This document shows, in pieces, positions 1 to 64,000 of a DNA stretch of 64,000 bases. The notes beneath the pieces were generated by a model. It worked only from the letters and a program-made list of their open reading frames with translations. It was not told the DNA's origin and made no database searches. The DNA comes from Myxococcaceae bacterium (lineage in GTDB: Bacteria; Myxococcota_A; UBA9160). The position numbers and the translations under genes are program-made. Position 1 is the stretch's first letter, and each line of letters begins with the position of its first letter. Location of the stretch: contig CAJPFO010000058.1 in NCBI GenBank assembly GCA_905339255.1, positions 1 through 64,000 on the forward strand, given 5' to 3'.

Positions 1-72
1 GAGCCGGGAGCGGGTCTGCTCCTCGGAGCCGGCCTCACCGGCCTCGGCCTCGTGCGCCGCGCGCGACGCTAG
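1..72 (+). CDS. C-terminal end of a PEP-CTERM-sorted exported protein (partial)
   Basis: The open frame enters from the left edge and ends at TAG 70-72. The last 23 residues have the tripartite PEP-CTERM form: an E-P remnant of the PEP motif at the edge, a hydrophobic helix rich in Gly and Leu (GAGLLLGAGLTGLGLV), and a basic tail RRARR before the stop. In known systems this tail sends a secreted protein to an exosortase, which cleaves it at the inner membrane. Only the sorting signal is visible, so the function of the protein itself is unknown. The stop codon merges into a strong hairpin. Confidence 0.75.
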   Translation, partial: EPGAGLLLGAGLTGLGLVRRARR

Positions 73-99
73 GAGACCGACCCGCCTGGGTCGGTCTTC
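70..99 (+). terminator. Stop-codon-fused hairpin, copy 1 of a recurring palindrome
   Basis: The TAG stop of the PEP-CTERM gene runs directly into GAGACCGACCC. A perfect 10-bp stem forms between 74-83 and 88-97 with a 4-base loop. There is no T tract. It is the first of a family of near-identical stop-plus-palindrome elements in this window (others near 7253, 23122 and 45676, with half copies near 31800 and 61864). A terminator or RNA 3'-end role is inferred from position. Confidence 0.6.
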
Positions 100-196
100 C
101 AGGCAATCGCTTCGAGGCGGACCGGCGCAGGAGCCCGGCGCGGACTCCCTCCCGGGGACGAGAGCCGGCGCCCCCCACACCGCGCGTCCAAGCGGA

Positions 197-721
197 CTAG
201 GCCGCTGCCTTCGGCGCATCCGCCTCGGCGAGTGGCCAGAGCTTCGCCATCGCGTAGCTCACGGCGAGCCCCACGACACAGCCGAAGATCACCTCGGCGA
301 CCTTGTGGAGGCCGTGCTCGATCCCCGAGAGGCGCGAGTGCTCGACGAGCCCCGACGAGATCACGAGTGCCGCCGTGATCGGCGCCTGGCGCCACATCGT
401 CTGGATCCGGACCCAGTACGAAGAGACCAGCACCGCACACGAGACGGCGAGCGGGAGCAGCCAGTCGTGCGAGCCTCCGACGACGAGGACGATGAGCCCG
501 ACCGCGCAGCCGACGAGCACGTTCACCGTCCGTGAGCGGAACATCTTGACGGCGTCCTTCACCTGCGGCTCGCTCGCCGCCACCATCGATGCGATCGCCC
601 AGATCGGGTTCCGATCGTCGAGACGCTCGAGGACGAACCAGACGATTCCCGCGGCGACGAAGACGTTGAGTGCGAAGCGGACACCGAGAAGCTTCGGAGA
701 GCCCGGGGCGTGGAGCGGCAT
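197..721 (-). CDS. FUSC-family inner-membrane protein
   Basis: A protein of 174 residues with about five hydrophobic segments. The pattern FALNVFVAAGIVWFVLERL, then NPIWAIASMVAASEP, then R-T-V-N-V-L-V-G-C is typical of short FUSC/aromatic-acid-exporter-type membrane domains. Such proteins sit in the inner membrane and are linked to efflux of aromatic acids or other small molecules; the substrate here is unknown. The ATG at 721 is chosen because the hydrophobic region starts soon after it. The GH3 gene begins divergently at 827, leaving about 105 bases for promoters. Confidence 0.7.
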   Translation of the reverse strand: MPLHAPGSPKLLGVRFALNVFVAAGIVWFVLERLDDRNPIWAIASMVAASEPQVKDAVKMFRSRTVNVLVGCAVGLIVLVVGGSHDWLLPLAVSCAVLVSSYWVRIQTMWRQAPITAALVISSGLVEHSRLSGIEHGLHKVAEVIFGCVVGLAVSYAMAKLWPLAEADAPKAAA

Positions 722-826
722 GCGGCGAGGATGCGCCGGGTCGTGGCGTCGCAACAGGGGGAGCGGAGCGCGGCAACGCGCCGTTTCGGGTCGCGGCCCC
801 GGGGGCATTCTCCTACCGTCGGTCGC

Positions 827-3205
827 ATGGCTCCCGTCCGATCCCGACGCGTTCTCGAAACCCTCGCGAAGCTCGACCTCGAGGAGAAGGCGTCTCTCCT
901 CTCGGGGCTCGACCTCTGGACGACGAAGCCGCTTCCCGATGCGGGTGTCCCCTCGATCTGGATGGCCGACGGTCCGCATGGCGTGCGCAAGGCGCCGCGA
1001 GGCGACCAGGTCGGGATCGGGACGAGCCTTCCGGCCACCTGTTTCCCGACGCTCTCGGCGCTCGGCGCGAGCTTCGACGTCGATCTCGCAAGGAGGGTGG
1101 GGCGAGCGATCGGCCTCGAGGCGCGCGCGCTCGGCGTCGACGTCGTCCTCGGCCCCGGCGTGAACCTCCACCGCTCGCCGCTCGGCGGCCGCAACTTCGA
1201 GTACTTCTCGGAGGACCCCGAGCTCGCCGGAGAGCTCGGCGCGGCTTTCGTCGCAGGGTTGCAGGGGGAGGGGGTCGGCGCGTCGGTCAAGCATTTCGCG
1301 GCGAACGACCAGGAGACCGGAAGGATGTTCGTCGACGCCGTCGTCGACGAGCGCACACTCCGCGAGCTCCATCTGCGGCCCTTCGAGATCGTCACGACGC
1401 GTGCGAAGCCGTGGACCGTCATGTGTGCGTACAACCGGGTGAACGGAGCGTTCGCGTCGGAAGACGCCTTCCTCCTCGATCACGTCCTCGTCCGGGACTG
1501 GGGCTACGAAGGCGTGGTCGTCTCCGACTGGGGTGCGGTGAACGACCGTGTCGAAGGTGTCCGGGCGGGGCTCCATCTCGAGATGCCGTCGAGCGGAGGG
1601 GTGACCGACCGCGAGGTCGTCGATGCGGTCCGCTCCGGAGCGCTTCCTGAGGCGATCGTCGACGAGCGTGCGGCGGCGATCCTCGAGCTCGTCTTCCGCG
1701 CCGAAGAGGCGCGCTCGGCCGCAGGCGTCGAGGCTCCGCGGTCGCGCCTCCCCGATTCGCTTCGCGACGTGAACCACGCATTGGGCCGTGAGGCGGCAGC
1801 GGCCTGCAGCGTGCTCGTGCGAAACGAGGGAGGGCTCCTTCCGCTCGATGCCGGGCGCCGGCGTCGAATCGCGCTCATCGGGCGCTTCGCGAAGGAGCCT
1901 CGTTACGGGGGCGGGGGGAGCTCGCAGATGGTGCCGGCGCGTCTCGAGAGCGCCCTCGACGCGCTCCGGAGCGATCCCGGCGCCCACGAGATCGACTATG
2001 CCGAGGGGGTCGACGAGCGTCACGAAAGCGATCCCGCCCTCCTCGACGAGGCGCGCCGTGTGGCGCGCGATGCCGACGTGGCGGTCGTCTTCGTCGGGCT
2101 CCCGGCGTCGATGGAGGTCGAAGGGGCCGACCGGCGGCATCTCGATCTTCCGGCTTCTCACGTGGCGCTCGTCGATGCGGTCGCCTCGGTGCAGCCGGAT
2201 CTCGTCGTCGTCGTCGTCGCGGGGGCTCCCGTGCGGCTGCCGTTCGCCGATCGTGCGTCCGCGATCCTCGTCGCCGGCCTCGGAGGGCAGGCCGGGGGTG
2301 CCGGTGTCGCCGACGTGTTGCTCGGCCGCGCCGATCCCGGGGGAAGGCTCGCGACCAGCTGGCCCCGCCGCATCGAGGATACGCCGTGTTTCCACCAGTT
2401 CCCCGGCGAGCCGCGCGAGGTCCGCTACGGGGAAGGCGTCTTCGTCGGCTACCGGCACTACGACACGGCGCGGATCGATCCGCTCTACGCCTTCGGGCAC
2501 GGCCTCTCGTACGCGCGCTTCGAGTGGGACGATCTCGAGGTCGACCCGACGACGCTCCAGGACGGCGAGCGGCTCGGGATCTCGCTTCGGGTCCGGAACG
2601 TCGGGACGTGCGCCGGAAGCGACGTCATCCAGGTCTACGTCCACGACGAGCAGTCGCTCGTACCGCGACCCGAGCAGGAGCTCCGCGCCTTCGCGAAGGT
2701 ATCGCTCGCGGCGGGCGACGAGACGCGCGTGCGCTTTTCACTCGATCGACGCGCCTTCGCGTTCTTCGACCCTCGAGTGCACGCCTTCGTCTGCGAGCCC
2801 GGGGGCTTCGAGATCCGTATCGCACGGTCGTCGCGCGACGTCGTGCTTCGAAGCCGCGTCGTGCTCGAGGTCGCCGAGATGCTTCGCCCGCCCTTCGATC
2901 GGCACACGCCGATCCGGAGCTTTCTCGAAGACGAACGAGCGCGTGCTGCGCTGCTTCCGATCGTCGCGAAGGTCGTGAAGGCGCTCTTCGGCGATGCGGG
3001 CCTCGAGGCCGCGACCGGGAACGCCGCGGGGGCCGCCGACAGCGGATCATTCTTCCTCGAGCTCCCGGTCGGAAAGCTCGTCTCTCTCTCGCGAGGAGCC
3101 GTCACCCGAGAAGCGCTCGCCGCGCTCCTCGCCGCTGCGAACGCACGCGACACGGACGCGCGGGGCACCCATCCGGAGCGCGTGCGGGTCGGTCAGAGTA
3201 CGTAG
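827..3205 (+). CDS. Glycoside hydrolase family 3 (beta-glucosidase-like)
   Basis: A 792-residue GH3 enzyme that would hydrolyse terminal beta-linked sugars. It has the N-terminal barrel (WMADGPHGVR, GRNFEYFSEDP, VKHFAANDQE) with the conserved nucleophile Asp in GVVVSDWGAV. The alpha/beta sandwich (ALIGRFAKEPRYGGGGSSQ) follows, then a fibronectin-III-like C domain (YAFGHGLSYARFEW). No signal peptide is visible, so it is probably cytoplasmic. About 100 residues follow the Fn3-like domain that I cannot assign. The ATG at 827 is the first start giving the usual GH3 N terminus. Its 3' end overlaps the convergent subtilase gene by 13 bases. Substrate is not predictable. Confidence 0.9.
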   Translation: MAPVRSRRVLETLAKLDLEEKASLLSGLDLWTTKPLPDAGVPSIWMADGPHGVRKAPRGDQVGIGTSLPATCFPTLSALGASFDVDLARRVGRAIGLEARALGVDVVLGPGVNLHRSPLGGRNFEYFSEDPELAGELGAAFVAGLQGEGVGASVKHFAANDQETGRMFVDAVVDERTLRELHLRPFEIVTTRAKPWTVMCAYNRVNGAFASEDAFLLDHVLVRDWGYEGVVVSDWGAVNDRVEGVRAGLHLEMPSSGGVTDREVVDAVRSGALPEAIVDERAAAILELVFRAEEARSAAGVEAPRSRLPDSLRDVNHALGREAAAACSVLVRNEGGLLPLDAGRRRRIALIGRFAKEPRYGGGGSSQMVPARLESALDALRSDPGAHEIDYAEGVDERHESDPALLDEARRVARDADVAVVFVGLPASMEVEGADRRHLDLPASHVALVDAVASVQPDLVVVVVAGAPVRLPFADRASAILVAGLGGQAGGAGVADVLLGRADPGGRLATSWPRRIEDTPCFHQFPGEPREVRYGEGVFVGYRHYDTARIDPLYAFGHGLSYARFEWDDLEVDPTTLQDGERLGISLRVRNVGTCAGSDVIQVYVHDEQSLVPRPEQELRAFAKVSLAAGDETRVRFSLDRRAFAFFDPRVHAFVCEPGGFEIRIARSSRDVVLRSRVVLEVAEMLRPPFDRHTPIRSFLEDERARAALLPIVAKVVKALFGDAGLEAATGNAAGAADSGSFFLELPVGKLVSLSRGAVTREALAALLAAANARDTDARGTHPERVRVGQST

Positions 3206-6200
3206 GGAAGCGCAGCGGCCCACGCCGTGATCGCCTGGCGGGTCCTCCCCCGGAGTGCGAGCTGGTCTCCCGTATCGAGCCATGCCTTCGCTTTTGCGAG
3301 CGCTGCGTTGCAGACGAGATCGGTCGCTGCGCAAGTCTTGCGCGAGAGCGCGAGGCGGCCCGCGCGACTCGTCGCATTCCCGAGCTCGCTCCGCAGATCG
3401 TCGAGCAGCGGAGCATTCTCGGCGGGCGACGTCATCGCACGATCGATGTAGGGGAGGAGCGCCGCAGTGAGCTTCACGTTGCCGAGGCTTCCGAGGATGT
3501 AGAGCGTCCAATCGATCGCGGCCGGCGCGAGCGATCGCGAAAGGCTCGGAGGGCCGGCGGCAATCCGCTCGTCGATCGCGAGCCGCAGGCTTTCGAGCGA
3601 CCAGACGAGACCGGCGCGCGGGTCTCCCGCCGTGGCCGTCGGGGCCACGCCCGAGGAGAGATTTCCCGTGTTGCGCCGGTCGCGTCCGAAGCCCTGCCAC
3701 GGGATCGCCGTGTCGGTGGCGGACGCCGGCGTGTCGTAGACGTAGAGGTTCCCATTTCGGGTGGCCGTCACGATCTCGATCTTTCCGTCGCCGTCGACGT
3801 CACCGGCCGTGGGCGCGCTGATCACCCAGCCGTGAGTGAACTTCGGCCAGCCGGGCGGAGTCGAGCCGTCGGCGCGGTAGGCGCGGACCAGATACGCCCC
3901 GCTGCCCTGGACGATCTCCGCGCGGCCGTCGCCGTCGACGTCGGCGAGCCCCGGGCTCGAGAGGAACTGCATGTCGTCCATCACGCGCGGAAAGGCCGGG
4001 AGCACCGCTCCGGTCCGCGGGTCCCAGGCGGTGATCTGATGATCGCCGAACTCCTGGCTTCCCGGCGCCGCCACGTCGATCAACTGCCGGATTCCGCCCG
4101 TCGGCGCGACGTACTCGGGTAGCCCGTCTCCATCGAGGTCGCCGAAGGCGCCCGATCCGAGAGAGCCGAAGAAGGGCGCGTCGGGGGAGCCCGCCGTCGG
4201 GGGAACGTTCGGGAAGCTCGCGGGGAAGTCGACGGCGAGCGAGTTCGGTGCTCCGCTCGTCGTGCCGAGGACGGAGTTTCCGTCGGCGTCGAAGAGGAGC
4301 ACGGGGCCGATCGCCCCGAAGATCGCGATCGTGAGCCTTCCACTTCCGTCGAGATCGGCGAGGGCCGGCGACCCCGGAGTGCCCGTCGCGACCGTCGGCA
4401 GGAGCCCTCCGACGATCATGGGCAGTCGCCTCGGCCAGCCGTTCCGGAGCGCTCCGCCGGTATGGAGAGCGCCGTCGTGGTGGACGACGTAGAGCCGGCC
4501 TCCGGTGTCGAGCTTGAAATCGCCGATGTCGAGGCCGCCGCCCGAGAGCGAGATGAGCGCGCGGAGCAGGACCGAATCGGCATGGAAGCCATTCGTCTCG
4601 CCGCCGTATTCTTCGTTCGTCCCGACCACGATTTCAGGGAGTCCGTCGGCATCGAGGTCTCCGACTGCCGGAGAACCGAGGATCTTGGTGAGGCGCTCAC
4701 GCGCCTTCGATCCCGCCTTCGGTGTGATCTTTCCGCTCACCGCGTCGACGTCGACCTTGCTCCGATCGGCGAGCCGCACCGGAAAACCGGGGCGCTGGCT
4801 ACCGTCGGCGCGCCACGCGTAGACGTGGCCATCCCAGGCGCCGAGCACGATCTCGAGCGCGGGATGCGCTCCGGCGGGGTCGAGGTCGGCGAGCGTCGGC
4901 GCGCTCACGATGCCGGGATCGGCGTCGTTCCACTCGTCCCGGTTCTCTGCTCTCGAGAGGTTCGCGTCGGTCGCGACCGGGAACCCGGGGCGGACGCGGC
5001 CGTGATCGTCGAACACGTAGACGCTGCCCTCGATCGTCGCCGCGACGATCTCGATGCGGCCATCGCCGTCGAGGTCGTCGGCGGCGACCGGCGCGAGGAT
5101 CCCCTCGCGCGGGATGGGGACCTCTCCCGAGGCGTAGGCCGGCGACGGGTGGATGGGGATCTCGGCGGTCAGCGCCGGAAAGCCCGGGAGCGCTTCGCCG
5201 GTCGTGCCGCGCAGCGCGTGGACCCGCCCATCGGTCGTTCCGTAGACGATGTCGAGGATGCCGTCGCGATCGACGTCCGCGAGCGCAGGCGAACCCTCGC
5301 CCGAGGCGCCGAGCCGCTCGGGAGCGAAGCGGAGCGTCGCGTCCGAGTGGATCGCCAGCGTGCGACGATCCTCCCCGAGCCGGCCCTGCGAGTCGATGAC
5401 GCGGAGCCGGAGCGTCACCGTATGCGCATCGGGGTCGCTGATCGGTTGCGTCGGATCGAAGCCGCAAGTCGCTGCCGTCCCCGCAGGATCCCACACGCCG
5501 AGTGTCGCGCGCTCGAGCGGAGCGACGCTCGCGCCGTTCTCGATCTCGACGAAGGTCGCCGGCTGCACGCCGCAACCGACCTCGAGTGTGTACTCGAAGA
5601 ACCCTCCGGTGCGGAGCGCCGCAGCCGAGCCCTTGACCGGAACGCTCGGCGTTCGCGAGGGATCGATGGTATCGAACCATGCGACGCTTCCCGAGAGGTC
5701 CGCCTCCGGCGGGATCGCCGTCGCGGCGAGATCGAGCATGCGTGCGACGTCGGGCCTTCCGTAGCCGGTGAACTGGTCCCAACCCGGCCGGGTTCCGAAG
5801 TGCGAGCTCGCGAAGAAAAGTCCGAGCGTCGGTGCCGAGAGCACCGCCGAGAGCAAGGGCTCCATGGTGAGGAGCGGGTTCGCGCCGTGGTCGACGTCGA
5901 CCGCCGAGGCGCGATAGAGCTGCCGGACTTCCTCGGCCGAGAAGGGCCGCTCGGGGCCCTGCCCGGGGTAGGGATCGAGAAGGCCGCGGTCGACGAGGTT
6001 CCGTCCGTGCGAGACGAGTAGGAGCGCGATCCCGCCCGAGCGGCCGGTGGCCTCCGAAGAGCAGCTCGTCGACGGGATCGCCGTCCAGGCGCGCCCTCCG
6101 TGGTTCGTGCAGCCGTTCTGCACGGTGTAGTCGCTCTTCTCCTTCACGAACGTGCCGTCGCCGTTCCGGACCGAGTTCATCCAGAGCGTGTGCTCGTAAG

Positions 6201-7080
6201 CAGCGGGGAAGTTGTGATGCTGACTCTGTTCGTCTGCCGCGCTCGCCAGGATCGGCACTCCGCGCCGGTAGGCGTAGTCGACCGCGGCCTGACCGCTCGG
6301 TGTGGCCGAGATCGTTCCGAGCGCTTCGGAGATCGCCGCCACACCGCGATCGACCGCATAGACCACCGCCTGCGCGAAATCGCTGTCGATGGCCACGAAG
6401 CTGTCGGCCACGCGCAGCGGGAGGTGCATCGCGCTCGGCGCGACTCCGGGCAGGCCGCCTCCGTCGTTTGCCTCGTCGGCGACGTCGCCCGCTTCTCCGG
6501 TGCCATGCCCGTAATCGACGTCGTCGAAGGGGTCGTTGTCGCGCTGGTAGAAGTCCCAGCCGGCGATGTCGTCGACGTAGCCATTGCCGTCGTCGTCGAT
6601 GCCGTTCGAGAACGCACGGATCAGGTCCTGCCCGTCGACGAAGCCGTTGCCGTTCGAATCCGGCGTCGCAGGGTAGTCCTCGACGTTCACGACGCCGTCC
6701 TGGTTGCAGTCGTACGCCCCGCAGCCCGGAGGCGGCGGGAGTTCGCCGCGGTGGAGGGCCGTCGAGCGGGCGAGCGATCGAGCGCTCCAGCGAAAGCCAC
6801 TGTCGAGGACGGCGTCGATCACGTCGGGCCGTCCCGTCGAGCGCTGCCAGGCGCCGATCACGTTCATTCCGGTGCCCGGCTCGTACTTCCAGACGTCGCC
6901 GCCCGAGTAGTCGTTCGGCGCGACTCCCGGCGCGAGGAAGAGGTACGAGGCGTAGTCGGAAGGGTTGCTGCAGCCCGGCGCCCCGCAGCTCGGATACGGA
7001 TACTCGGCCGAGGCGGGCGCGAGCGGTACGAGCAGGAGCGAGGCAAGGAGGGCGGCGTGAGCGAAGCGGCCGAGCGGCAT
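3193..7080 (-). CDS. Secreted S8 subtilisin-like protease with Ca-binding loops and VCBS/FG-GAP repeats
   Basis: A 1295-residue exported protein. It starts with a signal peptide (about residues 1-25, ending APASA). The subtilase triad reads Asp93 (VLDSG), His192 (DYGHGTG) and probably Ser342 in SSEATG, with Asn290 a candidate oxyanion residue. The Ser box departs from the usual GTSxAxP. Three dockerin/EF-hand-like loops (DCNQDGVVNVED, DSNGNGFVDGQD, IDDDGNGYVDD) lie between Asp and His, implying calcium stabilisation. From about residue 600 there are repeated FG-GAP/VCBS units of the type DxDxDGxxEIV, as in adhesive or propeller-forming extracellular proteins. No PEP-CTERM tail is present. Likely an extracellular or surface protease; substrate unknown. 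Confidence 0.85.
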   Translation of the reverse strand: MPLGRFAHAALLASLLLVPLAPASAEYPYPSCGAPGCSNPSDYASYLFLAPGVAPNDYSGGDVWKYEPGTGMNVIGAWQRSTGRPDVIDAVLDSGFRWSARSLARSTALHRGELPPPPGCGAYDCNQDGVVNVEDYPATPDSNGNGFVDGQDLIRAFSNGIDDDGNGYVDDIAGWDFYQRDNDPFDDVDYGHGTGEAGDVADEANDGGGLPGVAPSAMHLPLRVADSFVAIDSDFAQAVVYAVDRGVAAISEALGTISATPSGQAAVDYAYRRGVPILASAADEQSQHHNFPAAYEHTLWMNSVRNGDGTFVKEKSDYTVQNGCTNHGGRAWTAIPSTSCSSEATGRSGGIALLLVSHGRNLVDRGLLDPYPGQGPERPFSAEEVRQLYRASAVDVDHGANPLLTMEPLLSAVLSAPTLGLFFASSHFGTRPGWDQFTGYGRPDVARMLDLAATAIPPEADLSGSVAWFDTIDPSRTPSVPVKGSAAALRTGGFFEYTLEVGCGVQPATFVEIENGASVAPLERATLGVWDPAGTAATCGFDPTQPISDPDAHTVTLRLRVIDSQGRLGEDRRTLAIHSDATLRFAPERLGASGEGSPALADVDRDGILDIVYGTTDGRVHALRGTTGEALPGFPALTAEIPIHPSPAYASGEVPIPREGILAPVAADDLDGDGRIEIVAATIEGSVYVFDDHGRVRPGFPVATDANLSRAENRDEWNDADPGIVSAPTLADLDPAGAHPALEIVLGAWDGHVYAWRADGSQRPGFPVRLADRSKVDVDAVSGKITPKAGSKARERLTKILGSPAVGDLDADGLPEIVVGTNEEYGGETNGFHADSVLLRALISLSGGGLDIGDFKLDTGGRLYVVHHDGALHTGGALRNGWPRRLPMIVGGLLPTVATGTPGSPALADLDGSGRLTIAIFGAIGPVLLFDADGNSVLGTTSGAPNSLAVDFPASFPNVPPTAGSPDAPFFGSLGSGAFGDLDGDGLPEYVAPTGGIRQLIDVAAPGSQEFGDHQITAWDPRTGAVLPAFPRVMDDMQFLSSPGLADVDGDGRAEIVQGSGAYLVRAYRADGSTPPGWPKFTHGWVISAPTAGDVDGDGKIEIVTATRNGNLYVYDTPASATDTAIPWQGFGRDRRNTGNLSSGVAPTATAGDPRAGLVWSLESLRLAIDERIAAGPPSLSRSLAPAAIDWTLYILGSLGNVKLTAALLPYIDRAMTSPAENAPLLDDLRSELGNATSRAGRLALSRKTCAATDLVCNAALAKAKAWLDTGDQLALRGRTRQAITAWAAALPYVL

Positions 7081-7190
7081 GGGCTCCCCCGAGGCGACAG
7101 TGAGTCTGAACGACGGGTCAGGCTATCACGGGCGCGCCGGCAACCGACCTGGAAAGACGCCGCCTCCGCCCGTAGCCGAGCGGCCCCACG

Positions 7191-7219
7191 GGGCCGGGGG
7201 GGGGCGACCTCCGGGGGGG
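7191..7219. other. Clustered G tracts upstream of the subtilase gene
   Basis: Three G runs lie close together: 3 G, 9 G (7196-7204) and 7 G (7213-7219), in the gap between the subtilase start (7080) and the SDR stop (7280). On the coding strand of the subtilase these are C runs about 110-140 bases upstream of its start. The pattern could form a G-quadruplex or be prone to slippage; no function is shown by sequence alone. Confidence 0.5.
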
Positions 7220-7252
7220 CGCCGAAGCGGGGCTCGGAAACGTCCCGCCGAG

Positions 7253-7282
7253 CGACCCGATCCGTCTCGGGTCGGCCTCCTA
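7253..7282 (-). terminator. Stop-codon-fused hairpin, copy 2
   Basis: On the minus strand the SDR gene's TAG (7282-7280) continues into GAGGCCGACCCGA, followed by a 6-base loop and TCGGGTCG. The stem is 8 bp (7267-7274 with 7253-7260). It has the same architecture as the hairpins at 74-97 and 45676-45709. Inferred 3'-end element of the SDR transcript. Confidence 0.6.
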
Positions 7283-8095
7283 ACCCGCGAGATCCTCGAA
7301 CGCGGCCTCGAGTCGCGCTGCGCGCCGGCGCAGGATCTCGCGTTGCTCGGGATGCGTGAGCACGTAGAGGCGCCGCTCCTCGATCGCCCGAACGACTCGC
7401 TTCGCGACCGAGACCGCCGAGACGATCCCGCCCTTCATCGCTCCCGTTGGAGGCGGTGCCGGGGGCGGCGCCTGCGAACGCAGATGCGCCGGGCGGAGGC
7501 GGACCGAGTTCTCGTTGATCGAGGTTTCGACGATCATCGGGCAGAGCACGCTCACCCCGATTCCGTGGGGTTCGAGCTCCCGGTGCAGGGCTTCGGTCAA
7601 GCCCACCACTGCGAACTTCGACGCGCAGTAGACTCCGAGCCAGCGCATGCCGACGAGCCCGGCCATCGACGCGGTGTTGACCACGTGCCCGCCCTCGCCC
7701 TGCGCGAGCAGGCGCGGCACGAAGCACTCGACTCCGTGGACGACGCCCCAGAAGTTCACCCCCATCGTGAACTCCCAATCTTCGTGCGGCGACTTCACGA
7801 TCTCGCCGAACGTGGCGATGCCGGCGTTGTTGCAGACGATGTGGACCGAGCCGAAACGCTGCACCGCGGCCTCGGCGAGCGCCTCGACCCGTTCGCGCTT
7901 CGAGACGTCGGTGCGGATCGAGCAGACTGCCGCGCCGCCCGCAGCGAGTTCGGCCTCGACCTTCGCCATGGCGGCCTCGTCGACGTCGGCGAGCACGATC
8001 TTCGAGCCCCGCGCGGCAAAGGCTCGCGCCAGCTCGGCGCCGATTCCGCCACCGCCTCCCGTCACCACCGCCACGCGACCCCGGAACGGATCCAT
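7280..8095 (-). CDS. Short-chain dehydrogenase/reductase
   Basis: A 271-residue classical SDR. The cofactor glycine motif TGGGGGIG lies near residue 12, with NNAG further on, an active-site Ser in NTASMAG and the YCASK catalytic Tyr/Lys pair. An Asp (VLADVD) at the end of beta-2 suggests NAD preference. It would carry out NAD(P)-dependent oxidation or reduction of an alcohol/carbonyl substrate that cannot be named. The ATG at 8095 is chosen because it places the glycine motif at the usual distance; longer versions add a non-family N terminus. It is divergent from the PPOX gene, with 44 bases between the starts. Confidence 0.88.
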   Translation of the reverse strand: MDPFRGRVAVVTGGGGGIGAELARAFAARGSKIVLADVDEAAMAKVEAELAAGGAAVCSIRTDVSKRERVEALAEAAVQRFGSVHIVCNNAGIATFGEIVKSPHEDWEFTMGVNFWGVVHGVECFVPRLLAQGEGGHVVNTASMAGLVGMRWLGVYCASKFAVVGLTEALHRELEPHGIGVSVLCPMIVETSINENSVRLRPAHLRSQAPPPAPPPTGAMKGGIVSAVSVAKRVVRAIEERRLYVLTHPEQREILRRRAARLEAAFEDLAG

Positions 8096-8139
8096 CGTCC
8101 CCCCCTTTTCCGAAAGCTCGGCGAGCGTACCATGGAGCG

Positions 8140-8568
8140 ATGCCTGCCAAGCTCTCCCCCTCCGAGATCGATGCCTTCCTCGATTCGAAGCCGGGCTGGA
8201 TCGTGCTCTGCACGATCGGACCTTCCGGCCATCCGCACGCGGTTCCGATCGGCTACTTCCGCGCCGGCGACGAGATCGTGATGGGTTGCGTCGACGGAAC
8301 ACAGAAGATCAAGAACGTCCTTCGGAACCCGAAGGTCGCGCTCTCGCTCGAGAGCGGAAGCTCGATGAGCGAGCTTCGGGGCGTCTGCATCCAGGGGGAG
8401 GGCCGCGTCGTCACCGATCCCGAAGGCCGGCTCCACTACGCGCGCGAGGGAGCCCGGCGTCGGGGCGTGGCCGAGTCCGAGCTTCCGAAGGAGACCCGAC
8501 CGGGCTCCGCCTACATCGTCGTCGTCCCGAAGCGGGTGATCTCCTGGGACTACTCGCGCGAGCGCTGA
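8140..8568 (+). CDS. PPOX-family (FMN/F420-binding split-barrel) protein
   Basis: A 142-residue single-domain protein of the pyridoxamine-phosphate-oxidase-like split-barrel superfamily. It shows WIVLCTIGPSGHPHAVPIGY (strands 1-2), GCVDGTQKIKNVLRNPKVALS (the typical KxxNLxxNPxVAL region) and ELRGVCIQGEGRVV. Members bind FMN, F420 or heme and act as small redox enzymes in the cytoplasm. The substrate is not predictable. It is 21 bases upstream of the enoyl-CoA hydratase-like gene and likely co-transcribed with it. Confidence 0.8.
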   Translation: MPAKLSPSEIDAFLDSKPGWIVLCTIGPSGHPHAVPIGYFRAGDEIVMGCVDGTQKIKNVLRNPKVALSLESGSSMSELRGVCIQGEGRVVTDPEGRLHYAREGARRRGVAESELPKETRPGSAYIVVVPKRVISWDYSRER

Positions 8569-8589
8569 TCCTCGACCCTCGGAGGCCGC

Positions 8590-9378
8590 ATGGACGAAGT
8601 CCTGATCGAGATCGATTCGCACGTCGCGACGCTCACGCTGAACCGTCCCGACCGCCTGAACGCGATCACCCCGGCGATGCTCGATCGGCTCTCGGAGCTG
8701 CTGCTGCGGTGCGACGCCGATGGCGACGTACGCGTCATCGTACTGACCGGCGCCGGGCGGGGTTTTTGCGCAGGGCTCGATTTGAAGGACCTCGCGGCCG
8801 GCAAGAACATCGGCTCCGATGCTTCGATGGGGATCGGGCGATTCGATCTCCGGAGCGCACCGCCGATCGTCCTCCACCAGGTCGACAAGCCGACGATCTG
8901 TGCGCTCAACGGAGCAGCCGCCGGATACGGGATGGATCTTGCGCTCGGCTGCGACGTTCGCGTCGCGTCGTCGAGCGCGAAGCTCGCGGCGGCGTTCACG
9001 AAGCGCGGCGTGCTTCCGGAGAGTGGCGGTACCTGGCTCCTTCCGCGACTCGTCGGTTGGGCGAAGGCCTGCGAAATCGCCTTCACGGGGCAGACGCTCG
9101 ACGCGAACGCATGTCTCGCGCTCGGACTCGTGAACCGCGTCGTCGAGGACCCGGAGCTCGCTCGTTCGGTTCGCGACCTCGCAGTCGAGATGGCGTCGAA
9201 CGCCCCGCTCGCCGTCCAGGCCACCAAGAGGATGATGCGGCTCGGCCTCGAGGAGAGCTTCGAGGCGAACGTGCACCACGTCTTCCTGCAGCTCTTGCCG
9301 CTCTTCCGCTCGAAGGATTTCGGTGAAGGAGTTCGCGCCTACCTCGAGCGCCGGCCCCCGAGGTTCGAGGGACGCTGA
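8590..9378 (+). CDS. Enoyl-CoA hydratase/isomerase-family protein
   Basis: A 262-residue crotonase-fold protein. The oxyanion-hole segments are visible: AGRGFCAGLDLKDL near residue 56 and NGAAAGYGMDLALGCD near residue 103. The second catalytic acid (LPESGGTWLLPRLVG) is conserved. At the first Glu position of classical hydratases there is an Asp (GYGMDLA), so dehydration/hydration chemistry is uncertain and an isomerase or other crotonase activity is possible. A GGAGG ribosome site sits just before the ATG. The gene end overlaps the convergent cheB end by 40 bases. Confidence 0.85.
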   Translation: MDEVLIEIDSHVATLTLNRPDRLNAITPAMLDRLSELLLRCDADGDVRVIVLTGAGRGFCAGLDLKDLAAGKNIGSDASMGIGRFDLRSAPPIVLHQVDKPTICALNGAAAGYGMDLALGCDVRVASSSAKLAAAFTKRGVLPESGGTWLLPRLVGWAKACEIAFTGQTLDANACLALGLVNRVVEDPELARSVRDLAVEMASNAPLAVQATKRMMRLGLEESFEANVHHVFLQLLPLFRSKDFGEGVRAYLERRPPRFEGR

Positions 9379-10532
9379 GGGTTCGGACCCGGGCCCCCGA
9401 CCACCGAGAGACGCGGCGGCGCGTCTGCGTCGGACGGCCCTCGCCGTCCATTTCGCCGCACCGACGCAACGATGGCTCCAGGAATCCTCTCGAGCGGCAG
9501 CACCATTGCTGCGGCCCCACGCGCGATCGCTTCACGAGGCATTCCGAACACGACGCAGGTTTCGGCATCCTGCGCGAGCGTCCAGGCGCCGGCTCGTCGC
9601 ATCGCGAGTAGCCCTTCTGCGCCGTCAGCGCCCATGCCGGTCAGCTCGACCCCCACGGCGTGCGGTCCCGCCGCTCTCGCGACCGAGCGGAACAGGACGT
9701 CGACGGACGGTCGATGACCGCCGATTCTCGGCCCTTCGAGGACGCTCACCGAGAAGCGTCCGCCGGTCCGTAGCACGACGACGTGCCGGTCCCCAGGCGC
9801 GACGAGAGCATGTCCGTCGAGAATGGCGTCGCCGTCGGCGGCTTCGCGGACGCGGATCTCCGACACCGAGTCGAGGTGACGAGCGAGCGCACCGGTGAAC
9901 GCGGCCGGCATGTGCTGGGCGATCACGATCCCGGGGCCATCGGCCGGCAGGGCGCGAAGCAGGGTCGTGAGGGCCTCGGGCCCTCCCGTCGAGGCTCCGA
10001 TCGCGACGACGAAGTGGCTTCCGCGCCGAGCGGCGCTCTCGGCGTGCGGTGGTCCGCGCCGGAGGGGAAGCTGCGGCGTCGATTTCCGCTTCGCCACGCG
10101 AGCGAGCGCCGCGGCACGAATCGTCCGCAGCAGGTCTCGGGTCCACTCGGACCGGAGTGCCCCGTCTCGCCAGCGCGGCTTCTCGAGGATCTCGACCGCT
10201 CCGTCGGCGAGCGCCCGGAGTGCGGCTTCGGTTCCGGGCGCGGCCACGGCGGAGCAGACGACGGTCGGGATCGGATGCTCGGCCATGAGGCGCCGCAGGA
10301 ACGAGAGGCCGTCCATCCGAGGCATCTCGAGGTCGAGCAGGATCACGTCCGGCGCCGTCTGCTCGATCTTCGTGGCCGCGATCACCGGATCCGCGGCGAG
10401 CACCACTTCGATCGTCGGATCGGATCCGAGCGCCATCGCGATGAGCCGCCGCGCCACGGCCGAATCGTCGACGACGAGCACGCGCGGGCCGCCGCGTACG
10501 GGCGGCCTCAATCGTCGAGGAGCTTCTTCCAC
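9339..10532 (-). CDS. cheB: Chemotaxis response regulator/protein-glutamate methylesterase CheB
   Basis: A 397-residue two-domain enzyme that demethylates or deamidates receptors. The receiver has Asp67 in VILLDLEMPRMDG and Lys in EILEKPR. The methylesterase has Ser181 (AIGASTGG), His207 (AQHMPAAFTG) and Asp303 (GMGADGAEG). About 40 residues after the catalytic domain are low complexity and unusual. It is the last gene of the chemosensory operon. The GTG at 10532 gives the longest product; a TTG at 10511, overlapping the cheR stop as TTGA, is an alternative start. The C-terminal coding end overlaps the convergent crotonase gene. Confidence 0.95.
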   Translation of the reverse strand: MEEAPRRLRPPVRGGPRVLVVDDSAVARRLIAMALGSDPTIEVVLAADPVIAATKIEQTAPDVILLDLEMPRMDGLSFLRRLMAEHPIPTVVCSAVAAPGTEAALRALADGAVEILEKPRWRDGALRSEWTRDLLRTIRAAALARVAKRKSTPQLPLRRGPPHAESAARRGSHFVVAIGASTGGPEALTTLLRALPADGPGIVIAQHMPAAFTGALARHLDSVSEIRVREAADGDAILDGHALVAPGDRHVVVLRTGGRFSVSVLEGPRIGGHRPSVDVLFRSVARAAGPHAVGVELTGMGADGAEGLLAMRRAGAWTLAQDAETCVVFGMPREAIARGAAAMVLPLERIPGAIVASVRRNGRRGPSDADAPPRLSVVGGPGPNPQRPSNLGGRRSR

Positions 10533-11413
10533 GCGAACACGCTCGGACCGACGCTGCGCAGGGGCTGCTCACGACCCTGGAGTGCCTCGGAGTGACCGAG
10601 GAGGAGAAGCCCCTCCGGGTCGAGGACTCTCAGGAGACGCTGGAGCGCCCCACGCTTGTGCGTTGGCTCGAAGTAGATCAGGACGTTGCGACAGAGCACG
10701 AGATCGAAGATCCCGAGCCTCGGGTCCAGATCGCGAGCGAGATTGAGACGCTCGAAGCGGAGGGTCGCCCGGACCTCCGAGCTGGCGCGCATGCGCCCGG
10801 CCTGACGGCCGATCCCGCGACGCATGAAGCGATGAAGATGGTGGCCGGGGATCTGCACCGCCTTGTCGAGGCTGAACGTCGCGGATCGCGCCTGACGAAG
10901 CACACGGGTCGAGAGATCCGACGCGAGGATCTCGATCTCGAAGCCCTCGCTCCGCGGAAAGTGGGAGAGCAGGCTCATCGCCATCGAGACCGGCTCCTCG
11001 CCGGTCGAGCAGCCCGCGCTCCAGGCCCGGATCCTGCGCGGTCGCCGACCCTTCGAAGCATCCTCTCTCCAGCGCGGGAAGACGCGGGTCTCGAGGAACG
11101 CGAACTGCGACGGCTCCCGGAAGAACGACGTCTCGTTCGTCGTCAGCCGATCGAGCATGACGATCGCCTCGTTCGGATCGTCGATCACGCGCCGGTAGTA
11201 GGCGCTGAACGAGGGCATTTCGAGCTCTCGCAGCCTCTGGTTGAGTCGGCTGGCGAGAAGTGCGCGCTTGGTGTCGGCGAGCTGGATCCCGGCCTCGCGC
11301 TCGACCAGCGACTGGAAGAGCCGGAACTCCGCGTCGAGGAGCCCCGGAACCGGGCGTACCCCGATCGACGCGCTCGCGGAACGTGCGGCTGCCGCGTGTT
11401 GGCGAGCCGTCAT
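10508..11413 (-). CDS. cheR: Chemotaxis protein methyltransferase CheR
   Basis: A 301-residue SAM-dependent methyltransferase that methylates receptor glutamates. The N-terminal helical domain (VEREAGIQL, SRLNQRLRELEM, LTTNETSFFRE) is followed by the SAM-binding core (AWSAGCSTGEEPVS) and LCRNVLIYFEP. The ATG at 11413 overlaps the cheW stop as ATGA, indicating translational coupling, and gives the normal family N terminus. It pairs with CheB to set the methylation state of the MCP encoded in the same operon. Confidence 0.95.
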   Translation of the reverse strand: MTARQHAAAARSASASIGVRPVPGLLDAEFRLFQSLVEREAGIQLADTKRALLASRLNQRLRELEMPSFSAYYRRVIDDPNEAIVMLDRLTTNETSFFREPSQFAFLETRVFPRWREDASKGRRPRRIRAWSAGCSTGEEPVSMAMSLLSHFPRSEGFEIEILASDLSTRVLRQARSATFSLDKAVQIPGHHLHRFMRRGIGRQAGRMRASSEVRATLRFERLNLARDLDPRLGIFDLVLCRNVLIYFEPTHKRGALQRLLRVLDPEGLLLLGHSEALQGREQPLRSVGPSVFAWKKLLDD

Positions 11414-12042
11414 TGCGCCACACGACTCCGTTTCCGACTCCCGCTGCGGCGCGGCAGGGCCACGGACGCTGGAGTCGCAACCTCGGACGCTCCCGGATCG
11501 GGATCGGTCGGAAGCGGATCGGATTCCGCCGGCTGCAAGGCAGGGTCGGACGTCTGCGTCGGGATCGCCTCGAGAGATCCGAAGCCGGTACCTGCGAGCA
11601 CCTCGCGGACGTTCAGGAGCGGGACGAAATCCCCGTCGAGCCGCACCATGCCATCGAGAAGAGCGTGTGGGACGTCGGTTCCGAACCGCGGCGCGGGCTC
11701 GATCTCCTCGGGGCGCACCGAGATCACGTTGTTCACGCCGTCTGCCAGGATGCCGACGACCGTCGCGTCGCCGTCGACCACCACCTCGAGGACGATCACG
11801 CACGAACGACGCCCGGGAGGCTCTTCGGGGAGGCCGAAGCCTCGCGCCAGGCTCACCACGGGAACGGCTCCCCCGCGCAGGTTGAGCAGGCCGAGCACTG
11901 CGTCCGGGGTCCGCGGAAGCTGCGTGATCGTCGTGAACGGAACGATCTCCTTCACGTCGAGGATCCGGATCGCATGCTGCTGGTCGCAGACCCGGAACGT
12001 CAGGACCTGGAACGACTCATCGAGGTCTTCATCGGGTTCCAC
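11410..12042 (-). CDS. cheW: Chemotaxis adaptor CheW with a basic disordered tail
   Basis: The protein has 210 residues. The first ~150 form a CheW domain (FRVCDQQHAIRILDVKEIVP, LGLLNLRGGAVPVVSLARGFG) that couples CheA to receptors. The last ~55 residues are Pro/Asp-rich and then Arg/Ser-rich, longer than usual for CheW and predicted disordered. A strong AAGGAGG lies 6 bases before the GTG at 12042, which supports this start. It is 21 bases downstream of the MCP stop and overlaps the cheR start. Confidence 0.93.
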   Translation of the reverse strand: MEPDEDLDESFQVLTFRVCDQQHAIRILDVKEIVPFTTITQLPRTPDAVLGLLNLRGGAVPVVSLARGFGLPEEPPGRRSCVIVLEVVVDGDATVVGILADGVNNVISVRPEEIEPAPRFGTDVPHALLDGMVRLDGDFVPLLNVREVLAGTGFGSLEAIPTQTSDPALQPAESDPLPTDPDPGASEVATPASVALPRRSGSRKRSRVAQ

Positions 12043-12063
12043 GCGGTGCCTCCTTGCGCGTGC

Positions 12064-13692
12064 TCAGAATTGGACGAAATCGCTCTCGGAATCGACGGCC
12101 TCGCCGTCGCCGGCATCGAGCCCCGACGACCTGCCGCGTTCTGCGGGTCCGCCCGAGGCCCAACCCGACGTCGTTCCGGCGGCGAGCGGCGTCGAACCCG
12201 ACCGGAGGTGCGCGCCCAGCCGGAAGAATGCGATGAGCTGGCGAAGCCGCTGTGCCTGGACGGCCTGTTGTTCGGCCGTGCTCGAAAGCTCTTCGGCCGC
12301 AGAAGCGTTGCGCTGCGTGACCTGATCGACCTGCCCCATCGCCTGACCGATTTGCGCGATCCCCGATGCCTGCTCGCGGGACGCCGCGGCCACCTCCTGG
12401 ACGAGCTCCGCGGTCCGTTGGATCGACGGAACGAGCTCGGCGAGAAGCTCACCCGACCGCGAAGCGACCTGGACGCTCGAAGCGGCCACGTCGCGAATCT
12501 CACGTGCGGCGGATTGACTTCGCTCGGCGAGCTTCCTCACCTCCGAAGCGACGACGGCGAACCCCTTGCCGTGTTCGCCGGCGCGTGCCGCCTCGATCGC
12601 CGCATTGAGCGCGAGCAAGTTGGTCTGGTATGCGATCTCCTCGACGATCGAGATCCGCTCGGCGATCGTCCCCATCGCCCGAATCGTCTCCTCGACCGCC
12701 TTTCCGCTCTCCTCGGCCCCGCTCGCTCCACGGCGGGCCATTTCCTCGAGCTCGAGGCTGTTCGACGCATTCTGCGTGATCGACGCGTTCATCTCCTCGA
12801 GGTTGGAGCGGGTTTCCTCGACCGCGGCCGCATGCTCGCTGGTTCCCTGCGAGAGCCCCTGCGCGGACGCGGCGACCTGATCCGCGGCCCCCGACAATCC
12901 TTCGGCGGCTTCGTGCACCGAACCGATCACCCGTCGCAGCTTCTCCACGAGCCGGCTCATCGCACCGAGCATCGAACCGAGCTCATCGTTCGAGGTGACC
13001 GCCACGTGTGAGGTGAGATCGCCGTCGGCGAGCGCCGTCGCAACGCGCGTCGCTTCTCGAAGCGGTTTGGAGATCGAGGACACGAGGAGGAGCGAGACTC
13101 CGAGGCAGATCCCGAGACCGATCGCGAGGACGGCTCCGACCGTCGCGAGCTGGGCTTTCTCGAGCGCGCGAACGTCGGCGAACGCGCTCTCGGATGCGGC
13201 CTGATCGCGCTTCGTCCGCTGCTCGAGCCGCTTCGAGATCTGGTCGCGCTCGCTGCGCAAGCGCTCGACGATCGGCGAGACCGAGTCGAATCCGGCCGCG
13301 CCGGTGATCCGTCCCTCCATCTGACCGAGGCCTTCGCCGTAGCGCTCGGAAGCCTCACGGAGCCCGGCGAGCTCGTCGATGTCCGCGTTCGGAAGCGTCG
13401 CTGCCTTGTCGAGCAATGCGCCAAAACGTGCCAGGTAGCGACGCGCCTCGACGATCGCGTCGCGATCGCGATTGGCACCGGAACGCTCGGCGGTCGCGTG
13501 CATCTCCCGCGCGACACTCGCCATCTCGAGGCCGACCAAGAACGACGGGTACGATTGTGTCTCGACGGTGTCCGCGGCCGTTTCCTTCCGCCCTTCGTAA
13601 TGAAGTGCGACGACCACGACGACCGCGAACACGGCCGCCATCAGTGCGGGCAACGCCAGCAGTCTCACTCGCAGGCTAAGATTGGAATGCAT
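12064..13692 (-). CDS. Transmembrane methyl-accepting chemotaxis protein with C-terminal tether motif
   Basis: A 542-residue receptor: TM1 at about residues 10-28, a helical periplasmic sensor (about 30-185), TM2 (about 188-210), a HAMP domain ([21 protein letters not shown]) and a signalling hairpin. The tip reads [20 protein letters not shown]. After the signalling domain there is a flexible Gly/Ser linker of about 55 residues ending in DFVQF, which fits the aromatic-x-x-aromatic pentapeptide used to tether CheR/CheB. The ATG at 13692 (M-H-S-N-L) is chosen because TM1 follows at once. It overlaps the cheA end by 17 bases. Ligand unknown. Confidence 0.93.
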
Positions 13693-15406
13693 GGCCGACC
13701 TCCACGGTGTCCGTCGAAACGAGCGCATGGTTGGACTCGGGTCCGAGAAGCTCCGCGTCACCGATGCCTCCGATCGCGCGATCGATGAGAGCGCGGACGT
13801 CGAGAATGAGGGCGATCCGGCCGTCTCCGAGGATCGTTGCGCCGCCGACCTCGGGAACGTTCCGGAGATGTCTCGGAAGGGGTTTGATCACGGTCTGGCG
13901 CTCGCCGAGGAGGCGATCGACCAGGAGGCCGAGTCGGCGCCCGGCATGCTCGACGACCACCACGCTTCCGCGGCTCGCCTCCGAGGAGGGCAGGCCGAGC
14001 ACGCGATCGAGCCGGACGTAGGGGAGCGGGCGGTCGCGGACACTCAAGAGCCCCGTGGCACCGCCGCGCGAATGACGTCCCTCCGTGGGGAGATCGAGGC
14101 ACTCGATCACCGACTCGAGAGGAAGAACGTATACCTGTCGCGCCGTGCCCACCGCGAAGCCCTCGATGATGGCGAGCGTGAGCGGCAGACGGAGCGTGGC
14201 GATCGTCCCCGCGCCGGGACGGCTCCGCAAACGAACCGTTCCACCGACGCTTTCGACGGTGCGGCGTACCGCGTCCATTCCGACGCCTCGGCCCGCGGCA
14301 TGGTCGGCCTCGTCGCGGGTCGAGAATCCCGGGTGGAAGACGAGTTCGAGGAGTTCGTTCGGGCCGAGGGCGGCCGCATCGGCGACGAGGCCGAGCGACG
14401 CGGCCCGCCGGCGAACGGCGTCGAGGTCGACCCCTCCGCCGTCGTCCTCGACCTCGACGACGATCTGGGCACCCTCCTGTCGCGCCGAGAGAACGACTCT
14501 CCCGCTCGCAGGCTTGCCCCGGGCCAGACGGGCCTCGGGCGCTTCGATTCCGTGCGCGAGTGCGTTGCGGATCACGTGGATGAGCGCTTCGCGGAGGTGT
14601 CCGATGACCGTCGTGTCGACCTCGGCGTCCTCGCCGCGGATCTCGAGGTGAGCACGCTTTCCGTGCGTGAGGGCGAGCTCTCGGACGGACCGCGCGTGCT
14701 GCCGGAAGACGGGTCCGAGCGGGACCATCCTCACGCGCATGACCTCCTCCTGGAGGCTCGCGAAGAGGTGGTCCATGGCGCGATGCGCCTCGAGGACCTC
14801 GGAGGAGGGCGCGCTGCGTCCATCGTGGAGCACCTGGTCGAGTCGCCCACGCGCGATCGAAAGCTCTCCTGCGAGGTTCATCAGTCGATCGAGCGTCTCG
14901 ACCCGGATCCGCAGCGTCGGAGCGGCGAGCCGGACCGAGTCTCCGATCGTCGTCGGGTTCGCGTCCGACCCGGTGAAGGCCGGCGCGGCGACACGATCGA
15001 CCGTTCGCTCCGGCCGCGGAGATCCGTGGTCGCCCCGCAGCGCCGCCAGGCATCGCCGGTGATCGTCGGAGAGCTCGTCGCGTCCCTCGAGAGTCGAGTC
15101 GAGGATCTCGCGCAGCGCGTCGACGGCTGCCAGAAGCAGGTTCGATTCGGATTCGCTGGGCCTTCGCTCCGCACGCCGGATCTCGCCGAGGACGTCTTCG
15201 AGGACGTGCGCGAACTCCGTGAGCGCAACGAACCCGAGCGAATCCGCGTCGCCCTTGATCGTGTGGCAGACGCGAAAGATCTCGTTCGTCCGCTCGGGGT
15301 CGAAGTCCCCGTTCTCGATTGCGAGTAGAGCCTCCTCCATCGTGACGAGACCATCGCGGGTCTGCGCCTCGAACGTCGTGAGGACCTGCTCGAGTTCGGC
15401 GTCCAT
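13676..15406 (-). CDS. cheA: Chemotaxis histidine kinase CheA lacking a P2 domain
   Basis: A 576-residue kinase. P1 carries the phosphorylation His48 ([15 protein letters not shown]). A short ~40-residue linker leads straight to the P3 dimerisation helix ([17 protein letters not shown]). The P4 ATPase follows ([32 protein letters not shown]), then the P5 CheW-like domain. No P2 CheY-docking domain fits in the linker, which is a real difference from enteric CheA. Eleven bases separate it from the cheD stop. It probably phosphorylates the two CheY-like proteins and CheB of the same operon. Confidence 0.95.
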
Positions 15407-15417
15407 GGTCTCGGTTC

Positions 15418-15933
15418 CTAGATGAGCTTGACCCAGGCCGTCCCGTCGTCCGGATGGAAGACGAGTTTGCGGCCGCGGTGCCCCCCGACGTCGGCCGCAA
15501 CGACGGCCACGCCGGCCTCGGCGAGCAACGCTCGAGCGGCATCGACATTGCGCCGGGCGAGCGGGTTCACGGATTGGAGCGCAGGGGCGATCGAAGCCCC
15601 GCCGAAAAGCTTCCCCCGGAGCCGCTCCGGCTTCGCTCCGAGCGAGACCGTTCGCTGGATCAACTCCGGCACCGCGAGGTTTCCGAAGCGGAGCGCCGAA
15701 GACCCGAAGCCGAGGCCGCGAGGCAACACGAAATGGCAGAGTCCCCCGACCCCCGCCTCCTCATCCCAGAGGCACGCTGCGACACACGAGCCGAGGATCG
15801 TGACGATCCGGACCTTCGTTCGAGACGTCATGATCTGCCCCGGATGGACGTAGAGCGTCGGCCGATCCGGCTCCTTGCTGGATGCGGATGAGGCCCGCCG
15901 AGCCGCCGAGGTTCTCGACGAAGGAAGACTCAT
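15418..15933 (-). CDS. cheD: Chemoreceptor glutamine deamidase CheD
   Basis: A 171-residue CheD. It contains the catalytic Thr/Cys pair in RIVTILGSCVAACLWDE and the His in GGLCHFVLPRG; the family deamidates receptor glutamines and can bind phospho-CheY. The C-terminal half (LFGGASIAP, GHRGRKLVFHPDDGTAW) also matches. The ATG at 15933 overlaps the stop of the upstream GAF gene as ATGA. The N-terminal ~30 residues before the conserved core are low complexity. Confidence 0.92.
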   Translation of the reverse strand: MSLPSSRTSAARRASSASSKEPDRPTLYVHPGQIMTSRTKVRIVTILGSCVAACLWDEEAGVGGLCHFVLPRGLGFGSSALRFGNLAVPELIQRTVSLGAKPERLRGKLFGGASIAPALQSVNPLARRNVDAARALLAEAGVAVVAADVGGHRGRKLVFHPDDGTAWVKLI

Positions 15934-16682
15934 CTCCTGGGGCGGGCTTCGCACGCCCAGTGTCGTGCGTGCAGGCGCGCCGAATGGAGTGCCGTCGCGG
16001 CCTGTGTCGCGAGGAGATCGAAGATCTCGAAGTCGATCCGTTCGAGCCCGGGCTTTTGCTCGAGAAGCCCGAAGATGGCGATGGCGCCGGTCGCTTCGCC
16101 CTCGATCAGAAGGGGGATGCAGACCCGGGGGCCGCTCGAAGGCTCGTCGTCGAGGCGTCGATCGCCGTCGTCTGCGACGAAGCGCTCACCGGATTCGATC
16201 ACGCTCCGGATCCGATCCTCTGCTGCGTCGATCGCGTTCCCATCGACTCCGAGTGCAGAGAGGACGCGGAAGGAGTCGCCCTCCGCCTCGAGGATCGCGA
16301 ACTCCTCGGAACCAATCAGATTGACCACGATCTCGTGGATCGCACGCACCACCTCGGCCGGCTCGAGCGTTCCATGGAGCCGGTACGCCGAGACGTAGAG
16401 GTTGGCGAGGCTATCGTTCTCCTGCTCGACCGAGAGATAGCGCTCGAACGCGGAAGCGTTTTCCTCGGCAATGTTCGCCGCGTGGAGCTGGAGCGACGAA
16501 GCCCGCTCGAGAGCCGCGCGGGCGGCGCCGAGCTCGAGGGACAGGCGCGTCTTCTCTTCTTCGAGGGATGCGACCGCACCGCGGAGGGTCTCGATCTCCT
16601 GGAGCCGCTCCTCGATGAAGCGGCGCGTGCCCTGGCGGACCCTCCGCACGTAGTCTGCAGGATCGTGGACGTCGCTGGCCAT
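15930..16682 (-). CDS. Coiled-coil GAF-domain protein of the chemosensory operon (paralogue 2)
   Basis: A 250-residue cytoplasmic protein. Residues about 20-95 form a heptad-rich coiled coil (IEERLQEIETLRGAVASLEE). It is followed by YLSVEQENDSLANLYVSAYR and a GAF domain (about 100-245; IVVNLIGSEEFAILEAEGDS, VCIPLLIEGEATGAIAIFG). GAF domains bind small ligands or cofactors or act as dimerisation modules. It is clearly related to the protein at 18560-19378, sharing the 'EQEN-SLA-LYV' junction and INLIG/VNLIG core, so the two arose by duplication. It overlaps cheD. Ligand unknown. Confidence 0.85.
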   Translation of the reverse strand: MASDVHDPADYVRRVRQGTRRFIEERLQEIETLRGAVASLEEEKTRLSLELGAARAALERASSLQLHAANIAEENASAFERYLSVEQENDSLANLYVSAYRLHGTLEPAEVVRAIHEIVVNLIGSEEFAILEAEGDSFRVLSALGVDGNAIDAAEDRIRSVIESGERFVADDGDRRLDDEPSSGPRVCIPLLIEGEATGAIAIFGLLEQKPGLERIDFEIFDLLATQAATALHSARLHARHWACEARPRR

Positions 16683-16695
16683 GAAAACCTCGTGG

Positions 16696-17085
16696 CTACT
16701 CGATCAGACTTCGGATCTTGGCGATGAGCTCGACGCCGTTGAGCGGCTTGGTCACGTAATCGCTGCAGCCGCTCGCGAACCCCGTCTCGACGTGCTCTGC
16801 ATCCCCTCGAGTCGTCACCAGGATGATCGGGATCTCGTGGGTCGCGGCCTCGTCGCGGAGCGCCTGACATGCGTCGAATCCACCCATTTCCGGCATCACC
16901 ACGTCGAGGAGGATGAGGTCGGGTCGAGCCTCGCGCGCGACCGAAACGGCCTCTCGCCCGTTTCGCGCGTAGAGGAGCTCGAAGCTCCCGGCACGCTGGA
17001 GGATCATCCGCTCGGTCATCAGCGCGACCTCGGAGTCATCCACGAGCAGGATTCGCTTGCGACGGCGGCGAGCGGGTTCGGGCAT
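16696..17085 (-). CDS. CheY-like single-domain response regulator (first of two)
   Basis: A 129-residue receiver with a basic N-terminal extension (PARRRRKR). The phospho-acceptor Asp61 lies in DLILLDVVMPEMGG. The acidic pair DD, the Thr in IILVTTRG and the Lys in SDYVTKPLNG are all present, so it should be phosphorylatable. No output domain. The ATG at 17085 follows the upstream stop by 7 bases. It is a likely CheA target; with the second CheY-like gene it could act as output plus phosphate sink. Confidence 0.92.
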   Translation of the reverse strand: MPEPARRRRKRILLVDDSEVALMTERMILQRAGSFELLYARNGREAVSVAREARPDLILLDVVMPEMGGFDACQALRDEAATHEIPIILVTTRGDAEHVETGFASGCSDYVTKPLNGVELIAKIRSLIE

Positions 17086-17092
17086 TCCAGGT

Positions 17093-17395
17093 TCAGCGCC
17101 CGAGTCTCTGGAAGACCGCGTCCGCACCGTCGGGGCCCGCCGAATCGCGCAGGCGCCCGAGCGCCGCACCGACGATGGCGCATGCCGCGTCCGCCTCGGC
17201 GACGCCTCGCGCCTTGAGCTCCTTCGGGAGGATCTGCTTCACCACGATCCCCATTTGAGAAGCCGTGACGGTCTTCGGATCGAGCCCCGACTTCTTGAGC
17301 GCGATCCGAACGGTTCCGTTCGCGGCGAGGTGGTCGAAGCCCGTCGCGCGAGCGAGGGCCTCCGTCACGCATTCGAATGCAGCAGCGTCCGCCAT
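17093..17395 (-). CDS. Small cytoplasmic protein of unknown function in the che operon
   Basis: A 100-residue protein I cannot assign to a family. It is predicted helical and soluble, with the central stretch GTVRIALKKSGLDPKTVTA, then MGIVVKQILPKELKARGV, then ADAACAIVGAALGRL. There is no membrane segment and no cysteine-based site. The ATG at 17395 is two bases after the stop of the seven-helix membrane gene and 7 bases separate its stop from the next start, so it is clearly a member of the chemosensory operon. An adaptor between the membrane protein and the receivers is one possibility, by position only. Confidence 0.8.
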   Translation of the reverse strand: MADAAAFECVTEALARATGFDHLAANGTVRIALKKSGLDPKTVTASQMGIVVKQILPKELKARGVAEADAACAIVGAALGRLRDSAGPDGADAVFQRLGR

Positions 17396-17397
17396 GG

Positions 17398-18159
17398 TCA
17401 GGCCTCCACCGTCGCCGGGCGCCGAGCACCGGCGACCCACGCCAGGTACGACTGCGGCGGCATGAAGATCAGGAACAGGAGCAGGCTCTGGAGCAGCCCG
17501 TTCATCGACGTCACCGTCACCGTCATCGGGTTCTGTGCGGCGCCGCCGGCCGTCGAGACGACGGTCACGTTCACCAGCGTCGCGGCCGAAGCAACGATCC
17601 CTGCGATCGCCCAGAGCAGGAACCGGTTCGCCGTGATCGGGTCACCGATCCCGAGAGCGAAGCGCCGCCTCATCATCCGGTAGTAGCGGAGGCCCTCTCC
17701 ACCCATCCATGCGTATCCGAGGCCGAGGACGAGCATGTTCGTCAGGCTGAACGAAAAGCTCCGCCGCATCATGTCGGCGCGGTCGACTCCGTACCACGCC
17801 CACAGGAGCCCAGCGAGATCGACGGCGATCACGACGCAGCCGGCGATCGCGAGGAGGCGCGCCCAGAGAGCCCCGGGACGGAAGACGAGGGCGGTGAACA
17901 CGAAGAACCCGCCGATTCCGAAGGTGATGCACAGGTTCCCGAAGTGGTGCAGGAACGTGGCGAGAAGCAAGTGCGTTTCGAAGAGTCTTCCCCCCGCGAC
18001 GACCATCGGAAATCCGATGCCGCACGCGGAGAAGTAGACCATTCCGAGCAGCCGCTCCGGGGTCTTCCCGGTCTCGATCGAGAGCCGGATCAAGCGGAGC
18101 CCGACCACGATGGCCGTGAGCGAGAAGAGCGAGACACAGACGAGAGAGAGGATCGACAT
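17398..18159 (-). CDS. Seven-helix integral membrane protein embedded in the che operon
   Basis: A 253-residue protein of unknown family. Seven hydrophobic segments are visible at about residues 3-24, 38-58, 63-90, 98-120, 134-152, 177-202 and 213-240, joined by short loops with Arg-rich cytoplasmic turns (MMRRRFALG). Helix 3 has a His-His pair (TFLHHFGNL). Helix 7 has no Lys, which argues against a rhodopsin. It lies between two CheY-like genes with 1-2 base gaps, so it should be made with the kinase complex. A signal-sensing or output role at the inner membrane is inference. Confidence 0.85.
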   Translation of the reverse strand: MSILSLVCVSLFSLTAIVVGLRLIRLSIETGKTPERLLGMVYFSACGIGFPMVVAGGRLFETHLLLATFLHHFGNLCITFGIGGFFVFTALVFRPGALWARLLAIAGCVVIAVDLAGLLWAWYGVDRADMMRRSFSFSLTNMLVLGLGYAWMGGEGLRYYRMMRRRFALGIGDPITANRFLLWAIAGIVASAATLVNVTVVSTAGGAAQNPMTVTVTSMNGLLQSLLLFLIFMPPQSYLAWVAGARRPATVEA

Positions 18160-18160
18160 T

Positions 18161-18538
18161 TCAGTTCACCTTCAGCAATGCGTTCACGACGCGGAGGACC
18201 TGGTTGGGTTGTACGGGCTTCGTCACGTAGTCGTCGGCACCGAGCTGGATCGCGCGGTCGCGGTCGGCACTCGCGCCCTCGGTGGTGACGACGACGATCG
18301 GAAGCCCCTGGAAATCGCGGTTCTTGCGGACGAGTTCGATGAGCGTGAAGCCGTCCATGATCGGCATGTTGATGTCGACGAGCGCGAGATCGAAGGAGTC
18401 GGCCGAGAGCTTCTTGAGGGCGTCCATGCCGTCGGTCGCTTCGACGAGCTCGAAGGTCCGCTGGCGTCTGAGCGCCATCGAGAGCAACAGCCGCATCGTC
18501 GGACTGTCGTCGACGACGAGGATTCGGAGTTTTTGCAT
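18161..18538 (-). CDS. CheY-like single-domain response regulator (second of two)
   Basis: A 125-residue receiver. It has the acidic pair in VVDDSPTMR, phospho-acceptor Asp55 (LALVDINMPIMDG), Thr-Thr in VVVTTEGAS and Lys in DDYVTKPVQP, so it is intact. No output domain. It is one base upstream of the seven-helix membrane gene and 21 bases downstream of a GAF gene. Its sequence differs enough from the receiver at 16696-17085 that the two probably have different partners. Confidence 0.93.
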   Translation of the reverse strand: MQKLRILVVDDSPTMRLLLSMALRRQRTFELVEATDGMDALKKLSADSFDLALVDINMPIMDGFTLIELVRKNRDFQGLPIVVVTTEGASADRDRAIQLGADDYVTKPVQPNQVLRVVNALLKVN

Positions 18539-18559
18539 CGTGGCTCCTTCTCTCGTTTC

Positions 18560-19378
18560 TCATTTCGTCAGGAGCTGAAGGAGCCCCTGCATCGTGTTCC
18601 GCTTGCGCTCGGACTGGGCATAGAGCCGTGCAGAGAAGATCGCGGTGGCTGCGTGACCCGCGAGCAGATTGAAGAGCTCGTGATCGAGCGGCGTGAAGCA
18701 ATCCTTCTGCTGCAGCAGGTTGTAGATCGCGATGGCGCCGAGGGGCCGGTCCTCGATTCGAAGAGGGATGCAGACGATCGGAGCCGACGGGTCCTCCGAG
18801 GCGGTGGCGTCGCGACACGTCGCGCCGCGAGCCAGCGCCGCGCCGCCGAGGATCCCCTGGCCGAGCGGGATTCGGACGAGCCCTTCGGCCGGTTCGCCCT
18901 CCGAAGCGACCGGCTCGAGAATTCCGGTCTTGTCGTCGACGAGGTAGACCACGAATCGTTCGGCACCGATCAGGTTGATGACGATCTCGACGACGATCCG
19001 GAGCACCTCTTCGAGGTCGAGGGTCGAATGGAGCTGGAAGCTCGCGACGTAGAGGCTCGCGAGGCTGTTGTTCTCCTGTTCGACCTCGACCTGCCTGCGT
19101 GCGAATTCCTCGTTCTCGTGTTCGAGCTCCTCGAGACGCGAGAGCGTTTCCTTCCGTTCCCCTTCGAGCCCTTCGATCCGATGGAGCAGATCGCGCCGGT
19201 GGCGTTCCCAATCGGCCGGGTCGCGCGCGGCGAGTCGCGTCTGCTGTTGCATCTGGAGCAGGCGGCGGCGGAGATGGGCGTTCTCGTGGACGAGCTCGCG
19301 GGTGAGCTCGGCACCCTTCGTGAAGAGGGTGAGAAACTCCTCCGCCCTCGTCTGGAGCGGGCGCTCGGGATCACTCAT
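18560..19378 (-). CDS. Coiled-coil GAF-domain protein of the chemosensory operon (paralogue 1)
   Basis: A 272-residue cytoplasmic protein. A long coiled coil (about residues 15-105; ELEHENEEFARRQVEVEQEN) leads to a GAF domain (about 110-262; IVINLIGAERFVVYLVDDK, IPLGQGILGGAA, VCIPLRIEDRPLGAIAIYN). The segment GQGILGGAALARG resembles ligand-accessible GAF loops. It is a paralogue of the protein at 15930-16682. The ATG at 19378 overlaps the upstream stop as ATGA. Likely a soluble sensor feeding the Che complex; the ligand is unknown. Confidence 0.85.
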   Translation of the reverse strand: MSDPERPLQTRAEEFLTLFTKGAELTRELVHENAHLRRRLLQMQQQTRLAARDPADWERHRRDLLHRIEGLEGERKETLSRLEELEHENEEFARRQVEVEQENNSLASLYVASFQLHSTLDLEEVLRIVVEIVINLIGAERFVVYLVDDKTGILEPVASEGEPAEGLVRIPLGQGILGGAALARGATCRDATASEDPSAPIVCIPLRIEDRPLGAIAIYNLLQQKDCFTPLDHELFNLLAGHAATAIFSARLYAQSERKRNTMQGLLQLLTK

Positions 19379-20073
19379 CGAGGATCCGTCCCACGGCGCC
19401 GCGCAGTGATCCGTTCCGCCACGGCGCAGCGGACCGCATCGGAGACGAAATCGCGTTGCGTCGTCGCGACCTCGGGGACGCGGCGACGAAGGGCCTCGCG
19501 CCCCCGATCGAGGTCGGCGCGGATCGCGGACATCACCTCCGCCTCGGATCGGGCGCGGTCGAGGAGGGCGCCGTGGTCCATGAGCAGATCCGACGCGAAG
19601 ACGCGGGCCAGCCGCTCGGCCGTTCGGATGGCGGGATCGATCGCCGCTTGCGCCGGGAGGGGAGCCGAGGATGGCAGCGCGGTGCAGGTCGGGATTCCCA
19701 GACGTTCGAGCGCGTCGCCGAGCCCTTCGGGGAGCGAGGATCGGTCGAGAGAGATCTCGGCGCCGTAGAGGGACTCGGCGGGGCGACGATAGCGATCGGG
19801 ACGATGGGCGGCCGTCACGAGGATCGTGCGGATCGATCGAAGAGCGGGCTCGCGCGCGATGCACGTCAGGATCTCGAACCCGTAGAGCCCGGCAAGAGCG
19901 GCGTCGACGACGGCCACTCGAGGTCGACTCGAGCGGATCTCGCGGAGGGCCTCGTGGCCGTCGTGGGCGAGTAGCGCGGCGAGTCCGTGATCGCCGAGCC
20001 AGCGCCCGCAAGTCCGCGCGACATCGGGGTCGGGCAGGGCCACCAGGACGAGCGGGGTCGAAGGGCCGTTCAT
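19375..20073 (-). CDS. Degenerate receiver protein with C-terminal helical domain
   Basis: A 232-residue protein. Residues 6-120 have receiver-like layout, with the acceptor Asp57 kept (VAVVDAALAG) and the Thr in ILVTAAH. The first acidic pair is altered (ALPDPD) and the conserved Lys is missing (AEISLDRSS). Residues about 150-232 form a helical region (ERLARVFASDLLM, then DLDRGREALRRRVPEV) like the C-terminal extension of some delta-proteobacterial response regulators. Phosphorylation is doubtful. It lies 90 bases downstream of the PATAN gene and overlaps the GAF gene. Confidence 0.8.
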   Translation of the reverse strand: MNGPSTPLVLVALPDPDVARTCGRWLGDHGLAALLAHDGHEALREIRSSRPRVAVVDAALAGLYGFEILTCIAREPALRSIRTILVTAAHRPDRYRRPAESLYGAEISLDRSSLPEGLGDALERLGIPTCTALPSSAPLPAQAAIDPAIRTAERLARVFASDLLMDHGALLDRARSEAEVMSAIRADLDRGREALRRRVPEVATTQRDFVSDAVRCAVAERITARRRGTDPR

Positions 20074-20163
20074 GGGGAGCGCATCCTAACGGGTCCGATG
20101 CCGGCACGAGGGCTCGCGCGAGTGGATCGACACCGACCGATGTTGGCTTGAGCGAGACACGCT

Positions 20164-21948
20164 TCACTCCGTTGCAGCTCGACCGTGAACCGGAAGTTCT
20201 TCGACGGGAGCGACGCCTTCGCGCTCCATCAAGAACTCGGCCTCGTAGACCAGGATCTCGAGAGCGGTGGTGTCGCCGATCCGATCGTGGGACGGGTGGC
20301 GGTCTCCGTAGAGGATCGCGAGCACGCGGCCCTTGCTGTGGATCGGGGCGAGGTACGCCTCGGAAGGGCGGACTCCGCCGAGCGCGCGGAGGAGGTCGTC
20401 GTCACTCGCATCGCTCGGCGCCGCCTTGATGGGCGCATCGCGGTCGAGAACCTGCCGGAACAGTGCCGGTCCGCGGAGTGGAATCCGGATCCTGCGGAGC
20501 GCGGAATCCGACGGACCGCCGGCCGCCTCCATTCCGAGTTGGGCGAGGCCGACGACCTCTTCGCCGCGGAGCTGGAAGAGCGCGACGCGGGAGAACAGGG
20601 ACGCTGCGAAGCGGAGCAGGTGATCGAGGACGATCGGACGCGACGCCGGATCGTGCAGCAGCGCAGTCGTCCGACGGAGCCTCTCGAGGCCGCCACTCGG
20701 GAGTTGCGCGGCGATGGCCTGGAGGCTCGTCGCCTTCGAAGCGCGGGCGCTCGCCGCCCGGATGCTCCCGACCAGGGTGCGCGTCTCGTCGTCATTCCCG
20801 ACGACGTGCCGGTCGGCTCCGGGGATCCGTTGCGGTCGCGGCAAGCGGTCGGCGACGGGTGCAAGGGTCGAGAGCGTGTCGTCGTCCGGATCATCGGCGA
20901 AGAGCAGGATGACGATCCGTGGGCACAGAGAGGAGAGGCGCCGAACGACTTCGGAGACCCCTCCGCGCTGGATCGTCGGATCGATCGGCATGCGCTCGTA
21001 GAGGAGGACGACCGGAACCTCTCCTCGCGAAAGATACTGGCGGATGCGGGTCATCCCGAGCTCGAGCCGCTGGAAGATGTGCACGCGCTCGAACTCCGAT
21101 CCGAGCGTGGTCTTCACCCATTCGAGGACCGAGAGCTCGGGATCGAGGACGACGATCGGAGGGATCGCGCCGACGGCGGCCAACGGATGGTGCGTCGGCA
21201 GCGGGGTCACCCAGGTGAGCGTGGGATCGTCGGCTTCAGCCTCCGATCCGAGATCGGGAGCTTCTTCCGTCGCGTCGAGGTCGAGGTTCGCATCGTCGAG
21301 TGAGTCGAGAGGGGGAGCGGGCGCGAGAGCATTCTCGACGCCATCGAGGTCGGCGAACGACGCGTCGAGATCGGCGTCTTCGGCCCCGGCATCCGGCGCG
21401 AGCGGGTCTTCGGCGCCTCGGCCTCGAGCGGAGGAGCCGACGGGAGCGGAGCGGCTTCGCTCGTCCGCAGCTCGGGCGCCTTCCATCGCCAGGTACTGTG
21501 CATTGAGCGGAGTCGCGAGGAGGAGACTCGGCTCGAAGTCCGCCTCGGGGGCTTCGTGGACGATGAAGCTGAACTCCCCGGCACGCCATGCGAAGAGCGA
21601 AACGATCGTCGACTCCGCGTCGCGGCGGCGAAGCTCCTCGAGCGTTGCAGGGTCGAGTCCATTGCCCCGCTCGATCGGCAGGCCCTCGACCGGTTGCTCC
21701 GGGCGCGCGGCGCTCCCGACGATCTCGTCGAGATCGCGTGCCGAGACCATTTCAGCCTGCAGTGCGAGTTCTGCGAGATTGGCTGCGCCGAGCGCACGGT
21801 GGACGCCATGGATCTGGCCGTCACGAAGTACGACTCGCGCCTCGTCGCCGGCGAGACGGAGGGTGAGAACGCCGGTCTTTCGCGAGAGGCCGATGATCTG
21901 GAGGATGTCCTCGAGCGCGAGATCCTCGAGGTTGCCGGTCAGACTCAT
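20164..21948 (-). CDS. PATAN/DUF4388 - pseudo-receiver - GAF-like regulator, first gene of the che operon
   Basis: A 594-residue protein. The N-terminal PATAN (DUF4388) domain covers about residues 1-165 (SLTGNLEDLALEDILQIIG, GVLTLRL, VVLRDGQIHGV). A strongly acidic, low-complexity linker follows (about 175-240). A receiver-like domain (about 250-370) has Tyr where the acceptor Asp should be (VVLLYERMP). The C terminus is GAF-like (about 410-575). PATAN domains join CheY domains in cyanobacterial phototaxis regulators that act on pilus motors. The ATG at 21948 gives the canonical PATAN start. As the most upstream gene it may be the output of this system; that is inference. Confidence 0.85.
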   Translation of the reverse strand: MSLTGNLEDLALEDILQIIGLSRKTGVLTLRLAGDEARVVLRDGQIHGVHRALGAANLAELALQAEMVSARDLDEIVGSAARPEQPVEGLPIERGNGLDPATLEELRRRDAESTIVSLFAWRAGEFSFIVHEAPEADFEPSLLLATPLNAQYLAMEGARAADERSRSAPVGSSARGRGAEDPLAPDAGAEDADLDASFADLDGVENALAPAPPLDSLDDANLDLDATEEAPDLGSEAEADDPTLTWVTPLPTHHPLAAVGAIPPIVVLDPELSVLEWVKTTLGSEFERVHIFQRLELGMTRIRQYLSRGEVPVVLLYERMPIDPTIQRGGVSEVVRRLSSLCPRIVILLFADDPDDDTLSTLAPVADRLPRPQRIPGADRHVVGNDDETRTLVGSIRAASARASKATSLQAIAAQLPSGGLERLRRTTALLHDPASRPIVLDHLLRFAASLFSRVALFQLRGEEVVGLAQLGMEAAGGPSDSALRRIRIPLRGPALFRQVLDRDAPIKAAPSDASDDDLLRALGGVRPSEAYLAPIHSKGRVLAILYGDRHPSHDRIGDTTALEILVYEAEFLMEREGVAPVEELPVHGRAATE

Positions 21949-22092
21949 GAATCCTCGCAGGAGAGCGGCAGGACCTGCATCGAGCTGCCGAGACGTCGAC
22001 CACGTGCTGACTCGCGGGACTATCGGAGCATGCTGCTCGCGACTTGACGTCCCACACGCTCCGGGATCTCTTCCGCGCAACGTCGATCGGGT

Positions 22093-22136
22093 GAATCTCG
22101 AATCATTTACATATTCCGGTGTCGGATTCGAGAATC
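22093..22136. promoter_or_regulatory. Inverted repeat around an AT-rich core, candidate promoter/operator of the che operon
   Basis: The arms GAATCTCGAATC (22093-22104) and GATTCGAGAATC (22125-22136) are inverted repeats matching at 11 of 12 positions. They flank a 20-base spacer that contains one of the few AT-rich patches in this window (TTTACATATT). Read leftwards the spacer offers TATGTA as a possible -10 box about 165 bases before the ATG of the PATAN gene. A regulator binding site over the operon promoter is the simplest reading; it is not proven. Confidence 0.5.
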
Positions 22137-22237
22137 CCGACCGGGAACGCTCGAGCCCCCCATTCGTGGGTGGCTGCGAACCGGTGTCCCGTGATTCCGC
22201 CGGGCGGGAATTGCAGAGCGCCCGACCGGGCCGGACG

Positions 22238-22990
22238 CTATCGAGCCCGCTGCCGGAGCCAGAGCGCTTCGAGGTCACGAACCATGCTCTGCAGTTCCGG
22301 CGGCGGATCGAGACTCGCGTCCCTCAAGACCTCGGGAAAGAAGACGGCGAGCCTGCGTTCGTAGCGGCGGCGAAGCTCCGCGCGCAGACGGACACGGTCG
22401 CGTCCGCGGCGCAGCAAGACCTCGAGCTTCGTGTGCGGCGGGATCTCGGTGTCTTGCCAGACCTCGATCAGCATTCCGATGAGGCTCAGGTTGAGCGCGA
22501 TCACGTTCTCGATCGGCTCGCCATCGACGAGAAGCTCGATCTCTAGATCGGCGGGTTTGAGGATCGGAACACGGAATGCCATCCGCGGATCCCCCGCGGC
22601 GATCTCACCCGGGATCCGCAGCAGAAGCTCGAGGGCACCGCCGGACATCTCGCCAGGTCGGACGGCAAGAAGCGTTGCGATGAACACACGATTGCGTTGT
22701 CCGAAGCGGCACGAAATGCTGCACTGGCTCGGAGGCCGGAGCCGCGGTGGAAGGTCGCCTTCGACCACCACCCGGAACACCTCGTCGCCGAGCTCGACGA
22801 AGCGCACCTTGCAGACCGCTTCGTCGTCGAACGAGAGCGCGAGCGCATCGGCGTTCGCGTCGCAGAGCCGCGCGAGGACGTGACGAACGTCGTCGTCGCT
22901 CGCGACCGAGCCTCCGGTCTCGACGTGGTCCGTCCACTCGGCGGGCTGGGCCGCGCTGCGCGAGACGAGATTCCAGAGGCGACTGGCCAT
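22238..22990 (-). CDS. PilZ-like cyclic-di-GMP-binding-type protein
   Basis: A 250-residue two-domain protein. The N-terminal half resembles a YcgR-type flagellar-brake/PilZN fold (GDEVFRVVVEGDLPPRL, CSISCRFGQRNRVFIA). The C-terminal half resembles PilZ (MAFRVPILKPADLEIEL, NLSLIGMLIEV, RAELRRRYERRLAVFF). The usual RxxxR and D/NxSxxG ligand motifs are only partly kept (FRVP; NLSLIG), so c-di-GMP binding is uncertain. The ATG at 22990 is chosen as the first start before folded sequence. It lies upstream of, and points the same way as, the chemosensory operon, with a 289-base gap between. Confidence 0.65.
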   Translation of the reverse strand: MASRLWNLVSRSAAQPAEWTDHVETGGSVASDDDVRHVLARLCDANADALALSFDDEAVCKVRFVELGDEVFRVVVEGDLPPRLRPPSQCSISCRFGQRNRVFIATLLAVRPGEMSGGALELLLRIPGEIAAGDPRMAFRVPILKPADLEIELLVDGEPIENVIALNLSLIGMLIEVWQDTEIPPHTKLEVLLRRGRDRVRLRAELRRRYERRLAVFFPEVLRDASLDPPPELQSMVRDLEALWLRQRAR

Positions 22991-23120
22991 GGCGGGGCGC
23001 GTTCCTCGCTCGCAGCTCCGCTCCTCCGGGGAGCTTCCGGCCTCATCCGGCCACTCCCTCATCGGCGGGTCCGGCGATCCGCTCAAGGGGGGGGGCCGTG
23101 CGGTCCGTTCGAACGCGGGC

Positions 23121-23157
23121 TAGGAGATCGACCCGACGCGTCTCGGGTCGGTCTCCT
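23121..23157. repeat. Full palindrome copy in a divergent intergenic region, copy 3
   Basis: TAG then 15-base arms 23122-23136 and 23143-23157 (AGGAGATCGACCCGA / TCGGGTCGGTCTCCT), with one T-G wobble and a 6-base loop. It is nearly identical to the element at 45676-45709. Unlike the others it does not follow a recognisable gene: it sits between the divergent starts of the PilZ gene (22990) and the DUF4239 gene (23213). A 9-G tract (23087-23095) lies just before it. Confidence 0.65.
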
Positions 23158-23212
23158 GGGGGAAACCCCGGCCCGCTCCGGGGAACCGCCGAGTCGGAGG
23201 GAGGAGGCTCGC

Positions 23213-23989
23213 ATGGTGAGCATCTATGCATCGGGACTCTTTGCCGCGGCCGTACTGGTCGGCGTCGTCTGCATGCTCGAGGCCGGGCGCGGCCTCCGTC
23301 GTCGCCAGGAAGCGCGCCGCGACGACGCCATCGGGAGCGGCTTCGGAGCGGTCGAGGGTGCCGTCTTCGCCTTGATGGGGCTCCTCGTCGCCTTCACCTT
23401 CTCGGGGGCCGCCTCGCGTTTCGATGCGAGGCGCTCGCTCGTCGTCGAGGAGGCAAACGACATCGGAACGGCGTACCTGCGCGTCGATCTCGTCCCCGCC
23501 ACCTCGCAGCCCCGGATCCGGGAGCTGTTTCGTCGCTACGTGGACGTGCGCCTCGAGACCTACGCACACTTCACGAATCGAGAAGAGGCGCTCGCGATCC
23601 ATGCGAAGGCCACGGCGCTGCAGCGCGATCTCTGGGATGGCGCGGTGGTGGCGACCTCGGGTGCCGACGCAGGGCCGGCGCGCATGCTCCTGCTTCCCGC
23701 CGTGAACGAAATGTTCGACATCGCGAACACGCGGATCGCCGCAACGTACATGCACCCGCCCGCAGTGATCTTTGCGCTTCTCGGGACGCTCGCCCTCGCG
23801 TCTGCACTCTTGGCCGGCTACGGAATGGCTTCGGAAGCCGGACGGAGCTGGCTTCATTCGATCGGCTTCGCGCTCGCGCTCGCCGTGAGCGTGTACGTGA
23901 TCCTCGACCTCGAGTACGCGCGCGTCGGCTTCATCCGGGTCGACGATTTCGATCGCTTCCTTCGCGAGGTCCGAGCGTCGATGGGTTGA
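23213..23989 (+). CDS. DUF4239-type (bestrophin-like) membrane protein
   Basis: A 258-residue protein. There are hydrophobic segments near residues 5-22 and 43-60, a long soluble middle (about 75-170) and two further segments near 180-200 and 213-230. The fragment GFGAVEGAVFALMGLLVAFTFSGAASRFDARR with VEEANDIGTAYLR is characteristic of DUF4239/bestrophin-like proteins. Its role is unknown; an ion channel or membrane scaffold has been suggested for the family fold. GGAGGAGG precedes the ATG at 23213, fixing the start. Its 3' end overlaps the convergent methyltransferase gene by 59 bases. Confidence 0.8.
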   Translation: MVSIYASGLFAAAVLVGVVCMLEAGRGLRRRQEARRDDAIGSGFGAVEGAVFALMGLLVAFTFSGAASRFDARRSLVVEEANDIGTAYLRVDLVPATSQPRIRELFRRYVDVRLETYAHFTNREEALAIHAKATALQRDLWDGAVVATSGADAGPARMLLLPAVNEMFDIANTRIAATYMHPPAVIFALLGTLALASALLAGYGMASEAGRSWLHSIGFALALAVSVYVILDLEYARVGFIRVDDFDRFLREVRASMG

Positions 23990-24863
23990 GGCGCTCGAAG
24001 GCGATCCCGTGCTCCTCGGGGAGTCTCGTGCGCATCACCTCGATCGCGGCGGGACTCTCGTCGACGAGCAGGAAGCGACGGCCGAGCTCGAGGCACGCGA
24101 CTCCCGTCGTGCCACTTCCCGCGAAGGGATCGAGAACCCACGCGCCCGGCGCGGACGACGCCGAGACGATCCGCCGGAGGATTCCGAGTGGCTTCTGCGC
24201 CGGATAGCCCGTCCGCTCGTTCCCGGCGGTCGGAACGATGGTATGCCACCAGACGTCGGTCGGAAGCTTGCCTCGCGCCACCTTCTCGGCCGAGACGAGC
24301 CCCGGAGCCATGTAGGGGATCCGCTCGACGGCCTCGGCATCGAAGAAGTGACGTCCGGGTTCACGGACATAGACGAGGATCGTGTCGTGCTTCGCGGGCC
24401 AGCGATCCTTTGGCCGGCCACCGTAGTCGTACGCCCAGACGATCTCGTTCAGGAACGCCTCGGGCCCGAAGATGTGATCGAGAAGGAGCTTCGTCGCGTG
24501 CGCCTCGCGGAAGTCGAGGTGCAGATAGAGCGACCCGTGAGGAGCGAGCACGCGACGGATCTCCGAGATCCGCGGCTCGAGGAACCCGGCGTAGTCGTCG
24601 AAGCGGTCGTCGAAGCCTCTCGTTTCGCCCATGACCGTCCGGTAACGGCGGCCTCCGAAGCCGGTGCGGTCGCCGTCCGCAGACCGCGTCGTCCGGAGCC
24701 TCGCGGATGCCCGGCGGCGCCCCGTGTTGAACGGAGGATCGGCGTAGACCAGATCGATGCAGCCGTCCGGAAGCGAGCGGAGAAGCTCGAGGTTGTCGCC
24801 CTCGACCACGCGACCCCGTGCGCTCGCTCCACTCGCCCACCCGCTCTCGAGTCGATCCGTCAC
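23931..24863 (-). CDS. Site-specific DNA methyltransferase (beta-type N6-adenine or N4-cytosine), apparently solitary
   Basis: A 310-residue protein with the amino-methyltransferase catalytic motif DPPFNTG near residue 42. The SAM motif DPFAGSGTTG lies near the C terminus. That order (motif IV first, motif I last) is the beta class. The section between carries the target-recognition region (IVWAYDYGGRPKDRWPAKHD). No restriction endonuclease gene is adjacent. The GTG at 24863 overlaps the nupC stop as GTGA, so it is the last gene of the ntrBC-thiE-nupC operon. It may be a regulatory orphan enzyme. The recognition sequence is unknown. Confidence 0.88.
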   Translation of the reverse strand: MTDRLESGWASGASARGRVVEGDNLELLRSLPDGCIDLVYADPPFNTGRRRASARLRTTRSADGDRTGFGGRRYRTVMGETRGFDDRFDDYAGFLEPRISEIRRVLAPHGSLYLHLDFREAHATKLLLDHIFGPEAFLNEIVWAYDYGGRPKDRWPAKHDTILVYVREPGRHFFDAEAVERIPYMAPGLVSAEKVARGKLPTDVWWHTIVPTAGNERTGYPAQKPLGILRRIVSASSAPGAWVLDPFAGSGTTGVACLELGRRFLLVDESPAAIEVMRTRLPEEHGIAFERLNPSTLGPREGSDRNRRPG

Positions 24864-26092
24864 AGCAGGATTCCGGCGATGCAGGCGGTCATGAAGGTCG
24901 CGAGCGAGCCCGACACGATCGAGCGGAGCCCGAGGTTCGCGATCTCGCCTCTGCGCGAGGGTGCCATCGCTCCGAGGCCGCCGAGCAGGATGGCGAGCGA
25001 GCCGAAGTTCGCGAAGCCGCAGAGCGCGTAGCTCGCGATCACGGCCGACCGCGGCGCGATCGCCCCCGCGGCGACGAGGCGACCGAGCTCTTCGTAGGCC
25101 AGGAACTCGTTCAGGACGGTCTTCACACCGAGTAGCGCCCCGATCGCGGTCGCGTCCTGCCACGCGACCCCCATCACGAAGGCGAGTGGAGCGAGAAGGA
25201 CGCCGAGGATCCGCTGGAGCGAGAGGCCCTCGATCCCGAACCAGATGCCGACGCCGGCGATTCCGTCGTTCACCATTGCGACGAGCGAGACGAAGCCGAG
25301 GAGCATCGCACCGATGAACGCGACGAGGCGAAGCCCGTCGATCGCGCCGAGCGCCGCGGCGTCGATCACGTTGCGTCCGGGGGGGACGACCTCGGCATGC
25401 GCTCCAGCGAGGGTCCTGGGCTCCTCGCGCTCGGGCACCATGAGCTTCGCGACGAGGATCCCGGCGGGCGCCGAGAGCAGGCTCGCCGTCACGAGATGTC
25501 CCGCGTACTCGCCGCCACCGAGCATCGTCACGTAGACGACGAGGACCGACCCGGCGATGCCTGCCATTCCGACCGTCATCACGCAGAAGAGCTCCGAGCG
25601 CGTCATCCTTTCGAGGTAGGGTTTCACGAGAAGCGGAGACTCGACCATGCCGAGAAAGACGTTCGCCACCGCCGAGAGGCTCTCGGCTCCCGAGATCCGC
25701 ATGGTCCGCGCGAGCGCGCGGCCGAGGAGCGAGACGACCGGCTCGACGATCCGCAGGTGGTAGAGGATCGAGAAGATCGCTCCCATGAAGACGACCACCG
25801 GAAGCACGGAGACGACGAACGAGAAGCCGGCGTCGGCGAGGGCGCCGAAGACGAAGCGGACTCCGGCCTGGTTGTAGTCGAGAAACGCCGCGACGGCGTC
25901 GTTCACCGCGACGAAGAACGCGCGACCTGCGGGCGATCGGAGCAGCAGCACGGCGAGTGCGAGCTGGAGCGCGAGCCCGCTCGCGACCGTCCGCCACGGC
26001 GGCCGGCGCCGATCCTCCGAGAACGCGAACGCGATCCCGATCATGACGAAGAGCCCGACGGCCGAGACGAGGCGGGGTCCGATCTCGTTCAC
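24860..26092 (-). CDS. nupC: NupC/CNT-family concentrative nucleoside transporter
   Basis: A 410-residue polytopic membrane protein. It contains the CNT signature region VFLGMVESPLLVKPYL followed by ELFCVMTVGMAGIAGSVL, and ALCGFANFGSLAI near the C terminus, where CNTs have the second nucleoside-binding loop. These proteins import nucleosides with protons or sodium. The GTG at 26092 overlaps the thiE stop as GTGA. Exact nucleoside range cannot be read from sequence. Confidence 0.9.
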   Translation of the reverse strand: MNEIGPRLVSAVGLFVMIGIAFAFSEDRRRPPWRTVASGLALQLALAVLLLRSPAGRAFFVAVNDAVAAFLDYNQAGVRFVFGALADAGFSFVVSVLPVVVFMGAIFSILYHLRIVEPVVSLLGRALARTMRISGAESLSAVANVFLGMVESPLLVKPYLERMTRSELFCVMTVGMAGIAGSVLVVYVTMLGGGEYAGHLVTASLLSAPAGILVAKLMVPEREEPRTLAGAHAEVVPPGRNVIDAAALGAIDGLRLVAFIGAMLLGFVSLVAMVNDGIAGVGIWFGIEGLSLQRILGVLLAPLAFVMGVAWQDATAIGALLGVKTVLNEFLAYEELGRLVAAGAIAPRSAVIASYALCGFANFGSLAILLGGLGAMAPSRRGEIANLGLRSIVSGSLATFMTACIAGILL

Positions 26093-26745
26093 GAGGGCTC
26101 CCCGACGGCGCGGACGAGCGCCCGAGTCGCGGCCTCGGGATCGCTCGCCGCTGCGATGGCCGAGATGACGGCGACGCCGGCTGCTCCGGCGCCGGTCGCC
26201 TCGCGCGCTCGGCCGACGTCGATTCCGCCGATCGCGACGACGGGGCGAGGAGCCGTGCAAGCGACGATCCGGCGCAAGGCGTCGGCGCCGCGAGCGTCGT
26301 AGGGGCTCTGCTTCGAGGTCGTTCCGAAGACGGGGCCGAACGCGACGTAGTCGCACGGCTCGGCTTTCGCCGCCTCGGCCTGCGCGAGTGTGTGCGTCGA
26401 ACGACCCACGAGCAGGCGCGCGCGGATCTCCGCGGGAAGGCTCGCGGGAGGAAGGTCCTCTTGGCCGAGATGGACTCCGTCGGCGCCGGCGAGGAGGGCG
26501 AGGTCGAAGCGGTCGTTCACGAAGAAGAGCACGCCCGCCTCGCGCGTGAGCACCCGGATTGCGATGGCGAGCCGGAGGGCTTCACGGTCGGTCGCGTGCT
26601 TGGCGCGAAGCTGCACGATCGAAGCTCCTCCGGCGCACGCTGCGCGCGCCTGTGCGAGAACGTCGTGGGGCCAGCGCGGATCGTCGTCGGCGAGCACGAA
26701 GAGGCCGCGAAGCCTCTCGGTGCGGCGGAGACATCTCGGCTTCAT
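26089..26745 (-). CDS. thiE: Thiamine phosphate synthase ThiE
   Basis: A 218-residue TIM-barrel enzyme joining the pyrimidine (HMP-PP) and thiazole (THZ-P) parts of thiamine phosphate. Visible motifs: IVQLRAKHATDRE, FFVNDRFDLALLAGADGVHLGQEDLP, VGRSTHTLAQ, FGPVFGTTSKQ and the phosphate-binding VVAIGGID. ATG overlaps the ntrC stop as ATGA. No other thiamine gene and no room for a TPP riboswitch are seen, so its regulation seems tied to ntrBC. Confidence 0.93.
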   Translation of the reverse strand: MKPRCLRRTERLRGLFVLADDDPRWPHDVLAQARAACAGGASIVQLRAKHATDREALRLAIAIRVLTREAGVLFFVNDRFDLALLAGADGVHLGQEDLPPASLPAEIRARLLVGRSTHTLAQAEAAKAEPCDYVAFGPVFGTTSKQSPYDARGADALRRIVACTAPRPVVAIGGIDVGRAREATGAGAAGVAVISAIAAASDPEAATRALVRAVGEPS

Positions 26746-28178
26746 TCGCGTCCCGGAAGCCGCAGACCGAGGTCGACGATCCGCTTGCGAAGGGTGTTGC
26801 GGTTGATTCCGAGAATGGCCGCCGCGCGGATCTGGTTCCCGCCCGTGTGCGCGAGCACGGCCTCGAGCAGCGGACGTTCGACGCGTTCGAGGAGCTTCGC
26901 GTGCAGATCACACGGATCGGCGGCGTCGAGTGCCTCGGCGACCTCGTCGGCGACGACCGACTCGAGCCCTGCGCCGCGCGGATTCTCGACCGACTTCGCC
27001 ACGAGGAAATCGAAGTCGTCCGGGGCGAGAACCTCTCCCGTCGCGAGAACGAGCGCGCGCTTCACGGCGTTCTCGAGCTCGCGGACGTTCCCGGGCCAGG
27101 GATGCGCGGCGAGCCGCCGGAGCGTCTCGTCTGCGAGCCAACGCGGGCCCGTTCCGAGTTCCTCGGCGTACTTCGCGACGAAATGTTCGGCGAGGAGCGG
27201 GACGTCCTCGGGGCGCTCGCGGAGCGGTGGAAGCTCGATCGGAACCACGCGCAGCCGGTAGAGGAGATCCTCGCGAAATCTTCCGCCGCGAACCTCGGCG
27301 TCGAGGTCACGATGCGTCGCAGCGAGGATGCGGACGTCGACCCGCTCGGCTCTGCGGCCACCGATCGGGGTGATCTCTCCGCTCTGCAGCACGCGGAGGA
27401 GCTTCGCTTGGAGCTCGATCGGCATGTCGCCGATCTCGTCGAGGAAGAGCGTTCCCGAGTCGGCCTCGCGAAAGCGTCCCTGCCGGGATTCGACGGCGCC
27501 GGTAAAGGCGCCCCGTTCGTGTCCGAAGAGCTCGCTTTCGAGAAGCTCTCGCGGGATCGCTGCGGCGTTCAGTGCGACGAAGGGCGCTTCGGCTCGCGCG
27601 CTCGCCGCGTGGAGCGCGCGCGCCACGAGCTCCTTTCCGGTGCCGCTTTCGCCGGTCACGAGGACGGGGACGTCGCTTCGCGCGACCTTGCCGATCGTCT
27701 TGAAGATCTCGAGCAGCACGGGGCTCTTTCCGACCAGTCGCTCGCCCGGAGGCACGCGACGCGCCACCTCTCGACGGAGCGCACGGACTTCGCGTTCGAG
27801 CGCTCGGGTGCGGCGGGCCTTCTCGGTGAGTGCCGTGATCTCCGCGAGGCGAAAGGGCTTCACCAGGTAGTCGAGCGCTCCCCGCTTCATCGCCTCGACC
27901 GCATTTTCGAGCGTGTTCTGCGCCGTGATGATCACCACCGCCATGTCGCGGGCGACGCTCCGCGCGTGGTCGAGAAGCTCGAGCCCCGAAAGTCCCGGCA
28001 TGCGGACGTCGAAGAATGCGATGTCGAAGTGCTCGGACCCGAGCGCCTCGAGCGCAGCATCGCCGCTGTCGACGTCGGTCACCTCGAGCCCCGCAGCCTC
28101 GAGAGCCTCGCGGAGCACGAAGCGGATCGAAGGCTCGTCGTCCGCGACGAGCGCGCGTGCTCGCGGCGTCTCGGTCAA
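26742..28178 (-). CDS. ntrC: NtrC-family sigma-54-dependent response regulator
   Basis: A 478-residue activator. Receiver with acceptor Asp in IAFFDVRMPGLSG and Lys in DYLVKPF. AAA+ domain with Walker A GESGTGKE, the sigma-54 contact loop GAFTGA (FGHERGAFTGAVES), Walker B GTLFLDEIGDMP and arginine-finger region RFREDLLYRL. C-terminal Fis-type helix-turn-helix (NQIRAAAILGINRNTLRKRI). It would bind enhancers and drive sigma-54 promoters, classically of nitrogen genes. It follows the kinase gene by 34 bases and overlaps thiE. The actual signal is not proven. Confidence 0.93.
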   Translation of the reverse strand: MTETPRARALVADDEPSIRFVLREALEAAGLEVTDVDSGDAALEALGSEHFDIAFFDVRMPGLSGLELLDHARSVARDMAVVIITAQNTLENAVEAMKRGALDYLVKPFRLAEITALTEKARRTRALEREVRALRREVARRVPPGERLVGKSPVLLEIFKTIGKVARSDVPVLVTGESGTGKELVARALHAASARAEAPFVALNAAAIPRELLESELFGHERGAFTGAVESRQGRFREADSGTLFLDEIGDMPIELQAKLLRVLQSGEITPIGGRRAERVDVRILAATHRDLDAEVRGGRFREDLLYRLRVVPIELPPLRERPEDVPLLAEHFVAKYAEELGTGPRWLADETLRRLAAHPWPGNVRELENAVKRALVLATGEVLAPDDFDFLVAKSVENPRGAGLESVVADEVAEALDAADPCDLHAKLLERVERPLLEAVLAHTGGNQIRAAAILGINRNTLRKRIVDLGLRLPGRE

Positions 28179-28212
28179 GGGAGCCCCCGATGGAGGCGAT
28201 CGGATCGGGCGC

Positions 28213-29310
28213 TCACGAGGCGGCCCGGGGCGACGTCCGTCGCAAGGGGAGTCCGACGCGAGCGATGGTTCCGTTCCCCGGCTCGCTTTCGAGCCGGAGC
28301 GTTCCCCCGTGTCTCGCGATCCAGTGGCGGGCGAGCGCGATCCCGAGGCCGGTCCCGCCCGGTCGCGTGGTGAGGAAGGGAGTTCCGAGCCGATCGAGGA
28401 GGTCGGGATCGATTCCGGGTCCGTCGTCGCGGAATTCGATGAGGAGCGTCGGCGAAGGCTCCCCGTCGTTTCCGGCGAGGCGATGCCCGAGCGTCATGCG
28501 GGTCGCGATGACGAGCGTTCCGCCGCGCTCCTCCATCGCCTGGAGCGCGTTGCGCGCGAGGTTGAGGAACGCCTGGACGAGCCGATCCGCGTCGGCGTGG
28601 ATTTCGGGAAGGGATGGATCGTAGCGGCGCTCGACCCGGCACCGGGCGCCGACCGGATCGTGGGCGAGGAGATCGAGAACGTCGTCGAGCACGACGTGCA
28701 CGTTCATGGGCGACAGCCGGAGCGCGTCGCCTCGTGCGAAGACCATGAGGTCGTCGACGAGCGCGCTGATGCGGTCGGCCTCCCGGACGATGAGCTCGGC
28801 CGCCTCGCGCGTCTTGCCGTCCGCGGCGCGAAGCGCGAGCAGCTCGCCGGCACCGCGAATCCCCCCGAGAGGGTTCTTGACTTCATGGGCGATTCCCGCG
28901 GCGATCCTTCCGAAGGCCTCGAGCTGCTCGCGCTCGGAGACCGCGTGCGAGAGCTCCTGCTGGAGGGTGCGGTCGCGGAGTGTGACGACTGCGCCGCAGA
29001 GCGCTCCCGTGTCGTCGAAAAGCGGCGCTGCGCCCACTTCGACGACCAGCGCCGGGCCGAAGCGCTGCGCCACCGGGCACGAACTCTCGAGGCTCGTTCC
29101 CCCGCCGCCGAGTGCGGCGCGAGCGAGTCGTGCCACGGCGTGGTCGGCTCCGGCCAGACGCTCGACGGCGCGGCCCCTGGCGGCGTCACGCGAAAGCCCG
29201 AGGATGCGGCTCGCCTCGGCGCTCAAGAGCTCGACGCTCCCCGAGGCGTCGATCACCACCGCCCCGTCGGGGAGGGCATCGAGGACGCGGGCGAGATCGC
29301 GCGGGGGCAT
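28213..29310 (-). CDS. ntrB: NtrB-type soluble PAS histidine kinase
   Basis: A 365-residue cytoplasmic kinase. It has an N-terminal PAS domain (about 5-115; LPDGAVVIDASGSVELLS), then the H box IAAGIAHEVKNPLGGIRGAG with the acceptor His. The ATPase core has NLARNALQAM, FRDDGPGID and GGTGLGIALA. No membrane segment, as in GlnL/NtrB. It would control the NtrC regulator downstream. GAAGGAG lies 5-6 bases before the ATG at 29310, supporting the start. It is divergent from moeA. Confidence 0.92.
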   Translation of the reverse strand: MPPRDLARVLDALPDGAVVIDASGSVELLSAEASRILGLSRDAARGRAVERLAGADHAVARLARAALGGGGTSLESSCPVAQRFGPALVVEVGAAPLFDDTGALCGAVVTLRDRTLQQELSHAVSEREQLEAFGRIAAGIAHEVKNPLGGIRGAGELLALRAADGKTREAAELIVREADRISALVDDLMVFARGDALRLSPMNVHVVLDDVLDLLAHDPVGARCRVERRYDPSLPEIHADADRLVQAFLNLARNALQAMEERGGTLVIATRMTLGHRLAGNDGEPSPTLLIEFRDDGPGIDPDLLDRLGTPFLTTRPGGTGLGIALARHWIARHGGTLRLESEPGNGTIARVGLPLRRTSPRAAS

Positions 29311-29415
29311 CGCGCTCTCCTTCGCTGCCTTTAATTTGGGCAGGTTAGCCCCGTGCCCGCGGGGCGTCGACGCCGCGGCTTTCCCCGCCGCGGGCTCGCG
29401 GTTACCGTCGCGCCG

Positions 29416-30669
29416 ATGCGAAGGTCGCTCACGGCCGCCGAAGCCCTCGCTGTCGTTCTGGAATCCGCCGGGCCCCTGCCGCTCGAGCGGATCCTGGTGC
29501 GCGACGCGCCGGGCCGTGTTCTCGGCGAGGACGTGGTCTCGGGTCGAACGCTTCCCCCGGCGGACTGCTCGGCGATGGATGGCTATGCCACGCGCTCCGA
29601 GGACCTCCGGGGAGCGGCCGAGGCGAGCCCCGTGACGCTCCGGGTGGCCTTCGAGGTCGCGGCGGGAGCGAGTTCGGGGAGCGCCATCGCGGTGGGCGAG
29701 GCCGCGCGCATCTTCACGGGCGCCCCCGTCCCTCGGGGAGCAGACACCGTCGTGCGTCAGGAGGATACGAGCCGCGAGGGCGAGACGGTCCTCGTTCGCG
29801 TCGCCGCACCGCCTCGCGAGAACGTCCGGCCCGCCGGGGAGGACGTCCGCTCGGGTGATCTCGTGCTTCGGAGCGGTTCGCGGCTCGGACCCGCCGAGGT
29901 CGGCCTCCTCGCCTCGCTCGGCAGGAGCGAGATCGCGGTCCACCAGCGGCCGCGCGTGGCGATCCTCTCGGGAGGTGACGAACTCGTCGAGATCGACGGA
30001 GATCCGGCACAGGGTCGGATCGTCTCCTCGAACTCGCATTCGCTCGCCGCGCAGTGCCGCGAGGCCGGCGCCGATCCCTTCTATCTCGGCATTGCACGCG
30101 ATACGCCCGACGATCTGGAAGCGGTGCTCCGGCGCGGGCTCGGTGCGGACGTGCTGGTGAGCTCGGCCGGCGTCTCCGTGGGGGATCGGGATTACGTGCG
30201 TCCGGTTCTCGAGAAGCTCGGCTGCTCGCTCGTGTTCTGGGGCGTGCGGATGCGTCCCGGACATCCGCTCGTTTTCGGACGTTTCGGCGAGCGAGGCCCT
30301 CTCGTCTTCGGGCTTCCCGGAAACCCGGTTTCGGCGATGGTGACCTTCGAGCAGTTCGTGCGACCGCTACTCCGCCGCCAGCTCGGTCATTCGCGGATCT
30401 TCCGACCGACGCTCCGCGCGCGCCTCGCAGAGGATTTCCGCAAGAAGGGCGATCGCCTCCACTTCGTCCGCGTACGGCTCGAGCGTGAGGGCGCCGAGGT
30501 CGTCGCGCGTTCGACGGGAAACCAGAGCTCCGGTGTGTTGCGCTCGATGTCGCTCGCACAGGGGCTTCTCGTCTTCCCGGCCGAGGAGTCGGAGCTCCGA
30601 GCGGGTTCGCACGCCACCGTGCAGGTGCTCGACGAGAGCTTCTTCGCCGGCGATGAACCCGGCTTCTGA
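29416..30669 (+). CDS. moeA: Molybdopterin molybdotransferase MoeA
   Basis: A 417-residue enzyme that inserts molybdate into adenylated molybdopterin. Motifs: PPADCSAMDGYA, GEAARIFTGAPVPRGADTV, SGGDELVEI, SSAGVSVGDRDYV and GLPGNPVSAMVTF. The ATG at 29416 gives the family N terminus. Its 3' end overlaps mobA by 17 bases. Upstream (29340-29400) the DNA is GC-rich and hairpin-prone but has no riboswitch that I can identify. Molybdoenzymes are not seen in this window. Confidence 0.95.
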   Translation: MRRSLTAAEALAVVLESAGPLPLERILVRDAPGRVLGEDVVSGRTLPPADCSAMDGYATRSEDLRGAAEASPVTLRVAFEVAAGASSGSAIAVGEAARIFTGAPVPRGADTVVRQEDTSREGETVLVRVAAPPRENVRPAGEDVRSGDLVLRSGSRLGPAEVGLLASLGRSEIAVHQRPRVAILSGGDELVEIDGDPAQGRIVSSNSHSLAAQCREAGADPFYLGIARDTPDDLEAVLRRGLGADVLVSSAGVSVGDRDYVRPVLEKLGCSLVFWGVRMRPGHPLVFGRFGERGPLVFGLPGNPVSAMVTFEQFVRPLLRRQLGHSRIFRPTLRARLAEDFRKKGDRLHFVRVRLEREGAEVVARSTGNQSSGVLRSMSLAQGLLVFPAEESELRAGSHATVQVLDESFFAGDEPGF

Positions 30670-31294
30670 GCGGAGCCGAACGGGCGTCTCGGGCGCGGTG
30701 TTGCTCGGCGGCGCGTCGCGTCGGATGGGGCGCGACAAGGCGTCCCTCCCGATCGGAGGCGTCGCAGGAGCGGAGCGGATCGCCCGGGTCCTCGCGCGAC
30801 TCTGCGACGAGGTGCTCCTCGTCGGCGGGACGCCGCCCCCGGGAGCCCAGGGTCGCGTGGTCGCCGATCCCGAGGGGCCGCGCTGCGCGCTTCGCGGTCT
30901 CGTGGCGGCGCTCGACGCCGCGGCGGGCAGCCGCGTTCTCGTCGTCGCGACGGACCTTCCGCTCGTGAGCCGGGGGCTTCTCGAAGCGCTCCTCGCCGCG
31001 GAGCCGGCGGACGCCGTCGTCCCGAAGCCCGGGCTCGCGCAACCGCTTTGCGCCGTCTACCGGCGCGCGAGCGTGCTGCCGATCGCGCGCGCGCGTCTCG
31101 CGGCCGGGAATCTCGCGCTTCGTTCGCTTCTCGACGCGCTCGAGGTCCGGAGCGTCGAGGGGGCGGCCCTCGCGGCGCTCGACCCCGAGGGCCGAGCGCT
31201 CTCGAACCTGAACACCCCCGAGGATCATGCTCGCGCCGAGGCCTGGCTCGCCGCGCGGCGCGAGGGACGACGGGAATCGGGCTCGGAAGGATGA
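30653..31294 (+). CDS. mobA: Molybdenum cofactor guanylyltransferase MobA
   Basis: A 213-residue nucleotidyltransferase that attaches GMP to molybdopterin. It has the signature LLGGASRRMGRDKASLP, then VATDLPLVSRGLLEALL and NLNTPEDHARA. The ATG at 30653 lies inside the moeA 3' end, consistent with translational coupling. Together with moeA it forms a small molybdenum cofactor unit. Confidence 0.93.
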   Translation: MNPASERSRTGVSGAVLLGGASRRMGRDKASLPIGGVAGAERIARVLARLCDEVLLVGGTPPPGAQGRVVADPEGPRCALRGLVAALDAAAGSRVLVVATDLPLVSRGLLEALLAAEPADAVVPKPGLAQPLCAVYRRASVLPIARARLAAGNLALRSLLDALEVRSVEGAALAALDPEGRALSNLNTPEDHARAEAWLAARREGRRESGSEG

Positions 31295-31298
31295 GCAC

Positions 31299-31802
31299 TT
31301 GAGCTCCGACGATCCGGGCGCCCCGCGCAGGTCGCCGTACATCACTCCCGAAGGAAGGCGCCGTCTCGAAGAAGAGCTCGACCGGCTCTGGCGCATCGAG
31401 CGCCCGCGCGTGACCCGCGAGGTTGCTGCGGCCGCGGCGCTCGGGGATCGCTCGGAGAATGCCGAGTACATCTACGGCAAGAAACGCCTCCGCGAGATCG
31501 ACCGCCGGCTCCACTTCCTGCGCAAGAGGCTCGACGAACTCCAGGTCGTGGCGGCGTCACCCGAGCAGGGAGGCCGGGTCTTCTTCGGCGCCTTCGTCAC
31601 GCTCGAGAGCGAGACGGGAGAGGAAGTCGAGTACCGGATCGTCGGCCCCGACGAATCCGACGCGTCGTCGCGCTGGATCAGCATCGACTCGCCCATGGCA
31701 CGAGCGCTGCTCCGCAAAGAAGAGGGCGACGAGGTCGTCGTCGTCCGCCCGGCGGGGCGTGCCTCGTTCACGGTGGTTCGCATCCGCTACGAGCGCGGCT
31801 AG
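31299..31802 (+). CDS. greB: Transcription elongation factor GreB
   Basis: A 167-residue Gre factor that rescues backtracked RNA polymerase by stimulating transcript cleavage. The N-terminal coiled coil is clear (YITPEGRRRLEEELDRLW, then DRSENAEYIYGKKRLREIDRRL with the acidic tip DRSENAEY). The FKBP-like C-terminal domain follows (GAFVTLESETGEEVEYRIVG). A TTG start at 31299 is chosen: GGAAGGA lies 8 bases upstream and it is 4 bases after the mobA stop. The TAG stop runs into a half copy of the recurring palindrome. Confidence 0.93.
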   Translation: MSSDDPGAPRRSPYITPEGRRRLEEELDRLWRIERPRVTREVAAAAALGDRSENAEYIYGKKRLREIDRRLHFLRKRLDELQVVAASPEQGGRVFFGAFVTLESETGEEVEYRIVGPDESDASSRWISIDSPMARALLRKEEGDEVVVVRPAGRASFTVVRIRYERG

Positions 31803-31815
31803 GAAACCGACCCGA
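31800..31815 (+). repeat. Half copy of the stop-fused palindrome
   Basis: The greB stop TAG continues as GAAACCGACCCGAG, matching the left arm of the recurring element (GAGACCGACCCGA) with one change. The right arm is not present in recognisable form. It lies between the convergent greB and the small membrane protein gene. Confidence 0.45.
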
Positions 31816-31829
31816 GGCGGATCGCGTCC

Positions 31830-32126
31830 TCAGCCGAGCGGTTCGCCCGGGCCGGACTTCGCCGACTCGCGCGCTTTCGCGCGGCGGGTGTCGCGGATGT
31901 TCTGCACCGTGTAGTAGACGGCGAAGACCGACGAGAGACCGAGGATCGTCCGGTTGAACCAGGTGTACTTCGGATCGAAGTCCGGGTTCAAGAACTCGTC
32001 GTATCCCGCCCAGAGCACGAAGAAGTAGAGAAGCCCCGGCAGGAACCAGGGGTGATCGAAGGGGCCCATCGAACGCTGCGGCTTCTTCGCGGAGGCGCTA
32101 CCGGCGGGCTTCGTCTGCTCGGCCAT
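31830..32126 (-). CDS. Small two-helix membrane protein of unknown function
   Basis: A 98-residue protein. Residues 1-20 are polar and basic; two likely membrane segments follow (WFLPGLLYFFVLWAGY near 27-42 and TILGLSSVFAVYYTVQ near 60-75). A charged cytoplasmic tail comes last (RDTRRAKARESAK). I do not recognise a family. It is 33 bases downstream... on the minus strand it precedes nothing closely: greB converges on its 3' end, and the EVE gene stop lies 33 bases before its start. Confidence 0.7.
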   Translation of the reverse strand: MAEQTKPAGSASAKKPQRSMGPFDHPWFLPGLLYFFVLWAGYDEFLNPDFDPKYTWFNRTILGLSSVFAVYYTVQNIRDTRRAKARESAKSGPGEPLG

Positions 32127-32159
32127 TCGTCTCGTCTCCCCGTGTCGGTCTCGAGAAGG

Positions 32160-32639
32160 CTAGCGCACCGAAACGCCGCCGAGTCGAAGGATCGCCTTCC
32201 ACTCCTCGGCCGAGACGTGCTGGACCGAGAGCCGGTTGCCTTTGCGAAGCAGCGCCATGCCGGCGAGCTCGGGAGTCCCCCTCAACAGGGGGAGCGGAAC
32301 CGGACGGGGGAATGCCCGGCCGTAGCGCACGTCGATCGCGACCCAGCGGGGGTTCGCGGGATCCGATCCGGGATCGTGGTACGGCGATCTGCGATCGAAC
32401 TGGTGCGGATCGGGATACGCCTCGCGAACGACGCTCGCGGTTCCCACCACGGCCGGGGGGGCCGCATTCGAGTGGTAGAAGAGGATCCCGTCGCCGCGGC
32501 GGACTTCGTCGCGAAGCAGGTTTCGCGCCTGGTAGTTCCGGACACCTTCCCAGGGGGTGGTCCGGTCCTTCGACCGCGCGAGATCCTCGAACGAGAAGAC
32601 CTCCGGCTCGGACTTGAGCAACCAGTAGCGCTTCGCCAA
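32160..32639 (-). CDS. EVE-domain protein
   Basis: A 159-residue protein made of one EVE domain: YWLLKSEPEVFSFEDLARSK at the start, then GVRNYQARNLLRDEVRRGDGILFYHS and WVAIDVRY. EVE domains share the PUA-like fold and are linked to recognition of modified bases or RNA. A TTG start at 32639 is chosen because GGGAGGA lies just upstream and the domain begins at once. It lies 13 bases downstream of hflX and is probably co-transcribed with it. Confidence 0.88.
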   Translation of the reverse strand: MAKRYWLLKSEPEVFSFEDLARSKDRTTPWEGVRNYQARNLLRDEVRRGDGILFYHSNAAPPAVVGTASVVREAYPDPHQFDRRSPYHDPGSDPANPRWVAIDVRYGRAFPRPVPLPLLRGTPELAGMALLRKGNRLSVQHVSAEEWKAILRLGGVSVR

Positions 32640-32652
32640 GGCGTCCTCCCGA

Positions 32653-33894
32653 TCATGCGAGCGCCGCGCGAAGCTTCGCGAGGAGCTCGGGTCTCGCACG
32701 CACGCGGACCCGTGTTCCGCGCTCGTCGTGTTCCTCTTCGACCACGCGACAGTTGGCTCGGATCTCGGCGAGTACCCGCGACCGGGTGTAGGGGATCTGC
32801 AGCTCGATCTCCTCCATGTCGCGCTCGAAGAACGACACGATCGCGGCGCGGAGTCTCGCGACGTCTTCGGGACGCTTGGCCGAGACGAGGATCGCGTCCG
32901 GGAACTCGTCCGAAAGAGACGCCTCCGCCTCGGCGCTCAAACGATCGCGTTTGTTGAGCACTCGCAGCACCGGCGACGAGGAGGCGCCGATCTCCTCGAG
33001 CACCTCGCTCGTCACGCCGAGGTGCGAGCGGAACGCAGGGTCGGAGGCGTCGGCCACGTGGAGTTGCAGGTCGGAGTCGCGGGCTTCTTCGAGGGTCGAG
33101 CGGAACGACGCGACGAGATCGTGCGGCAGCTTCTGGATGAAGCCGACGGTATCCGAGACGAGGATCCGGGGGCGGGTTGGCGGCTCGATCGCGCGTACCG
33201 TCGTATCGAGCGTCGCGAAGAGCCGATCGGCCACGAGCACCGTACTCCCGGTGAGTGCGCGCATGAGAGAGGATTTCCCGGCATTGGTGTAGCCGACGAG
33301 CGCCACGGTGGCGTGCTCGGCTCGTCTGCGGCGGCGGCTCCCGCCTTCGTTCGCGATGGCGTCGAGCTCGCGTCGCAGCTCGGCCATCCGGTCGCGGAGC
33401 TTCCTGCGATCGAGCTCGAGGTGAGACTCGCCGGCCCCCTTGGCTCCGATCCCGCCGCCTTGCCGATCGCGCCCCGCGCCGCTCTCGCGAAGCCGTGGTG
33501 CGAGGTAGGCGAGCCGTGCGAGCTCGACCTGCAGGCGAGCTTCTCGGCTCCGGGCATGGCGATGGAAGATCGCGAGGATCACTGCGGTTCGGTCGAGGAC
33601 CTCGGCGCCCGTCGCCTTCTCGAGGTTTCGCGCCTGGCTCGGTGTGATCTCGTGATCGACGAGCACGGCCTCGACATCGGCGGCGAGCCGCACGAGATCG
33701 GCGAGCCTGCCTTCCCCGACGACCGCTCCCGCGGCGAGCGCCGAGCGCTTCTGCATGACGCGCCCCGTGACGTCGTAGCCGAGCGTCTTCGCGAGCCTCG
33801 CGAGTTCGTCGAGCGAGGCGGTGTGCTCGGAATCGCTCGTCGGAGGGATCTGGACTCCGACGAGCAGGGCGCGGGAGCGCCGGGGTTCGCTCAC
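32653..33894 (-). CDS. hflX: GTPase HflX
   Basis: A 413-residue ribosome-associated GTPase. The N-terminal HflX domain (LAKTLGYDVTGRVMQKRSAL, VDHEITPSQARNLEKATGAEVLDRTAVIL) leads to a glycine-rich hinge and coiled region. The G domain has G1 VGYTNAGKSS, G3 DTVGFIQKLP and G4 LNKRDRL. Family members split stalled or heat-damaged ribosomes. The GTG at 33894 overlaps the helicase stop as GTGA. Confidence 0.94.
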   Translation of the reverse strand: MSEPRRSRALLVGVQIPPTSDSEHTASLDELARLAKTLGYDVTGRVMQKRSALAAGAVVGEGRLADLVRLAADVEAVLVDHEITPSQARNLEKATGAEVLDRTAVILAIFHRHARSREARLQVELARLAYLAPRLRESGAGRDRQGGGIGAKGAGESHLELDRRKLRDRMAELRRELDAIANEGGSRRRRRAEHATVALVGYTNAGKSSLMRALTGSTVLVADRLFATLDTTVRAIEPPTRPRILVSDTVGFIQKLPHDLVASFRSTLEEARDSDLQLHVADASDPAFRSHLGVTSEVLEEIGASSSPVLRVLNKRDRLSAEAEASLSDEFPDAILVSAKRPEDVARLRAAIVSFFERDMEEIELQIPYTRSRVLAEIRANCRVVEEEHDERGTRVRVRARPELLAKLRAALA

Positions 33895-36479
33895 GTTCCG
33901 ATCCTCCGCAGTCGCAGGATCGGGCCCTCGGGAGCCGGGTCCTCGCGCAGGTCGACCTCGGCAACGAGGCACCAGAGGTTCTCGTCCGCTGGATCGACCA
34001 GGGTCTGCATCGATTCGAAGCGCTGCGGTGCGACCTCCCGAAGTGTGGTCCACTGCGGCCTGCGCGCCTCGGGTGTGGCGACGACCTCGCCGTACTCCTC
34101 GAAAAAGGGAGCGAGCTCCGAGTGGAAGCGTCGAGGTTCCCAGGGATCGTCGGGGTCCTGCACCACGCAGCGCGCCGCTTCTTCGAAATCGCGGTCGGCG
34201 AGCGCACGAACCAGACGATGCCATTCCTGGCGGACGCGAGCGGCGAAGACGCGCGGATCGGCCGCGAGCGTCCGCGGCTTCCGGGACGGAGCGAGCGGCG
34301 CCTCGGTCTCGCGCGTCGGCGCTGGCGAGACCAGGCTCTCCCACTCCTCGGCGAGACTCGCATCGGTGCGTTCGACGAGCGCCCGAAGCCAGGCGCGGAT
34401 CTCCTCGAGATCCTCGCTGCGAAGACCCTCCGGAACGTTCTGCGTGAGCGTCGCTTCGACCTGCCCCAGATGCCGGAGGAGCAGCCCTTCGTACCGCTCG
34501 AGCCCGTACTCGCGGACGTAATCTCCGAAGTCGAGAAACCCCTCAGCCATCTCGCGGGCGATCGACTTCGGCCGGATGTTCTCGGCCGAGAGCCACGGGT
34601 GCTTCTCGACGAAGAGATCGAAGGTCGCATAGGAGAAGTCCGCGAGCGGCTTCGGCCAGGTGACGTCCTCGAGCTCGCGGATGCGGTCCTCGTAGGGAAC
34701 GCCGTCGGCCTTGAGCTCGGCCAGCCGGCGCCGCTTCGCGTGGTCCGCCTGGCGGAGCAGGATCGGGCGTGGGTTCTCGAGAATCGCCTCGACGAGGGAG
34801 AGCACGTCGAGCGCCCAGTTCGGTGAATCGGGGTCGAGGGCCGAGACCGCTTCGACGAGATAGAGCGAGAGCGTGTGGTGGAGGGAGAAGTCGCGCTGCA
34901 GGTCCTCGTGGACGCGGACCCGCAGTGCGCCGTCGCGCGCGTCGCGAGAGACCTCGACGATCCCGGCGCGACGGAGCGATCGGAAGAGGACGGCCGCCTC
35001 GCGGCGCAGGCGCCGCTTCACTCGCGCGTCTTCGTGCGAGCGATCGACGAGGTCGACGAGGGCCCGGTAGCCCGCGCCGCTCTCGCCTCGCCCGTCTCCG
35101 CGTTGAAGGACCGCCACCAGCATCCCCGGAGTCACCTGGAAGCGCGAGACGAGCGGTTCCGGGGGGCGTGTCGCGAGGCGATCGAACGTCTCGCGGTCCC
35201 ACGGGACGAAGCCCTTCGTCGGGGGCCGCACCTTCACCGCCTTGCGCCGTCCGCTGCGCGGATCGGCGGCCTTCGCGTCGGCACGGCGGTTCAGTACCAC
35301 GTGCTCGGGCGCGATCGCCACCACGCTTCCGCGCTCGTCGAACCCCTTGCGTCCTGCACGGCCGGCGATCTGCCGGAAGTCGCGCACCGAGAGGATCGAG
35401 GTCTTCTCACCGTCGTACTTGCAGAGCTTCGAGAAGAGCACGCTGCGGATCGGGACGTTCACACCGACGCCGAGCGTGTCGGTTCCGCAGATCACCTTGA
35501 GGAGACCCTGCTGCGAGAGGCGTTCGACGAGCAGGCGATACCGCGGAAGCAGTCCGGCGTGGTGGATGCCGATTCCTGCGCGGACGAAGCGATGCACGTC
35601 GCGGCCGTACGGCGTGTCGAAACGGAAGCCGCCGATCGCGGCCCCCACGCGCTGCCGCTCCTCGCGCGAGAGGAGCGGGGTCGAGGTGAGGGCTTGTGCG
35701 AGATCGGCGCACTCGCGCTGCGTGAAGCTCACCACGTACACCGGAGCCTTGCCCTCGGAAACGAGCTTCTCGATCGCCTCGTGGAGGAGGTCCTCGCGGT
35801 ATTCGAAGTCGAGCGGAACGGGGCGTTCGTTCGACGTCACGTGCGAGATCTCACGGCCGGTCCGCCGGTGCAGGGCCTCCTCGATTCCGAGCGTCGGCCC
35901 GAGCGTCGCGGACATGAGCAAGAAGGTGGTTCTCGGCAGCTCGAGAAGGGGGATCTGCCAGGCGCTGCCCCGCTCGCGATCCGAGTAGTAGTGGAACTCG
36001 TCCATCACCACGTACGGGGCATCGACGGCTTCGCCCTGGCGGAGCGCCATCTGCGCGAGCACCTCGGCGGTGCAGCAGACGATCGGCGCCGCCGCATTGA
36101 TGCTCGCGTCGCCCGTGAGCATGCCGACGTTCACGGCGCCGAAGTCTCCGCAGAGCGCGAAGAACTTCTCGGAGGCGAGCGCCTTCACGGGGCACGTGTA
36201 GAAGGATCGCTTGCCCTCGGCAAGCGCCTTGAAGTGGAGTGCGGTGGCGACGAGCGACTTTCCGGAGCCGGTGGGGGTCGAGAGGATCACGTGTCTCCCC
36301 GAGACGAGTTCGAGGAGCGCCTCTTCCTGCGCGGGGTAGGGGGAAACCCCGGTCGCCGCCACCCAGCCGAGGAAGCGGTCGAGGACGATCTCGGGCCCCG
36401 CGCCTTCCCGCGGGCCCGGAAGCCATGCGAGGAGCGTCGGCCGCGTCGGGGAGGGGGTTGCGGCTTCGGGAGCGGGCAC
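33891..36479 (-). CDS. Ski2-like DEAD/DEAH-box helicase with DUF3516-type C terminus
   Basis: An 862-residue helicase. Walker A is STPTGSGKSLV, motif II is VMDEFHYYSD and motif III is LMSATLG. Motif VI region QIAGRAGRKGFD and the GTDTLGVGVNVPIR segment match Ski2/Mtr4-type RNA helicases. The second half is a long helical accessory region (LHHTLSLYLVEAVSALD, GLERYEGLLLRHLGQVEATL) as in the DUF3516 subfamily found in bacteria. The last ~130 residues add a small domain. A GTG at 36479 is the likely start; no strong ribosome site is seen. RNA processing or decay is the likely role. Confidence 0.9.
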   Translation of the reverse strand: MPAPEAATPSPTRPTLLAWLPGPREGAGPEIVLDRFLGWVAATGVSPYPAQEEALLELVSGRHVILSTPTGSGKSLVATALHFKALAEGKRSFYTCPVKALASEKFFALCGDFGAVNVGMLTGDASINAAAPIVCCTAEVLAQMALRQGEAVDAPYVVMDEFHYYSDRERGSAWQIPLLELPRTTFLLMSATLGPTLGIEEALHRRTGREISHVTSNERPVPLDFEYREDLLHEAIEKLVSEGKAPVYVVSFTQRECADLAQALTSTPLLSREERQRVGAAIGGFRFDTPYGRDVHRFVRAGIGIHHAGLLPRYRLLVERLSQQGLLKVICGTDTLGVGVNVPIRSVLFSKLCKYDGEKTSILSVRDFRQIAGRAGRKGFDERGSVVAIAPEHVVLNRRADAKAADPRSGRRKAVKVRPPTKGFVPWDRETFDRLATRPPEPLVSRFQVTPGMLVAVLQRGDGRGESGAGYRALVDLVDRSHEDARVKRRLRREAAVLFRSLRRAGIVEVSRDARDGALRVRVHEDLQRDFSLHHTLSLYLVEAVSALDPDSPNWALDVLSLVEAILENPRPILLRQADHAKRRRLAELKADGVPYEDRIRELEDVTWPKPLADFSYATFDLFVEKHPWLSAENIRPKSIAREMAEGFLDFGDYVREYGLERYEGLLLRHLGQVEATLTQNVPEGLRSEDLEEIRAWLRALVERTDASLAEEWESLVSPAPTRETEAPLAPSRKPRTLAADPRVFAARVRQEWHRLVRALADRDFEEAARCVVQDPDDPWEPRRFHSELAPFFEEYGEVVATPEARRPQWTTLREVAPQRFESMQTLVDPADENLWCLVAEVDLREDPAPEGPILRLRRIGT

Positions 36480-36576
36480 GTCCGGCAGGGTAGGCGACGG
36501 AGCACGCGAACGAAGCCCTCCACTTCGAGCGGCTCCCTGCCGATGCGCCCGGCATGGCGCCCTCCCCGGAGAAGCC

Positions 36577-38733
36577 TTGAGTCTGGTTGCGCTCTCGCTG
36601 GCCCTGGTCGTCCTCGCTGCCGCCTTCGCGCTGGTGCGGGGCCGCGTCCGCGCGCTCGAGGCGGCGCACTCTGAGAGCCAGGCGCGCCTCGAGCTCTTCG
36701 TCCAGGCCATTTCCGACGGGTACATGGAGTGGGAGATCGCCACCGATCGGCTTCGCTTTTCCGAGCGCTTCCGCGAGCTCGTCGGCCTCGAGGCCGAGGC
36801 GACCTGCCCGTACGCGAGCTTCGAGGAGCGTCTCCACCCGGACGATCGCGCGATCACGTTCGCTTCGATGCAGGCGCATCTCGAGCAGGGCGCGGCGTAC
36901 CTGGTCGAGTACCGGCTCCGCGCGCGAGATGGAGGGTGGCGCTGGTTCGAATCGAGGGCGATGACGGTTCGCGACGAAGCGGGTCGTCCGGTCCGCGTGA
37001 TCGGAAGCCTCGCCGACATCGATTCCCGCAAGCGCGCCGAAGAGGCCGAGCGGGCGCGCACGGCGGAAGTCGAGCAGGCACGAGATCGGATCGCGCAGCA
37101 GGCGTCGGCGCTCGCGGCCCTGAACGACGAGCTCGCGCAGGCCCGCGATCTGGCACTCGATGCCGTCCGAGCCAAGTCGAGCTTCCTCGCGAGCGTGAGC
37201 CACGAGATTCGGACCCCGATGAACGCCGTGATCGGAGTGGCCGGGTTGCTTCTCGAAGGCGAGCTTTCTTCGGAACAACGCGAACTCGCCGAGACGCTCC
37301 GGGCTGCGGGCGACCAGCTCCTCGGCCTGGTCGACCAGATCCTCGACTTCTCCCGCCTCGACGAGGGCCGGGTGAGCCTCGAGCACGCCGACTTCGAGGT
37401 CCGCGAGGTGGTCGAGGACTGCATCGGTCGCTTCCTCCCGAAAGCGCGAGCACGAGAGCTCACCCTCGACGCGAGGATCGATCCCTCGGTCCCGGCCTAC
37501 GTCTCGAGCGATCCCTCGCGAATCCGCCAGATCATCGACCATCTGCTCGAGAACGCGATCAAGTTCACGGAGCGTGGCGGCGTGTCGATCTCCGTCGGCG
37601 CCGAGAGCCTCGACGGCGGATTCGCGATGCTCCGCTTCGGGGTCATCGACACCGGGATCGGGATCGCGCCGGACCTCCAGGGAAGGCTCTTCCAGCCCTT
37701 CACGCAGATCGACGGCTCGTTCTCGCGTCGGTACGGGGGCACCGGGCTCGGACTCGCGATCTGCCGGAAGCTCGTCGAGATGCTCGGTGGGGAAATCGAC
37801 GTCGTGAGTTCTCCGGGCGAGGGCTCCTGCTTCCGCTTCACGGTGCGGGTCGAAGTGAAGCATGCCGCCGCGTCGCTCGTTCTGGCCTCGCTCGAACTTC
37901 GCGGCCTGCGGGCCCTCGTGATCGAATCGGCCGACCGCCGCGAGGACGTGCTGCGTCATCAGCTCGAAGGGCTCGGAGTCGACGTCGTCGCAGTGTCCGA
38001 GGCGGATTCCGACGCCGTGGTCGAGCGAGCCCGCGCCGCGGTCCGGGAAGGAAAGCCCTTCGATCTCCTCTTCGTCGCGCAGACGCTGCCGGGCGAGGTC
38101 GCGTTCGAGATCGTCCCGCGTCTGCGCGCGGAGCTCGAGTTCGGTCGCCTTCGCGCGTTCCTGCTCACGACCTCGATCTCTCGGCGGGGCTTCGTGCGCG
38201 CGCGCGAAGCGGGATTCGCTGCGCAGATCACGCTTCCGGTCCGCCAATCGCATCTCCACGACGTGGCGCTCGCCGCGCTCCTCGACCGCGGAATGGCGGC
38301 CGTGGTGCCCCCGCTCGCGGCGCGGCCCGCGAACGCACGTCCACGGGTGCTCGTCGCCGAGGACAATCCCGTGAACCAGAAGCTCGCGCGGCGCATGCTC
38401 GAGAAGCTCGGCTTCGAGGTCGAGCTCGTCGAAAATGGCCTCGATGCCGTGAAGGCGATGTCCTCGGGAAGCTACGACGCGATCCTGATGGATTGCCAGA
38501 TGCCCCGCATGGACGGCTTCGAGGCCACCCGCGAAATCCGGCGCCGCGAGGGGCCCGGAAGGCATACGCCGATCATCGCAGTGACCGCGAATGCGATGCC
38601 CGGAGACCGGGAGCGCTGTCTCGATGCCGGAATGGACGACTACGTGCCGAAGCCGGTGCGTCGCGAGGTGCTGGCCGATACGCTGCGCCGCCTGATCGGG
38701 CAGGCCGTCCGAAGCGAGGCGTGCGCGGGGTAG
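36577..38733 (+). CDS. Membrane-anchored PAS hybrid histidine kinase with two receiver-like domains
   Basis: A 718-residue kinase: one N-terminal membrane helix (residues 2-20), a PAS domain (about 38-155; YMEWEIATDRLRFSERFREL), a coiled coil, HisKA with SFLASVSHEIRTPMNAVIG and an ATPase core (LLENAIKFTERGG, GTGLGLAICRKL). The first receiver-like domain (about 435-565) lacks the acceptor Asp (LLFVAQTLPG). The final receiver is intact (AILMDCQMPRMDG, DDYVPKPVRR). This is the BarA-like layout without Hpt. A TTG at 36577 with GGAGA upstream is the start. The partner regulator is not adjacent. Confidence 0.9.
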   Translation: MSLVALSLALVVLAAAFALVRGRVRALEAAHSESQARLELFVQAISDGYMEWEIATDRLRFSERFRELVGLEAEATCPYASFEERLHPDDRAITFASMQAHLEQGAAYLVEYRLRARDGGWRWFESRAMTVRDEAGRPVRVIGSLADIDSRKRAEEAERARTAEVEQARDRIAQQASALAALNDELAQARDLALDAVRAKSSFLASVSHEIRTPMNAVIGVAGLLLEGELSSEQRELAETLRAAGDQLLGLVDQILDFSRLDEGRVSLEHADFEVREVVEDCIGRFLPKARARELTLDARIDPSVPAYVSSDPSRIRQIIDHLLENAIKFTERGGVSISVGAESLDGGFAMLRFGVIDTGIGIAPDLQGRLFQPFTQIDGSFSRRYGGTGLGLAICRKLVEMLGGEIDVVSSPGEGSCFRFTVRVEVKHAAASLVLASLELRGLRALVIESADRREDVLRHQLEGLGVDVVAVSEADSDAVVERARAAVREGKPFDLLFVAQTLPGEVAFEIVPRLRAELEFGRLRAFLLTTSISRRGFVRAREAGFAAQITLPVRQSHLHDVALAALLDRGMAAVVPPLAARPANARPRVLVAEDNPVNQKLARRMLEKLGFEVELVENGLDAVKAMSSGSYDAILMDCQMPRMDGFEATREIRRREGPGRHTPIIAVTANAMPGDRERCLDAGMDDYVPKPVRREVLADTLRRLIGQAVRSEACAG

Positions 38734-38820
38734 ACCCGACGCCGAGGTCCGCAACGCGTGGTGGCGACCCGCTTCGGCGTCCCCGTGGCCTCTGATCCCG
38801 GGTCGGTGTCCGCGGCACGC

Positions 38821-38850
38821 ACCCCACCGTCGGCCGGCGGGGCGTGGGGT
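38821..38850. terminator. Possible bidirectional hairpin between convergent genes
   Basis: The arms ACCCCAC (38821-38827) and GTGGGGT (38844-38850) can pair around a GC-rich 16-base loop. It lies right after the Sel1 gene stop (minus strand) and within the 120-base gap after the kinase gene. The stem is short and there is no T tract. Confidence 0.35.
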
Positions 38851-38853
38851 CGG

Positions 38854-39711
38854 CTACGGATCCCTGCGGGAGGCGCTCGCTCCCGCCTCGATCGCTTCGA
38901 GCCGCGCGCGCGCCTCTTCGGATCCGAGCGCTGCAGCACGCCGATACCACGCGAGCGCGGCGTTCGGATCTGCGGTGGCGCCTCGCGCTCCGGTCTCGTG
39001 GAGCGCGCCGAGCGCGAAGGCCGCGAGGGCGTTGTCGGACTCCGCCGCGTCTTCCAGGTATCGGAGGCCGGCGGAGTCGTCGCGCAGCACGCCCTCGCCG
39101 CGAAGGAACGAGAGCGCCGCCTCGGCCTGCGCGTCGGCGTCGCCGTGAGAGGCGGCGTCGATTCGCCAGCGCGCCGCGAGGGTGAGATCGCGCGGCACAC
39201 CGATCCCTTCGAAGTATGCGCGCGCGAGCCAGCGCTTCGCCGCGAGGTCTCCCTTCTCCGCAGCCTTCCGATACCAGCGAGCGGCCTCCTCGGGATTGCG
39301 CGCGACGCCGATCCCGTGCTCGAACGTCCATGCGAGGGCGAACTGCGCGTCGACGCCTCCCTGCTCGGCCGCCGCGAGCGTGTAGCGGAACGCGGCCACG
39401 GGATCCGCGGTCGTGCCCCGACCTTCGCGAAGCAAGAGACCCGCGAGAAGCTGTGCATCGGCCGATCCCTGCGCGGCGGCGAGCTTCGCGAGGCGAAGCG
39501 CCTCGGCATCGTCGCGCACCACTCCGACGCCGTTCGCGAGTGCGAGCGCGAGCGAGGCACGAGCCTCCCGATCGCCGCTCCCGGCCGCGGCCCGGAGGAT
39601 TTCGATCGGGTCGGTCGCCGCGGCCGGAGACCCGCCGGGGGAGGGGGCCGTCTCCCCGCAGGCGGCCGTGAGCCACGCCAGGCCGAGCAGGACCCGGCAC
39701 CACCGCTTCAT
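38854..39711 (-). CDS. Sel1-repeat lipoprotein
   Basis: A 285-residue exported protein. Residues 1-18 are a lipoprotein signal ending in LTAAC. About seven Sel1-like (TPR-type) repeats follow, seen as AxxxxxxAAxxGxxxAxxxLGxxyxxGxGV units, e.g. KWLARAYFEGIGVPRD-like and AARWYRKAAEKGDLAAK. Such solenoids bind other proteins at the inner face of the outer membrane or in the periplasm. The ATG at 39711 is fixed by the signal peptide. It is divergent from the M16 protease gene (124 bases between starts). Confidence 0.88.
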   Translation of the reverse strand: MKRWCRVLLGLAWLTAACGETAPSPGGSPAAATDPIEILRAAAGSGDREARASLALALANGVGVVRDDAEALRLAKLAAAQGSADAQLLAGLLLREGRGTTADPVAAFRYTLAAAEQGGVDAQFALAWTFEHGIGVARNPEEAARWYRKAAEKGDLAAKRWLARAYFEGIGVPRDLTLAARWRIDAASHGDADAQAEAALSFLRGEGVLRDDSAGLRYLEDAAESDNALAAFALGALHETGARGATADPNAALAWYRRAAALGSEEARARLEAIEAGASASRRDP

Positions 39712-39835
39712 GGACGGAGGATCGCTCCTGCTGCCCCGCGTGGCCAGCGTCGGTTCGAATAGCCGGGGCCCGTCGGGCGCCTCATGAGTCGGTCGGGAAC
39801 CCGCTACCGTCCGCGCCGCCACCTCGGGAGGAATC

Positions 39836-42577
39836 GTGACGACGAGATCGCTTCGAAGGACCGCTTCGATCCTTGCCGGCGCGCTGCTCGCAAGTCTCTC
39901 CTGCGTCGCCGCCGCACTGCCGCCCGGCGTCACGGCGGGGCCCTCCGTCGAAGGGATCTCCGAGTACCGGCTCGAGAACGGCCTTCGCGTGCTCCTCTTC
40001 CCCGACCCCTCGCGCCAGACGATCACGGTGAACGTGACCTATCTCGTCGGCTCCAGGCACGAGAACTACGGCGAGACCGGGATGGCGCACCTGCTCGAGC
40101 ACCTGCTCTTCAAGGGCACCGAGCAGCATCCCAATCTCACGGAGGAGATGTCGCAGCGCTTCTCGCAGACCAACGGCACGACCTACTACGACCGCACCAA
40201 CTACTTCGAGACCTTTCCGGCCTCCGCCGAGACCCTCGACTGGACGCTCCGCATGGAAGCCGATCGGATGGTTCACTCCCGGATTGCGAAGAGCGACCTC
40301 GACAGCGAGATGAGCGTCGTCCGGAACGAGTTCGAGATCGGCGAGAACCGACCCGGGAGCGTCCTCTACAAGCGGATGCTCTCGACGGCATACCTCTGGC
40401 ACAACTACGGCAACTCGCCGATCGGCGCGCGTTCGGACATCGAGAACGTTCCGATCGAGCGGCTTCGGGCCTTCTATTCGAAGCACTACCAACCGGACAA
40501 TGCGGTCCTGCTGGTCGCCGGCAAGTTCGATCCCGAGCCGACCCTCGAGAAGATCGCAGAGATCTTCGGCGTGATCCCGAAGCCCGCGCGCACGCTCGAG
40601 CCGACCTACACGAGGGAGCCGACCCAGGACGGCGAACGAAGCGTCACGCTCCGGCGCGTCGGAGACGTCCAGATGGCCGGAGCCGTCTACCACGTGCCGG
40701 CGGCGACGCATCCGGACTATCCGGCCGTTTCGATCCTCGCCTTCCTGCTCGGCGACACGCCGTCCGGACGGCTCTATCGCGCGCTCGTCGAGACGGGCCT
40801 CGCGACCTCCGTGTCCGCTGCCGACATCGCGCTGCGCGAGGCCGGAACGCTGGTCTTCATGGCCGAGGTCCCGGCGGATCACGATCTCGAGAAGGCCGCC
40901 GATGCGATGCTCGCCACGGTCGAGGGTGTCCCCGGAGAGCCTCCGACCGCGGAGGAGGTCGGCCGCGCGAGGAACGAGATCCTCCGGGACCTCGAGATCG
41001 CGCTCACGGACCCCGGCGAGATCGGCATCCATCTCTCGGAGTTCATCGCGGCAGGGGATTGGCGCCTCGTTTTCCTCTACCGCGATGCGATCGAGAAGGT
41101 GACGCCCGAAGAGGTCGTCGCTTCGGCGCGCCGTTATCTCCTGCCTTCGAACCGGACGCTCGGTCTCTTCGTTCCGACGCCCGAGCCCGTCCGGGCCGAG
41201 ATCCCGCCCCCGCCCGAGGTTTCCGAAGTCGTCGCCGGCTACCAGGGGCGCGAGGCGATGAAGCAGGGGGAGGCCTTCGAACCGACTCCGCAGAACATCG
41301 CCGCAAGGACGGCGACGAAGAAGCTCGAGGGCGGCATGCAGCTCGCGCTCCTTCCGAAGCAGACCCGCGGCGAGGCCGTCGCCGCCACCCTCAGGCTCCG
41401 CATCGGAGACGAAGCATCGCTCGCGGATCGTGGCGCCCTCGCCTCGATCGTCGCGTCGATGCTCACGCGAGGGACGACGACCCTCTCCCGCCAAGAGATC
41501 CAGGACCGCCTCGCCGAACTCCGCGCCGAGATGCGGGTCTCCGCCGATCCGCAAGGAGTGTCGGTCCTCATGAAGGCGCGGCGCGACACGATCGCCGACG
41601 TGCTCCGGCTCGTCGCCGACGTGCTCCGCAGTCCGAGCTTCCCACAGTCCGAGCTCGAGCAACTCGTCCGCCAGGAGGCGACCGAAGTCGAGCAGCAGAA
41701 GAGCGATCCGAACGCGGTCGCGCTCAATCGCCTGAGGCGTCAGCTCTCTCCGTACCCGAAGGGGCATCCCTCCTACGTCGGGAGCTTCGACGAGCAGATC
41801 GACGATCTCCGCGCGGTGACGCGCGACGGGCTCGTCGAGTTCCACGAGGCCTTCTACGGTGCGAGCGACGGCCTTCTCGCGGTGGTCGGCGACTTCGATC
41901 CGAACCAGATCGAACCCCTCGCTCGCGAGCTCTTCGGCGAGTGGAAGAGCCGAACCCCGTACGCGCGCATTCCCGAACGACCGGTTCGGACCGAGGTGGC
42001 ACGAGAAGTGCTGCAGCTTCCGGACAAGGCGAGCGCGATGGTGCTCGCGGCGACACCGCTCGGAATCGGACAGCGGAGCTCCGACTTCCCTGCGTTCGTC
42101 CTCGCCGACCATTTGATGGGCGGTGGCTTCCTGAGCTCGCGGCTCGCGACGCGGATCCGCCAGCAGGATGGGCTCAGCTACGGCGTCGGGTCGAGCGCGA
42201 ACCTTTCGCCCTTCGAGGAGCGCGGAACCTGGCTCGTCTACGCGATGTCGGCGCCCGAGAATGCGGAGAAGGTCGCCCGTGCGGCCGACGAGGAGGTGCG
42301 ACGGGTTCGTGAGAAGGGATTCGACGAGAAGGAGGTGGCCGACGCGAAGGCGGGCTTCGTTTCCGAGCGACGCGGCCAGCGCGCCGACGATTCGTACGTC
42401 GCTGCGCTCCTCGTCGAGCGACTTCACGAGGGACGTCCCCTCGATTGGGACGCGGGTTTCGAGTCCGCGGTCCTCGCGCTCACGGCCGAGCAGGTGAGCG
42501 ATGCGTTCCGCAGGAACGTCGAGCCCGAAAAGATCACGACGGTGAGAGCGGGGACCTTCGCGAACGAATCGCGATAG
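39836..42577 (+). CDS. Periplasmic M16 (pitrilysin-type) zinc protease, both halves fused
   Basis: A 913-residue protein. A signal peptide (about 1-28) is followed by the active M16 half with the HxxEH zinc motif (GMAHLLEHLLFKG) and the downstream Glu ligand (VVRNEFEIGEN). The second, inactive-type half lies from about residue 480 (KLEGGMQLALLPKQT, VVGDFDPNQIEPLARELFG) and has no HxxEH. The two halves form the clam shell that degrades unfolded peptides. GTG at 39836 with GGGAGGA just before it. Substrate unknown. Confidence 0.92.
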   Translation: MTTRSLRRTASILAGALLASLSCVAAALPPGVTAGPSVEGISEYRLENGLRVLLFPDPSRQTITVNVTYLVGSRHENYGETGMAHLLEHLLFKGTEQHPNLTEEMSQRFSQTNGTTYYDRTNYFETFPASAETLDWTLRMEADRMVHSRIAKSDLDSEMSVVRNEFEIGENRPGSVLYKRMLSTAYLWHNYGNSPIGARSDIENVPIERLRAFYSKHYQPDNAVLLVAGKFDPEPTLEKIAEIFGVIPKPARTLEPTYTREPTQDGERSVTLRRVGDVQMAGAVYHVPAATHPDYPAVSILAFLLGDTPSGRLYRALVETGLATSVSAADIALREAGTLVFMAEVPADHDLEKAADAMLATVEGVPGEPPTAEEVGRARNEILRDLEIALTDPGEIGIHLSEFIAAGDWRLVFLYRDAIEKVTPEEVVASARRYLLPSNRTLGLFVPTPEPVRAEIPPPPEVSEVVAGYQGREAMKQGEAFEPTPQNIAARTATKKLEGGMQLALLPKQTRGEAVAATLRLRIGDEASLADRGALASIVASMLTRGTTTLSRQEIQDRLAELRAEMRVSADPQGVSVLMKARRDTIADVLRLVADVLRSPSFPQSELEQLVRQEATEVEQQKSDPNAVALNRLRRQLSPYPKGHPSYVGSFDEQIDDLRAVTRDGLVEFHEAFYGASDGLLAVVGDFDPNQIEPLARELFGEWKSRTPYARIPERPVRTEVAREVLQLPDKASAMVLAATPLGIGQRSSDFPAFVLADHLMGGGFLSSRLATRIRQQDGLSYGVGSSANLSPFEERGTWLVYAMSAPENAEKVARAADEEVRRVREKGFDEKEVADAKAGFVSERRGQRADDSYVAALLVERLHEGRPLDWDAGFESAVLALTAEQVSDAFRRNVEPEKITTVRAGTFANESR

Positions 42578-42613
42578 CGGGCTCGTCTGCCCGCGTCGGC
42601 CTCCACGTGGAGG
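42577..42613. terminator. Two hairpins between convergent M16 and SNF2 genes
   Basis: GCGGGC (42577-42582) pairs with GCCCGC (42589-42594) around a 6-base loop. Six bases on is the perfect 14-base palindrome CCTCCACGTGGAGG (42600-42613). Both lie in the 55-base gap between two gene ends, so they can serve both strands. No T tract. Confidence 0.5.
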
Positions 42614-42632
42614 TCCTCGGAGCCGGGTCGTC

Positions 42633-45581
42633 CTAGTCGGCGAGCAGCGCGAGAAGGTCGTCGCGCGTGAGCGATGCGGCGGCGCCCGCCTCGCCGAGCG
42701 CCACGCGAGCGAGCTCGCGCTTGCGTTCCTGGAGCGCGAGGATCCGCTCCTCGACCGTATCCTCGGCGACGAGGCGATGGACGAGAACGGGGCGATCCTG
42801 GCCGATCCGATGCGCGCGGTCGGCGGCTTGATCCTCGGCGGCGGGGTTCCACCAGGGATCGAGAAGGAAGACGTGGTCGGCGGCGGTCAGGTTGAGCCCC
42901 GTTCCTCCCGCGCGGAGTGAAACGAGGAGCACGGGGGGGCCGGAGGGATCCTGGAAGCGGGAGACCACCGCGCCACGATCGCGGGTCGAGCCGTCGAGGC
43001 GAAGGAAGTCGATTCCCGACTCGCGAAGCACGGGCTCGGTGAGATCGAGGAGGCTCGTCCACTGCGAGAAGACGAGCGCCTTGTGTTCCTCGGCGAGCAC
43101 CTCGTCGAGCGTCTCGCGCAGAAGCTCGAGCTTCGAGGAGCGTTCGACGCGCTGCCCCGGCACGAGCGCGGCGTGACAGCAGGCCTGCCGCAGGCGCAGG
43201 AGGGCCTCGAGTGCCGCGAAGACGCTGGCGCCCCCGGAGAGCTTCTTCGCGACGTCGGCGAGCGTCGCCGCACGGATGGCGTCGTAGACCGAACGCTCGT
43301 CCGGGTCGAGCGTGCAACGCAGCACGACGTCGGTTCGCGGCGGTAGCTCGGGAGTGACCTCGCGTTTGGTGCGCCGCAGCACGAAGGGACGGATCCGCTC
43401 GCGAAGCCTCGCGGCGGCGCCGGGTTCTCCCGCCGCGATCGGCCTCGCGGCCCGCTCTTCGAAGTCCTCGAGAGTGCCGAGGAGGCCGGGATTCGCGAAC
43501 TGGAGTTCGCTCCAGAGTTCTTCGAGGCGGTTCTCGACGGGAGTCCCGGTGAGTGCGATGCGGAAGCCGCCCTGCAGCCGGAAGGCTGCCTGCGCCACCT
43601 GGCTCGAGGGGTTCTTCACGTTCTGCGCCTCGTCGAGGACGATCGTCTCGAAGGACTCTGCGGCGAGGATCTCGGCGTCGAGACGCAGGATGGCGTAGCT
43701 CGTGATGGTGACGTCCGCGTCCGGATCGATCTGCCTTCGCGGCCCGTGGTGGCGGGCGACGCGGAGTGCCGGGCGGAAGCGGCGGATTTCATCCTCCCAG
43801 CCATGGAGCACGCTCGTCGGTGCGACGACGAGCGTGCGTCCCCGGATTGCGCAGAGCGCCTCGAGCGTCTTGCCGAGCCCCATGTCGTCGGCGAGGAGTG
43901 CGCCGAGGCCCGCATCGCGAAGGAAGCAGAGCCAGTCGACGCCTTGCTGCTGGTAGCCGCGGAGCGTCGCTCCGAGATCGGCCGGGAGTGCGGCGCGCGG
44001 GATGGCTTCGAAGCCGTCGACGAGGGCGCGGAGTCCCTCGAACGCTTCGGGGCGCGGCTCGCCGAGCGCGTCGCAAAGGCGCGCAAGATCCGGGAGCGCT
44101 GCGCGCGGCAGCCTGCCTCGCTCGTCCCGTGCCGCCAGGAGGTCTGCGATCCGGAGGCCGAAGCGCGAGAGCCAATCGGAGGGCAGCGGGGCGAAGCCGG
44201 CCCCCGGGAGTGCGACGAGAGGTTCGCCCGAACGAAACGCCCGCAACACTTCGCCGGCGCCGACCCCGACCGTGCGCTCTCCCTGGGGGCCGCCCGTGCG
44301 CGTCTCGAACTCGAGCGTGAAGCCGTCTCGCGTCGATCGGAAGCGCGGCTCGAGCGGCGGCGCTTCGAAGAAGGCTTCGTGCCCGCGGCCGCGGATCTCT
44401 CCGCGAAAGCGGTCGAGGCGCGCAGCGAACTCCACCGCCTGCGCGCCTCGAAGGACGCTCCGGTGTCCGGGGACGAGCTCGAGCGCGATCGCGAGCTCGC
44501 GGACGAGGCGCGCTTCGGCGGCCTCGTCGCGGAGCGGAAGCGCGCTCGCTCCGAGTGCCACGAGCTTGCCGGCGTCGATCCGCGCGGTCGGGGGATCGCC
44601 ATAGACGAGCGTTGCGAGCACCGAGAGCGAGTCGCCTTCGCGTTGCACGTCGAGGAGGATGCGCGGCGGCTGCTTCGCGGTGCGCGGAAGGCGAGCGGTC
44701 CGTACATCGACCGGAAGCCTCCTTTCGAGCGAGGGGAGGATCTCGCCGACGAGCCTCGGAACGTCGTCGACACCGAAGAGGACTCCCCGCGGAAGGTCGG
44801 CGCGCTCGCGCCCGCCGAGGCCGCTCTCGCCTACGGCCCGGATCTCGTCGCCGACGAGGACCGCTCCGTTTGCGAACCGCTCCGTGATGCGTGGATCGTC
44901 GACGAGGGTCAGGCGGAAGCCCTGCCCGGCGTCGTCGACGACGATCCGCGGGAGCGATCGTTCGGCACTCGCTCGAATCGGCCGACCTTCGAGCCGGAGA
45001 TCGTCGACCTTCGCGAGCGCGGCGAGAACGCGCGCGACGGCAGGCGCTTCGAGAGGCCCCCGGAGCCTCGTTCCGAGCGCGCGTTCGACTTCGAGATCGG
45101 CCTCCGAGGCCAAGAAGCTCGGTCCGTCGACGCGGCCGCTCGCGACGGCTGCGAGCGTGCTGCGGAGCGGGAGCTCCGAATCACCTCGGACGACGACCCG
45201 CTCGAGCGCGAGCGCGCCTCGCTCCCGCGCGAGCCGATACCCGATCCGACCCGGGCCTGCGCTCGCCTGCGCGTTCGGCTCCGGGGAGCCCGAGCCCGAC
45301 TCGCGAGAGCGCTTCCATGCGATCACGGCTGCCGCGACGTGGACGCAGGGATCCTCGGCGCCGTCGCAGTCGCACGACCATTCCGCGTCGTCCGGAAGCA
45401 GGGTGACTGCGGGGGCGACCAGACGGCCGGGAACCTGCACGCGGAGCGTCACCTCCGAGCCGGCCGCCTCCTGTTCGGTGACCGCGCCGGCGCGAGCGAG
45501 CTCGACTCCGCTCGACCAGGTGCCGCGCGAGCAGGACTCGCGGACGGCGTCGAAGAGGGCATTTCGCTCGGGGACGCTCAT
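42633..45581 (-). CDS. SNF2-family helicase/translocase with N-terminal SWIM zinc finger
   Basis: A 982-residue protein. A SWIM finger ([12 protein letters not shown], near residues 69-80) may bind DNA or protein. A long ~420-residue middle region is variable. The Swi2/Snf2 motor occupies the C-terminal half: [15 protein letters not shown], Walker [10 protein letters not shown], box [40 protein letters not shown] and [12 protein letters not shown]. It would move on double-stranded DNA and remodel bound proteins, e.g. RNA polymerase (RapA-like). ATG at 45581. Its 5' region carries the hairpin of the upstream operon. Confidence 0.92.
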
Positions 45582-45675
45582 GAGCGCAGCGAAGGTAACG
45601 GATGCGGGGCCAGCGGATCCGCCTTCGACACGGTCGCCTGCCCCCGGAGCCGCTCGCGTGCCGGCTCCGCCCCTT

Positions 45676-45711
45676 GGAGATCGACCCGACCCGTCTCGGG
45701 TCGGTCTCCTA
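45676..45711 (-). terminator. Stop-codon-fused hairpin, copy 4 (full)
   Basis: On the minus strand the DUF3137 gene's TAG (45711-45709) reads on as GAGACCGACCCGA, a 6-base loop, then TCGGGTCGATCTCC. The arms are 45696-45709 and 45676-45689, 14 bp with a single wobble. It is almost the same as the palindrome at 23122-23157. It ends the cytochrome c/LemA operon and separates it from the SNF2 gene. Confidence 0.65.
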
Positions 45712-46662
45712 GGCCGTTCGTGCGAGCGGCGGGGCGCCCTTCGACCAGATGCGGGTATTGAGATCGAGCTCCTCGACGAGCCCGATCGCGAGCTCGAGCT
45801 CGCCGATCCAGGTCCGCATGCCCTCCTCGGAGATCGCGCTCTTGGTCGGGTCGAGCGCGAAGAGGTCGTGGCTCAGCGGCATCGCCAGATGGAGCTTCTG
45901 GCGGGCGAAGGCGATCCGGATCTCGCTCGCGCCGTTCTTGCGCAAGCGAACGATCCGTTCCATGAGGCTCGGCGTGAGGAGATAACGCGCCTCGACCGGA
46001 TCGGTCGCGTAGACGCGGAAGTACTTCTCGAACTCGACGTTCTCGAGGGTGACGAGGTCGGCTCCATCGACGCTTTGGAGGCCCTGCAGCGCTCGTCCGA
46101 GGCTCCCGAAGGTGCGCTCGGCCACGTCGGGCAGGACGAACGTGCGGCCGCGGAAGGACTTGTGGAAGTCGGCGACGAAGAAGAGCCCCGAGAAGACGGT
46201 CCCCTCGCTCCGCTTCTGTTCCTTTCGCGTCACGCGGAGCTCGCAGAAGCGGAAGTCGGTCGCTCCGCTCCGCCCCCGCACGAGATCTTCGCCACGGTAG
46301 CGGTTCCAGGTGGAGGAGTAGAGATGGCTCGCGCGGAACTCGTCTTCGCCGATCGATCCGTTCGGTACGTACTCGAGATCCGGGTTCCAGAAGCGAAGCA
46401 CCCGGGAGACGAGGTTTTCCTTCAAATCGTGTTGGAGCGACGTCACGACCTGCGTGAAGCGGTAGATGAACCACGCGACCGCGAGCACGAGGGGAAGGGG
46501 ATTTCCAATCGCGAACGAGAAGACGATCGAGGTGACGAGCACGATCGCGGTGGCTCGGTTCCAGACCCGGGCGAGCGCCAATTTGCGCCGTCGCTCGTAG
46601 CCTCGGAGTTCGGGAAGGAGCTCGCGACGAAAGAACTCCCGGAGCTCGGATTCGCTGCGCAA
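45709..46662 (-). CDS. DUF3137-type membrane protein
   Basis: A 317-residue protein. A basic cytoplasmic N terminus is followed by two adjoining membrane segments (about 35-50 and 54-70) and a large cytoplasmic domain with [34 protein letters not shown] and [11 protein letters not shown]. This matches DUF3137, often encoded next to LemA. TTG at 46662 is the likely start, 15 bases after the lemA stop. Role unknown; the pair is found with membrane stress and signalling functions. Confidence 0.82.
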
Positions 46663-46677
46663 GGCCGGCGCCGCCGG

Positions 46678-47328
46678 CTAACCGCGCCGGATCTCGCGGA
46701 ACTGGGCCGCGACGTCGGGGCGTGCCGTCGCCGCGTCCCGGACCTCGAAGTATTCGCGCGTGCCGTACCCGAATGCCCGAGCCAGCAGATTCGTCGGGAA
46801 CATCCGCGTGGTGTCGTTCAGGTGTCGCGCGGCGTCGTTGTAGGTCCGACGCGCGGCGGCGAGCTGCTCCTCGACCTCGTTCAGCGCCCGTTGCAGCGCC
46901 TGGAAGCTCTGATCGGCCTTGAGCTCCGGGTAGCCCTCCGCCGTGGCGACGAGTTGACGCAGCGCATCGGTGATCTGGTTCTCGAGCCGCGCCTGATCCG
47001 AGGGGCTCCTGCGTCCGGAGACCGCCTGGGCGCGAAGCGCGATCACGCGCTCGAGCACGCTCGATTCGTGCTCCATGTAGCGCTCGGCGGCGGCGACGAG
47101 GTTCGGGATCAGATCGTGCCGCTTCTGGAGCTGGACGCCGACCGTGGAGTAGGCGGTGTCGGCGTGATTCGCGGCCGAGACGATCGAGTTGAAGGCGAGC
47201 GCGAAGAGCGCCACGGCGGCCGCGACGAGCCAGGGCGTCTCGACCCCGAGCATCCAGCCCGCGAAGATCCCGAGCATTCCCGCGATGATCCAGAGGGTGT
47301 GCACGGCCGGCTCCTTCCGGCGTCTCAT
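46678..47328 (-). CDS. lemA: LemA family protein
   Basis: A 216-residue protein. Two N-terminal hydrophobic segments (about 10-28 and 33-50) are followed by the LemA helical bundle: YSTVGVQLQKRHDLIPNLVAA, ATAEGYPELKADQSF, LAAARRTYNDAARHLND and FPTNLLARAFGY. ATG at 47328 overlaps the previous stop as ATGA; a GTG at 47303 preceded by AAGGAG is a strong alternative and would remove eight residues. Located at the inner membrane. It forms a unit with DUF3137 and the DUF4405 gene. Confidence 0.9.
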   Translation of the reverse strand: MRRRKEPAVHTLWIIAGMLGIFAGWMLGVETPWLVAAAVALFALAFNSIVSAANHADTAYSTVGVQLQKRHDLIPNLVAAAERYMEHESSVLERVIALRAQAVSGRRSPSDQARLENQITDALRQLVATAEGYPELKADQSFQALQRALNEVEEQLAAARRTYNDAARHLNDTTRMFPTNLLARAFGYGTREYFEVRDAATARPDVAAQFREIRRG

Positions 47329-47777
47329 CGGCGCTCGGCCGCCCGGTCTTGATCGTCCGCTGCCGGGGCGGCCTTCCGAGAGGCCGCCCCCCAGTGCTCG
47401 CCTCCGCGCGGAGCCTCTTCGACGCCCGCGACGAAGGGGGCCAGCGCGGCGGCGAAGATCGCCAGGAGCCCGACGAGTCCGAGCGCAATCCGCAGCGCCG
47501 ACCCGGGTTCCGGGCGCCCCCGGAGCATCGTCGCGATCCAGCGACGATGGAGCCAGAGATGCACGACGAGCACCGCGAAGAAGACCATCGCGATCCAGAA
47601 GTGGACGTCGCCCCAGGCGTGCCGGTCGAAGCCGAAGATCGTGGTCCTGCGCCCGCTGCCCGGAGGGAGGAGGGTTCGCAGCAGGATCCCGGTCGAGGTG
47701 AGCAGGACGAACCCCGCGAACGCCGCGACGTCGACGGCGAACTGGATCGCGGGACGGGTCAGGGGGCGAGAAGCCAT
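47325..47777 (-). CDS. DUF4405-type cytochrome b-like membrane protein
   Basis: A 150-residue protein with three membrane segments (about 12-33, 57-76 and 90-112). Several histidines are placed as in small b-type cytochromes (FDRHAWGDVHFWIAM, VVHLWLHRRWI), so heme binding is plausible. The C-terminal ~35 residues are charged and disordered. ATG at 47777 overlaps the DUF4336 stop. Next to a c-type cytochrome gene it may take part in electron transfer across the inner membrane; inference. Confidence 0.72.
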   Translation of the reverse strand: MASRPLTRPAIQFAVDVAAFAGFVLLTSTGILLRTLLPPGSGRRTTIFGFDRHAWGDVHFWIAMVFFAVLVVHLWLHRRWIATMLRGRPEPGSALRIALGLVGLLAIFAAALAPFVAGVEEAPRGGEHWGAASRKAAPAADDQDRAAERR

Positions 47778-48448
47778 GCGTAGCCCTCGCGCAGCGCCTC
47801 GCGGCCGCCCCTTTCGAGAACCTCACCGTGCGCCACGATCACGCGGTCGAAGTCCCAGGCGAGGATCCGCTCGAGGCTCGTACGCGCGGCCGCGCGATCC
47901 CGGATCAAGAGCGGGTCGAGCTTCGACGGCCCGAAGCGGCCGTAGCTCCGGAGAAGCTTCATGAAAAGGCGCGTCCGCAGCGGGGCGCGCGGACCGAAGT
48001 GGAAGGCCAGGTCGCAGAGCACGAGCGTGCGAGTCGCGCGGTGGAAGAACGTGACCTCGTTTTCGTAGGGGCGGCCGCGGAAGAAGGTCTGGTCGACCTC
48101 GCCGCGCCACGGCTCGGGCGCTTCGTCGCCGAGGATCGCGACGTAGCGGAGGTCCGGACGCTTGCGCTCGAGACCGGGGCCGATCCAGAGCTTCGCCTCC
48201 GGCCAGTGCGTCTCGACCTCTCCGGCATAGAGGTGATGGACGCGGTTCGGGGCGACGGCGTACGCCACGCGTCCGACGGCGTCGAGCTCGGCTCGGAGCC
48301 CGGGATCGATCGCGACGGGCGAGTGGAGCAGGAGCGAGCCGCTCCGAAGCCGCATCACCGTCATGTGCGTTCCGACCGGGAGCCCGTAGAACGTCTGCGG
48401 GCGCTCGACCACCCAGAGCCCTTCGTCGAGCGCGATGAGCTGTCCCAT
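47759..48448 (-). CDS. DUF4336 (metallo-beta-lactamase-like) protein
   Basis: A 229-residue soluble protein: LDEGLWVVERPQTFYGLPVG, RLRSGSLLLHSPVAID, VHHLYAGEVETHWPEAKLW and TFFHRATRTLVLCDLAFHFG. This is the DUF4336 pattern, a beta-lactamase-like fold in which the metal ligands are not well kept. Function unknown. A perfect AAAGGAGG lies before the ATG at 48448. It is 35 bases downstream of the cytochrome c gene. Confidence 0.82.
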   Translation of the reverse strand: MGQLIALDEGLWVVERPQTFYGLPVGTHMTVMRLRSGSLLLHSPVAIDPGLRAELDAVGRVAYAVAPNRVHHLYAGEVETHWPEAKLWIGPGLERKRPDLRYVAILGDEAPEPWRGEVDQTFFRGRPYENEVTFFHRATRTLVLCDLAFHFGPRAPLRTRLFMKLLRSYGRFGPSKLDPLLIRDRAAARTSLERILAWDFDRVIVAHGEVLERGGREALREGYAWLLAP

Positions 48449-48483
48449 CCGATCCTCCTTTCACGCACCACCGGGAGCGCGCG

Positions 48484-49329
48484 TCACGGCGAGGCCTCCT
48501 GGTGCGGATCGTGTTTGCGCTCGCGCATCGCATCGAAATACGCGAGCAAGGCGTCGAGGTCGGCGTCGTCGAGGCCCGGATGTGCGGGCATCGTCGTATG
48601 GCGGAACTTCGAGGGATCGCGTACGTAGGCGCGGATCTGCTCGCGCGGGCGGTACTCGACGATGCTCTGCGGGACGTTCAAGTCCGGGCCGACGCGGCCC
48701 CCCTCACCGTTCATGGCGTGGCAGGCGAAGCACTGCCTGCGGAAGATCTCGAAGCCTCTCCATGCGGGGGAATCGGGGGGAAGGCCCTCGGGGCGCGTAT
48801 GCGCGAACTCCGCCTCGAAGGGAGCGACCTCGATCGCCGTGAGCTGATACGGCCAGGGATGGCGGTCGGGATCGCGTTGCGCAGCACCCGTCCAGACCAG
48901 GTAGAAGGGAGCCGGGTCGAGCCTGCGGTGGTCGATCGGCTCGAAGCGGCCCACGCCGAGATCCGCGTCCCCGAGAGCGAGGTAGCCGCCGTCTTCGGCG
49001 ACGACGTGTCCGCTCGCGGGCCGCGTGTAGCCGTCCTTCGCGCGGAAGAAGAAGCTCTCGCCGGCGAGCGACTCGACCGGCTCGCCGAAGCCCTCCCGGA
49101 TCACCGCCCGAAGCGGACATGCGAGGTAGCGTTTCTCGCTCGCGTACGAGGGATCGTCGACCGTCACGGTGCGCGCTCCGCAGCGCGACGCGAGCTCGGC
49201 GGCCGAAAGCGTCCGAAGCGTGACGCCGTCGCGGACGAAACGAAGACCGTCCGCGGCGGGGGGCGTCGCGTCGAGCGAGGTCGCCGCCAGAAGCCATGCC
49301 GAGACGAGAACGAGCGCCGAGCGGAGCAT
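48484..49329 (-). CDS. Periplasmic mono-heme cytochrome c with N-terminal oxidoreductase-like domain
   Basis: A 281-residue exported protein. A signal peptide (about 1-22) is followed by a ~170-residue domain with paired cysteines (SRCGARTVTVDD, KRYLACPLRAVIREGFG) that resembles a molybdopterin-oxidoreductase-like fold without its cofactor. The C-terminal heme domain has CFACH and a likely Met ligand (HTTMPAHPG). First gene of the operon leading to lemA/DUF3137. It likely carries electrons in the periplasm; partners unknown. Confidence 0.85.
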   Translation of the reverse strand: MLRSALVLVSAWLLAATSLDATPPAADGLRFVRDGVTLRTLSAAELASRCGARTVTVDDPSYASEKRYLACPLRAVIREGFGEPVESLAGESFFFRAKDGYTRPASGHVVAEDGGYLALGDADLGVGRFEPIDHRRLDPAPFYLVWTGAAQRDPDRHPWPYQLTAIEVAPFEAEFAHTRPEGLPPDSPAWRGFEIFRRQCFACHAMNGEGGRVGPDLNVPQSIVEYRPREQIRAYVRDPSKFRHTTMPAHPGLDDADLDALLAYFDAMRERKHDPHQEASP

Positions 49330-49402
49330 GGCGGCCGAGCATAGCCCCGGCGCGCCCGGAACTGCGATCCACGGCGCCGGGTCCGTCCGGCGAGGGCCTT
49401 GC

Positions 49403-50746
49403 TCAATCGAGCGGGTAACGACGGAACGCCGCCCATCCGAGCAGGCCGAGAGCGCCCGCGACCGGGCCGCAGAGCAGGATTCCGAGCGGCCGCTCCGCCG
49501 TGTTGCCGAACTGGCTGAAGAGCTGCGTCGCGACGAGCGGGCCGATTCCGAACGACACCTTCGTGAGGAGTCCCTGCATCCCGAAATACATCGCCTCTCG
49601 CCGCAGCCCCGTCCGCTTCTCGTCCTCGTCGATCACGTCGGAGATGAGAACGCGGGAGAGAACGAGCATCGTCCCGACGGGGACACCGACCGACGCCATG
49701 AAGACGAGGTACGTCGCCGTCGGCCAAGGCGAGATCGAGACGAGCGGGAGGAGCGTGAACTGCGCCGCCATCACGAGCAGCGAGAGTCCGTACATCCGCT
49801 TCTTTCCGTACGCCGGAACCCAGCGTCCGAGGAATGGGAGCGTGAGCGCGGCGACGGCGTAGACGAGTGCCGATCCGATCGACGCTTCCGCTTCGCTCGC
49901 ACGGAGCACGGAGCGACCGAAGTAGGGGACCGCCGTCACGAGGATGTTGACGCCGATCAAGAAGACGCTCATCGGAGCCACGAGCGGCAGGAAGGCCGGG
50001 TTGCGGAGCGATTCCATCACGGCGCTCCGGAACGAGAGGTGTCCGCTTTCGGGCGCGTGGTTCCGTCGCTCCCTCACCGAGAACGTCGCGAGCATCACGA
50101 AGGCGAGGATGAGCAAGCCGCAGAGCAGGGCCTGCGGCTCGAAGCCATTGCGGAAGCGGATCCCGACGAGCGTGACACCGCCCGCCCATGCTGCGACGAG
50201 CGGCCCGAGGGCGAGGTTGCCCGCGATGATCACCAGCACGGTGAAACCGGTCATGAGCGACGAGATGCGAGTTCGTGCCGCCGTACTCCTCGCGATCTCG
50301 GGAAGGAGCGCGAGATACGGAGCTCCGACCATCGTGAACGCGCACCAGAAGACGGTGTTGAGCAGGACGAGCAGAGCCCCCGTCTCGAGCTCGTGGCCGG
50401 GTCCGAACGGCGGAAAGAACATCCCGATCAACGTCGCGACGAGGATCGGAGCGCCGACCAGGATGAACGGCCTGCGGCGGCCGAGGCGGGTGTCCGCGCG
50501 GTCGGAGAGGAAGCCGACGACGGGCTCCGCGAAGCCGTCGACGATGCGCCCGACCAGGAGCAGCGCGCCCACCGTGGCCGCCGGGAGCAGCGCGACGGCT
50601 CCGGGCGCGTCCGCCGGGGGAGCGTAGAGATAGGGAAGCCAGGAGAGCAGCGGCTGCGCGACGTCGAGACCGATCGTTCCCGACGCGTAGGCGACGGCGC
50701 GCCCCGGCCGGATCTCCTCCGCATCCTCCGCTTCCGGTTCGGACAT
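49403..50746 (-). CDS. GPH/MFS_2-type cation-coupled sugar transporter
   Basis: A 447-residue protein with about 12 membrane segments. The loop DRADTRLGRRRPFI after helix 2 is the hallmark of the glycoside-pentoside-hexuronide (MelB-like) family, and the segment DVIDEDEKRTGLRREAMYFG fits the central loop. It would import or export sugars or related solutes with a cation. The substrate cannot be named. It is 61 bases downstream of the transaldolase gene on the same strand. Confidence 0.87.
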   Translation of the reverse strand: MSEPEAEDAEEIRPGRAVAYASGTIGLDVAQPLLSWLPYLYAPPADAPGAVALLPAATVGALLLVGRIVDGFAEPVVGFLSDRADTRLGRRRPFILVGAPILVATLIGMFFPPFGPGHELETGALLVLLNTVFWCAFTMVGAPYLALLPEIARSTAARTRISSLMTGFTVLVIIAGNLALGPLVAAWAGGVTLVGIRFRNGFEPQALLCGLLILAFVMLATFSVRERRNHAPESGHLSFRSAVMESLRNPAFLPLVAPMSVFLIGVNILVTAVPYFGRSVLRASEAEASIGSALVYAVAALTLPFLGRWVPAYGKKRMYGLSLLVMAAQFTLLPLVSISPWPTATYLVFMASVGVPVGTMLVLSRVLISDVIDEDEKRTGLRREAMYFGMQGLLTKVSFGIGPLVATQLFSQFGNTAERPLGILLCGPVAGALGLLGWAAFRRYPLD

Positions 50747-50807
50747 GCCGCAGTCTACACCGTAGCGTGGCGCGCTGGGTGGAGAAGCGTCCGCCGCGTC
50801 CGTCGTA

Positions 50808-51866
50808 TCAATGTCCCGGCGCGAGCGTCGCCCGCTTCTCCTTGATCGTGGCGAGGAGCGCTCGGTGCGGCTTCACGAACTTGTCGACGCCCTCGCGCAT
50901 CAGCACGGTCTCGAGCTCGACGGGATCGACCTTCTCTTCGATCTCGCGAAGCACGGCGTCGGGAGGCATCTGGTCGACGCGCCGGAGGTAGGTCTTTCCG
51001 AGCCGCTCGACCGCTTCGTTGGTCGCGGGCGGGTTGGTCTGGATGTCGCTTCCGGCGAGGGCTTCGACGTACTTGTCCGGAGGATCGCTCTTCTTCTTGG
51101 TCCCGGTGCTGGCGAAGACGATCTCCTGCCGAAGCGCGAGCGCCTTCCCTCCCCAGAACGATTGGTTCTCCAACCAGAGCTTCTTCACGTTCACGATCCC
51201 GACCTGCCCCTGCGCGGTGGGCGAGAGGCCGGCGCAGTGCTCTTCCGTGTAGACGTCGACGCGAGAGACGAAGATCGAGTAGACGCTCTTGAACTGCGCG
51301 AGGTCCTTGCGCCGCTGCGCACCGCGCCAGACCGCTTCGCGAGCGGCCTCGTACTGCCGCTCGGTGAAGATGAGCGTCACGTTCACGGTGATGCCGGCCG
51401 CCACGAGCTCCTCGAGGGCGCCGATCCCGCCGGGGGTCGCCGGCACCTTGATCATCCGGTTCTTGCGGCCGAGCCCCCATTTCTTGCCGAGCTCGACGTA
51501 GCGGGCCGAGCGGGCCGCGAGCGGGGGGCCCGTCTGCGGATCCTCGAGGAGGGGGTCGAGCTCGAAGCTCACGTAGCCGTCGTCCCCCCGCGTCTCCTCC
51601 CAGACCGGCAAGAAGACCTCCTGCGCCCCGCGGACGAGCTCGTCGGTCGTCTCCCAGCAGATCGCGTCGTCGTCGAGGCCGTGCTTGATGTGGTCGGCGA
51701 GCTTCGCATCGAAGCGTCCCGTACGGATCAGGTCCGAGATGATGATCGGGTTCGAGGTGGCGCCGCTCGCCCCGAGGGCGCGGTTTTGCTTCACGAGCTC
51801 CGGATCGATCGAGTCGAGCCAGAGTTTCGTGCCGCAATCGATCAGCGAACGAAGCGACGAAGCCAT
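50808..51866 (-). CDS. tal: Transaldolase
   Basis: A 352-residue TIM-barrel enzyme of the pentose phosphate pathway, transferring a dihydroxyacetone unit. Motifs: [22 protein letters not shown], the Schiff-base Lys in [19 protein letters not shown] and [15 protein letters not shown]. The C terminus is longer than in the small transaldolases. ATG at 51866 with GGGAGGGAGA upstream. It is divergent from the BLUF gene, with about 120 bases between the starts. Confidence 0.92.
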
Positions 51867-51990
51867 CGGATTCTCCCTCCCCCGGTTTCGGGAGAGACTA
51901 CCGCGGTGGCCGGGTTCCGTCCGCGCGACCGTCAAGCCGGGCGCGGGGCTTCCGATGAGAGCGCCGAGCGCTTCGATCGACGGAGGCACC

Positions 51991-52410
51991 TTGTACCAGC
52001 TCGTCTACCTGAGCCGCGCCGTTCCCCCCCTCACGAGCGCGCAGATCCTGGATCTCGTCGTGTGTTCCCGGGAGCACAACCAGCGCCACCACCTCACGGG
52101 GATCCTGCTCTCGAAGGCGGGGCAGTTCATGCACCTGCTCGAGGGGGACCGCCCCGACGTCGAGGCGCTCTTCGAAAGGATCGAGCGCGACCCCCGCCAT
52201 CGCGAGGTGACGGTCCTGCATCAAGGTTCCGCCGAGGGGCGCCAATTTCCGGGTTGTCCGCTCGGGTTCCAGGATCTCGGCTCTGCGGCGGTGCTCGCCG
52301 TGCCGGGCTTCGGCGCGTTTCTCAATACGTCGCTCAGCGCCGACGAGTTCAGGGATTTCTCGAAGGCGCAGAAGCTTCTGCTCCTCTTCCAGCGCCGGCG
52401 CTCGTCGTAA
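51991..52410 (+). CDS. BLUF-domain protein lacking conserved photoactive residues
   Basis: A 139-residue single-domain protein of the BLUF (blue light using FAD) fold: [29 protein letters not shown] and [21 protein letters not shown]. Tyr6 and Asn30 of the flavin pocket are kept. The key Gln is His48 (GQFMHLLEG) and the Trp/Met pair is Cys89/Leu91 (FPGCPLGF). Classical photochemistry needs the Gln, so it may be light-insensitive or use another mechanism. TTG at 51991 with GGAGG upstream is preferred; ATG at 51955 would add 12 residues. No output domain. Confidence 0.85.
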
Positions 52411-52491
52411 GAGACCCGGGCGCCGCACCGACGGGCAGCTCGGCGGGTCGCCCGTTCGCACCCGAGGTCCCGGCTCACCCGGCGGTCGCGG

Positions 52492-53745
52492 TCAGAAGTT
52501 GTAGCCGCTCTCGTTGTGCAGCGAGAGGTCGAGACCGTGGCGCTCCTCCTGCTCGCTCGCGCGCAATCCGATCGCACGGTCGATGAGCTTCAGGATCACG
52601 AACGACGCCGCGATGCTCCACGCGGCGACGAGCCCGGCGCAGAAGATCTGCGTCGCGAGCTGCTTCGTCACGTCGAGTTCGGCGATCGTCCCTCCGAATG
52701 CCGTCGACGCGAAGACCGCGACCAGGATCGTTCCGACGATCCCGCCGACGCCGTGGACGCCGAAGACGTCGAGCGCGTCGTCGTAGCCGCCCCAGCGCTT
52801 GAGCGAGGTGGCTCCGAAGAAGCATGCGACCCCGGAGACGAGGCCGATCACCATCGCGCCCGGCGGTCCCACCGTTCCCGACGCCGGGGTGATCGCCGCG
52901 AGGCCCGCGATCGCACCGGTCGCGAACCCGAGCGCGGACGGCTTTCCGTACTTCGACCACTCGATCGTCATCCAGGTGAGCGCAGCCACCGCCGGCGAGA
53001 TCTGCGTGACGAGCATCGCCATGGCTGCCTGCGAGTTGGCGGCGACTGCGCTCCCCGCGTTGAATCCGAACCAGCCGACCCAGAGCATGCCGGTCCCGGC
53101 GACGGTGAGTGTGAGGCTGTGCGGGGTGAGCGCCGCGTGGCCGTAGCCCTCGCGGCGGCCGACGAGGATGGCGGCGACGAGCGCGGAGAGGCCGGCCGTG
53201 ATGTGCACGACGATCCCTCCCGCGAAGTCGAGGACGCCCATCGAGCCCATGTACGAGCCCGGCCCTCCCCAGACCATGTGGCAGACCGGCAGGTAGACGA
53301 CCGTGAACCAGAGTGCCGTGAACCAGAGCATCGCGGAGAACTTCATGCGCTCGGCGAACGCGCCGACGATGAGGGCGGGAGTGATGATCGCGAAGGTGAG
53401 CTGGAAGGTGACGTAGACCGCCTCGGGGACGCTCCCGACGACGCTCTCGCTCGTCACGCCGCGTAGGAAGAGCTTCGAGATCCCGCCGACGAACGAAGCG
53501 GAGTTGAGGACATCGGCCTGCATCCCGGCCGTATCGAAGGCGAGGCTGTAGCCGTAAGCGACCCAGAGCACGGTGACGAGTGCCGTGATCGCGAGGCATT
53601 GCATGAGGACCGAGAGGACGTTCTTCGTCCGCACCAGACCTCCGTAGAAGAGCGCGAGCCCGGGAATGGTCATGAAGAGCACGAGCGCCGTGGCGGTGAG
53701 GAGCCAGGCGGTGTCGGCGGCGCTCATGGGAGGGGAGGCGTTCAT
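52492..53745 (-). CDS. amtB: Ammonium transporter AmtB
   Basis: A 417-residue channel with 11 membrane helices. Motifs: LFYGGLVRTKNVLSVLMQ, the Asp and first pore His (LDFAGGIVVHITAG), LWVGWFGFNAGS and the second pore His (FGVHGVGGIVGT). The C-terminal tail (EQEERHGLDLSLHNESGY) is the PII/GlnK-contact region. ATG at 53745 is preferred over 53727 because GAGGAG precedes it. No glnK gene is adjacent, unlike most amtB loci. It may depend on the NtrBC pair at 26742-29310, but I found no sigma-54 site upstream. Confidence 0.95.
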   Translation of the reverse strand: MNASPPMSAADTAWLLTATALVLFMTIPGLALFYGGLVRTKNVLSVLMQCLAITALVTVLWVAYGYSLAFDTAGMQADVLNSASFVGGISKLFLRGVTSESVVGSVPEAVYVTFQLTFAIITPALIVGAFAERMKFSAMLWFTALWFTVVYLPVCHMVWGGPGSYMGSMGVLDFAGGIVVHITAGLSALVAAILVGRREGYGHAALTPHSLTLTVAGTGMLWVGWFGFNAGSAVAANSQAAMAMLVTQISPAVAALTWMTIEWSKYGKPSALGFATGAIAGLAAITPASGTVGPPGAMVIGLVSGVACFFGATSLKRWGGYDDALDVFGVHGVGGIVGTILVAVFASTAFGGTIAELDVTKQLATQIFCAGLVAAWSIAASFVILKLIDRAIGLRASEQEERHGLDLSLHNESGYNF

Positions 53746-54033
53746 GGCTCGGGCTCCTCGTTCGGGTCGGAGTGTGCCGGATCTGCGGCAGGCGCAGTGG
53801 AACACGGAAACGAGACCGGGAGCAAGTCCGCGGCGCGGTGGACCGGTGCCCACGGCTGGCCGGCGCGGGCCGGGGAGACGGTCGCGACGAGGAGGGATGC
53901 TGGCCGCTCGCACGCGGCCGTGACGCAGTGCGGCGTCGCCAGCTCGGGGCCCCAGGTCGACCGACACGAAGGAGCGTTCGGAGGTCTACGGCGTGATACG
54001 TTCCTGGCGAGCCCCGCCGCGGCAGGAGGAATC

Positions 54034-54435
54034 GTGAGAAAACTCGTCCTGATGCTCGGGATCGTCGTTTCCGTCGTGCTCCTCGCGCTGGCCATCGAGG
54101 TGATCGCCGCCGAGGACGGCGAAGTGGTCGTCCTGCGCACGCTCGACGAAAGCGGCGCCCCGATCGAGACGCGGCTCTGGATCGTCGACCACGAGGGGCA
54201 GCCCTTCCTGCGCGCGGGCAACGAGGGAGCGGGGTGGTTCGGAAGGCTTCGCGCGAAGCCCGAGGTCGAGGTCGTTCGCGGCGAGGAGACGCTCCTCGTC
54301 CGCGCCGTTCCGGAGCCCGCGGCTCGCGAGCGCGTGAACGCGCTGATGGCCGAGAAATACGGTTGGGCCGATGCCTACATCGGCGCGATCTTCTCGCGCG
54401 ACGACTCGGTTCCCGTTCGCCTCGAGCCACGCTGA
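54034..54435 (+). CDS. Small membrane-anchored protein with a split-barrel-like domain
   Basis: A 133-residue protein. An N-terminal membrane helix (about 3-22) leads to a domain with VVVLRTLDESGAPIETRLWIVD, WFGRLRAKPEVEVVRGEET and RVNALMAEKYGWADAYIG. The layout resembles short nitroreductase/PNPOx-like split-barrel proteins (deazaflavin-dependent type), but the match is weak. GTG at 54034 with GGAGGA just before it. It is divergent from amtB, with 288 bases between the starts. Confidence 0.65.
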   Translation: MRKLVLMLGIVVSVVLLALAIEVIAAEDGEVVVLRTLDESGAPIETRLWIVDHEGQPFLRAGNEGAGWFGRLRAKPEVEVVRGEETLLVRAVPEPAARERVNALMAEKYGWADAYIGAIFSRDDSVPVRLEPR

Positions 54436-54540
54436 TCCGGCAGGGAGCGGAGCGGCCGCCGGGCCGTCGGGGCCGTCGCGCGTTAGGGTAGGGCGCGCAG
54501 GGGGCGGACGACGCCGTGCCCCGTTTGCTGCGGAGGCTGT

Positions 54541-55539
54541 TTGACGGCGAGAGAGGCGCTCTGGATCGACGAGGAGCAGGTCGCGGCCCACGTGACGCTC
54601 GCCGAAGCCGTGCCGATGGTCGAGCACGCCCTCGCGACACAGGCACGCGGCGGGCTTGCTTCGCTCGTCGCGTGCCGGGCGCTCCAGGGCGACGCTTCGC
54701 TCCACACCTGCGGCGCGATCGGCTCAGGCTTCGCGGGAGCGAGGAGCTTCGTTCGCGCGGGGCGGCAGCCAACCCCCTTGCTCGTACTCTTCGACACCGA
54801 GGCGGGGGAGTTCCGGGCCGCGATCGAAGCCTCGGCGCTCGGTGAGCTTTGTTCGGCGGCAATCTCGTCCGTCGCCACCCGCTGGCTGGCCGCTCCGGAC
54901 GCCGCCGAACTCGCGATCCTCGGCGACGGGTCCGAGGCGCTCGCGCAGGTGGCGGCGGTGGCCCACGCGAGACGCTTGCGTCGGGTGCGCGTTCACCATC
55001 CCGACGGCGAAAGGAGGCGGCGCTTCGCGGCCGAACTCCGCGCACGGCTCTCTCGTGAAGTGGTCGAGGCCGAAACGATCGTGGATGCCGTCTGCGGTGT
55101 CCCGGTCGTCTCGGTCGCGACGAGCGGGATCGATCTCGCCCCCGCGGCCGGGTCGCTCGCACCGGGCACGCAGCTCCTCCTCGCGGGCGAGGCGGGCCGG
55201 ACGTATTGCGCCCTCGGCCGCGAGATCCTCTCGCGAGCCGATCGCATCGTCGTCGATGACCTTCGCAACGCGCGGGAGGGAGAGAGCGAAATCCGGCGCC
55301 TCCTTGGCGACGACGACGCCTCCTGGAAGCGGGTCGAAGCGCTCGGAGAGGTGATCGCGGAGCGTCGGGCGCGCACGGCCTCGCAGCGCCTCGTCGTCTT
55401 CGAATCGCTCGGGAGCGCCGTCGGAGAACTCGCGATCGCGGTCGAGGTGTACCACCGCGTGCTGCGCGCCGGCGGAGGGCGGACGATCCCGAGGCCCGAG
55501 CCCGTCCGTGCGCGTCTCATGCCCGGAGCGGGCGACTGA
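54541..55539 (+). CDS. Ornithine cyclodeaminase/mu-crystallin-family protein with altered active site
   Basis: A 332-residue protein. N-terminal half has the OCD layout (LWIDEEQVAAHVTLAEAV, LVLFDTEAGEFRAAIEASAL, SAAISSVATRWLA), followed by a Rossmann domain (LAILGDGSEALAQVAAVAHA). The catalytic Lys of the GVK motif is Ile60 (GAIGSG) and the Arg of LRTAA is Cys104 (LCSAA). The dinucleotide motif is GDGSEA rather than GxGxQA. It is therefore unlikely to be a true cyclodeaminase; another imine or ketone reductase role, or a binding role, is possible. TTG at 54541. Confidence 0.82.
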   Translation: MTAREALWIDEEQVAAHVTLAEAVPMVEHALATQARGGLASLVACRALQGDASLHTCGAIGSGFAGARSFVRAGRQPTPLLVLFDTEAGEFRAAIEASALGELCSAAISSVATRWLAAPDAAELAILGDGSEALAQVAAVAHARRLRRVRVHHPDGERRRRFAAELRARLSREVVEAETIVDAVCGVPVVSVATSGIDLAPAAGSLAPGTQLLLAGEAGRTYCALGREILSRADRIVVDDLRNAREGESEIRRLLGDDDASWKRVEALGEVIAERRARTASQRLVVFESLGSAVGELAIAVEVYHRVLRAGGGRTIPRPEPVRARLMPGAGD

Positions 55540-55578
55540 TCGCTCCGACCGCACCCGGGCGCTCGCGCCTCGCGGCGC

Positions 55579-55833
55579 TCAGGAGGACCGACCGCCCTCG
55601 CGTCCCCGCGGAGGCGTGACGTCGATCTCCTCGCGCGGCTCGTTGCGCCGGCGAAGCGTTGCGAGCGCGAGCGCGATCAGCGCGAGCAGGATCTCGTCGA
55701 CGAGCGGAATCACGTCCGGGACGAGCAGGTCGGCCGCGAAGATCGCCGCGACCAGCAGGGCGAGCTTCGGGAACCGCAGCCCCGAAGCCCAGCGCTCGAT
55801 GGCCGCCACGACCGGATTGCGAAGCGCTGCCAT
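55579..55833 (-). CDS. Small membrane protein
   Basis: An 84-residue protein with two hydrophobic stretches (LALLVAAIFAADLLVP near 24-39 and IPLVDEILLALIALALAT near 42-59) joined by the short PDVIP turn, and a charged tail. This P-D-x-I-P-x-x-D-E arrangement is seen in DUF1232-type and related small membrane proteins. Function unknown. Convergent with the OCD-like gene (39-base gap) and divergent from the DUF4184 gene. Confidence 0.65.
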   Translation of the reverse strand: MAALRNPVVAAIERWASGLRFPKLALLVAAIFAADLLVPDVIPLVDEILLALIALALATLRRRNEPREEIDVTPPRGREGGRSS

Positions 55834-56065
55834 GCGCAGAGGCTACGCAATCGTGCGCAAACTCGCCGGCGCACGGGATTGCTTGCCCGCCCCACGGAGG
55901 GATGCCACCCTTTCGCGTCGCCCGCGGAGCGCCGATGGGACGGTCGTGAAGCTCTTGCGCCCAGATCGCGTTCGAGACGAGATCCTCCCGGAGGCGTCGC
56001 CGGGACGCCATCTCTGCCGGCGAAGCTCTCTCGCGTGACGCCGGCGCACGGCGGGGAACGATCCG

Positions 56066-56857
56066 ATGCCCTTCACCCTTTCACATCCGGCCGCGGTGAT
56101 CCCGATCTTCCACCTGCTCCGGCGTCACACCGTGCTTTCCGCGCTCGTGATCGGCAGTGTCGTCCCGGACGTCTGGAACCTCGCGCCGAGTTCTCTCGCG
56201 CGGAGCGACACGCACTCGATGACGGGAGTGCTGTGGCCGAATCTGCCCCTCGGCCTCGCGATCTATGCGTTGTTCCACCTGGCGCTCAAGCGTCCGGCGG
56301 CCGCGCTCGCGCCGGTCCGGGTGCAACGGCGTCTCGCCCCGCTGCTCGCGGGCCCCGCCTGGCCCGGCTTCCCGCTCTCGAAGGTCGTGCTCTCGCTCCT
56401 GCTCGGAGCTGCGACGCACGTGGCCTGGGATTCGTTCACGCATGCCGGGGGACGCCTCGTCGAAGCCTTCCCCCTGCTCCAGCAGCGCGTGTTTCGCGGC
56501 ACCGGCCTTTCGATGCCGGCCTACCGCTTCGTCCAGCTCGCGAGCACGATCGTCGGGCTCGTGGCCGTGGTGCTCTGGTTCCGTCGCTGGTTCGTGCGGG
56601 CGCGCGCGAGCGAAGCGGTCGAAGACACCTCGGGACTTCGCATCGCGGCGGTTTCCGGAACGGTCGGCATCTGTTTCGGATTCGCGCTCCATGCGCTCCT
56701 CGAGCCGGGCTCCGCTCCGGCGTGGAGCGGGGGTTTCTACCCCGTGCTCCGAGAAGCCACCGTCGCGGGCCTCGAGGGTCTTCTCGCGGGGCTTCTCGCC
56801 TGGAGCGTCGCGTGGCACGCCGGAGTGTTCGTCGAGAAGCTGCGGTCGCCGCGGTAG
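56066..56857 (+). CDS. DUF4184 membrane protein
   Basis: A 263-residue polytopic protein: MPFTLSHPAAVIPI at the start, VIGSVVPDVWNL, LGAATHVAWDSFTHAGG and four or five membrane segments. Matches DUF4184, distantly like LexA-regulated/metal-dependent membrane hydrolases with His-Asp pairs (SHPA, HVAWDSFTH). A hydrolase role is possible but unproven. ATG at 56066. The 232 bases upstream hold no gene I can support. Confidence 0.85.
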   Translation: MPFTLSHPAAVIPIFHLLRRHTVLSALVIGSVVPDVWNLAPSSLARSDTHSMTGVLWPNLPLGLAIYALFHLALKRPAAALAPVRVQRRLAPLLAGPAWPGFPLSKVVLSLLLGAATHVAWDSFTHAGGRLVEAFPLLQQRVFRGTGLSMPAYRFVQLASTIVGLVAVVLWFRRWFVRARASEAVEDTSGLRIAAVSGTVGICFGFALHALLEPGSAPAWSGGFYPVLREATVAGLEGLLAGLLAWSVAWHAGVFVEKLRSPR

Positions 56858-56912
56858 GAGGCATGCCCGCGGTCCTTCCGCGAGCGCAGCGCGGCGCCGT
56901 GCCCGGACGGGG

Positions 56913-58001
56913 CTACTCCCGACGATCGAGGTGTTGTTCCACGAGCCTCGCCCAGAACGGACCTTCGAGCTCGCGCGCGATCGCGGCGTTGAGCGGGCGG
57001 CGAAGCGGGCTTCCGGAGGGCAGGACGAAGGCGAGGAACCCGCGGTCGAGGGCGCCGGGGACGATCGCGATCCGTTCCTCGAAGTCGCCCCTCGCGTGGT
57101 AGCGGAGCTCCGGCTCCCCGGCGACGACTGCGTCGATCTGGCCGGCGACGAGTGCGTCGAGCGCGGGAGGGACGTCGGCGAACCGAACCGGACGGATTCC
57201 TCGCTCGACCAGGAACTCCTCGACCGGCGACTCCTCGACCACGCCGACCCGGACACGAGCGAGATCCGCGAGCCCGCGGATCCTCGCGTGGAGCTCGTGC
57301 ACGGTGAGCTGCGACGCGATGATCCCGGTGACGAGCGAGACCAGCACGAGCGCGGCGAGCATCACGGCGACCGCGAATAGACGTCCGAACAGGGTGACGG
57401 GGGTCCGGTCGCCGTAGCCGACCGTGGTGACGGTCGCGGCGGCCCACCAGAACCCCTCGGCGATACCGCGCGCGGGCGATCCTCCGAAGTGTTCGGGGTT
57501 CCGGTGTCGCTCGATCCACCAGATCCCGATCGACGCGACGGCGAAGAGGACGACGAGCGCCGCGAGGGTGTAGCCGAGTCGCGGGGAGAGGTGGCCCACG
57601 ATCGAGTCGAGCCATCCCGCGGCGTTCGCGGGAACCGTCGCGATCGAGAAGGACTTCGAGAGGAAGGGGGTCGTGAACTCGACGTCCTCGAAGCGTGCCG
57701 AGCTGACCGGAACCGCGCCGGCGAAGGCGTCGATCTCGCCCTGGCCGATCGCTCGGAAGACCGCTGCGGGGGATGCGTACTCCCGCAACTCGTAGTCGAG
57801 CCCGAGATCGTCGGCCACCCGATGCCAGAGTTCGATGGCGATCCCGTTCCAGCGACCGCCCGCGTCCTTCATCGCGAAGGGAGGATCCTCGTAGATTCCG
57901 ACGCGGAGAATCTCGGCATCGTCCGCGCTCCGGGCCAGCGTCGCCGAGCACACGAGAACGAGCGCCGCGAGCGCCGAGCGAGCACGTCGAGATCCCACCA
58001 T
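56913..58001 (-). CDS. GluR0-like prokaryotic glutamate-receptor potassium channel
   Basis: A 362-residue protein. A signal peptide (1-25) precedes ligand lobe S1 (about 30-128; VGIYEDPPFAMKDAGGRW and the ligand Arg103 in SSARFEDVEFTTPF). TM1 is 143-165, the pore loop 184-200 carries the K+ filter TTVGYGD (192-198), TM2 is 205-230 and lobe S2 is 235-355. This inserts a K+ channel into a periplasmic amino-acid-binding protein, as in Synechocystis GluR0. It would open for potassium when a ligand binds in the periplasm. The ligand may or may not be glutamate. ATG at 58001 is set by the signal peptide. Confidence 0.9.
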   Translation of the reverse strand: MVGSRRARSALAALVLVCSATLARSADDAEILRVGIYEDPPFAMKDAGGRWNGIAIELWHRVADDLGLDYELREYASPAAVFRAIGQGEIDAFAGAVPVSSARFEDVEFTTPFLSKSFSIATVPANAAGWLDSIVGHLSPRLGYTLAALVVLFAVASIGIWWIERHRNPEHFGGSPARGIAEGFWWAAATVTTVGYGDRTPVTLFGRLFAVAVMLAALVLVSLVTGIIASQLTVHELHARIRGLADLARVRVGVVEESPVEEFLVERGIRPVRFADVPPALDALVAGQIDAVVAGEPELRYHARGDFEERIAIVPGALDRGFLAFVLPSGSPLRRPLNAAIARELEGPFWARLVEQHLDRRE

Positions 58002-58092
58002 CGTCCACGATTCTCGCACGGGGGACGCCGGGCGCGCCTGCTTTTCCGCAGCTCGCGAGTGGGCTATCCGGAACCTGGAGCAGGAGGGTCGA

Positions 58093-58374
58093 ATGTTCTC
58101 CGTGAACGAGTATTTCGAAGGTCGGGTCAAATCGCTCTCGTTTCGGACGGCCGAAGGGCCCGCAACGGTCGGGGTGATGGCGGAGGGGGAGTACGAGTTC
58201 GGGACCACGAGCGTCGAGCTCATGACGGTCACGAGCGGGTCGATCTCGGTCCGGCTTCCGGGAACCGACACCTGGATGAAGGTCGCGGCCGGGGAGTCGT
58301 TCAGCGTGCCGGCGAATGCCCGCTTCGGAGTCCGTGCCTCCGGGGACAGCTCGTATCTCTGCCTCTACCGCTGA
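58093..58374 (+). CDS. ppnP: Pyrimidine/purine nucleoside phosphorylase PpnP
   Basis: A 93-residue cupin of the PpnP (YaiE/DUF1255) family: [45 protein letters not shown] and [11 protein letters not shown]. The E. coli member splits several nucleosides with phosphate. Length equals the family norm. ATG at 58093, preceded by GGAGG. Divergent from the channel gene (91 bases between starts). Overlaps mtgA by up to 59 bases if the longest mtgA start is used. Confidence 0.93.
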
Positions 58375-59101
58375 GCGGTCGCGACGCAAAGCCCCGCCGC
58401 AGCAGCGGCGGCGCAAGAGGCGATCCCTCGTGCGTCTCGCGGGCCGGATCGCGGTCGGCGTCCTGCTCGCGACCGTCGTCCCGATCGTGGCCCTCCGCTT
58501 CGTCGACCCCCCGACGACGGCCTTCATGATCCGCTACCGCGTGGCCTCGCTCTTCGAGAACTCGCCGCCGCTCGCTCACGAGTGGGTCGATTGGGACGGG
58601 ATCTCGCCGAGCGCGAAGCTCGCCGTGATCGCTTCCGAGGACCAGAAGTTCACGACGCACCGCGGATTCGACGTCGATTCGATCCGGGAGGCGTGGCGCC
58701 AGAGCGAGAAGGGGCGGCGCCTTCGAGGCGCGAGCACGATCTCGCAGCAGCTCGCGAAGAATCTCTTCCTCTGGCCGGGACGGAGTTGGCTCCGCAAGGG
58801 GCTCGAAACCTGGCTCACGGTCTGGATCGAGGCGCTTTGGCCCAAACGCCGCATCCTCGAGGTGTACCTGAACGTCGTCGAGTTCGGGCCCGGCGTCTTC
58901 GGCGTCGGTGCCGCAGCCGAGCACTTCTTCGAGCGCCCGGCTTCGAGGCTCACCCGCGGCCAGGCCGCGCTGCTCGCGGCCGTGCTCCCGAACCCCCGGC
59001 GCTTCCGGGTCGATCGACCCTCGGGCTACGTTCGCGCGCGCGCCGCGTGGATCGAGATCCAGATGCGAAGGCTCGGCCCCGCCACACTCGACGGTTTGTG
59101 A
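58316..59101 (+). CDS. mtgA: Monofunctional peptidoglycan transglycosylase MtgA
   Basis: A protein of up to 261 residues. A basic N terminus ([16 protein letters not shown]) and one membrane helix (about 42-60) lead to the GT51 domain: catalytic Glu in [53 protein letters not shown] and [16 protein letters not shown]. It polymerises glycan strands from lipid II in the periplasm. The ATG at 58316 lies inside ppnP; a GTG at 58430, just before the membrane helix, is an alternative start that would remove the overlap. Confidence 0.93.
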
Positions 59102-59104
59102 GGG

Positions 59105-60136
59105 CTATCGGCGCACGAAGCGGTAGTGCGCGATCCCCCATTCGTCGCCTGCATGGAAGCCGAACATCTCGGCGCACGCCATGAAGAAGAGCCTCCAGCG
59201 ACCGAGCCAGCGCGCCGCGTCCTTCTTTCCATACACGCTCGCGAGCGCCGTCTTCGCCGCCTCGCGATGCGCGTCGAGTCTTGCGAGCCAGGCGTTGGCC
59301 GTCTTCTCGTAGTGGAGCCCCGAGACCCTCCAGCGCTCCTCGAGGACGAGATCGCGCTGGAAATGGAGCAGCAGCGCCTCGGAGGGCATGAGCCCCCCCG
59401 TGAAGAAGTTCCGCGCCATCCAGTCTCCGCGACCGGCGTCCTCGAAGGGGTAGCCATGGTGACGGTGCGCGAAGACGTGGACGAAGAGCCGGCCTCGAGG
59501 TCGGAGCCACGACGCGATCCGGGAGAAGAGGAGTTCGTGGTTCCGGACGTGCTCGAGCATCTCGACCGTGACCACGCGATCGAAACTCGCGTCCGGCTCG
59601 AAGTCGTTGATGTCGGCGGTGAGCACGCGGACGTTTCCGATCCCGGCGCGCTTCGCCTTCTCCTCGATGAAGGCGCGCTGGCTCGCCGAGTTCGAGACGG
59701 CGGTGATCCGGCTCGTGGGAAAGCGCTCGGCCATCCACAGCGTGAGCGATCCCCAACCGCAGCCGAGATCGAGGATCTCCTGCCCGGCGTCCAAGCAGGC
59801 GCGCTCTGCGGTCAGCGCGAGCATGGCTTCCTCGGCCGCGTCGAGGTCGCGTACACCGGGGGCGAAGAGCGAGCCGCTGTATTTGAGGCGTCGGCCGAGG
59901 ACGTTCTCGAAGAAGGCCGCCGGCACCTCGTAGTGTTGCCGGTTGGCGAGGTCGGGGACGAGCGCCACGGGGCTTTTCCGCAACGCCGCGACGAGGTCGT
60001 GCTCGGCGCCTGCGACGCTCCGGCGATCCTTCGCACGCTCCTCGCGAAGTCGCGTCCGGACGAGCGCCCGGATCGCGAGCCGGACGATCGCGTCCGGAAA
60101 GACGCCGCGCTCGGCCAGATCGACGACGCGATCCAT
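59105..60136 (-). CDS. Cyclopropane-fatty-acid-synthase-like SAM methyltransferase
   Basis: A 343-residue class I methyltransferase. The CFA-type region (NRQHYEVPAAFFENVLGRRL, KYSGSLFAPGVRDLDAAEEA) precedes the SAM motif LDLGCGWGSLTLWMAERFP, then VEMLEHVRNHELLF and VHVFAHRHHGYPFED. It would methylate unsaturated acyl chains of membrane lipids or a related substrate. It starts 7 bases after the fumarase stop, so they are probably co-transcribed; its 3' end is 3 bases from that of mtgA. Confidence 0.87.
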   Translation of the reverse strand: MDRVVDLAERGVFPDAIVRLAIRALVRTRLREERAKDRRSVAGAEHDLVAALRKSPVALVPDLANRQHYEVPAAFFENVLGRRLKYSGSLFAPGVRDLDAAEEAMLALTAERACLDAGQEILDLGCGWGSLTLWMAERFPTSRITAVSNSASQRAFIEEKAKRAGIGNVRVLTADINDFEPDASFDRVVTVEMLEHVRNHELLFSRIASWLRPRGRLFVHVFAHRHHGYPFEDAGRGDWMARNFFTGGLMPSEALLLHFQRDLVLEERWRVSGLHYEKTANAWLARLDAHREAAKTALASVYGKKDAARWLGRWRLFFMACAEMFGFHAGDEWGIAHYRFVRR

Positions 60137-60143
60137 GGCGCGG

Positions 60144-61754
60144 TCAGAGCCCCGCGAAGAAGTCGTTGCCCTTGTCGTCGACCACGATGAACGCCGGGAA
60201 GTCCTCGACCTCGATGCGGAAGATCGCCTCCATCCCGAGCTCGGGGTACTCGATCACGTCGACCTTCCGGATGCAATCGCGGGCGAGGATCGCCGCCGGG
60301 CCGCCGATGCTGCCGAGGTAGAAGCCACCGTGCTTCTGGCACGCCTGCGCGACGGCCTTCGAGCGGTTTCCCTTCGCGAGCGTCACGAAGCTTCCGCCGT
60401 GCTGCATGAAGAGGTCGACGTAGGAGTCCATCCGCCCCGCCGTCGTCGGCCCGAACGATCCCGACGCGAACCCGTTCGGGGTCTTCGCCGGACCGGCGTA
60501 GTAGATCGGATGGTCCTTCACGAACTGCGGAAGCCCCTCGCCCCGATCGATCCGTTCCTTCAATTTCGCGTGCGCGATGTCCCTCGCGACGATCATCGGC
60601 CCCGAGAGCGAGACACGGGTCTTGATCGGGTAGCGCGAAAGGGTCGCGCGGATCTCGCTCATCGGCCGACGGAGGTCGATCCAGACGACCTCTCCCTGCA
60701 GCTCCTCGGGAGTGGTGTCGGGGAAGTACTTCGCGGGGTTCGTCTCGAGCTGCTCGAGGAAAACGCCCTCGCGCGTGATCTTGCCGGCGACCTGGCGGTC
60801 GGCCGAGCAGGAGACGCCGATCCCCACCGGGCACGAGGCGCCGTGGCGGGGAAGCCGGATCACACGGACGTCGTGGCAGAAGTACTTGCCGCCGAACTGG
60901 GCGCCGATCCCGGTTTTCTGCGCGAGCTCGAGGACCTTCGCTTCGAGCTCGACGTCGCGGATCGCGTGGCCGAGCCGGTTTCCCGACGAAGGCAGTCCGT
61001 CGAGCGCGCGACAGCTCGCGAGCTTCACGGTCTTGAGCGTCATCTCGGCCGAGGTCCCGCCGACGACGATCGCCAGGTGGTATGGCGGACACGCGGCGGT
61101 TCCGAGCGTACGGATCTTCTGATCGATGAAGGCGAGCAGCGACTTCGGATTGAGAAGCGCCTTCGTCTCCTGGTAGAGGAACGTCTTGTTTGCGGAGCCG
61201 CCGCCCTTGGTGACGAAGAGGAAGCGGTACTCGTCCCCGTCGTCGGCGTAGAGATCGATCTGCGCCGGGAGATTCGTGCCGGTGTTCACCTCGTCGTACA
61301 TGTCGAGCGGTGCGACTTGCGAGTAGCGGAGGTTCGTCTCCGTGTAGGTCTTGAAGATCCCCCGCGCGAGCGCCTCTTCGTCGTGGCCTCCGGTGAAGAC
61401 GTACTGCCCCTTCTTCCCCATCACGATCGCGGTGCCGGTGTCCTGACACGACGGGAGCACCATGCCGGCCGAGACGTTCGCGTTCTGCAACATGTTCCTC
61501 GCGACGAAGCGATCGTTGTCGGAGGCCTCGGGGTCGTCGAGGATGGCCCGGAGCTGCGCGAGATGCCCGGGACGAAACAGGTGCGAGACGTCCCGGATCG
61601 CGTTTGCGGCGAGGCGTGTGAGGGCCTCCGGCTCGACGTCGAGGGTCGGCTGCCCCCGGTAGCTTCCCGTCGAGACGAACTCCCGCGTGAGCTCGCGCCA
61701 GGGCGTCGTGTCGGGGGCGAGCGGGAACATCTTCTGGAACTCGAACTCGGGCAT
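60144..61754 (-). CDS. fumA: Class I (iron-sulfur) fumarate hydratase
   Basis: A 536-residue homodimeric-type fumarase interconverting fumarate and malate in the TCA cycle. Three Cys for the [4Fe-4S] cluster are visible: [25 protein letters not shown] and [11 protein letters not shown]. The C-terminal beta domain has [20 protein letters not shown] and [11 protein letters not shown]. It is oxygen-sensitive in studied species. ATG at 61754 is preceded by GAGGAGACC. It shares a transcript with the CFA-like gene. Confidence 0.94.
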
Positions 61755-61863
61755 GGTCTCCTCGCACTCGGCTGGGAAGGAGAGATTAGCCGGACGGCGC
61801 CGACTCGACCCGCGATCGCCCACCGGCCGCGGCGCGGATCGGCCCCCGAAGCGCCGCCTCCCA

Positions 61864-61881
61864 TCGAGGGTCGATCTCCTA
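61864..61881 (-). repeat. Half copy of the stop-fused palindrome
   Basis: On the minus strand the rfaE2 stop TAG (61881-61879) continues as GAGATCGACCC, matching the left arm of the recurring element, then diverges (TCGATGG). No right arm is visible downstream. Confidence 0.45.
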
Positions 61882-62373
61882 GCGCCGCCGAGTGGCGCCG
61901 GCGATCCGCTCGACGATCGCCGTGGTGCGGATCCCCGGCACCTCGGCGAGCCGCGTGACGCGGCCGCCGCGAGCGAGGACGTCTTCGCGGCCGACGATCG
62001 CGTCGAGCGACCAGTCTCCGCCCTTCGCCAGCACGTCGGGTCCGATCGCGCGGATGAGCCGCAAGGGGGTGTCCTCCCGGAAGATCACGACCCAGTCGAC
62101 CGAGGTGAGTGCGGCCAGGACCTCCGCGCGTTGGCGCGCGGGGACGAGGGGACGTGCGGGCCCCTTCAAGCGGCGCACACTCGCATCGGAGTTGATCCCG
62201 ACGACGAGCACGTCACCGAGGCCTCGTGCCTGTTCGAGGCTTCGAACGTGTCCGACGTGCAGCAGATCGAAGCAACCGTTCGTGAAGACGATTCGCCGCC
62301 CCGCGCGCCGTTCGCGACGAACGGCGCGCACGACCGCCTCGATCGACACGACCTTGTGTCGAGCTGCCTTCAC
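61879..62373 (-). CDS. rfaE2: D-glycero-beta-D-manno-heptose 1-phosphate adenylyltransferase
   Basis: A 164-residue nucleotidyltransferase that makes ADP-heptose for the LPS inner core. Motifs: [22 protein letters not shown] with the HxGH site, [22 protein letters not shown] and [10 protein letters not shown]. The separate kinase domain (rfaE1) is not attached, so this is the split form. GTG at 62373 overlaps the upstream stop as GTGA. Its presence supports a Gram-negative outer membrane. Confidence 0.94.
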
Positions 62374-64000
62374 GATCCGCCTCCCGGGAGCACCGCTCCC
62401 GCGGCGGGGGATGCCACGGCAGGCGGGCTCGGCGCGGGCCCGGAAAGCGCCTCCTGCACCGCCAGGATGCCGCGTCGGACGAAGGCGGGAACGTCCTCGA
62501 TCAAGAAGGTCGCCGGTCCGAGCGCCACCGTCTTGGCGGGAATGAGCCCCGCCGTCGGGCTTTCCCACGAACCCCTGAGCTCGAACCAAGTGCCGAAGAG
62601 GCTCCGATCCGGACCGAGCACGATGCGCGAGACGACGGGGATCCAGCCGATCAGCTGATCGAGCGGGCGCAAGAAGAAGCAGCCGACGACGGCTTCGAGG
62701 CGACTCGGCGTCTCGCGCAAGTCGATCTCTCCCGAGAGCGCGAGGCGAAGGTCGGGGCTCTCGAGCGTGATGCTCCTTTGCGTCGAGAGGAGGCCTCCCT
62801 CGAGCGAGAGCTCGGCGTCGATCTCTTCGAAGCGGATCCCGCGCGCCGATCCGAAGGGATTGAACGTCGTGCTCGCTTTCGCGATCGCGAGGAGCACGGG
62901 AAGCTCGATGCCGAGTTCGCCGTGCGCGGCATTGACGTGGATCGTTCCGTCGAGGCTTCGCAGCGGGTCGACTCCCGGCCGAAGCTCGCCGCGGAGGCGG
63001 GCCGAGAGGTCGAGCGCTCCCGACGCTTCGACGGGATCGTCCGAGAGCAGGGCGAGGACGTCGGAGACCCTCGCTTGCGAGAGTTCCACGTGGATTTCGG
63101 CCGGCACGGCGTCGTTCCGGCCGAGGTCGAGGCGCGCGTCGCCCCCGGTTCGACCCGGGGCATCGGTCTCGCCGCGAGCGTCGAAGAGCAGGAGCCGCGT
63201 TCCCGAGACGTCGAAGCCGGCACCGATCGCGCGCAACGCGAGCCCGGGCGCCGGCGGACGCTCGATGCGGAAGCGACCGCGAGCGACCGCTCCGGCCGAG
63301 GTCGCGGCTTCGCGCAGCGAGGCTTCGCTCGCGTGCACTTCGAGTTCGGCCCGTCCCGGAGTTCCGGTCTCGATCAGGCCGGTCACGCGAATCGGAACGC
63401 CTCCGAAGGTTCCCTCCGCGCGCTCGATCCGCACGCCTCCGGCGATCGGCGCGAGCCGGGCTCGAAGCTCGTGGACCGGACGGAAGAAGACGGGATGCAG
63501 GAGCCAGTCGGCCTCGAGTTCGAGCGAGGACCAATGCAGGGAGCTCTCCTCGCTCTGGTCCGGGGCGAGAAGTTCCTGGAGGACGTGGAGACCCGGCAGC
63601 GGGGAAACCTCCGGAACCGGAGCGGAGGCCGCTCGCAGCAGGTGTGAAATCCCTTCGAAGCGCAGCTCGAGACGCGGGAGCGCGGTTTCGCCGACGCGTC
63701 CCTCGAGCCCCGAGACCTCGAGCGTGTCGGGCCCGCTCAGCCGCGCGAAGCCCGACGACGCGACGACGGGATCGTCGATCTCGGGCTCGAGCACGAGATC
63801 CTCGATCCGCGCGGCGAGCGTCACTCCTTCCGGGAGAAGCCCGCCGCCTCCCTCGAAGACCTCCTCGATCCGCTCGAGAGTCGCGTTGCCGGAGAGCGAG
63901 ACGTCGGCCAGGCGTCCTCGCGAGAGCGAGCGACCCGCGCGATCGAGCCCGCCGCGTGCGCGGCTCGGGAGCCATGCGCCGAGCGTCGCGAGTCCGCGCT
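62370..64000 (-). CDS. AsmA-like / DUF3971-type envelope protein (partial, 5' end outside window)
   Basis: The frame is open to the right edge; at least 543 residues are visible. It is beta-rich and repetitive: VSLSGNATLERIEEVF near the edge, VHELRARLAPIAGGVRIERAEG, LDLSARLRGELRPGVDPLRSLDGTIHV and FNPFGSARGIRFEEIDAEL, ending in LIPAKTVALGPATFLI and a Pro/Ala tail. AsmA-like/YhdP-type proteins bridge inner and outer membranes and move phospholipids. Coupling with rfaE2 (GTGA overlap) fits an envelope role. The exact subfamily is uncertain. Confidence 0.8.
   Translation of the reverse strand, partial: RGLATLGAWLPSRARGGLDRAGRSLSRGRLADVSLSGNATLERIEEVFEGGGGLLPEGVTLAARIEDLVLEPEIDDPVVASSGFARLSGPDTLEVSGLEGRVGETALPRLELRFEGISHLLRAASAPVPEVSPLPGLHVLQELLAPDQSEESSLHWSSLELEADWLLHPVFFRPVHELRARLAPIAGGVRIERAEGTFGGVPIRVTGLIETGTPGRAELEVHASEASLREAATSAGAVARGRFRIERPPAPGLALRAIGAGFDVSGTRLLLFDARGETDAPGRTGGDARLDLGRNDAVPAEIHVELSQARVSDVLALLSDDPVEASGALDLSARLRGELRPGVDPLRSLDGTIHVNAAHGELGIELPVLLAIAKASTTFNPFGSARGIRFEEIDAELSLEGGLLSTQRSITLESPDLRLALSGEIDLRETPSRLEAVVGCFFLRPLDQLIGWIPVVSRIVLGPDRSLFGTWFELRGSWESPTAGLIPAKTVALGPATFLIEDVPAFVRRGILAVQEALSGPAPSPPAVASPAAGAVLPGGGS

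Follow-up and report, generated by a model that had tools for sequence, protein, structure and literature searches.

The 64,000-nucleotide stretch of DNA analysed here (the window) raises a question about the origin of chemosensory operons: do 14 tightly packed genes, joining a complete chemosensory core to eight further genes, make up one coherent, yet unnamed class, as a preliminary description proposed, or were they brought together from separate systems? The window belongs to a draft metagenome assembly (G000; 335 contigs, ~90% complete) of a UBA9160-like member of the Myxococcota. All 14 genes are confirmed at the coordinates described, from 21948 to 9339 on the minus strand, each with an intact reading frame; their domains were assigned by Pfam searches, both CheYs matching the receiver (REC) domain. 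The intergenic distances, in gene order, are 90, -4, 21, 1, 2, 7, 13, -4, 11, -17, 21, -4 and -25 bp, so that 12 of the 13 gaps are at most 21 bp. The largest gap is 90 bp. No terminator-like sites beyond chance were found within the operon, and this spacing supports reading the genes as one compact transcription unit. The third-position GC content (GC3) of the 14 genes is coding-like (0.79-0.89), the tetranucleotide profile of the operon matches that of the genome (0.96), and its GC is slightly below that of the genome. Upstream, beyond a gap of 289 bp, lies a minus-strand gene (22990-22238) for a PilZ/YcgR-like protein, named so from its motifs alone, RxxxR (RMAFR) and NxSxxG (NLSLIG), with no Pfam or PDB match; it is not mentioned in the preliminary description, and its association with the operon is uncertain.

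Close spacing on a single strand is what speaks for one class. The full gene set, however, recurs in no other genome among 98 relatives, and the eight additional genes, which find no support as co-evolved parts of one system, fall into three separate contexts elsewhere. Four of them (module A: DUF4388, degenerate receiver, GAF1 and CheY) are linked in relatives to a different, 700-aa CheA. Two others, GAF2 and CheY2, do accompany the CheA found here, but in a stand-alone operon (module B). The last two, encoding a seven-helix membrane protein (TM7) and its 100-aa partner (U100), form a cassette, C, sitting exactly at the junction between A and B; in the neighbourhood search set in advance as the refutation test, cheA was absent from up to 10 kb on each side in 57 of the 58 named TM7/U100 loci, the lone exception having a different CheA ~8 kb off on the other strand. 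These gene-neighbourhood data contradict a coherent new class, to which we assign next to no probability, even though the gene set indeed corresponds to no described one. Instead, the operon probably represents two merged chemosensory systems, an F8-like core and four output genes of a resident system, to which the TM7/U100 cassette was added. Such a merger is found in one of the 80 genomes of the order. Assembly or binning could in principle have made a chimera of unrelated contigs in a metagenome draft as fragmented as this one; with gaps of 1, 2 and 7 bp, reading frames intact across both junctions and a composition matching that of the genome, this is hardly credible. The junction carries no repeat because the cassette is single-copy in G000.

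Module B is a complete operon in its own right, CheY2-GAF2-CheD-CheA-MCP-CheW-CheR-CheB. CheY2 (16696..17085, the likeliest start being 17085) is 51-58% identical to the CheY2 of stand-alone module B operons; GAF2 (15930..16682; coiled coil plus GAF, GAF_3 E 3e-10) overlaps by ATGA with CheD (15418..15933, Pfam CheD E 4e-22), which makes 15933 the likeliest CheD start. The 576-aa CheA (13676..15406) has Hpt, dimerisation (H-kinase_dim), HATPase (HATPase_c) and CheW domains, with no Pfam match to a P2 domain. It is followed by the MCP (12064..13692; HAMP and MCPsignal), CheW (11410..12042, E 2e-31), CheR (10508..11413, E 4e-50) and CheB (9339..10532; CheB_methylest E 2e-62, Response_reg). The module is rare, being present in 5 of 379 Myxococcota sampled, and full-length homologues of its CheA were found only in G010, G014, G088 and G371; a search of plasmids for an origin outside the Myxococcota returned no CheA closer than about 40% identity. 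It stands free, GAF2 included, in G014 (with identical gene order), G010 and G088, and both G014 and G010 carry the two systems on separate contigs.

Three features suggest that this module is F8-like. Aligned with the 36H receptor Tsr, the MCP shows two symmetric 7-residue deletions, one per arm, and is accordingly 34H-like; its C-terminus, DFVQF, fits the CheR-tethering pentapeptide pattern xZxxZ, where Z is F, W or Y (PMC7390727); and the CheR loop, of the pentapeptide type, aligns without gaps to Salmonella CheR (1af7/1bc5), unlike that of PaCheR1. Systems of the F8 class, such as cluster II of Pseudomonas syringae, likewise employ an in-cluster 34H MCP with a CheR-binding C-terminal pentapeptide (PMC11253619). 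The likeness is one of MCP and CheR features, and module B differs in having GAF2 adjoining CheY2 and no flagellum.

The counterpart of module A is the Che operon resident in this order of bacteria, which is conserved (loci L034-L041) as DUF4388-CheY-CheA-CheW-CheW-MCP-REC-HEAT-CheR-CheB-GAF1-CheY-(MCP)-lptE-holA. The four module A genes follow the order of its accessory genes. The first (20164..21948; DUF4388/PATAN E 2e-20, pseudo-receiver, weak GAF_2 E 0.009) encodes a protein whose entire length aligns, at 35-37% identity, with the product of the opening gene of the resident operon in G012, G008 and G002. The degenerate receiver (19375..20073, Response_reg E 1e-7) lacks the N-terminal zinc ribbon of its relatives. 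GAF1 (18560..19378; coiled coil plus GAF) has orthologues of 50-62% identity within the resident operon of most genomes of the order; in 28 of 46 GAF1 places the 700-aa CheA shares the contig, at a distance of 7-10 kb. Finally, the CheY (18161..18538) is 57-61% identical to, and clusters with, the relatives' CheY encoded after GAF1, apart from both CheY2 and the first CheY of the resident operon. Missing from the window operon are the 700-aa CheA, two CheWs, 850-aa MCP, HEAT protein, CheR and CheB of the resident operon, as well as its first CheY and the lptE-holA flank.

The old core is absent not only from the operon. No fragment of the resident 700-aa CheA, CheWs or MCP was found anywhere in the G000 assembly, where CheW domains occur in only three places (the window CheW, the window CheA and the CheA of a third system), MCPs number only two and GAF1 only one. 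The native site itself is unseen in G000 because the lptE contig ends inside lptE; together with the ~90% completeness, this leaves some room for a resident operon persisting in the unassembled part, the window then holding diverged second copies of four genes. We regard this as improbable, since the assembly shows no trace of the old CheA, CheW or MCP and no second GAF1. The congener G001 speaks against it too: its contig is unbroken at the native site, where the operon has been lost and only the zinc-ribbon receiver is left between lptE and the genes upstream.

G001 has no GAF1 either, which can also be taken as favouring lateral arrival of the 14-gene set, or of its module A half, from outside the order, module A being then a distant homologue rather than a remnant. 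Further points in its favour are the slightly lowered GC, the very long branches of the G000 CheY (2.2 against a median of 0.07) and of the receiver and PATAN proteins, and the AU test, which did not reject a placement of G000 GAF1 outside the clade of the order (p 0.27). Nevertheless, GAF1 retains 95 of 103 order-conserved columns and groups with its own family, next to the same-family G002 (93/86), so that the GAF1 tree weakly favours vertical descent of module A; the tetranucleotide profile is that of the genome; and the gene order is that of the resident operon minus the removed genes. On the side of the merger, the G000 GAF1 branch is 5 times longer than that of G002 (0.91 vs 0.18) while the HolA branches of the two are alike (0.53 vs 0.64), and the G000 CheY departs at 16 of the 78 columns in which conservation otherwise reaches 90% or more (0-2 in most other genomes). 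Lateral arrival appears to be the less likely origin, albeit one to be taken seriously.

The best reading of the merger is that the module B kinase took over the outputs of the resident system. The F8-like unit would supply receptor, kinase and adaptation; the old output branch, its own core now gone, would come from the four module A genes. Ligand binding to the MCP would trigger CheA autophosphorylation, with CheB, CheD and CheR, the last tethered through the DFVQF pentapeptide, tuning methylation; the phosphate would presumably pass from CheA to both CheY2 and the inherited CheY, and phosphorylated CheY would target type IV pili or the surface matrix by way of the receiver, PATAN and coiled-coil GAF proteins. 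There is a precedent: the chemosensory system of E. coli arose by an F6-to-F7 take-over, in which a kinase acquired the CheY through which a co-resident system had acted, and the core of that system subsequently disappeared (PMC7184735), as we envisage here. That case involves other classes in another phylum; the window operon has no flagellar output, has kept several accessory proteins besides CheY, and holds both halves in one compact operon.

As to the nature of the output, the preliminary description was right in seeing no flagellar genes: FliM has no match anywhere in G000, and other genomes of the order yield nothing beyond weak, near-cut-off matches. No pilus genes lie within the operon; PilM is encoded on another contig (E 3e-75), and type IV pili are therefore likely. 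The Tfp chemosensory class combines a 40H receptor with the Chp/Pil gene set; here, the MCP is 34H-like and the gene set is different. PATAN-CheY proteins act on the pilus motors of cyanobacteria (PMC7690835). By analogy with this family, and given the absence of flagella, the system probably acts on type IV pili or matrix. Non-flagellar Che systems are also found in another member of the Myxococcota, Myxococcus xanthus (Frz, Dif, Che3-Che8), and the gene contents tabulated for them include no system with the present set (PMC3945109).

Cassette C comprises TM7 (17398..18159, 253 aa) and U100 (17093..17395, 100 aa), neither of which matches any Pfam, NCBIfam or PADLOC family. Both belong to paralogous families, with as many as 27 (TM7) and 23 (U100) copies in a single genome, and U100 adjoins TM7 in 34 of the 58 named loci; an apparent TM7-U100 fusion (L067) proved to be an over-extended gene call. 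TM7 gave no sequence match in the PDB or on plasmids, and none of 18 members matched the 7TMR-DISM or 7TMR-HD domains of Pfam; U100 gave only weak histone-like noise against PDB sequences. The AF2 models show seven long helices for TM7 (pLDDT 93) and an all-helical U100 (pLDDT 85) with no fold match. A topology with the N-terminus outside and the C-terminus inside is predicted for all 39 TM7 members examined (on average 14.4 Arg+Lys inside vs 2.9 outside). Among the best 50 Foldseek matches of TM7, almost all are GPCRs, with a probability of 1.00 but E values of 0.02-0.16 and a TM score of 0.58. The model shares with GPCRs such as PTH1R the seven helices, this orientation and a conserved cytoplasmic face; unlike them, TM7 is bacterial, has no sequence similarity to the fold family and is paired with a 100-aa helical protein, with no G protein. 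One loop of TM7, R166-W183, is conserved. From the models, TM7 may be a receptor of GPCR shape and U100 its partner in the cytoplasm, and the added pair would probably serve as membrane sensor and partner providing a second input. More speculatively, and with considerable doubt, TM7/U100 could be a lineage-specific family of GPCR-like receptors, sensing through a variable outer half and signalling from the conserved cytoplasmic face via U100, here as a second, non-MCP input into the phosphorelay.

If the proposed merger is true, it would be a second, independent natural case in which the kinase of one chemosensory system captured the output genes of a different one. The seam is visible within one operon, relatives still carry the two parent operons apart, and the resident one is gone from a congener, so that the re-specification of CheA-CheY partners can be tested directly. 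The cassette at the seam, the most novel lead of the locus, gives access to an expanded and so far uncharacterised family of seven-helix, receptor-like proteins of the Myxococcota.

The preliminary description of a 14-gene chemosensory operon holds: all fourteen genes are intact, and their identities agree across Pfam, NCBIfam and a gene caller based on codon usage and ribosome-binding sites. With refined starts, the intergenic junctions measure 90, -4, 21, 1, 2, 7, 13, -4, 11, -17, 21, -4 and -25 bp, and terminator-like sites within the operon are no commoner than expected by chance. CheA comprises the Hpt, dimerisation, ATPase and CheW domains; upon sequence inspection, the usual catalytic residues are present in CheA, CheB, CheD, CheY and CheY2, and the degenerate receiver retains an aspartate but misses the acidic pair and the lysine. 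Composition ties the operon to the host genome (4.28 Mb, 335 contigs, about 90% complete), of which the window is contig C58. A PilZ/YcgR-like gene (22238-22990, minus strand) lies 289 bp upstream on the same strand; its product contains the motifs RMAFR and NLSLIG, yielded no database match and is, judging from its sequence, a possible c-di-GMP receptor. Also upstream, a bestrophin-like gene (23213-23989, plus strand) and an N6/N4 DNA methylase gene (23931-24809, minus strand) overlap tail to tail.

CheA, GAF1, the seven-helix membrane protein (TM7) and the 100-residue protein (U100) were used as queries against 98 related genomes, and 20-kb neighbourhoods were read. Most genomes of the order carry a single long resident operon: DUF4388 – CheY – CheA (~700 aa) – CheW – CheW – MCP (~850 aa) – zinc-ribbon receiver – HEAT protein – CheR – CheB – GAF1 – CheY – (second MCP) – lptE – holA. 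The 700-aa CheA is found 7-10 kb from GAF1, on the same contig, in 28 of the 46 listed GAF1 places. In the window, DUF4388, receiver, GAF1 and CheY (module A) stand in the order of the resident operon, the remaining genes of which are absent from the window. GAF1 proteins of the order are 50-62% identical to that of the window, which the GAF1 tree places as sister to the protein of a genome from the same family, G002 (support 93/86), with branch lengths of 0.91 for the window versus 0.18 for G002, as compared to 0.53 and 0.64 for HolA of the same two genomes. The AU test did not reject a GAF1 topology with the window's genome outside the order's clade (p 0.27), and in the trees of the other module A genes the branches of this genome are very long. 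CheY, otherwise nearly invariant across the order, is altered in the window at 16 of the 78 columns that are conserved at >=90%, with the active site intact; elsewhere 0-2 of these columns are altered per genome, except for G010 (14) and G003 (10). The divergence of GAF1 and CheY fits, but does not prove, an adaptation of inherited parts to a new kinase.

Since the whole genome (~90% complete) has only three places with CheW domains (the window CheW, the window CheA and the CheA of a third system on contig C151) and two MCPs, the old CheA, CheWs and MCPs are missing from the host assembly. In a genome of the same genus, G001, the native site is contained in one unbroken contig, C293 (L166:6372-8707): it opens with the four genes located ahead of the operon in G002, followed by the zinc-ribbon receiver, the sole Che gene left there, and then by lptE and holA; GAF1 was not found in this genome. 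The host contig that matches the native site stops inside lptE, and the site itself is not visible. A third chemosensory cluster is conserved in the order (L140, L142, L138, L054) as Lon protease – AIR-synthase-like (AIRS) protein – MCP (~430-450 aa) – CheW – (CheY) – CheA, its CheA being split or frame-shifted in several genomes.

Full-length relatives of the window CheA occur in 3 of 80 genomes of the order, the host included, and in 5 of 379 sampled Myxococcota. Genome G014 has the module CheY2-GAF2-CheD-CheA-MCP-CheW-CheR-CheB (module B) in the same gene order as the window, with 44-55% identity for most genes and ~40% for GAF2 and CheW; G010 lacks CheD, and the versions of G088 and G371 are rearranged. 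In both G014 and G010, other contigs still carry the resident operon as well. The window MCP has one heptad fewer on each arm than the 36H receptor Tsr and is, therefore, 34H-like; it ends with DFVQF (DFTNF and DFTRF in the relatives in G010 and G371), and the window CheR aligns gap-free with the pentapeptide-binding loop of Salmonella CheR. A combination of 34H receptor, pentapeptide and matching CheR is also reported for the F8 cluster of P. syringae (PMC11253619), so that module B can be considered F8-like as judged by these features. In G088, a divergently oriented HNOB/H-NOX (haem-NO-binding) gene (L044:12659-13180) adjoins CheY2 of the module B operon and may provide an NO input. In G014, a REC-GGDEF protein, a TMEM220-like protein and a GAF-like fragment are encoded upstream of module B (L043:3441-5668), a neighbourhood hinting at c-di-GMP output.

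Module B would sense and adapt via its MCP, CheW, CheA and CheR/CheB/CheD, with CheA phosphorylating CheY2 and, as we infer, also the inherited CheY, which would work with its conserved neighbour GAF1, the PATAN protein and the receiver protein. Genomes of the order essentially lack FliM and possess PilM, and PATAN-CheY proteins of cyanobacteria act on the pilus machinery or presumably make contact with it (PMC7690835); hence, by analogy, type IV pili or matrix appear to be the likeliest output. An output via c-di-GMP is possible, given the REC-GGDEF protein near module B of G014 and the PilZ-like gene upstream in the window.

The proposed linkage of the seven-helix and 100-residue genes with CheA did not survive the reading of neighbourhoods elsewhere: within the DNA covered, up to 10 kb on each side, CheA is present at just one of 58 named U100 loci, and unlinked there. 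TM7 and U100 form a two-gene family, adjoining each other in 34 of these 58 loci, in both gene orders and with gaps nearly all of -4 to +14 bp; the named loci with this cassette belong to Myxococcota/'Deltaproteobacteria' MAGs, UBA9160 among them. The distances of paired TM7 and U100 proteins are correlated (r 0.44, 43 pairs, p 0.0002), as they are for 14 paralogue pairs within a single genome (r 0.53, p 0.0002), so that the two genes duplicate and diverge as units. The window's genome has one copy of each; G071 (MAG.188, L084-L121) has 27 TM7 and 23 U100 copies, a large lineage-specific expansion, partly in tandem (L112, L121). U100 occurs without TM7 in 24 of the 58 loci (e.g. L076, L080, L087, L097); in three of these a 297-aa gene follows ~200-240 bp downstream, which in L087 encodes an M48-type peptidase.

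The AlphaFold2 model of U100 is a small helical bundle (pLDDT 85) with no fold match in the PDB. That of TM7 consists of seven long helices (pLDDT 93), and its top PDB matches are almost all GPCRs (E 0.02 or worse, TM ~0.58), a likeness of shape only, as the E-values are weak and GPCRs dominate seven-helix entries. From the distribution of positive charges, the N-terminus is predicted to be outside in all 39 members. At 1.91 bits, the entropy of the inner half is lower than that of the outer half (2.80 bits; p 4e-16); of the 25 positions conserved most strongly, 24 lie on the inner side. Such a conserved cytoplasmic and variable outer face would be expected of a receptor family sharing an intracellular partner.

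The chemotaxis system of E. coli is chimeric: an F7 kinase acquired the outputs that had belonged to an F6 system, which was subsequently lost (PMC7184735). The window operon would work alike, in a different phylum and with different classes. By this analogy, kinase take-over as a kind is already known, the window operon apparently representing a variant of it, and any novelty in kind might lie in the TM7/U100 cassette.

Follow-up and report, generated by a model that had tools for sequence, protein, structure and literature searches.

A complete che operon of a Myxococcaceae bacterium was found to contain, between two CheY-like genes, a pair of genes whose products represent two real protein families, namely a seven-helix membrane protein (MP) and a small soluble protein (SP). 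In our assessment the chances are about even that MP stands for an undescribed, receptor-like seven-transmembrane family with SP as its dedicated helical partner, and that the two together provide a chemosensory input. Since the pair was kept almost exactly with one chemosensory system in the order, it is probably a new type of sensor feeding that system.

In the window, i.e. the whole 64,000-nucleotide stretch of DNA analyzed here, the operon lies on the minus strand in the order REC3, GAF1, REC2, MP, SP, REC1, GAF2, CheD, CheA, MCP, CheW, CheR and CheB. The genes of MP (17398..18159, 253 aa) and SP (17093..17395, 100 aa) both start with ATG, are separated by 2 bp, gave positive codon-usage scores, and are each preceded by a Shine-Dalgarno-like stretch (GAAGG before MP and GGTGGAGG before SP). 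REC2 (18161..18538) ends 1 bp upstream of MP, and 7 bp lie between SP and the start of REC1 downstream (16696..17085); both were matched by Pfam as CheY-like receivers and have the DD...D...T...K residues intact. An earlier note on this DNA had described two genes 2 bases apart with intact CheY-like flanks, and the coordinates, the Pfam matches and the kept receiver residues bore this out. The remaining members, assigned by their domains, are the receiver-domain protein REC3 (19375..20073), the GAF protein GAF1 (18560..19378), which marks the che cluster in the order, its paralogue GAF2 (15930..16682; 42% over about 173 residues), CheD (15418..15831; Pfam), CheA (13676..15406) with Hpt, dimerisation, HATPase and CheW domains, MCP (12064..13692) with HAMP and signalling domains, CheW (11410..12042), CheR (10508..11413), and CheB (9339..10481), the start of which is uncertain. 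The MP-SP module is probably co-transcribed with these genes. Elsewhere in the order, che clusters likewise have an orthologue of REC2 (55-61% identity) after GAF1. Upstream of REC3 the window encodes a DUF4388 protein (20164-21948), a type of protein that most relatives likewise encode close to the che cluster, and a bestrophin-like membrane protein (23213-23989, plus strand; Pfam E 7.5e-15) is encoded divergently from the che region.

Neither MP nor SP matched any entry of Pfam, NCBIfam, PADLOC or PHROGs, in good agreement with the earlier statement that neither is a recognised Che component, and we found no published description of such a pair in the open-access literature. Their juxtaposition is nevertheless not a chance event, because dozens of homologues of both were found adjoining each other in other genomes. 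As both families are absent from the searched domain libraries, the genes left without annotation can run into the dozens in a single genome.

The AlphaFold2 model of MP confidently predicted seven long helices followed by a short eighth one (mean pLDDT 93.7, pTM 0.88), and the earlier count of seven helices was thus upheld. In a Foldseek search with this model, GPCRs and microbial rhodopsins came out as the top PDB matches; the probability was 1.00, but the matches were weak (E of 0.03 at best, TM of about 0.5-0.58, rmsd of 5-9 A). This is a predicted likeness in overall architecture and no proof of kinship, and seven-helix bundles easily look alike. Lysine and arginine averaged 2.3, 2.3, 4.4 and 3.0 per protein family-wide in loops 1-2, 3-4 and 5-6 and the C-terminus, respectively, versus 0.03-0.4 in the other loops, and this positive-inside charge, combined with the AlphaFold2 helices, indicated an N-out/C-in topology. 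Sequence entropy was lower in the inner halves of the helices than in the outer halves (2.17 vs 3.04 bits, p = 3e-12), i.e., the inner side is conserved and the outer side variable. The conserved cytoplasmic motifs are GxR22, PE35, VFR94, W151xxxE155, R166xxxGL, NRFLLW178-183 and FxPPxxY232-238; helix 3 has a conserved arginine at its inner end, FxPPxxY precedes the short eighth helix, and no catalytic-looking set of conserved polar residues was seen in the outer half. The MPs are stand-alone proteins of about 240-260 aa, and no natural fusion to SP occurred among the MPs and SPs examined. A PDB search with the family profile gave no chain with an E value of 10 or lower, and a relationship to HisKA_7TM or 7TMR-DISM_7TM was rejected by the hhalign probabilities (6.6% and 2.2%, respectively).

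SP was predicted to be all-helical, with a small helical domain and a low-confidence C-terminal tail, the sequence of which is conserved. The family shares the motifs RGTVRxALKxxGL, LPxELxxRGV and, at the C-terminus, VFxRLGG. A fold search with the SP model gave no match, and the best hit of the SP profile in the PDB, a phosphatase at E 0.016, was at chance level and dismissed as not credible.

MP homologues were detected in 54 of the 91 genomes of the class, with up to 29 copies in one of them, and their presence coincided closely with that of SP (both in 50 genomes, MP only in 4, SP only in 4, neither in 33; p = 5e-16). Outside the class, single-copy MPs occurred in nine further genomes of the phylum (5.7-13.4 Mb). 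In a scan of genome_contigs, 63 loci encoded an SP relative, and these belong to metagenome assemblies labelled as Deltaproteobacteria, Myxococcota, Proteobacteria or unnamed bacterium. Among 90 distinct pairs, 64 were arranged as MP-SP and 26 as SP-MP, a few of these labels being assigned by nearest neighbour in tandem arrays; most gaps ranged from about -4 to +6 bp, and in all seven distant genomes of the phylum that were read, SP and MP overlapped by 4 bp. Once tandem arrays were excluded, the MP tree implied a minimum of five changes of gene order. The neighbours vary from locus to locus and are mostly unrelated metabolic genes. MPs and SPs without an adjacent partner were also common, and since several genomes possess 8-12 MPs and one SP (e.g., 8:1, 10:1, 11:1 and 12:1), one SP is probably able to serve many MPs in trans. 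Covariation between MP and SP across the 90 pairs exceeded that of shuffled pairings (z 11) and was not concentrated at cytoplasmic positions; shared descent alone gives such an excess, and we therefore rejected it as a sign of contact. A toxin-antitoxin or defence role was likewise rejected, as either protein may be encoded without the other, neither was found in the collections of plasmids and viruses, and PADLOC gave no match. Nor did they appear to be phage cargo, as neither a PHROGs match nor a relative of MP or SP on viral contigs was found.

Across the 80 genomes of the order, the presence of MP followed that of GAF1 almost exactly (both in 47, MP only in 5, GAF1 only in 2, neither in 26; p = 7e-14). 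The presence sets for these comparisons were compiled by hand from tool tables. The association held upon stratification by family (p = 2e-10), which controls only partially for kinship, and it persisted among genomes of at least 4 Mb (38, 5, 1 and 18 in the same sequence). CheA was present in all 52 MP genomes of the order. Flagellin (20/32/5/23, p = 0.08) and HisKA_7TM (51/1/22/6), compared in the same way, tracked MP far less than GAF1 did. A genome of the same genus, G001, has neither MP, SP nor GAF1, and genomes of f12, another family of the class outside the order, have MP and lack GAF1. Nevertheless, the tie could reflect a common lifestyle rather than a direct link, and MP-positive genomes were somewhat larger. 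The core che cluster (CheA, CheW, receiver, CheR, CheB, GAF1 and REC2; L161-L178) was also found in many genomes without detectable flagellin, and its role there may be in motility of a non-flagellar kind or in some other output.

Neither MP nor SP was found inside the GAF1 regions of 18 other genomes, and the arrangement in the window is thus unusual. The window MP grouped with the MPs of f12 with tree support of 100/95; the resolution of the SP tree was too poor for placing the window SP. The latter has N26 where 89 of the 90 pairs have R, and A15 where 83 of the 90 have E. Having lost these two family-conserved residues, the window SP may have diverged or be failing, and the changes may reflect either decay or an adjustment to its place in the che operon.

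Several known systems resemble the pair in part. Anabaena sensory rhodopsin (ASR) and its 14 kDa soluble partner ASRT are encoded in one operon, and the partner is proposed, in the account given in PMC3267196, to be activated by the seven-helix protein. MP and SP likewise combine a seven-helix protein and a small soluble partner in one operon, and ASR/ASRT is functionally the nearest known arrangement, although MP lacks the defining rhodopsin features. In particular, no helix-7 column contained more than 5% lysine among 90 MP family members, i.e., the conserved retinal lysine is missing. ASRT is beta-rich, whereas SP is predicted to be all-helical and had no PDB match, and the MP family is multi-copy, its presence tracking that of a che system. 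Archaeal sensory rhodopsins I and II are seven-helix receptors that pass their signal into CheA/CheY through HtrI and HtrII, which are membrane MCP-type proteins; in contrast, SP is a soluble protein of 100 aa without an MCP domain, and MP shows no rhodopsin sequence match. The 7TMR-DISM_7TM and HisKA_7TM domains, the latter also present in the window genome, also provide bacterial signalling proteins with a seven-helix sensor, but they are usually joined to a kinase, cyclase or PAS domain in one protein, whereas MP stands alone with no cytoplasmic signalling domain fused. With eukaryotic GPCRs, MP shares as a mere resemblance the N-out/C-in topology, the inner-end arginine of helix 3 and a PxxY motif followed by a short helix 8; it shows no sequence similarity to them and no fold match below E 0.001, and there is no G protein. 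Like an MCP, MP is possibly an input to CheA, but neither MP nor SP possesses a HAMP or MCP signalling domain.

On these grounds, we propose that the variable outer half of MP would sense something, that a conformational change would run via the conserved cytoplasmic face of MP to SP, and that SP would pass the signal on to the chemosensory (CheA/CheY) system; in the window genome, this module has come to lie within the che operon itself. The data show the gene pair, the two families with their linkage and co-occurrence, the pattern of conservation, the topology based on charge and the phyletic tie to the che cluster, and the seven-helix fold is confidently predicted; ligand sensing, contact between MP and SP, a signal running as input rather than output, and any contact with a Che protein are what we infer. 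The main rival holds that MP and SP are a receptor and partner with an output of their own, such as gene regulation, a second messenger or the state of lipids and the envelope, which would have only a lifestyle, e.g. surface motility or a rich signalling repertoire, in common with the che cluster, the site in the window being a single chance relocation. The existence of nearly all pairs as autonomous bicistrons among unrelated genes, the finding of only one in about 90 pairs in a che operon, and the somewhat larger size of MP-positive genomes all fit this explanation; however, the che tie is as tight as the tie to SP and persists within families and at 4 Mb or more, and flagellin and HisKA_7TM, taken as controls for lifestyle and signalling, track MP far less. 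We regard an independent output as possible but less likely than not.

An unlikely explanation is that MP is a transporter, a channel or a lipid-handling protein, with SP as a regulatory or assembly subunit and the copies dedicated to different substrates. Transporters do exist among seven-helix bundles, and genes of lipid or CoA metabolism adjoin many of the loci; against this, MP presence tracks the che cluster, conservation is limited to the cytoplasmic side with no catalytic-looking polar set in the outer half, and MP matched no transporter or enzyme family in the libraries searched, whereas the earlier note had named clear homology of that kind as what would refute its proposal. The same note had left open whether the pair is a membrane input or the output target of the CheYs. 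Its link to the Che system was supported by the position in the operon and by the way in which MP follows the che cluster across the order, and input was favoured over output by the high copy number of MP in single genomes and by the contrast between its variable outer and conserved inner half. A specific partnership with the CheYs is spoken against by the other pairs, nearly all of which are autonomous bicistrons flanked by unrelated genes, and by the 18 other che-cluster regions, which lack them. A membrane effector switched by phospho-CheY via SP seems quite improbable, even though two intact CheY genes flank the pair in one operon, the che cluster co-occurs with it, and the lack of detected flagellin in most MP genomes calls for a non-flagellar output. 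A genome can encode as many as 29 diverged MPs with a variable outer half, a better fit to many inputs than to one output, and other pairs as a rule have no adjoining CheY.

Bacterial chemosensory input is thought to come mainly from MCP-type receptors. If the chemosensory-input reading is true, a large non-rhodopsin seven-helix family with a soluble adaptor would constitute a second input class, and a bacterial counterpart to receptor-adaptor signalling. The still broader proposal, that Myxococcota and their relatives possess multi-copy GPCR-like seven-helix receptors which feed the chemosensory system through a common small helical adaptor as a second class beside MCPs, is put forward only tentatively. 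The coupling is directly testable, as a culturable relative with one copy exists.

Individual loci provided further observations. The genome richest in copies, G071 (L063-L115, L282-L289), encodes 29 MPs and 23 SPs, mostly in scattered bicistrons, and the distances among its MPs correlated with those among its SPs (r 0.33, against a mean of 0 and a maximum of 0.40 upon shuffling), which would follow from joint duplication of the pairs. Tandem arrays of two or three MP-SP pairs lie directly 3' of a conserved gene for a 619-aa transporter-like protein at L109 (three pairs), L116 and L114. Elsewhere, SP or the pair directly adjoins a hybrid histidine kinase at four loci and a sigma-54 activator at one, and at L122 (6058-10300) a 1070-aa PAS hybrid histidine kinase is encoded 3 bp upstream of MP-SP, in the sole other clear signalling operon with a pair. 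Finally, a conserved spot next to a gene for a 297-aa HtpX-like membrane protein (protease; L064, L080, L081, L073 and L083) is occupied by SP alone or by SP-MP depending on the genome, which suggests that MP was lost and SP retained there.
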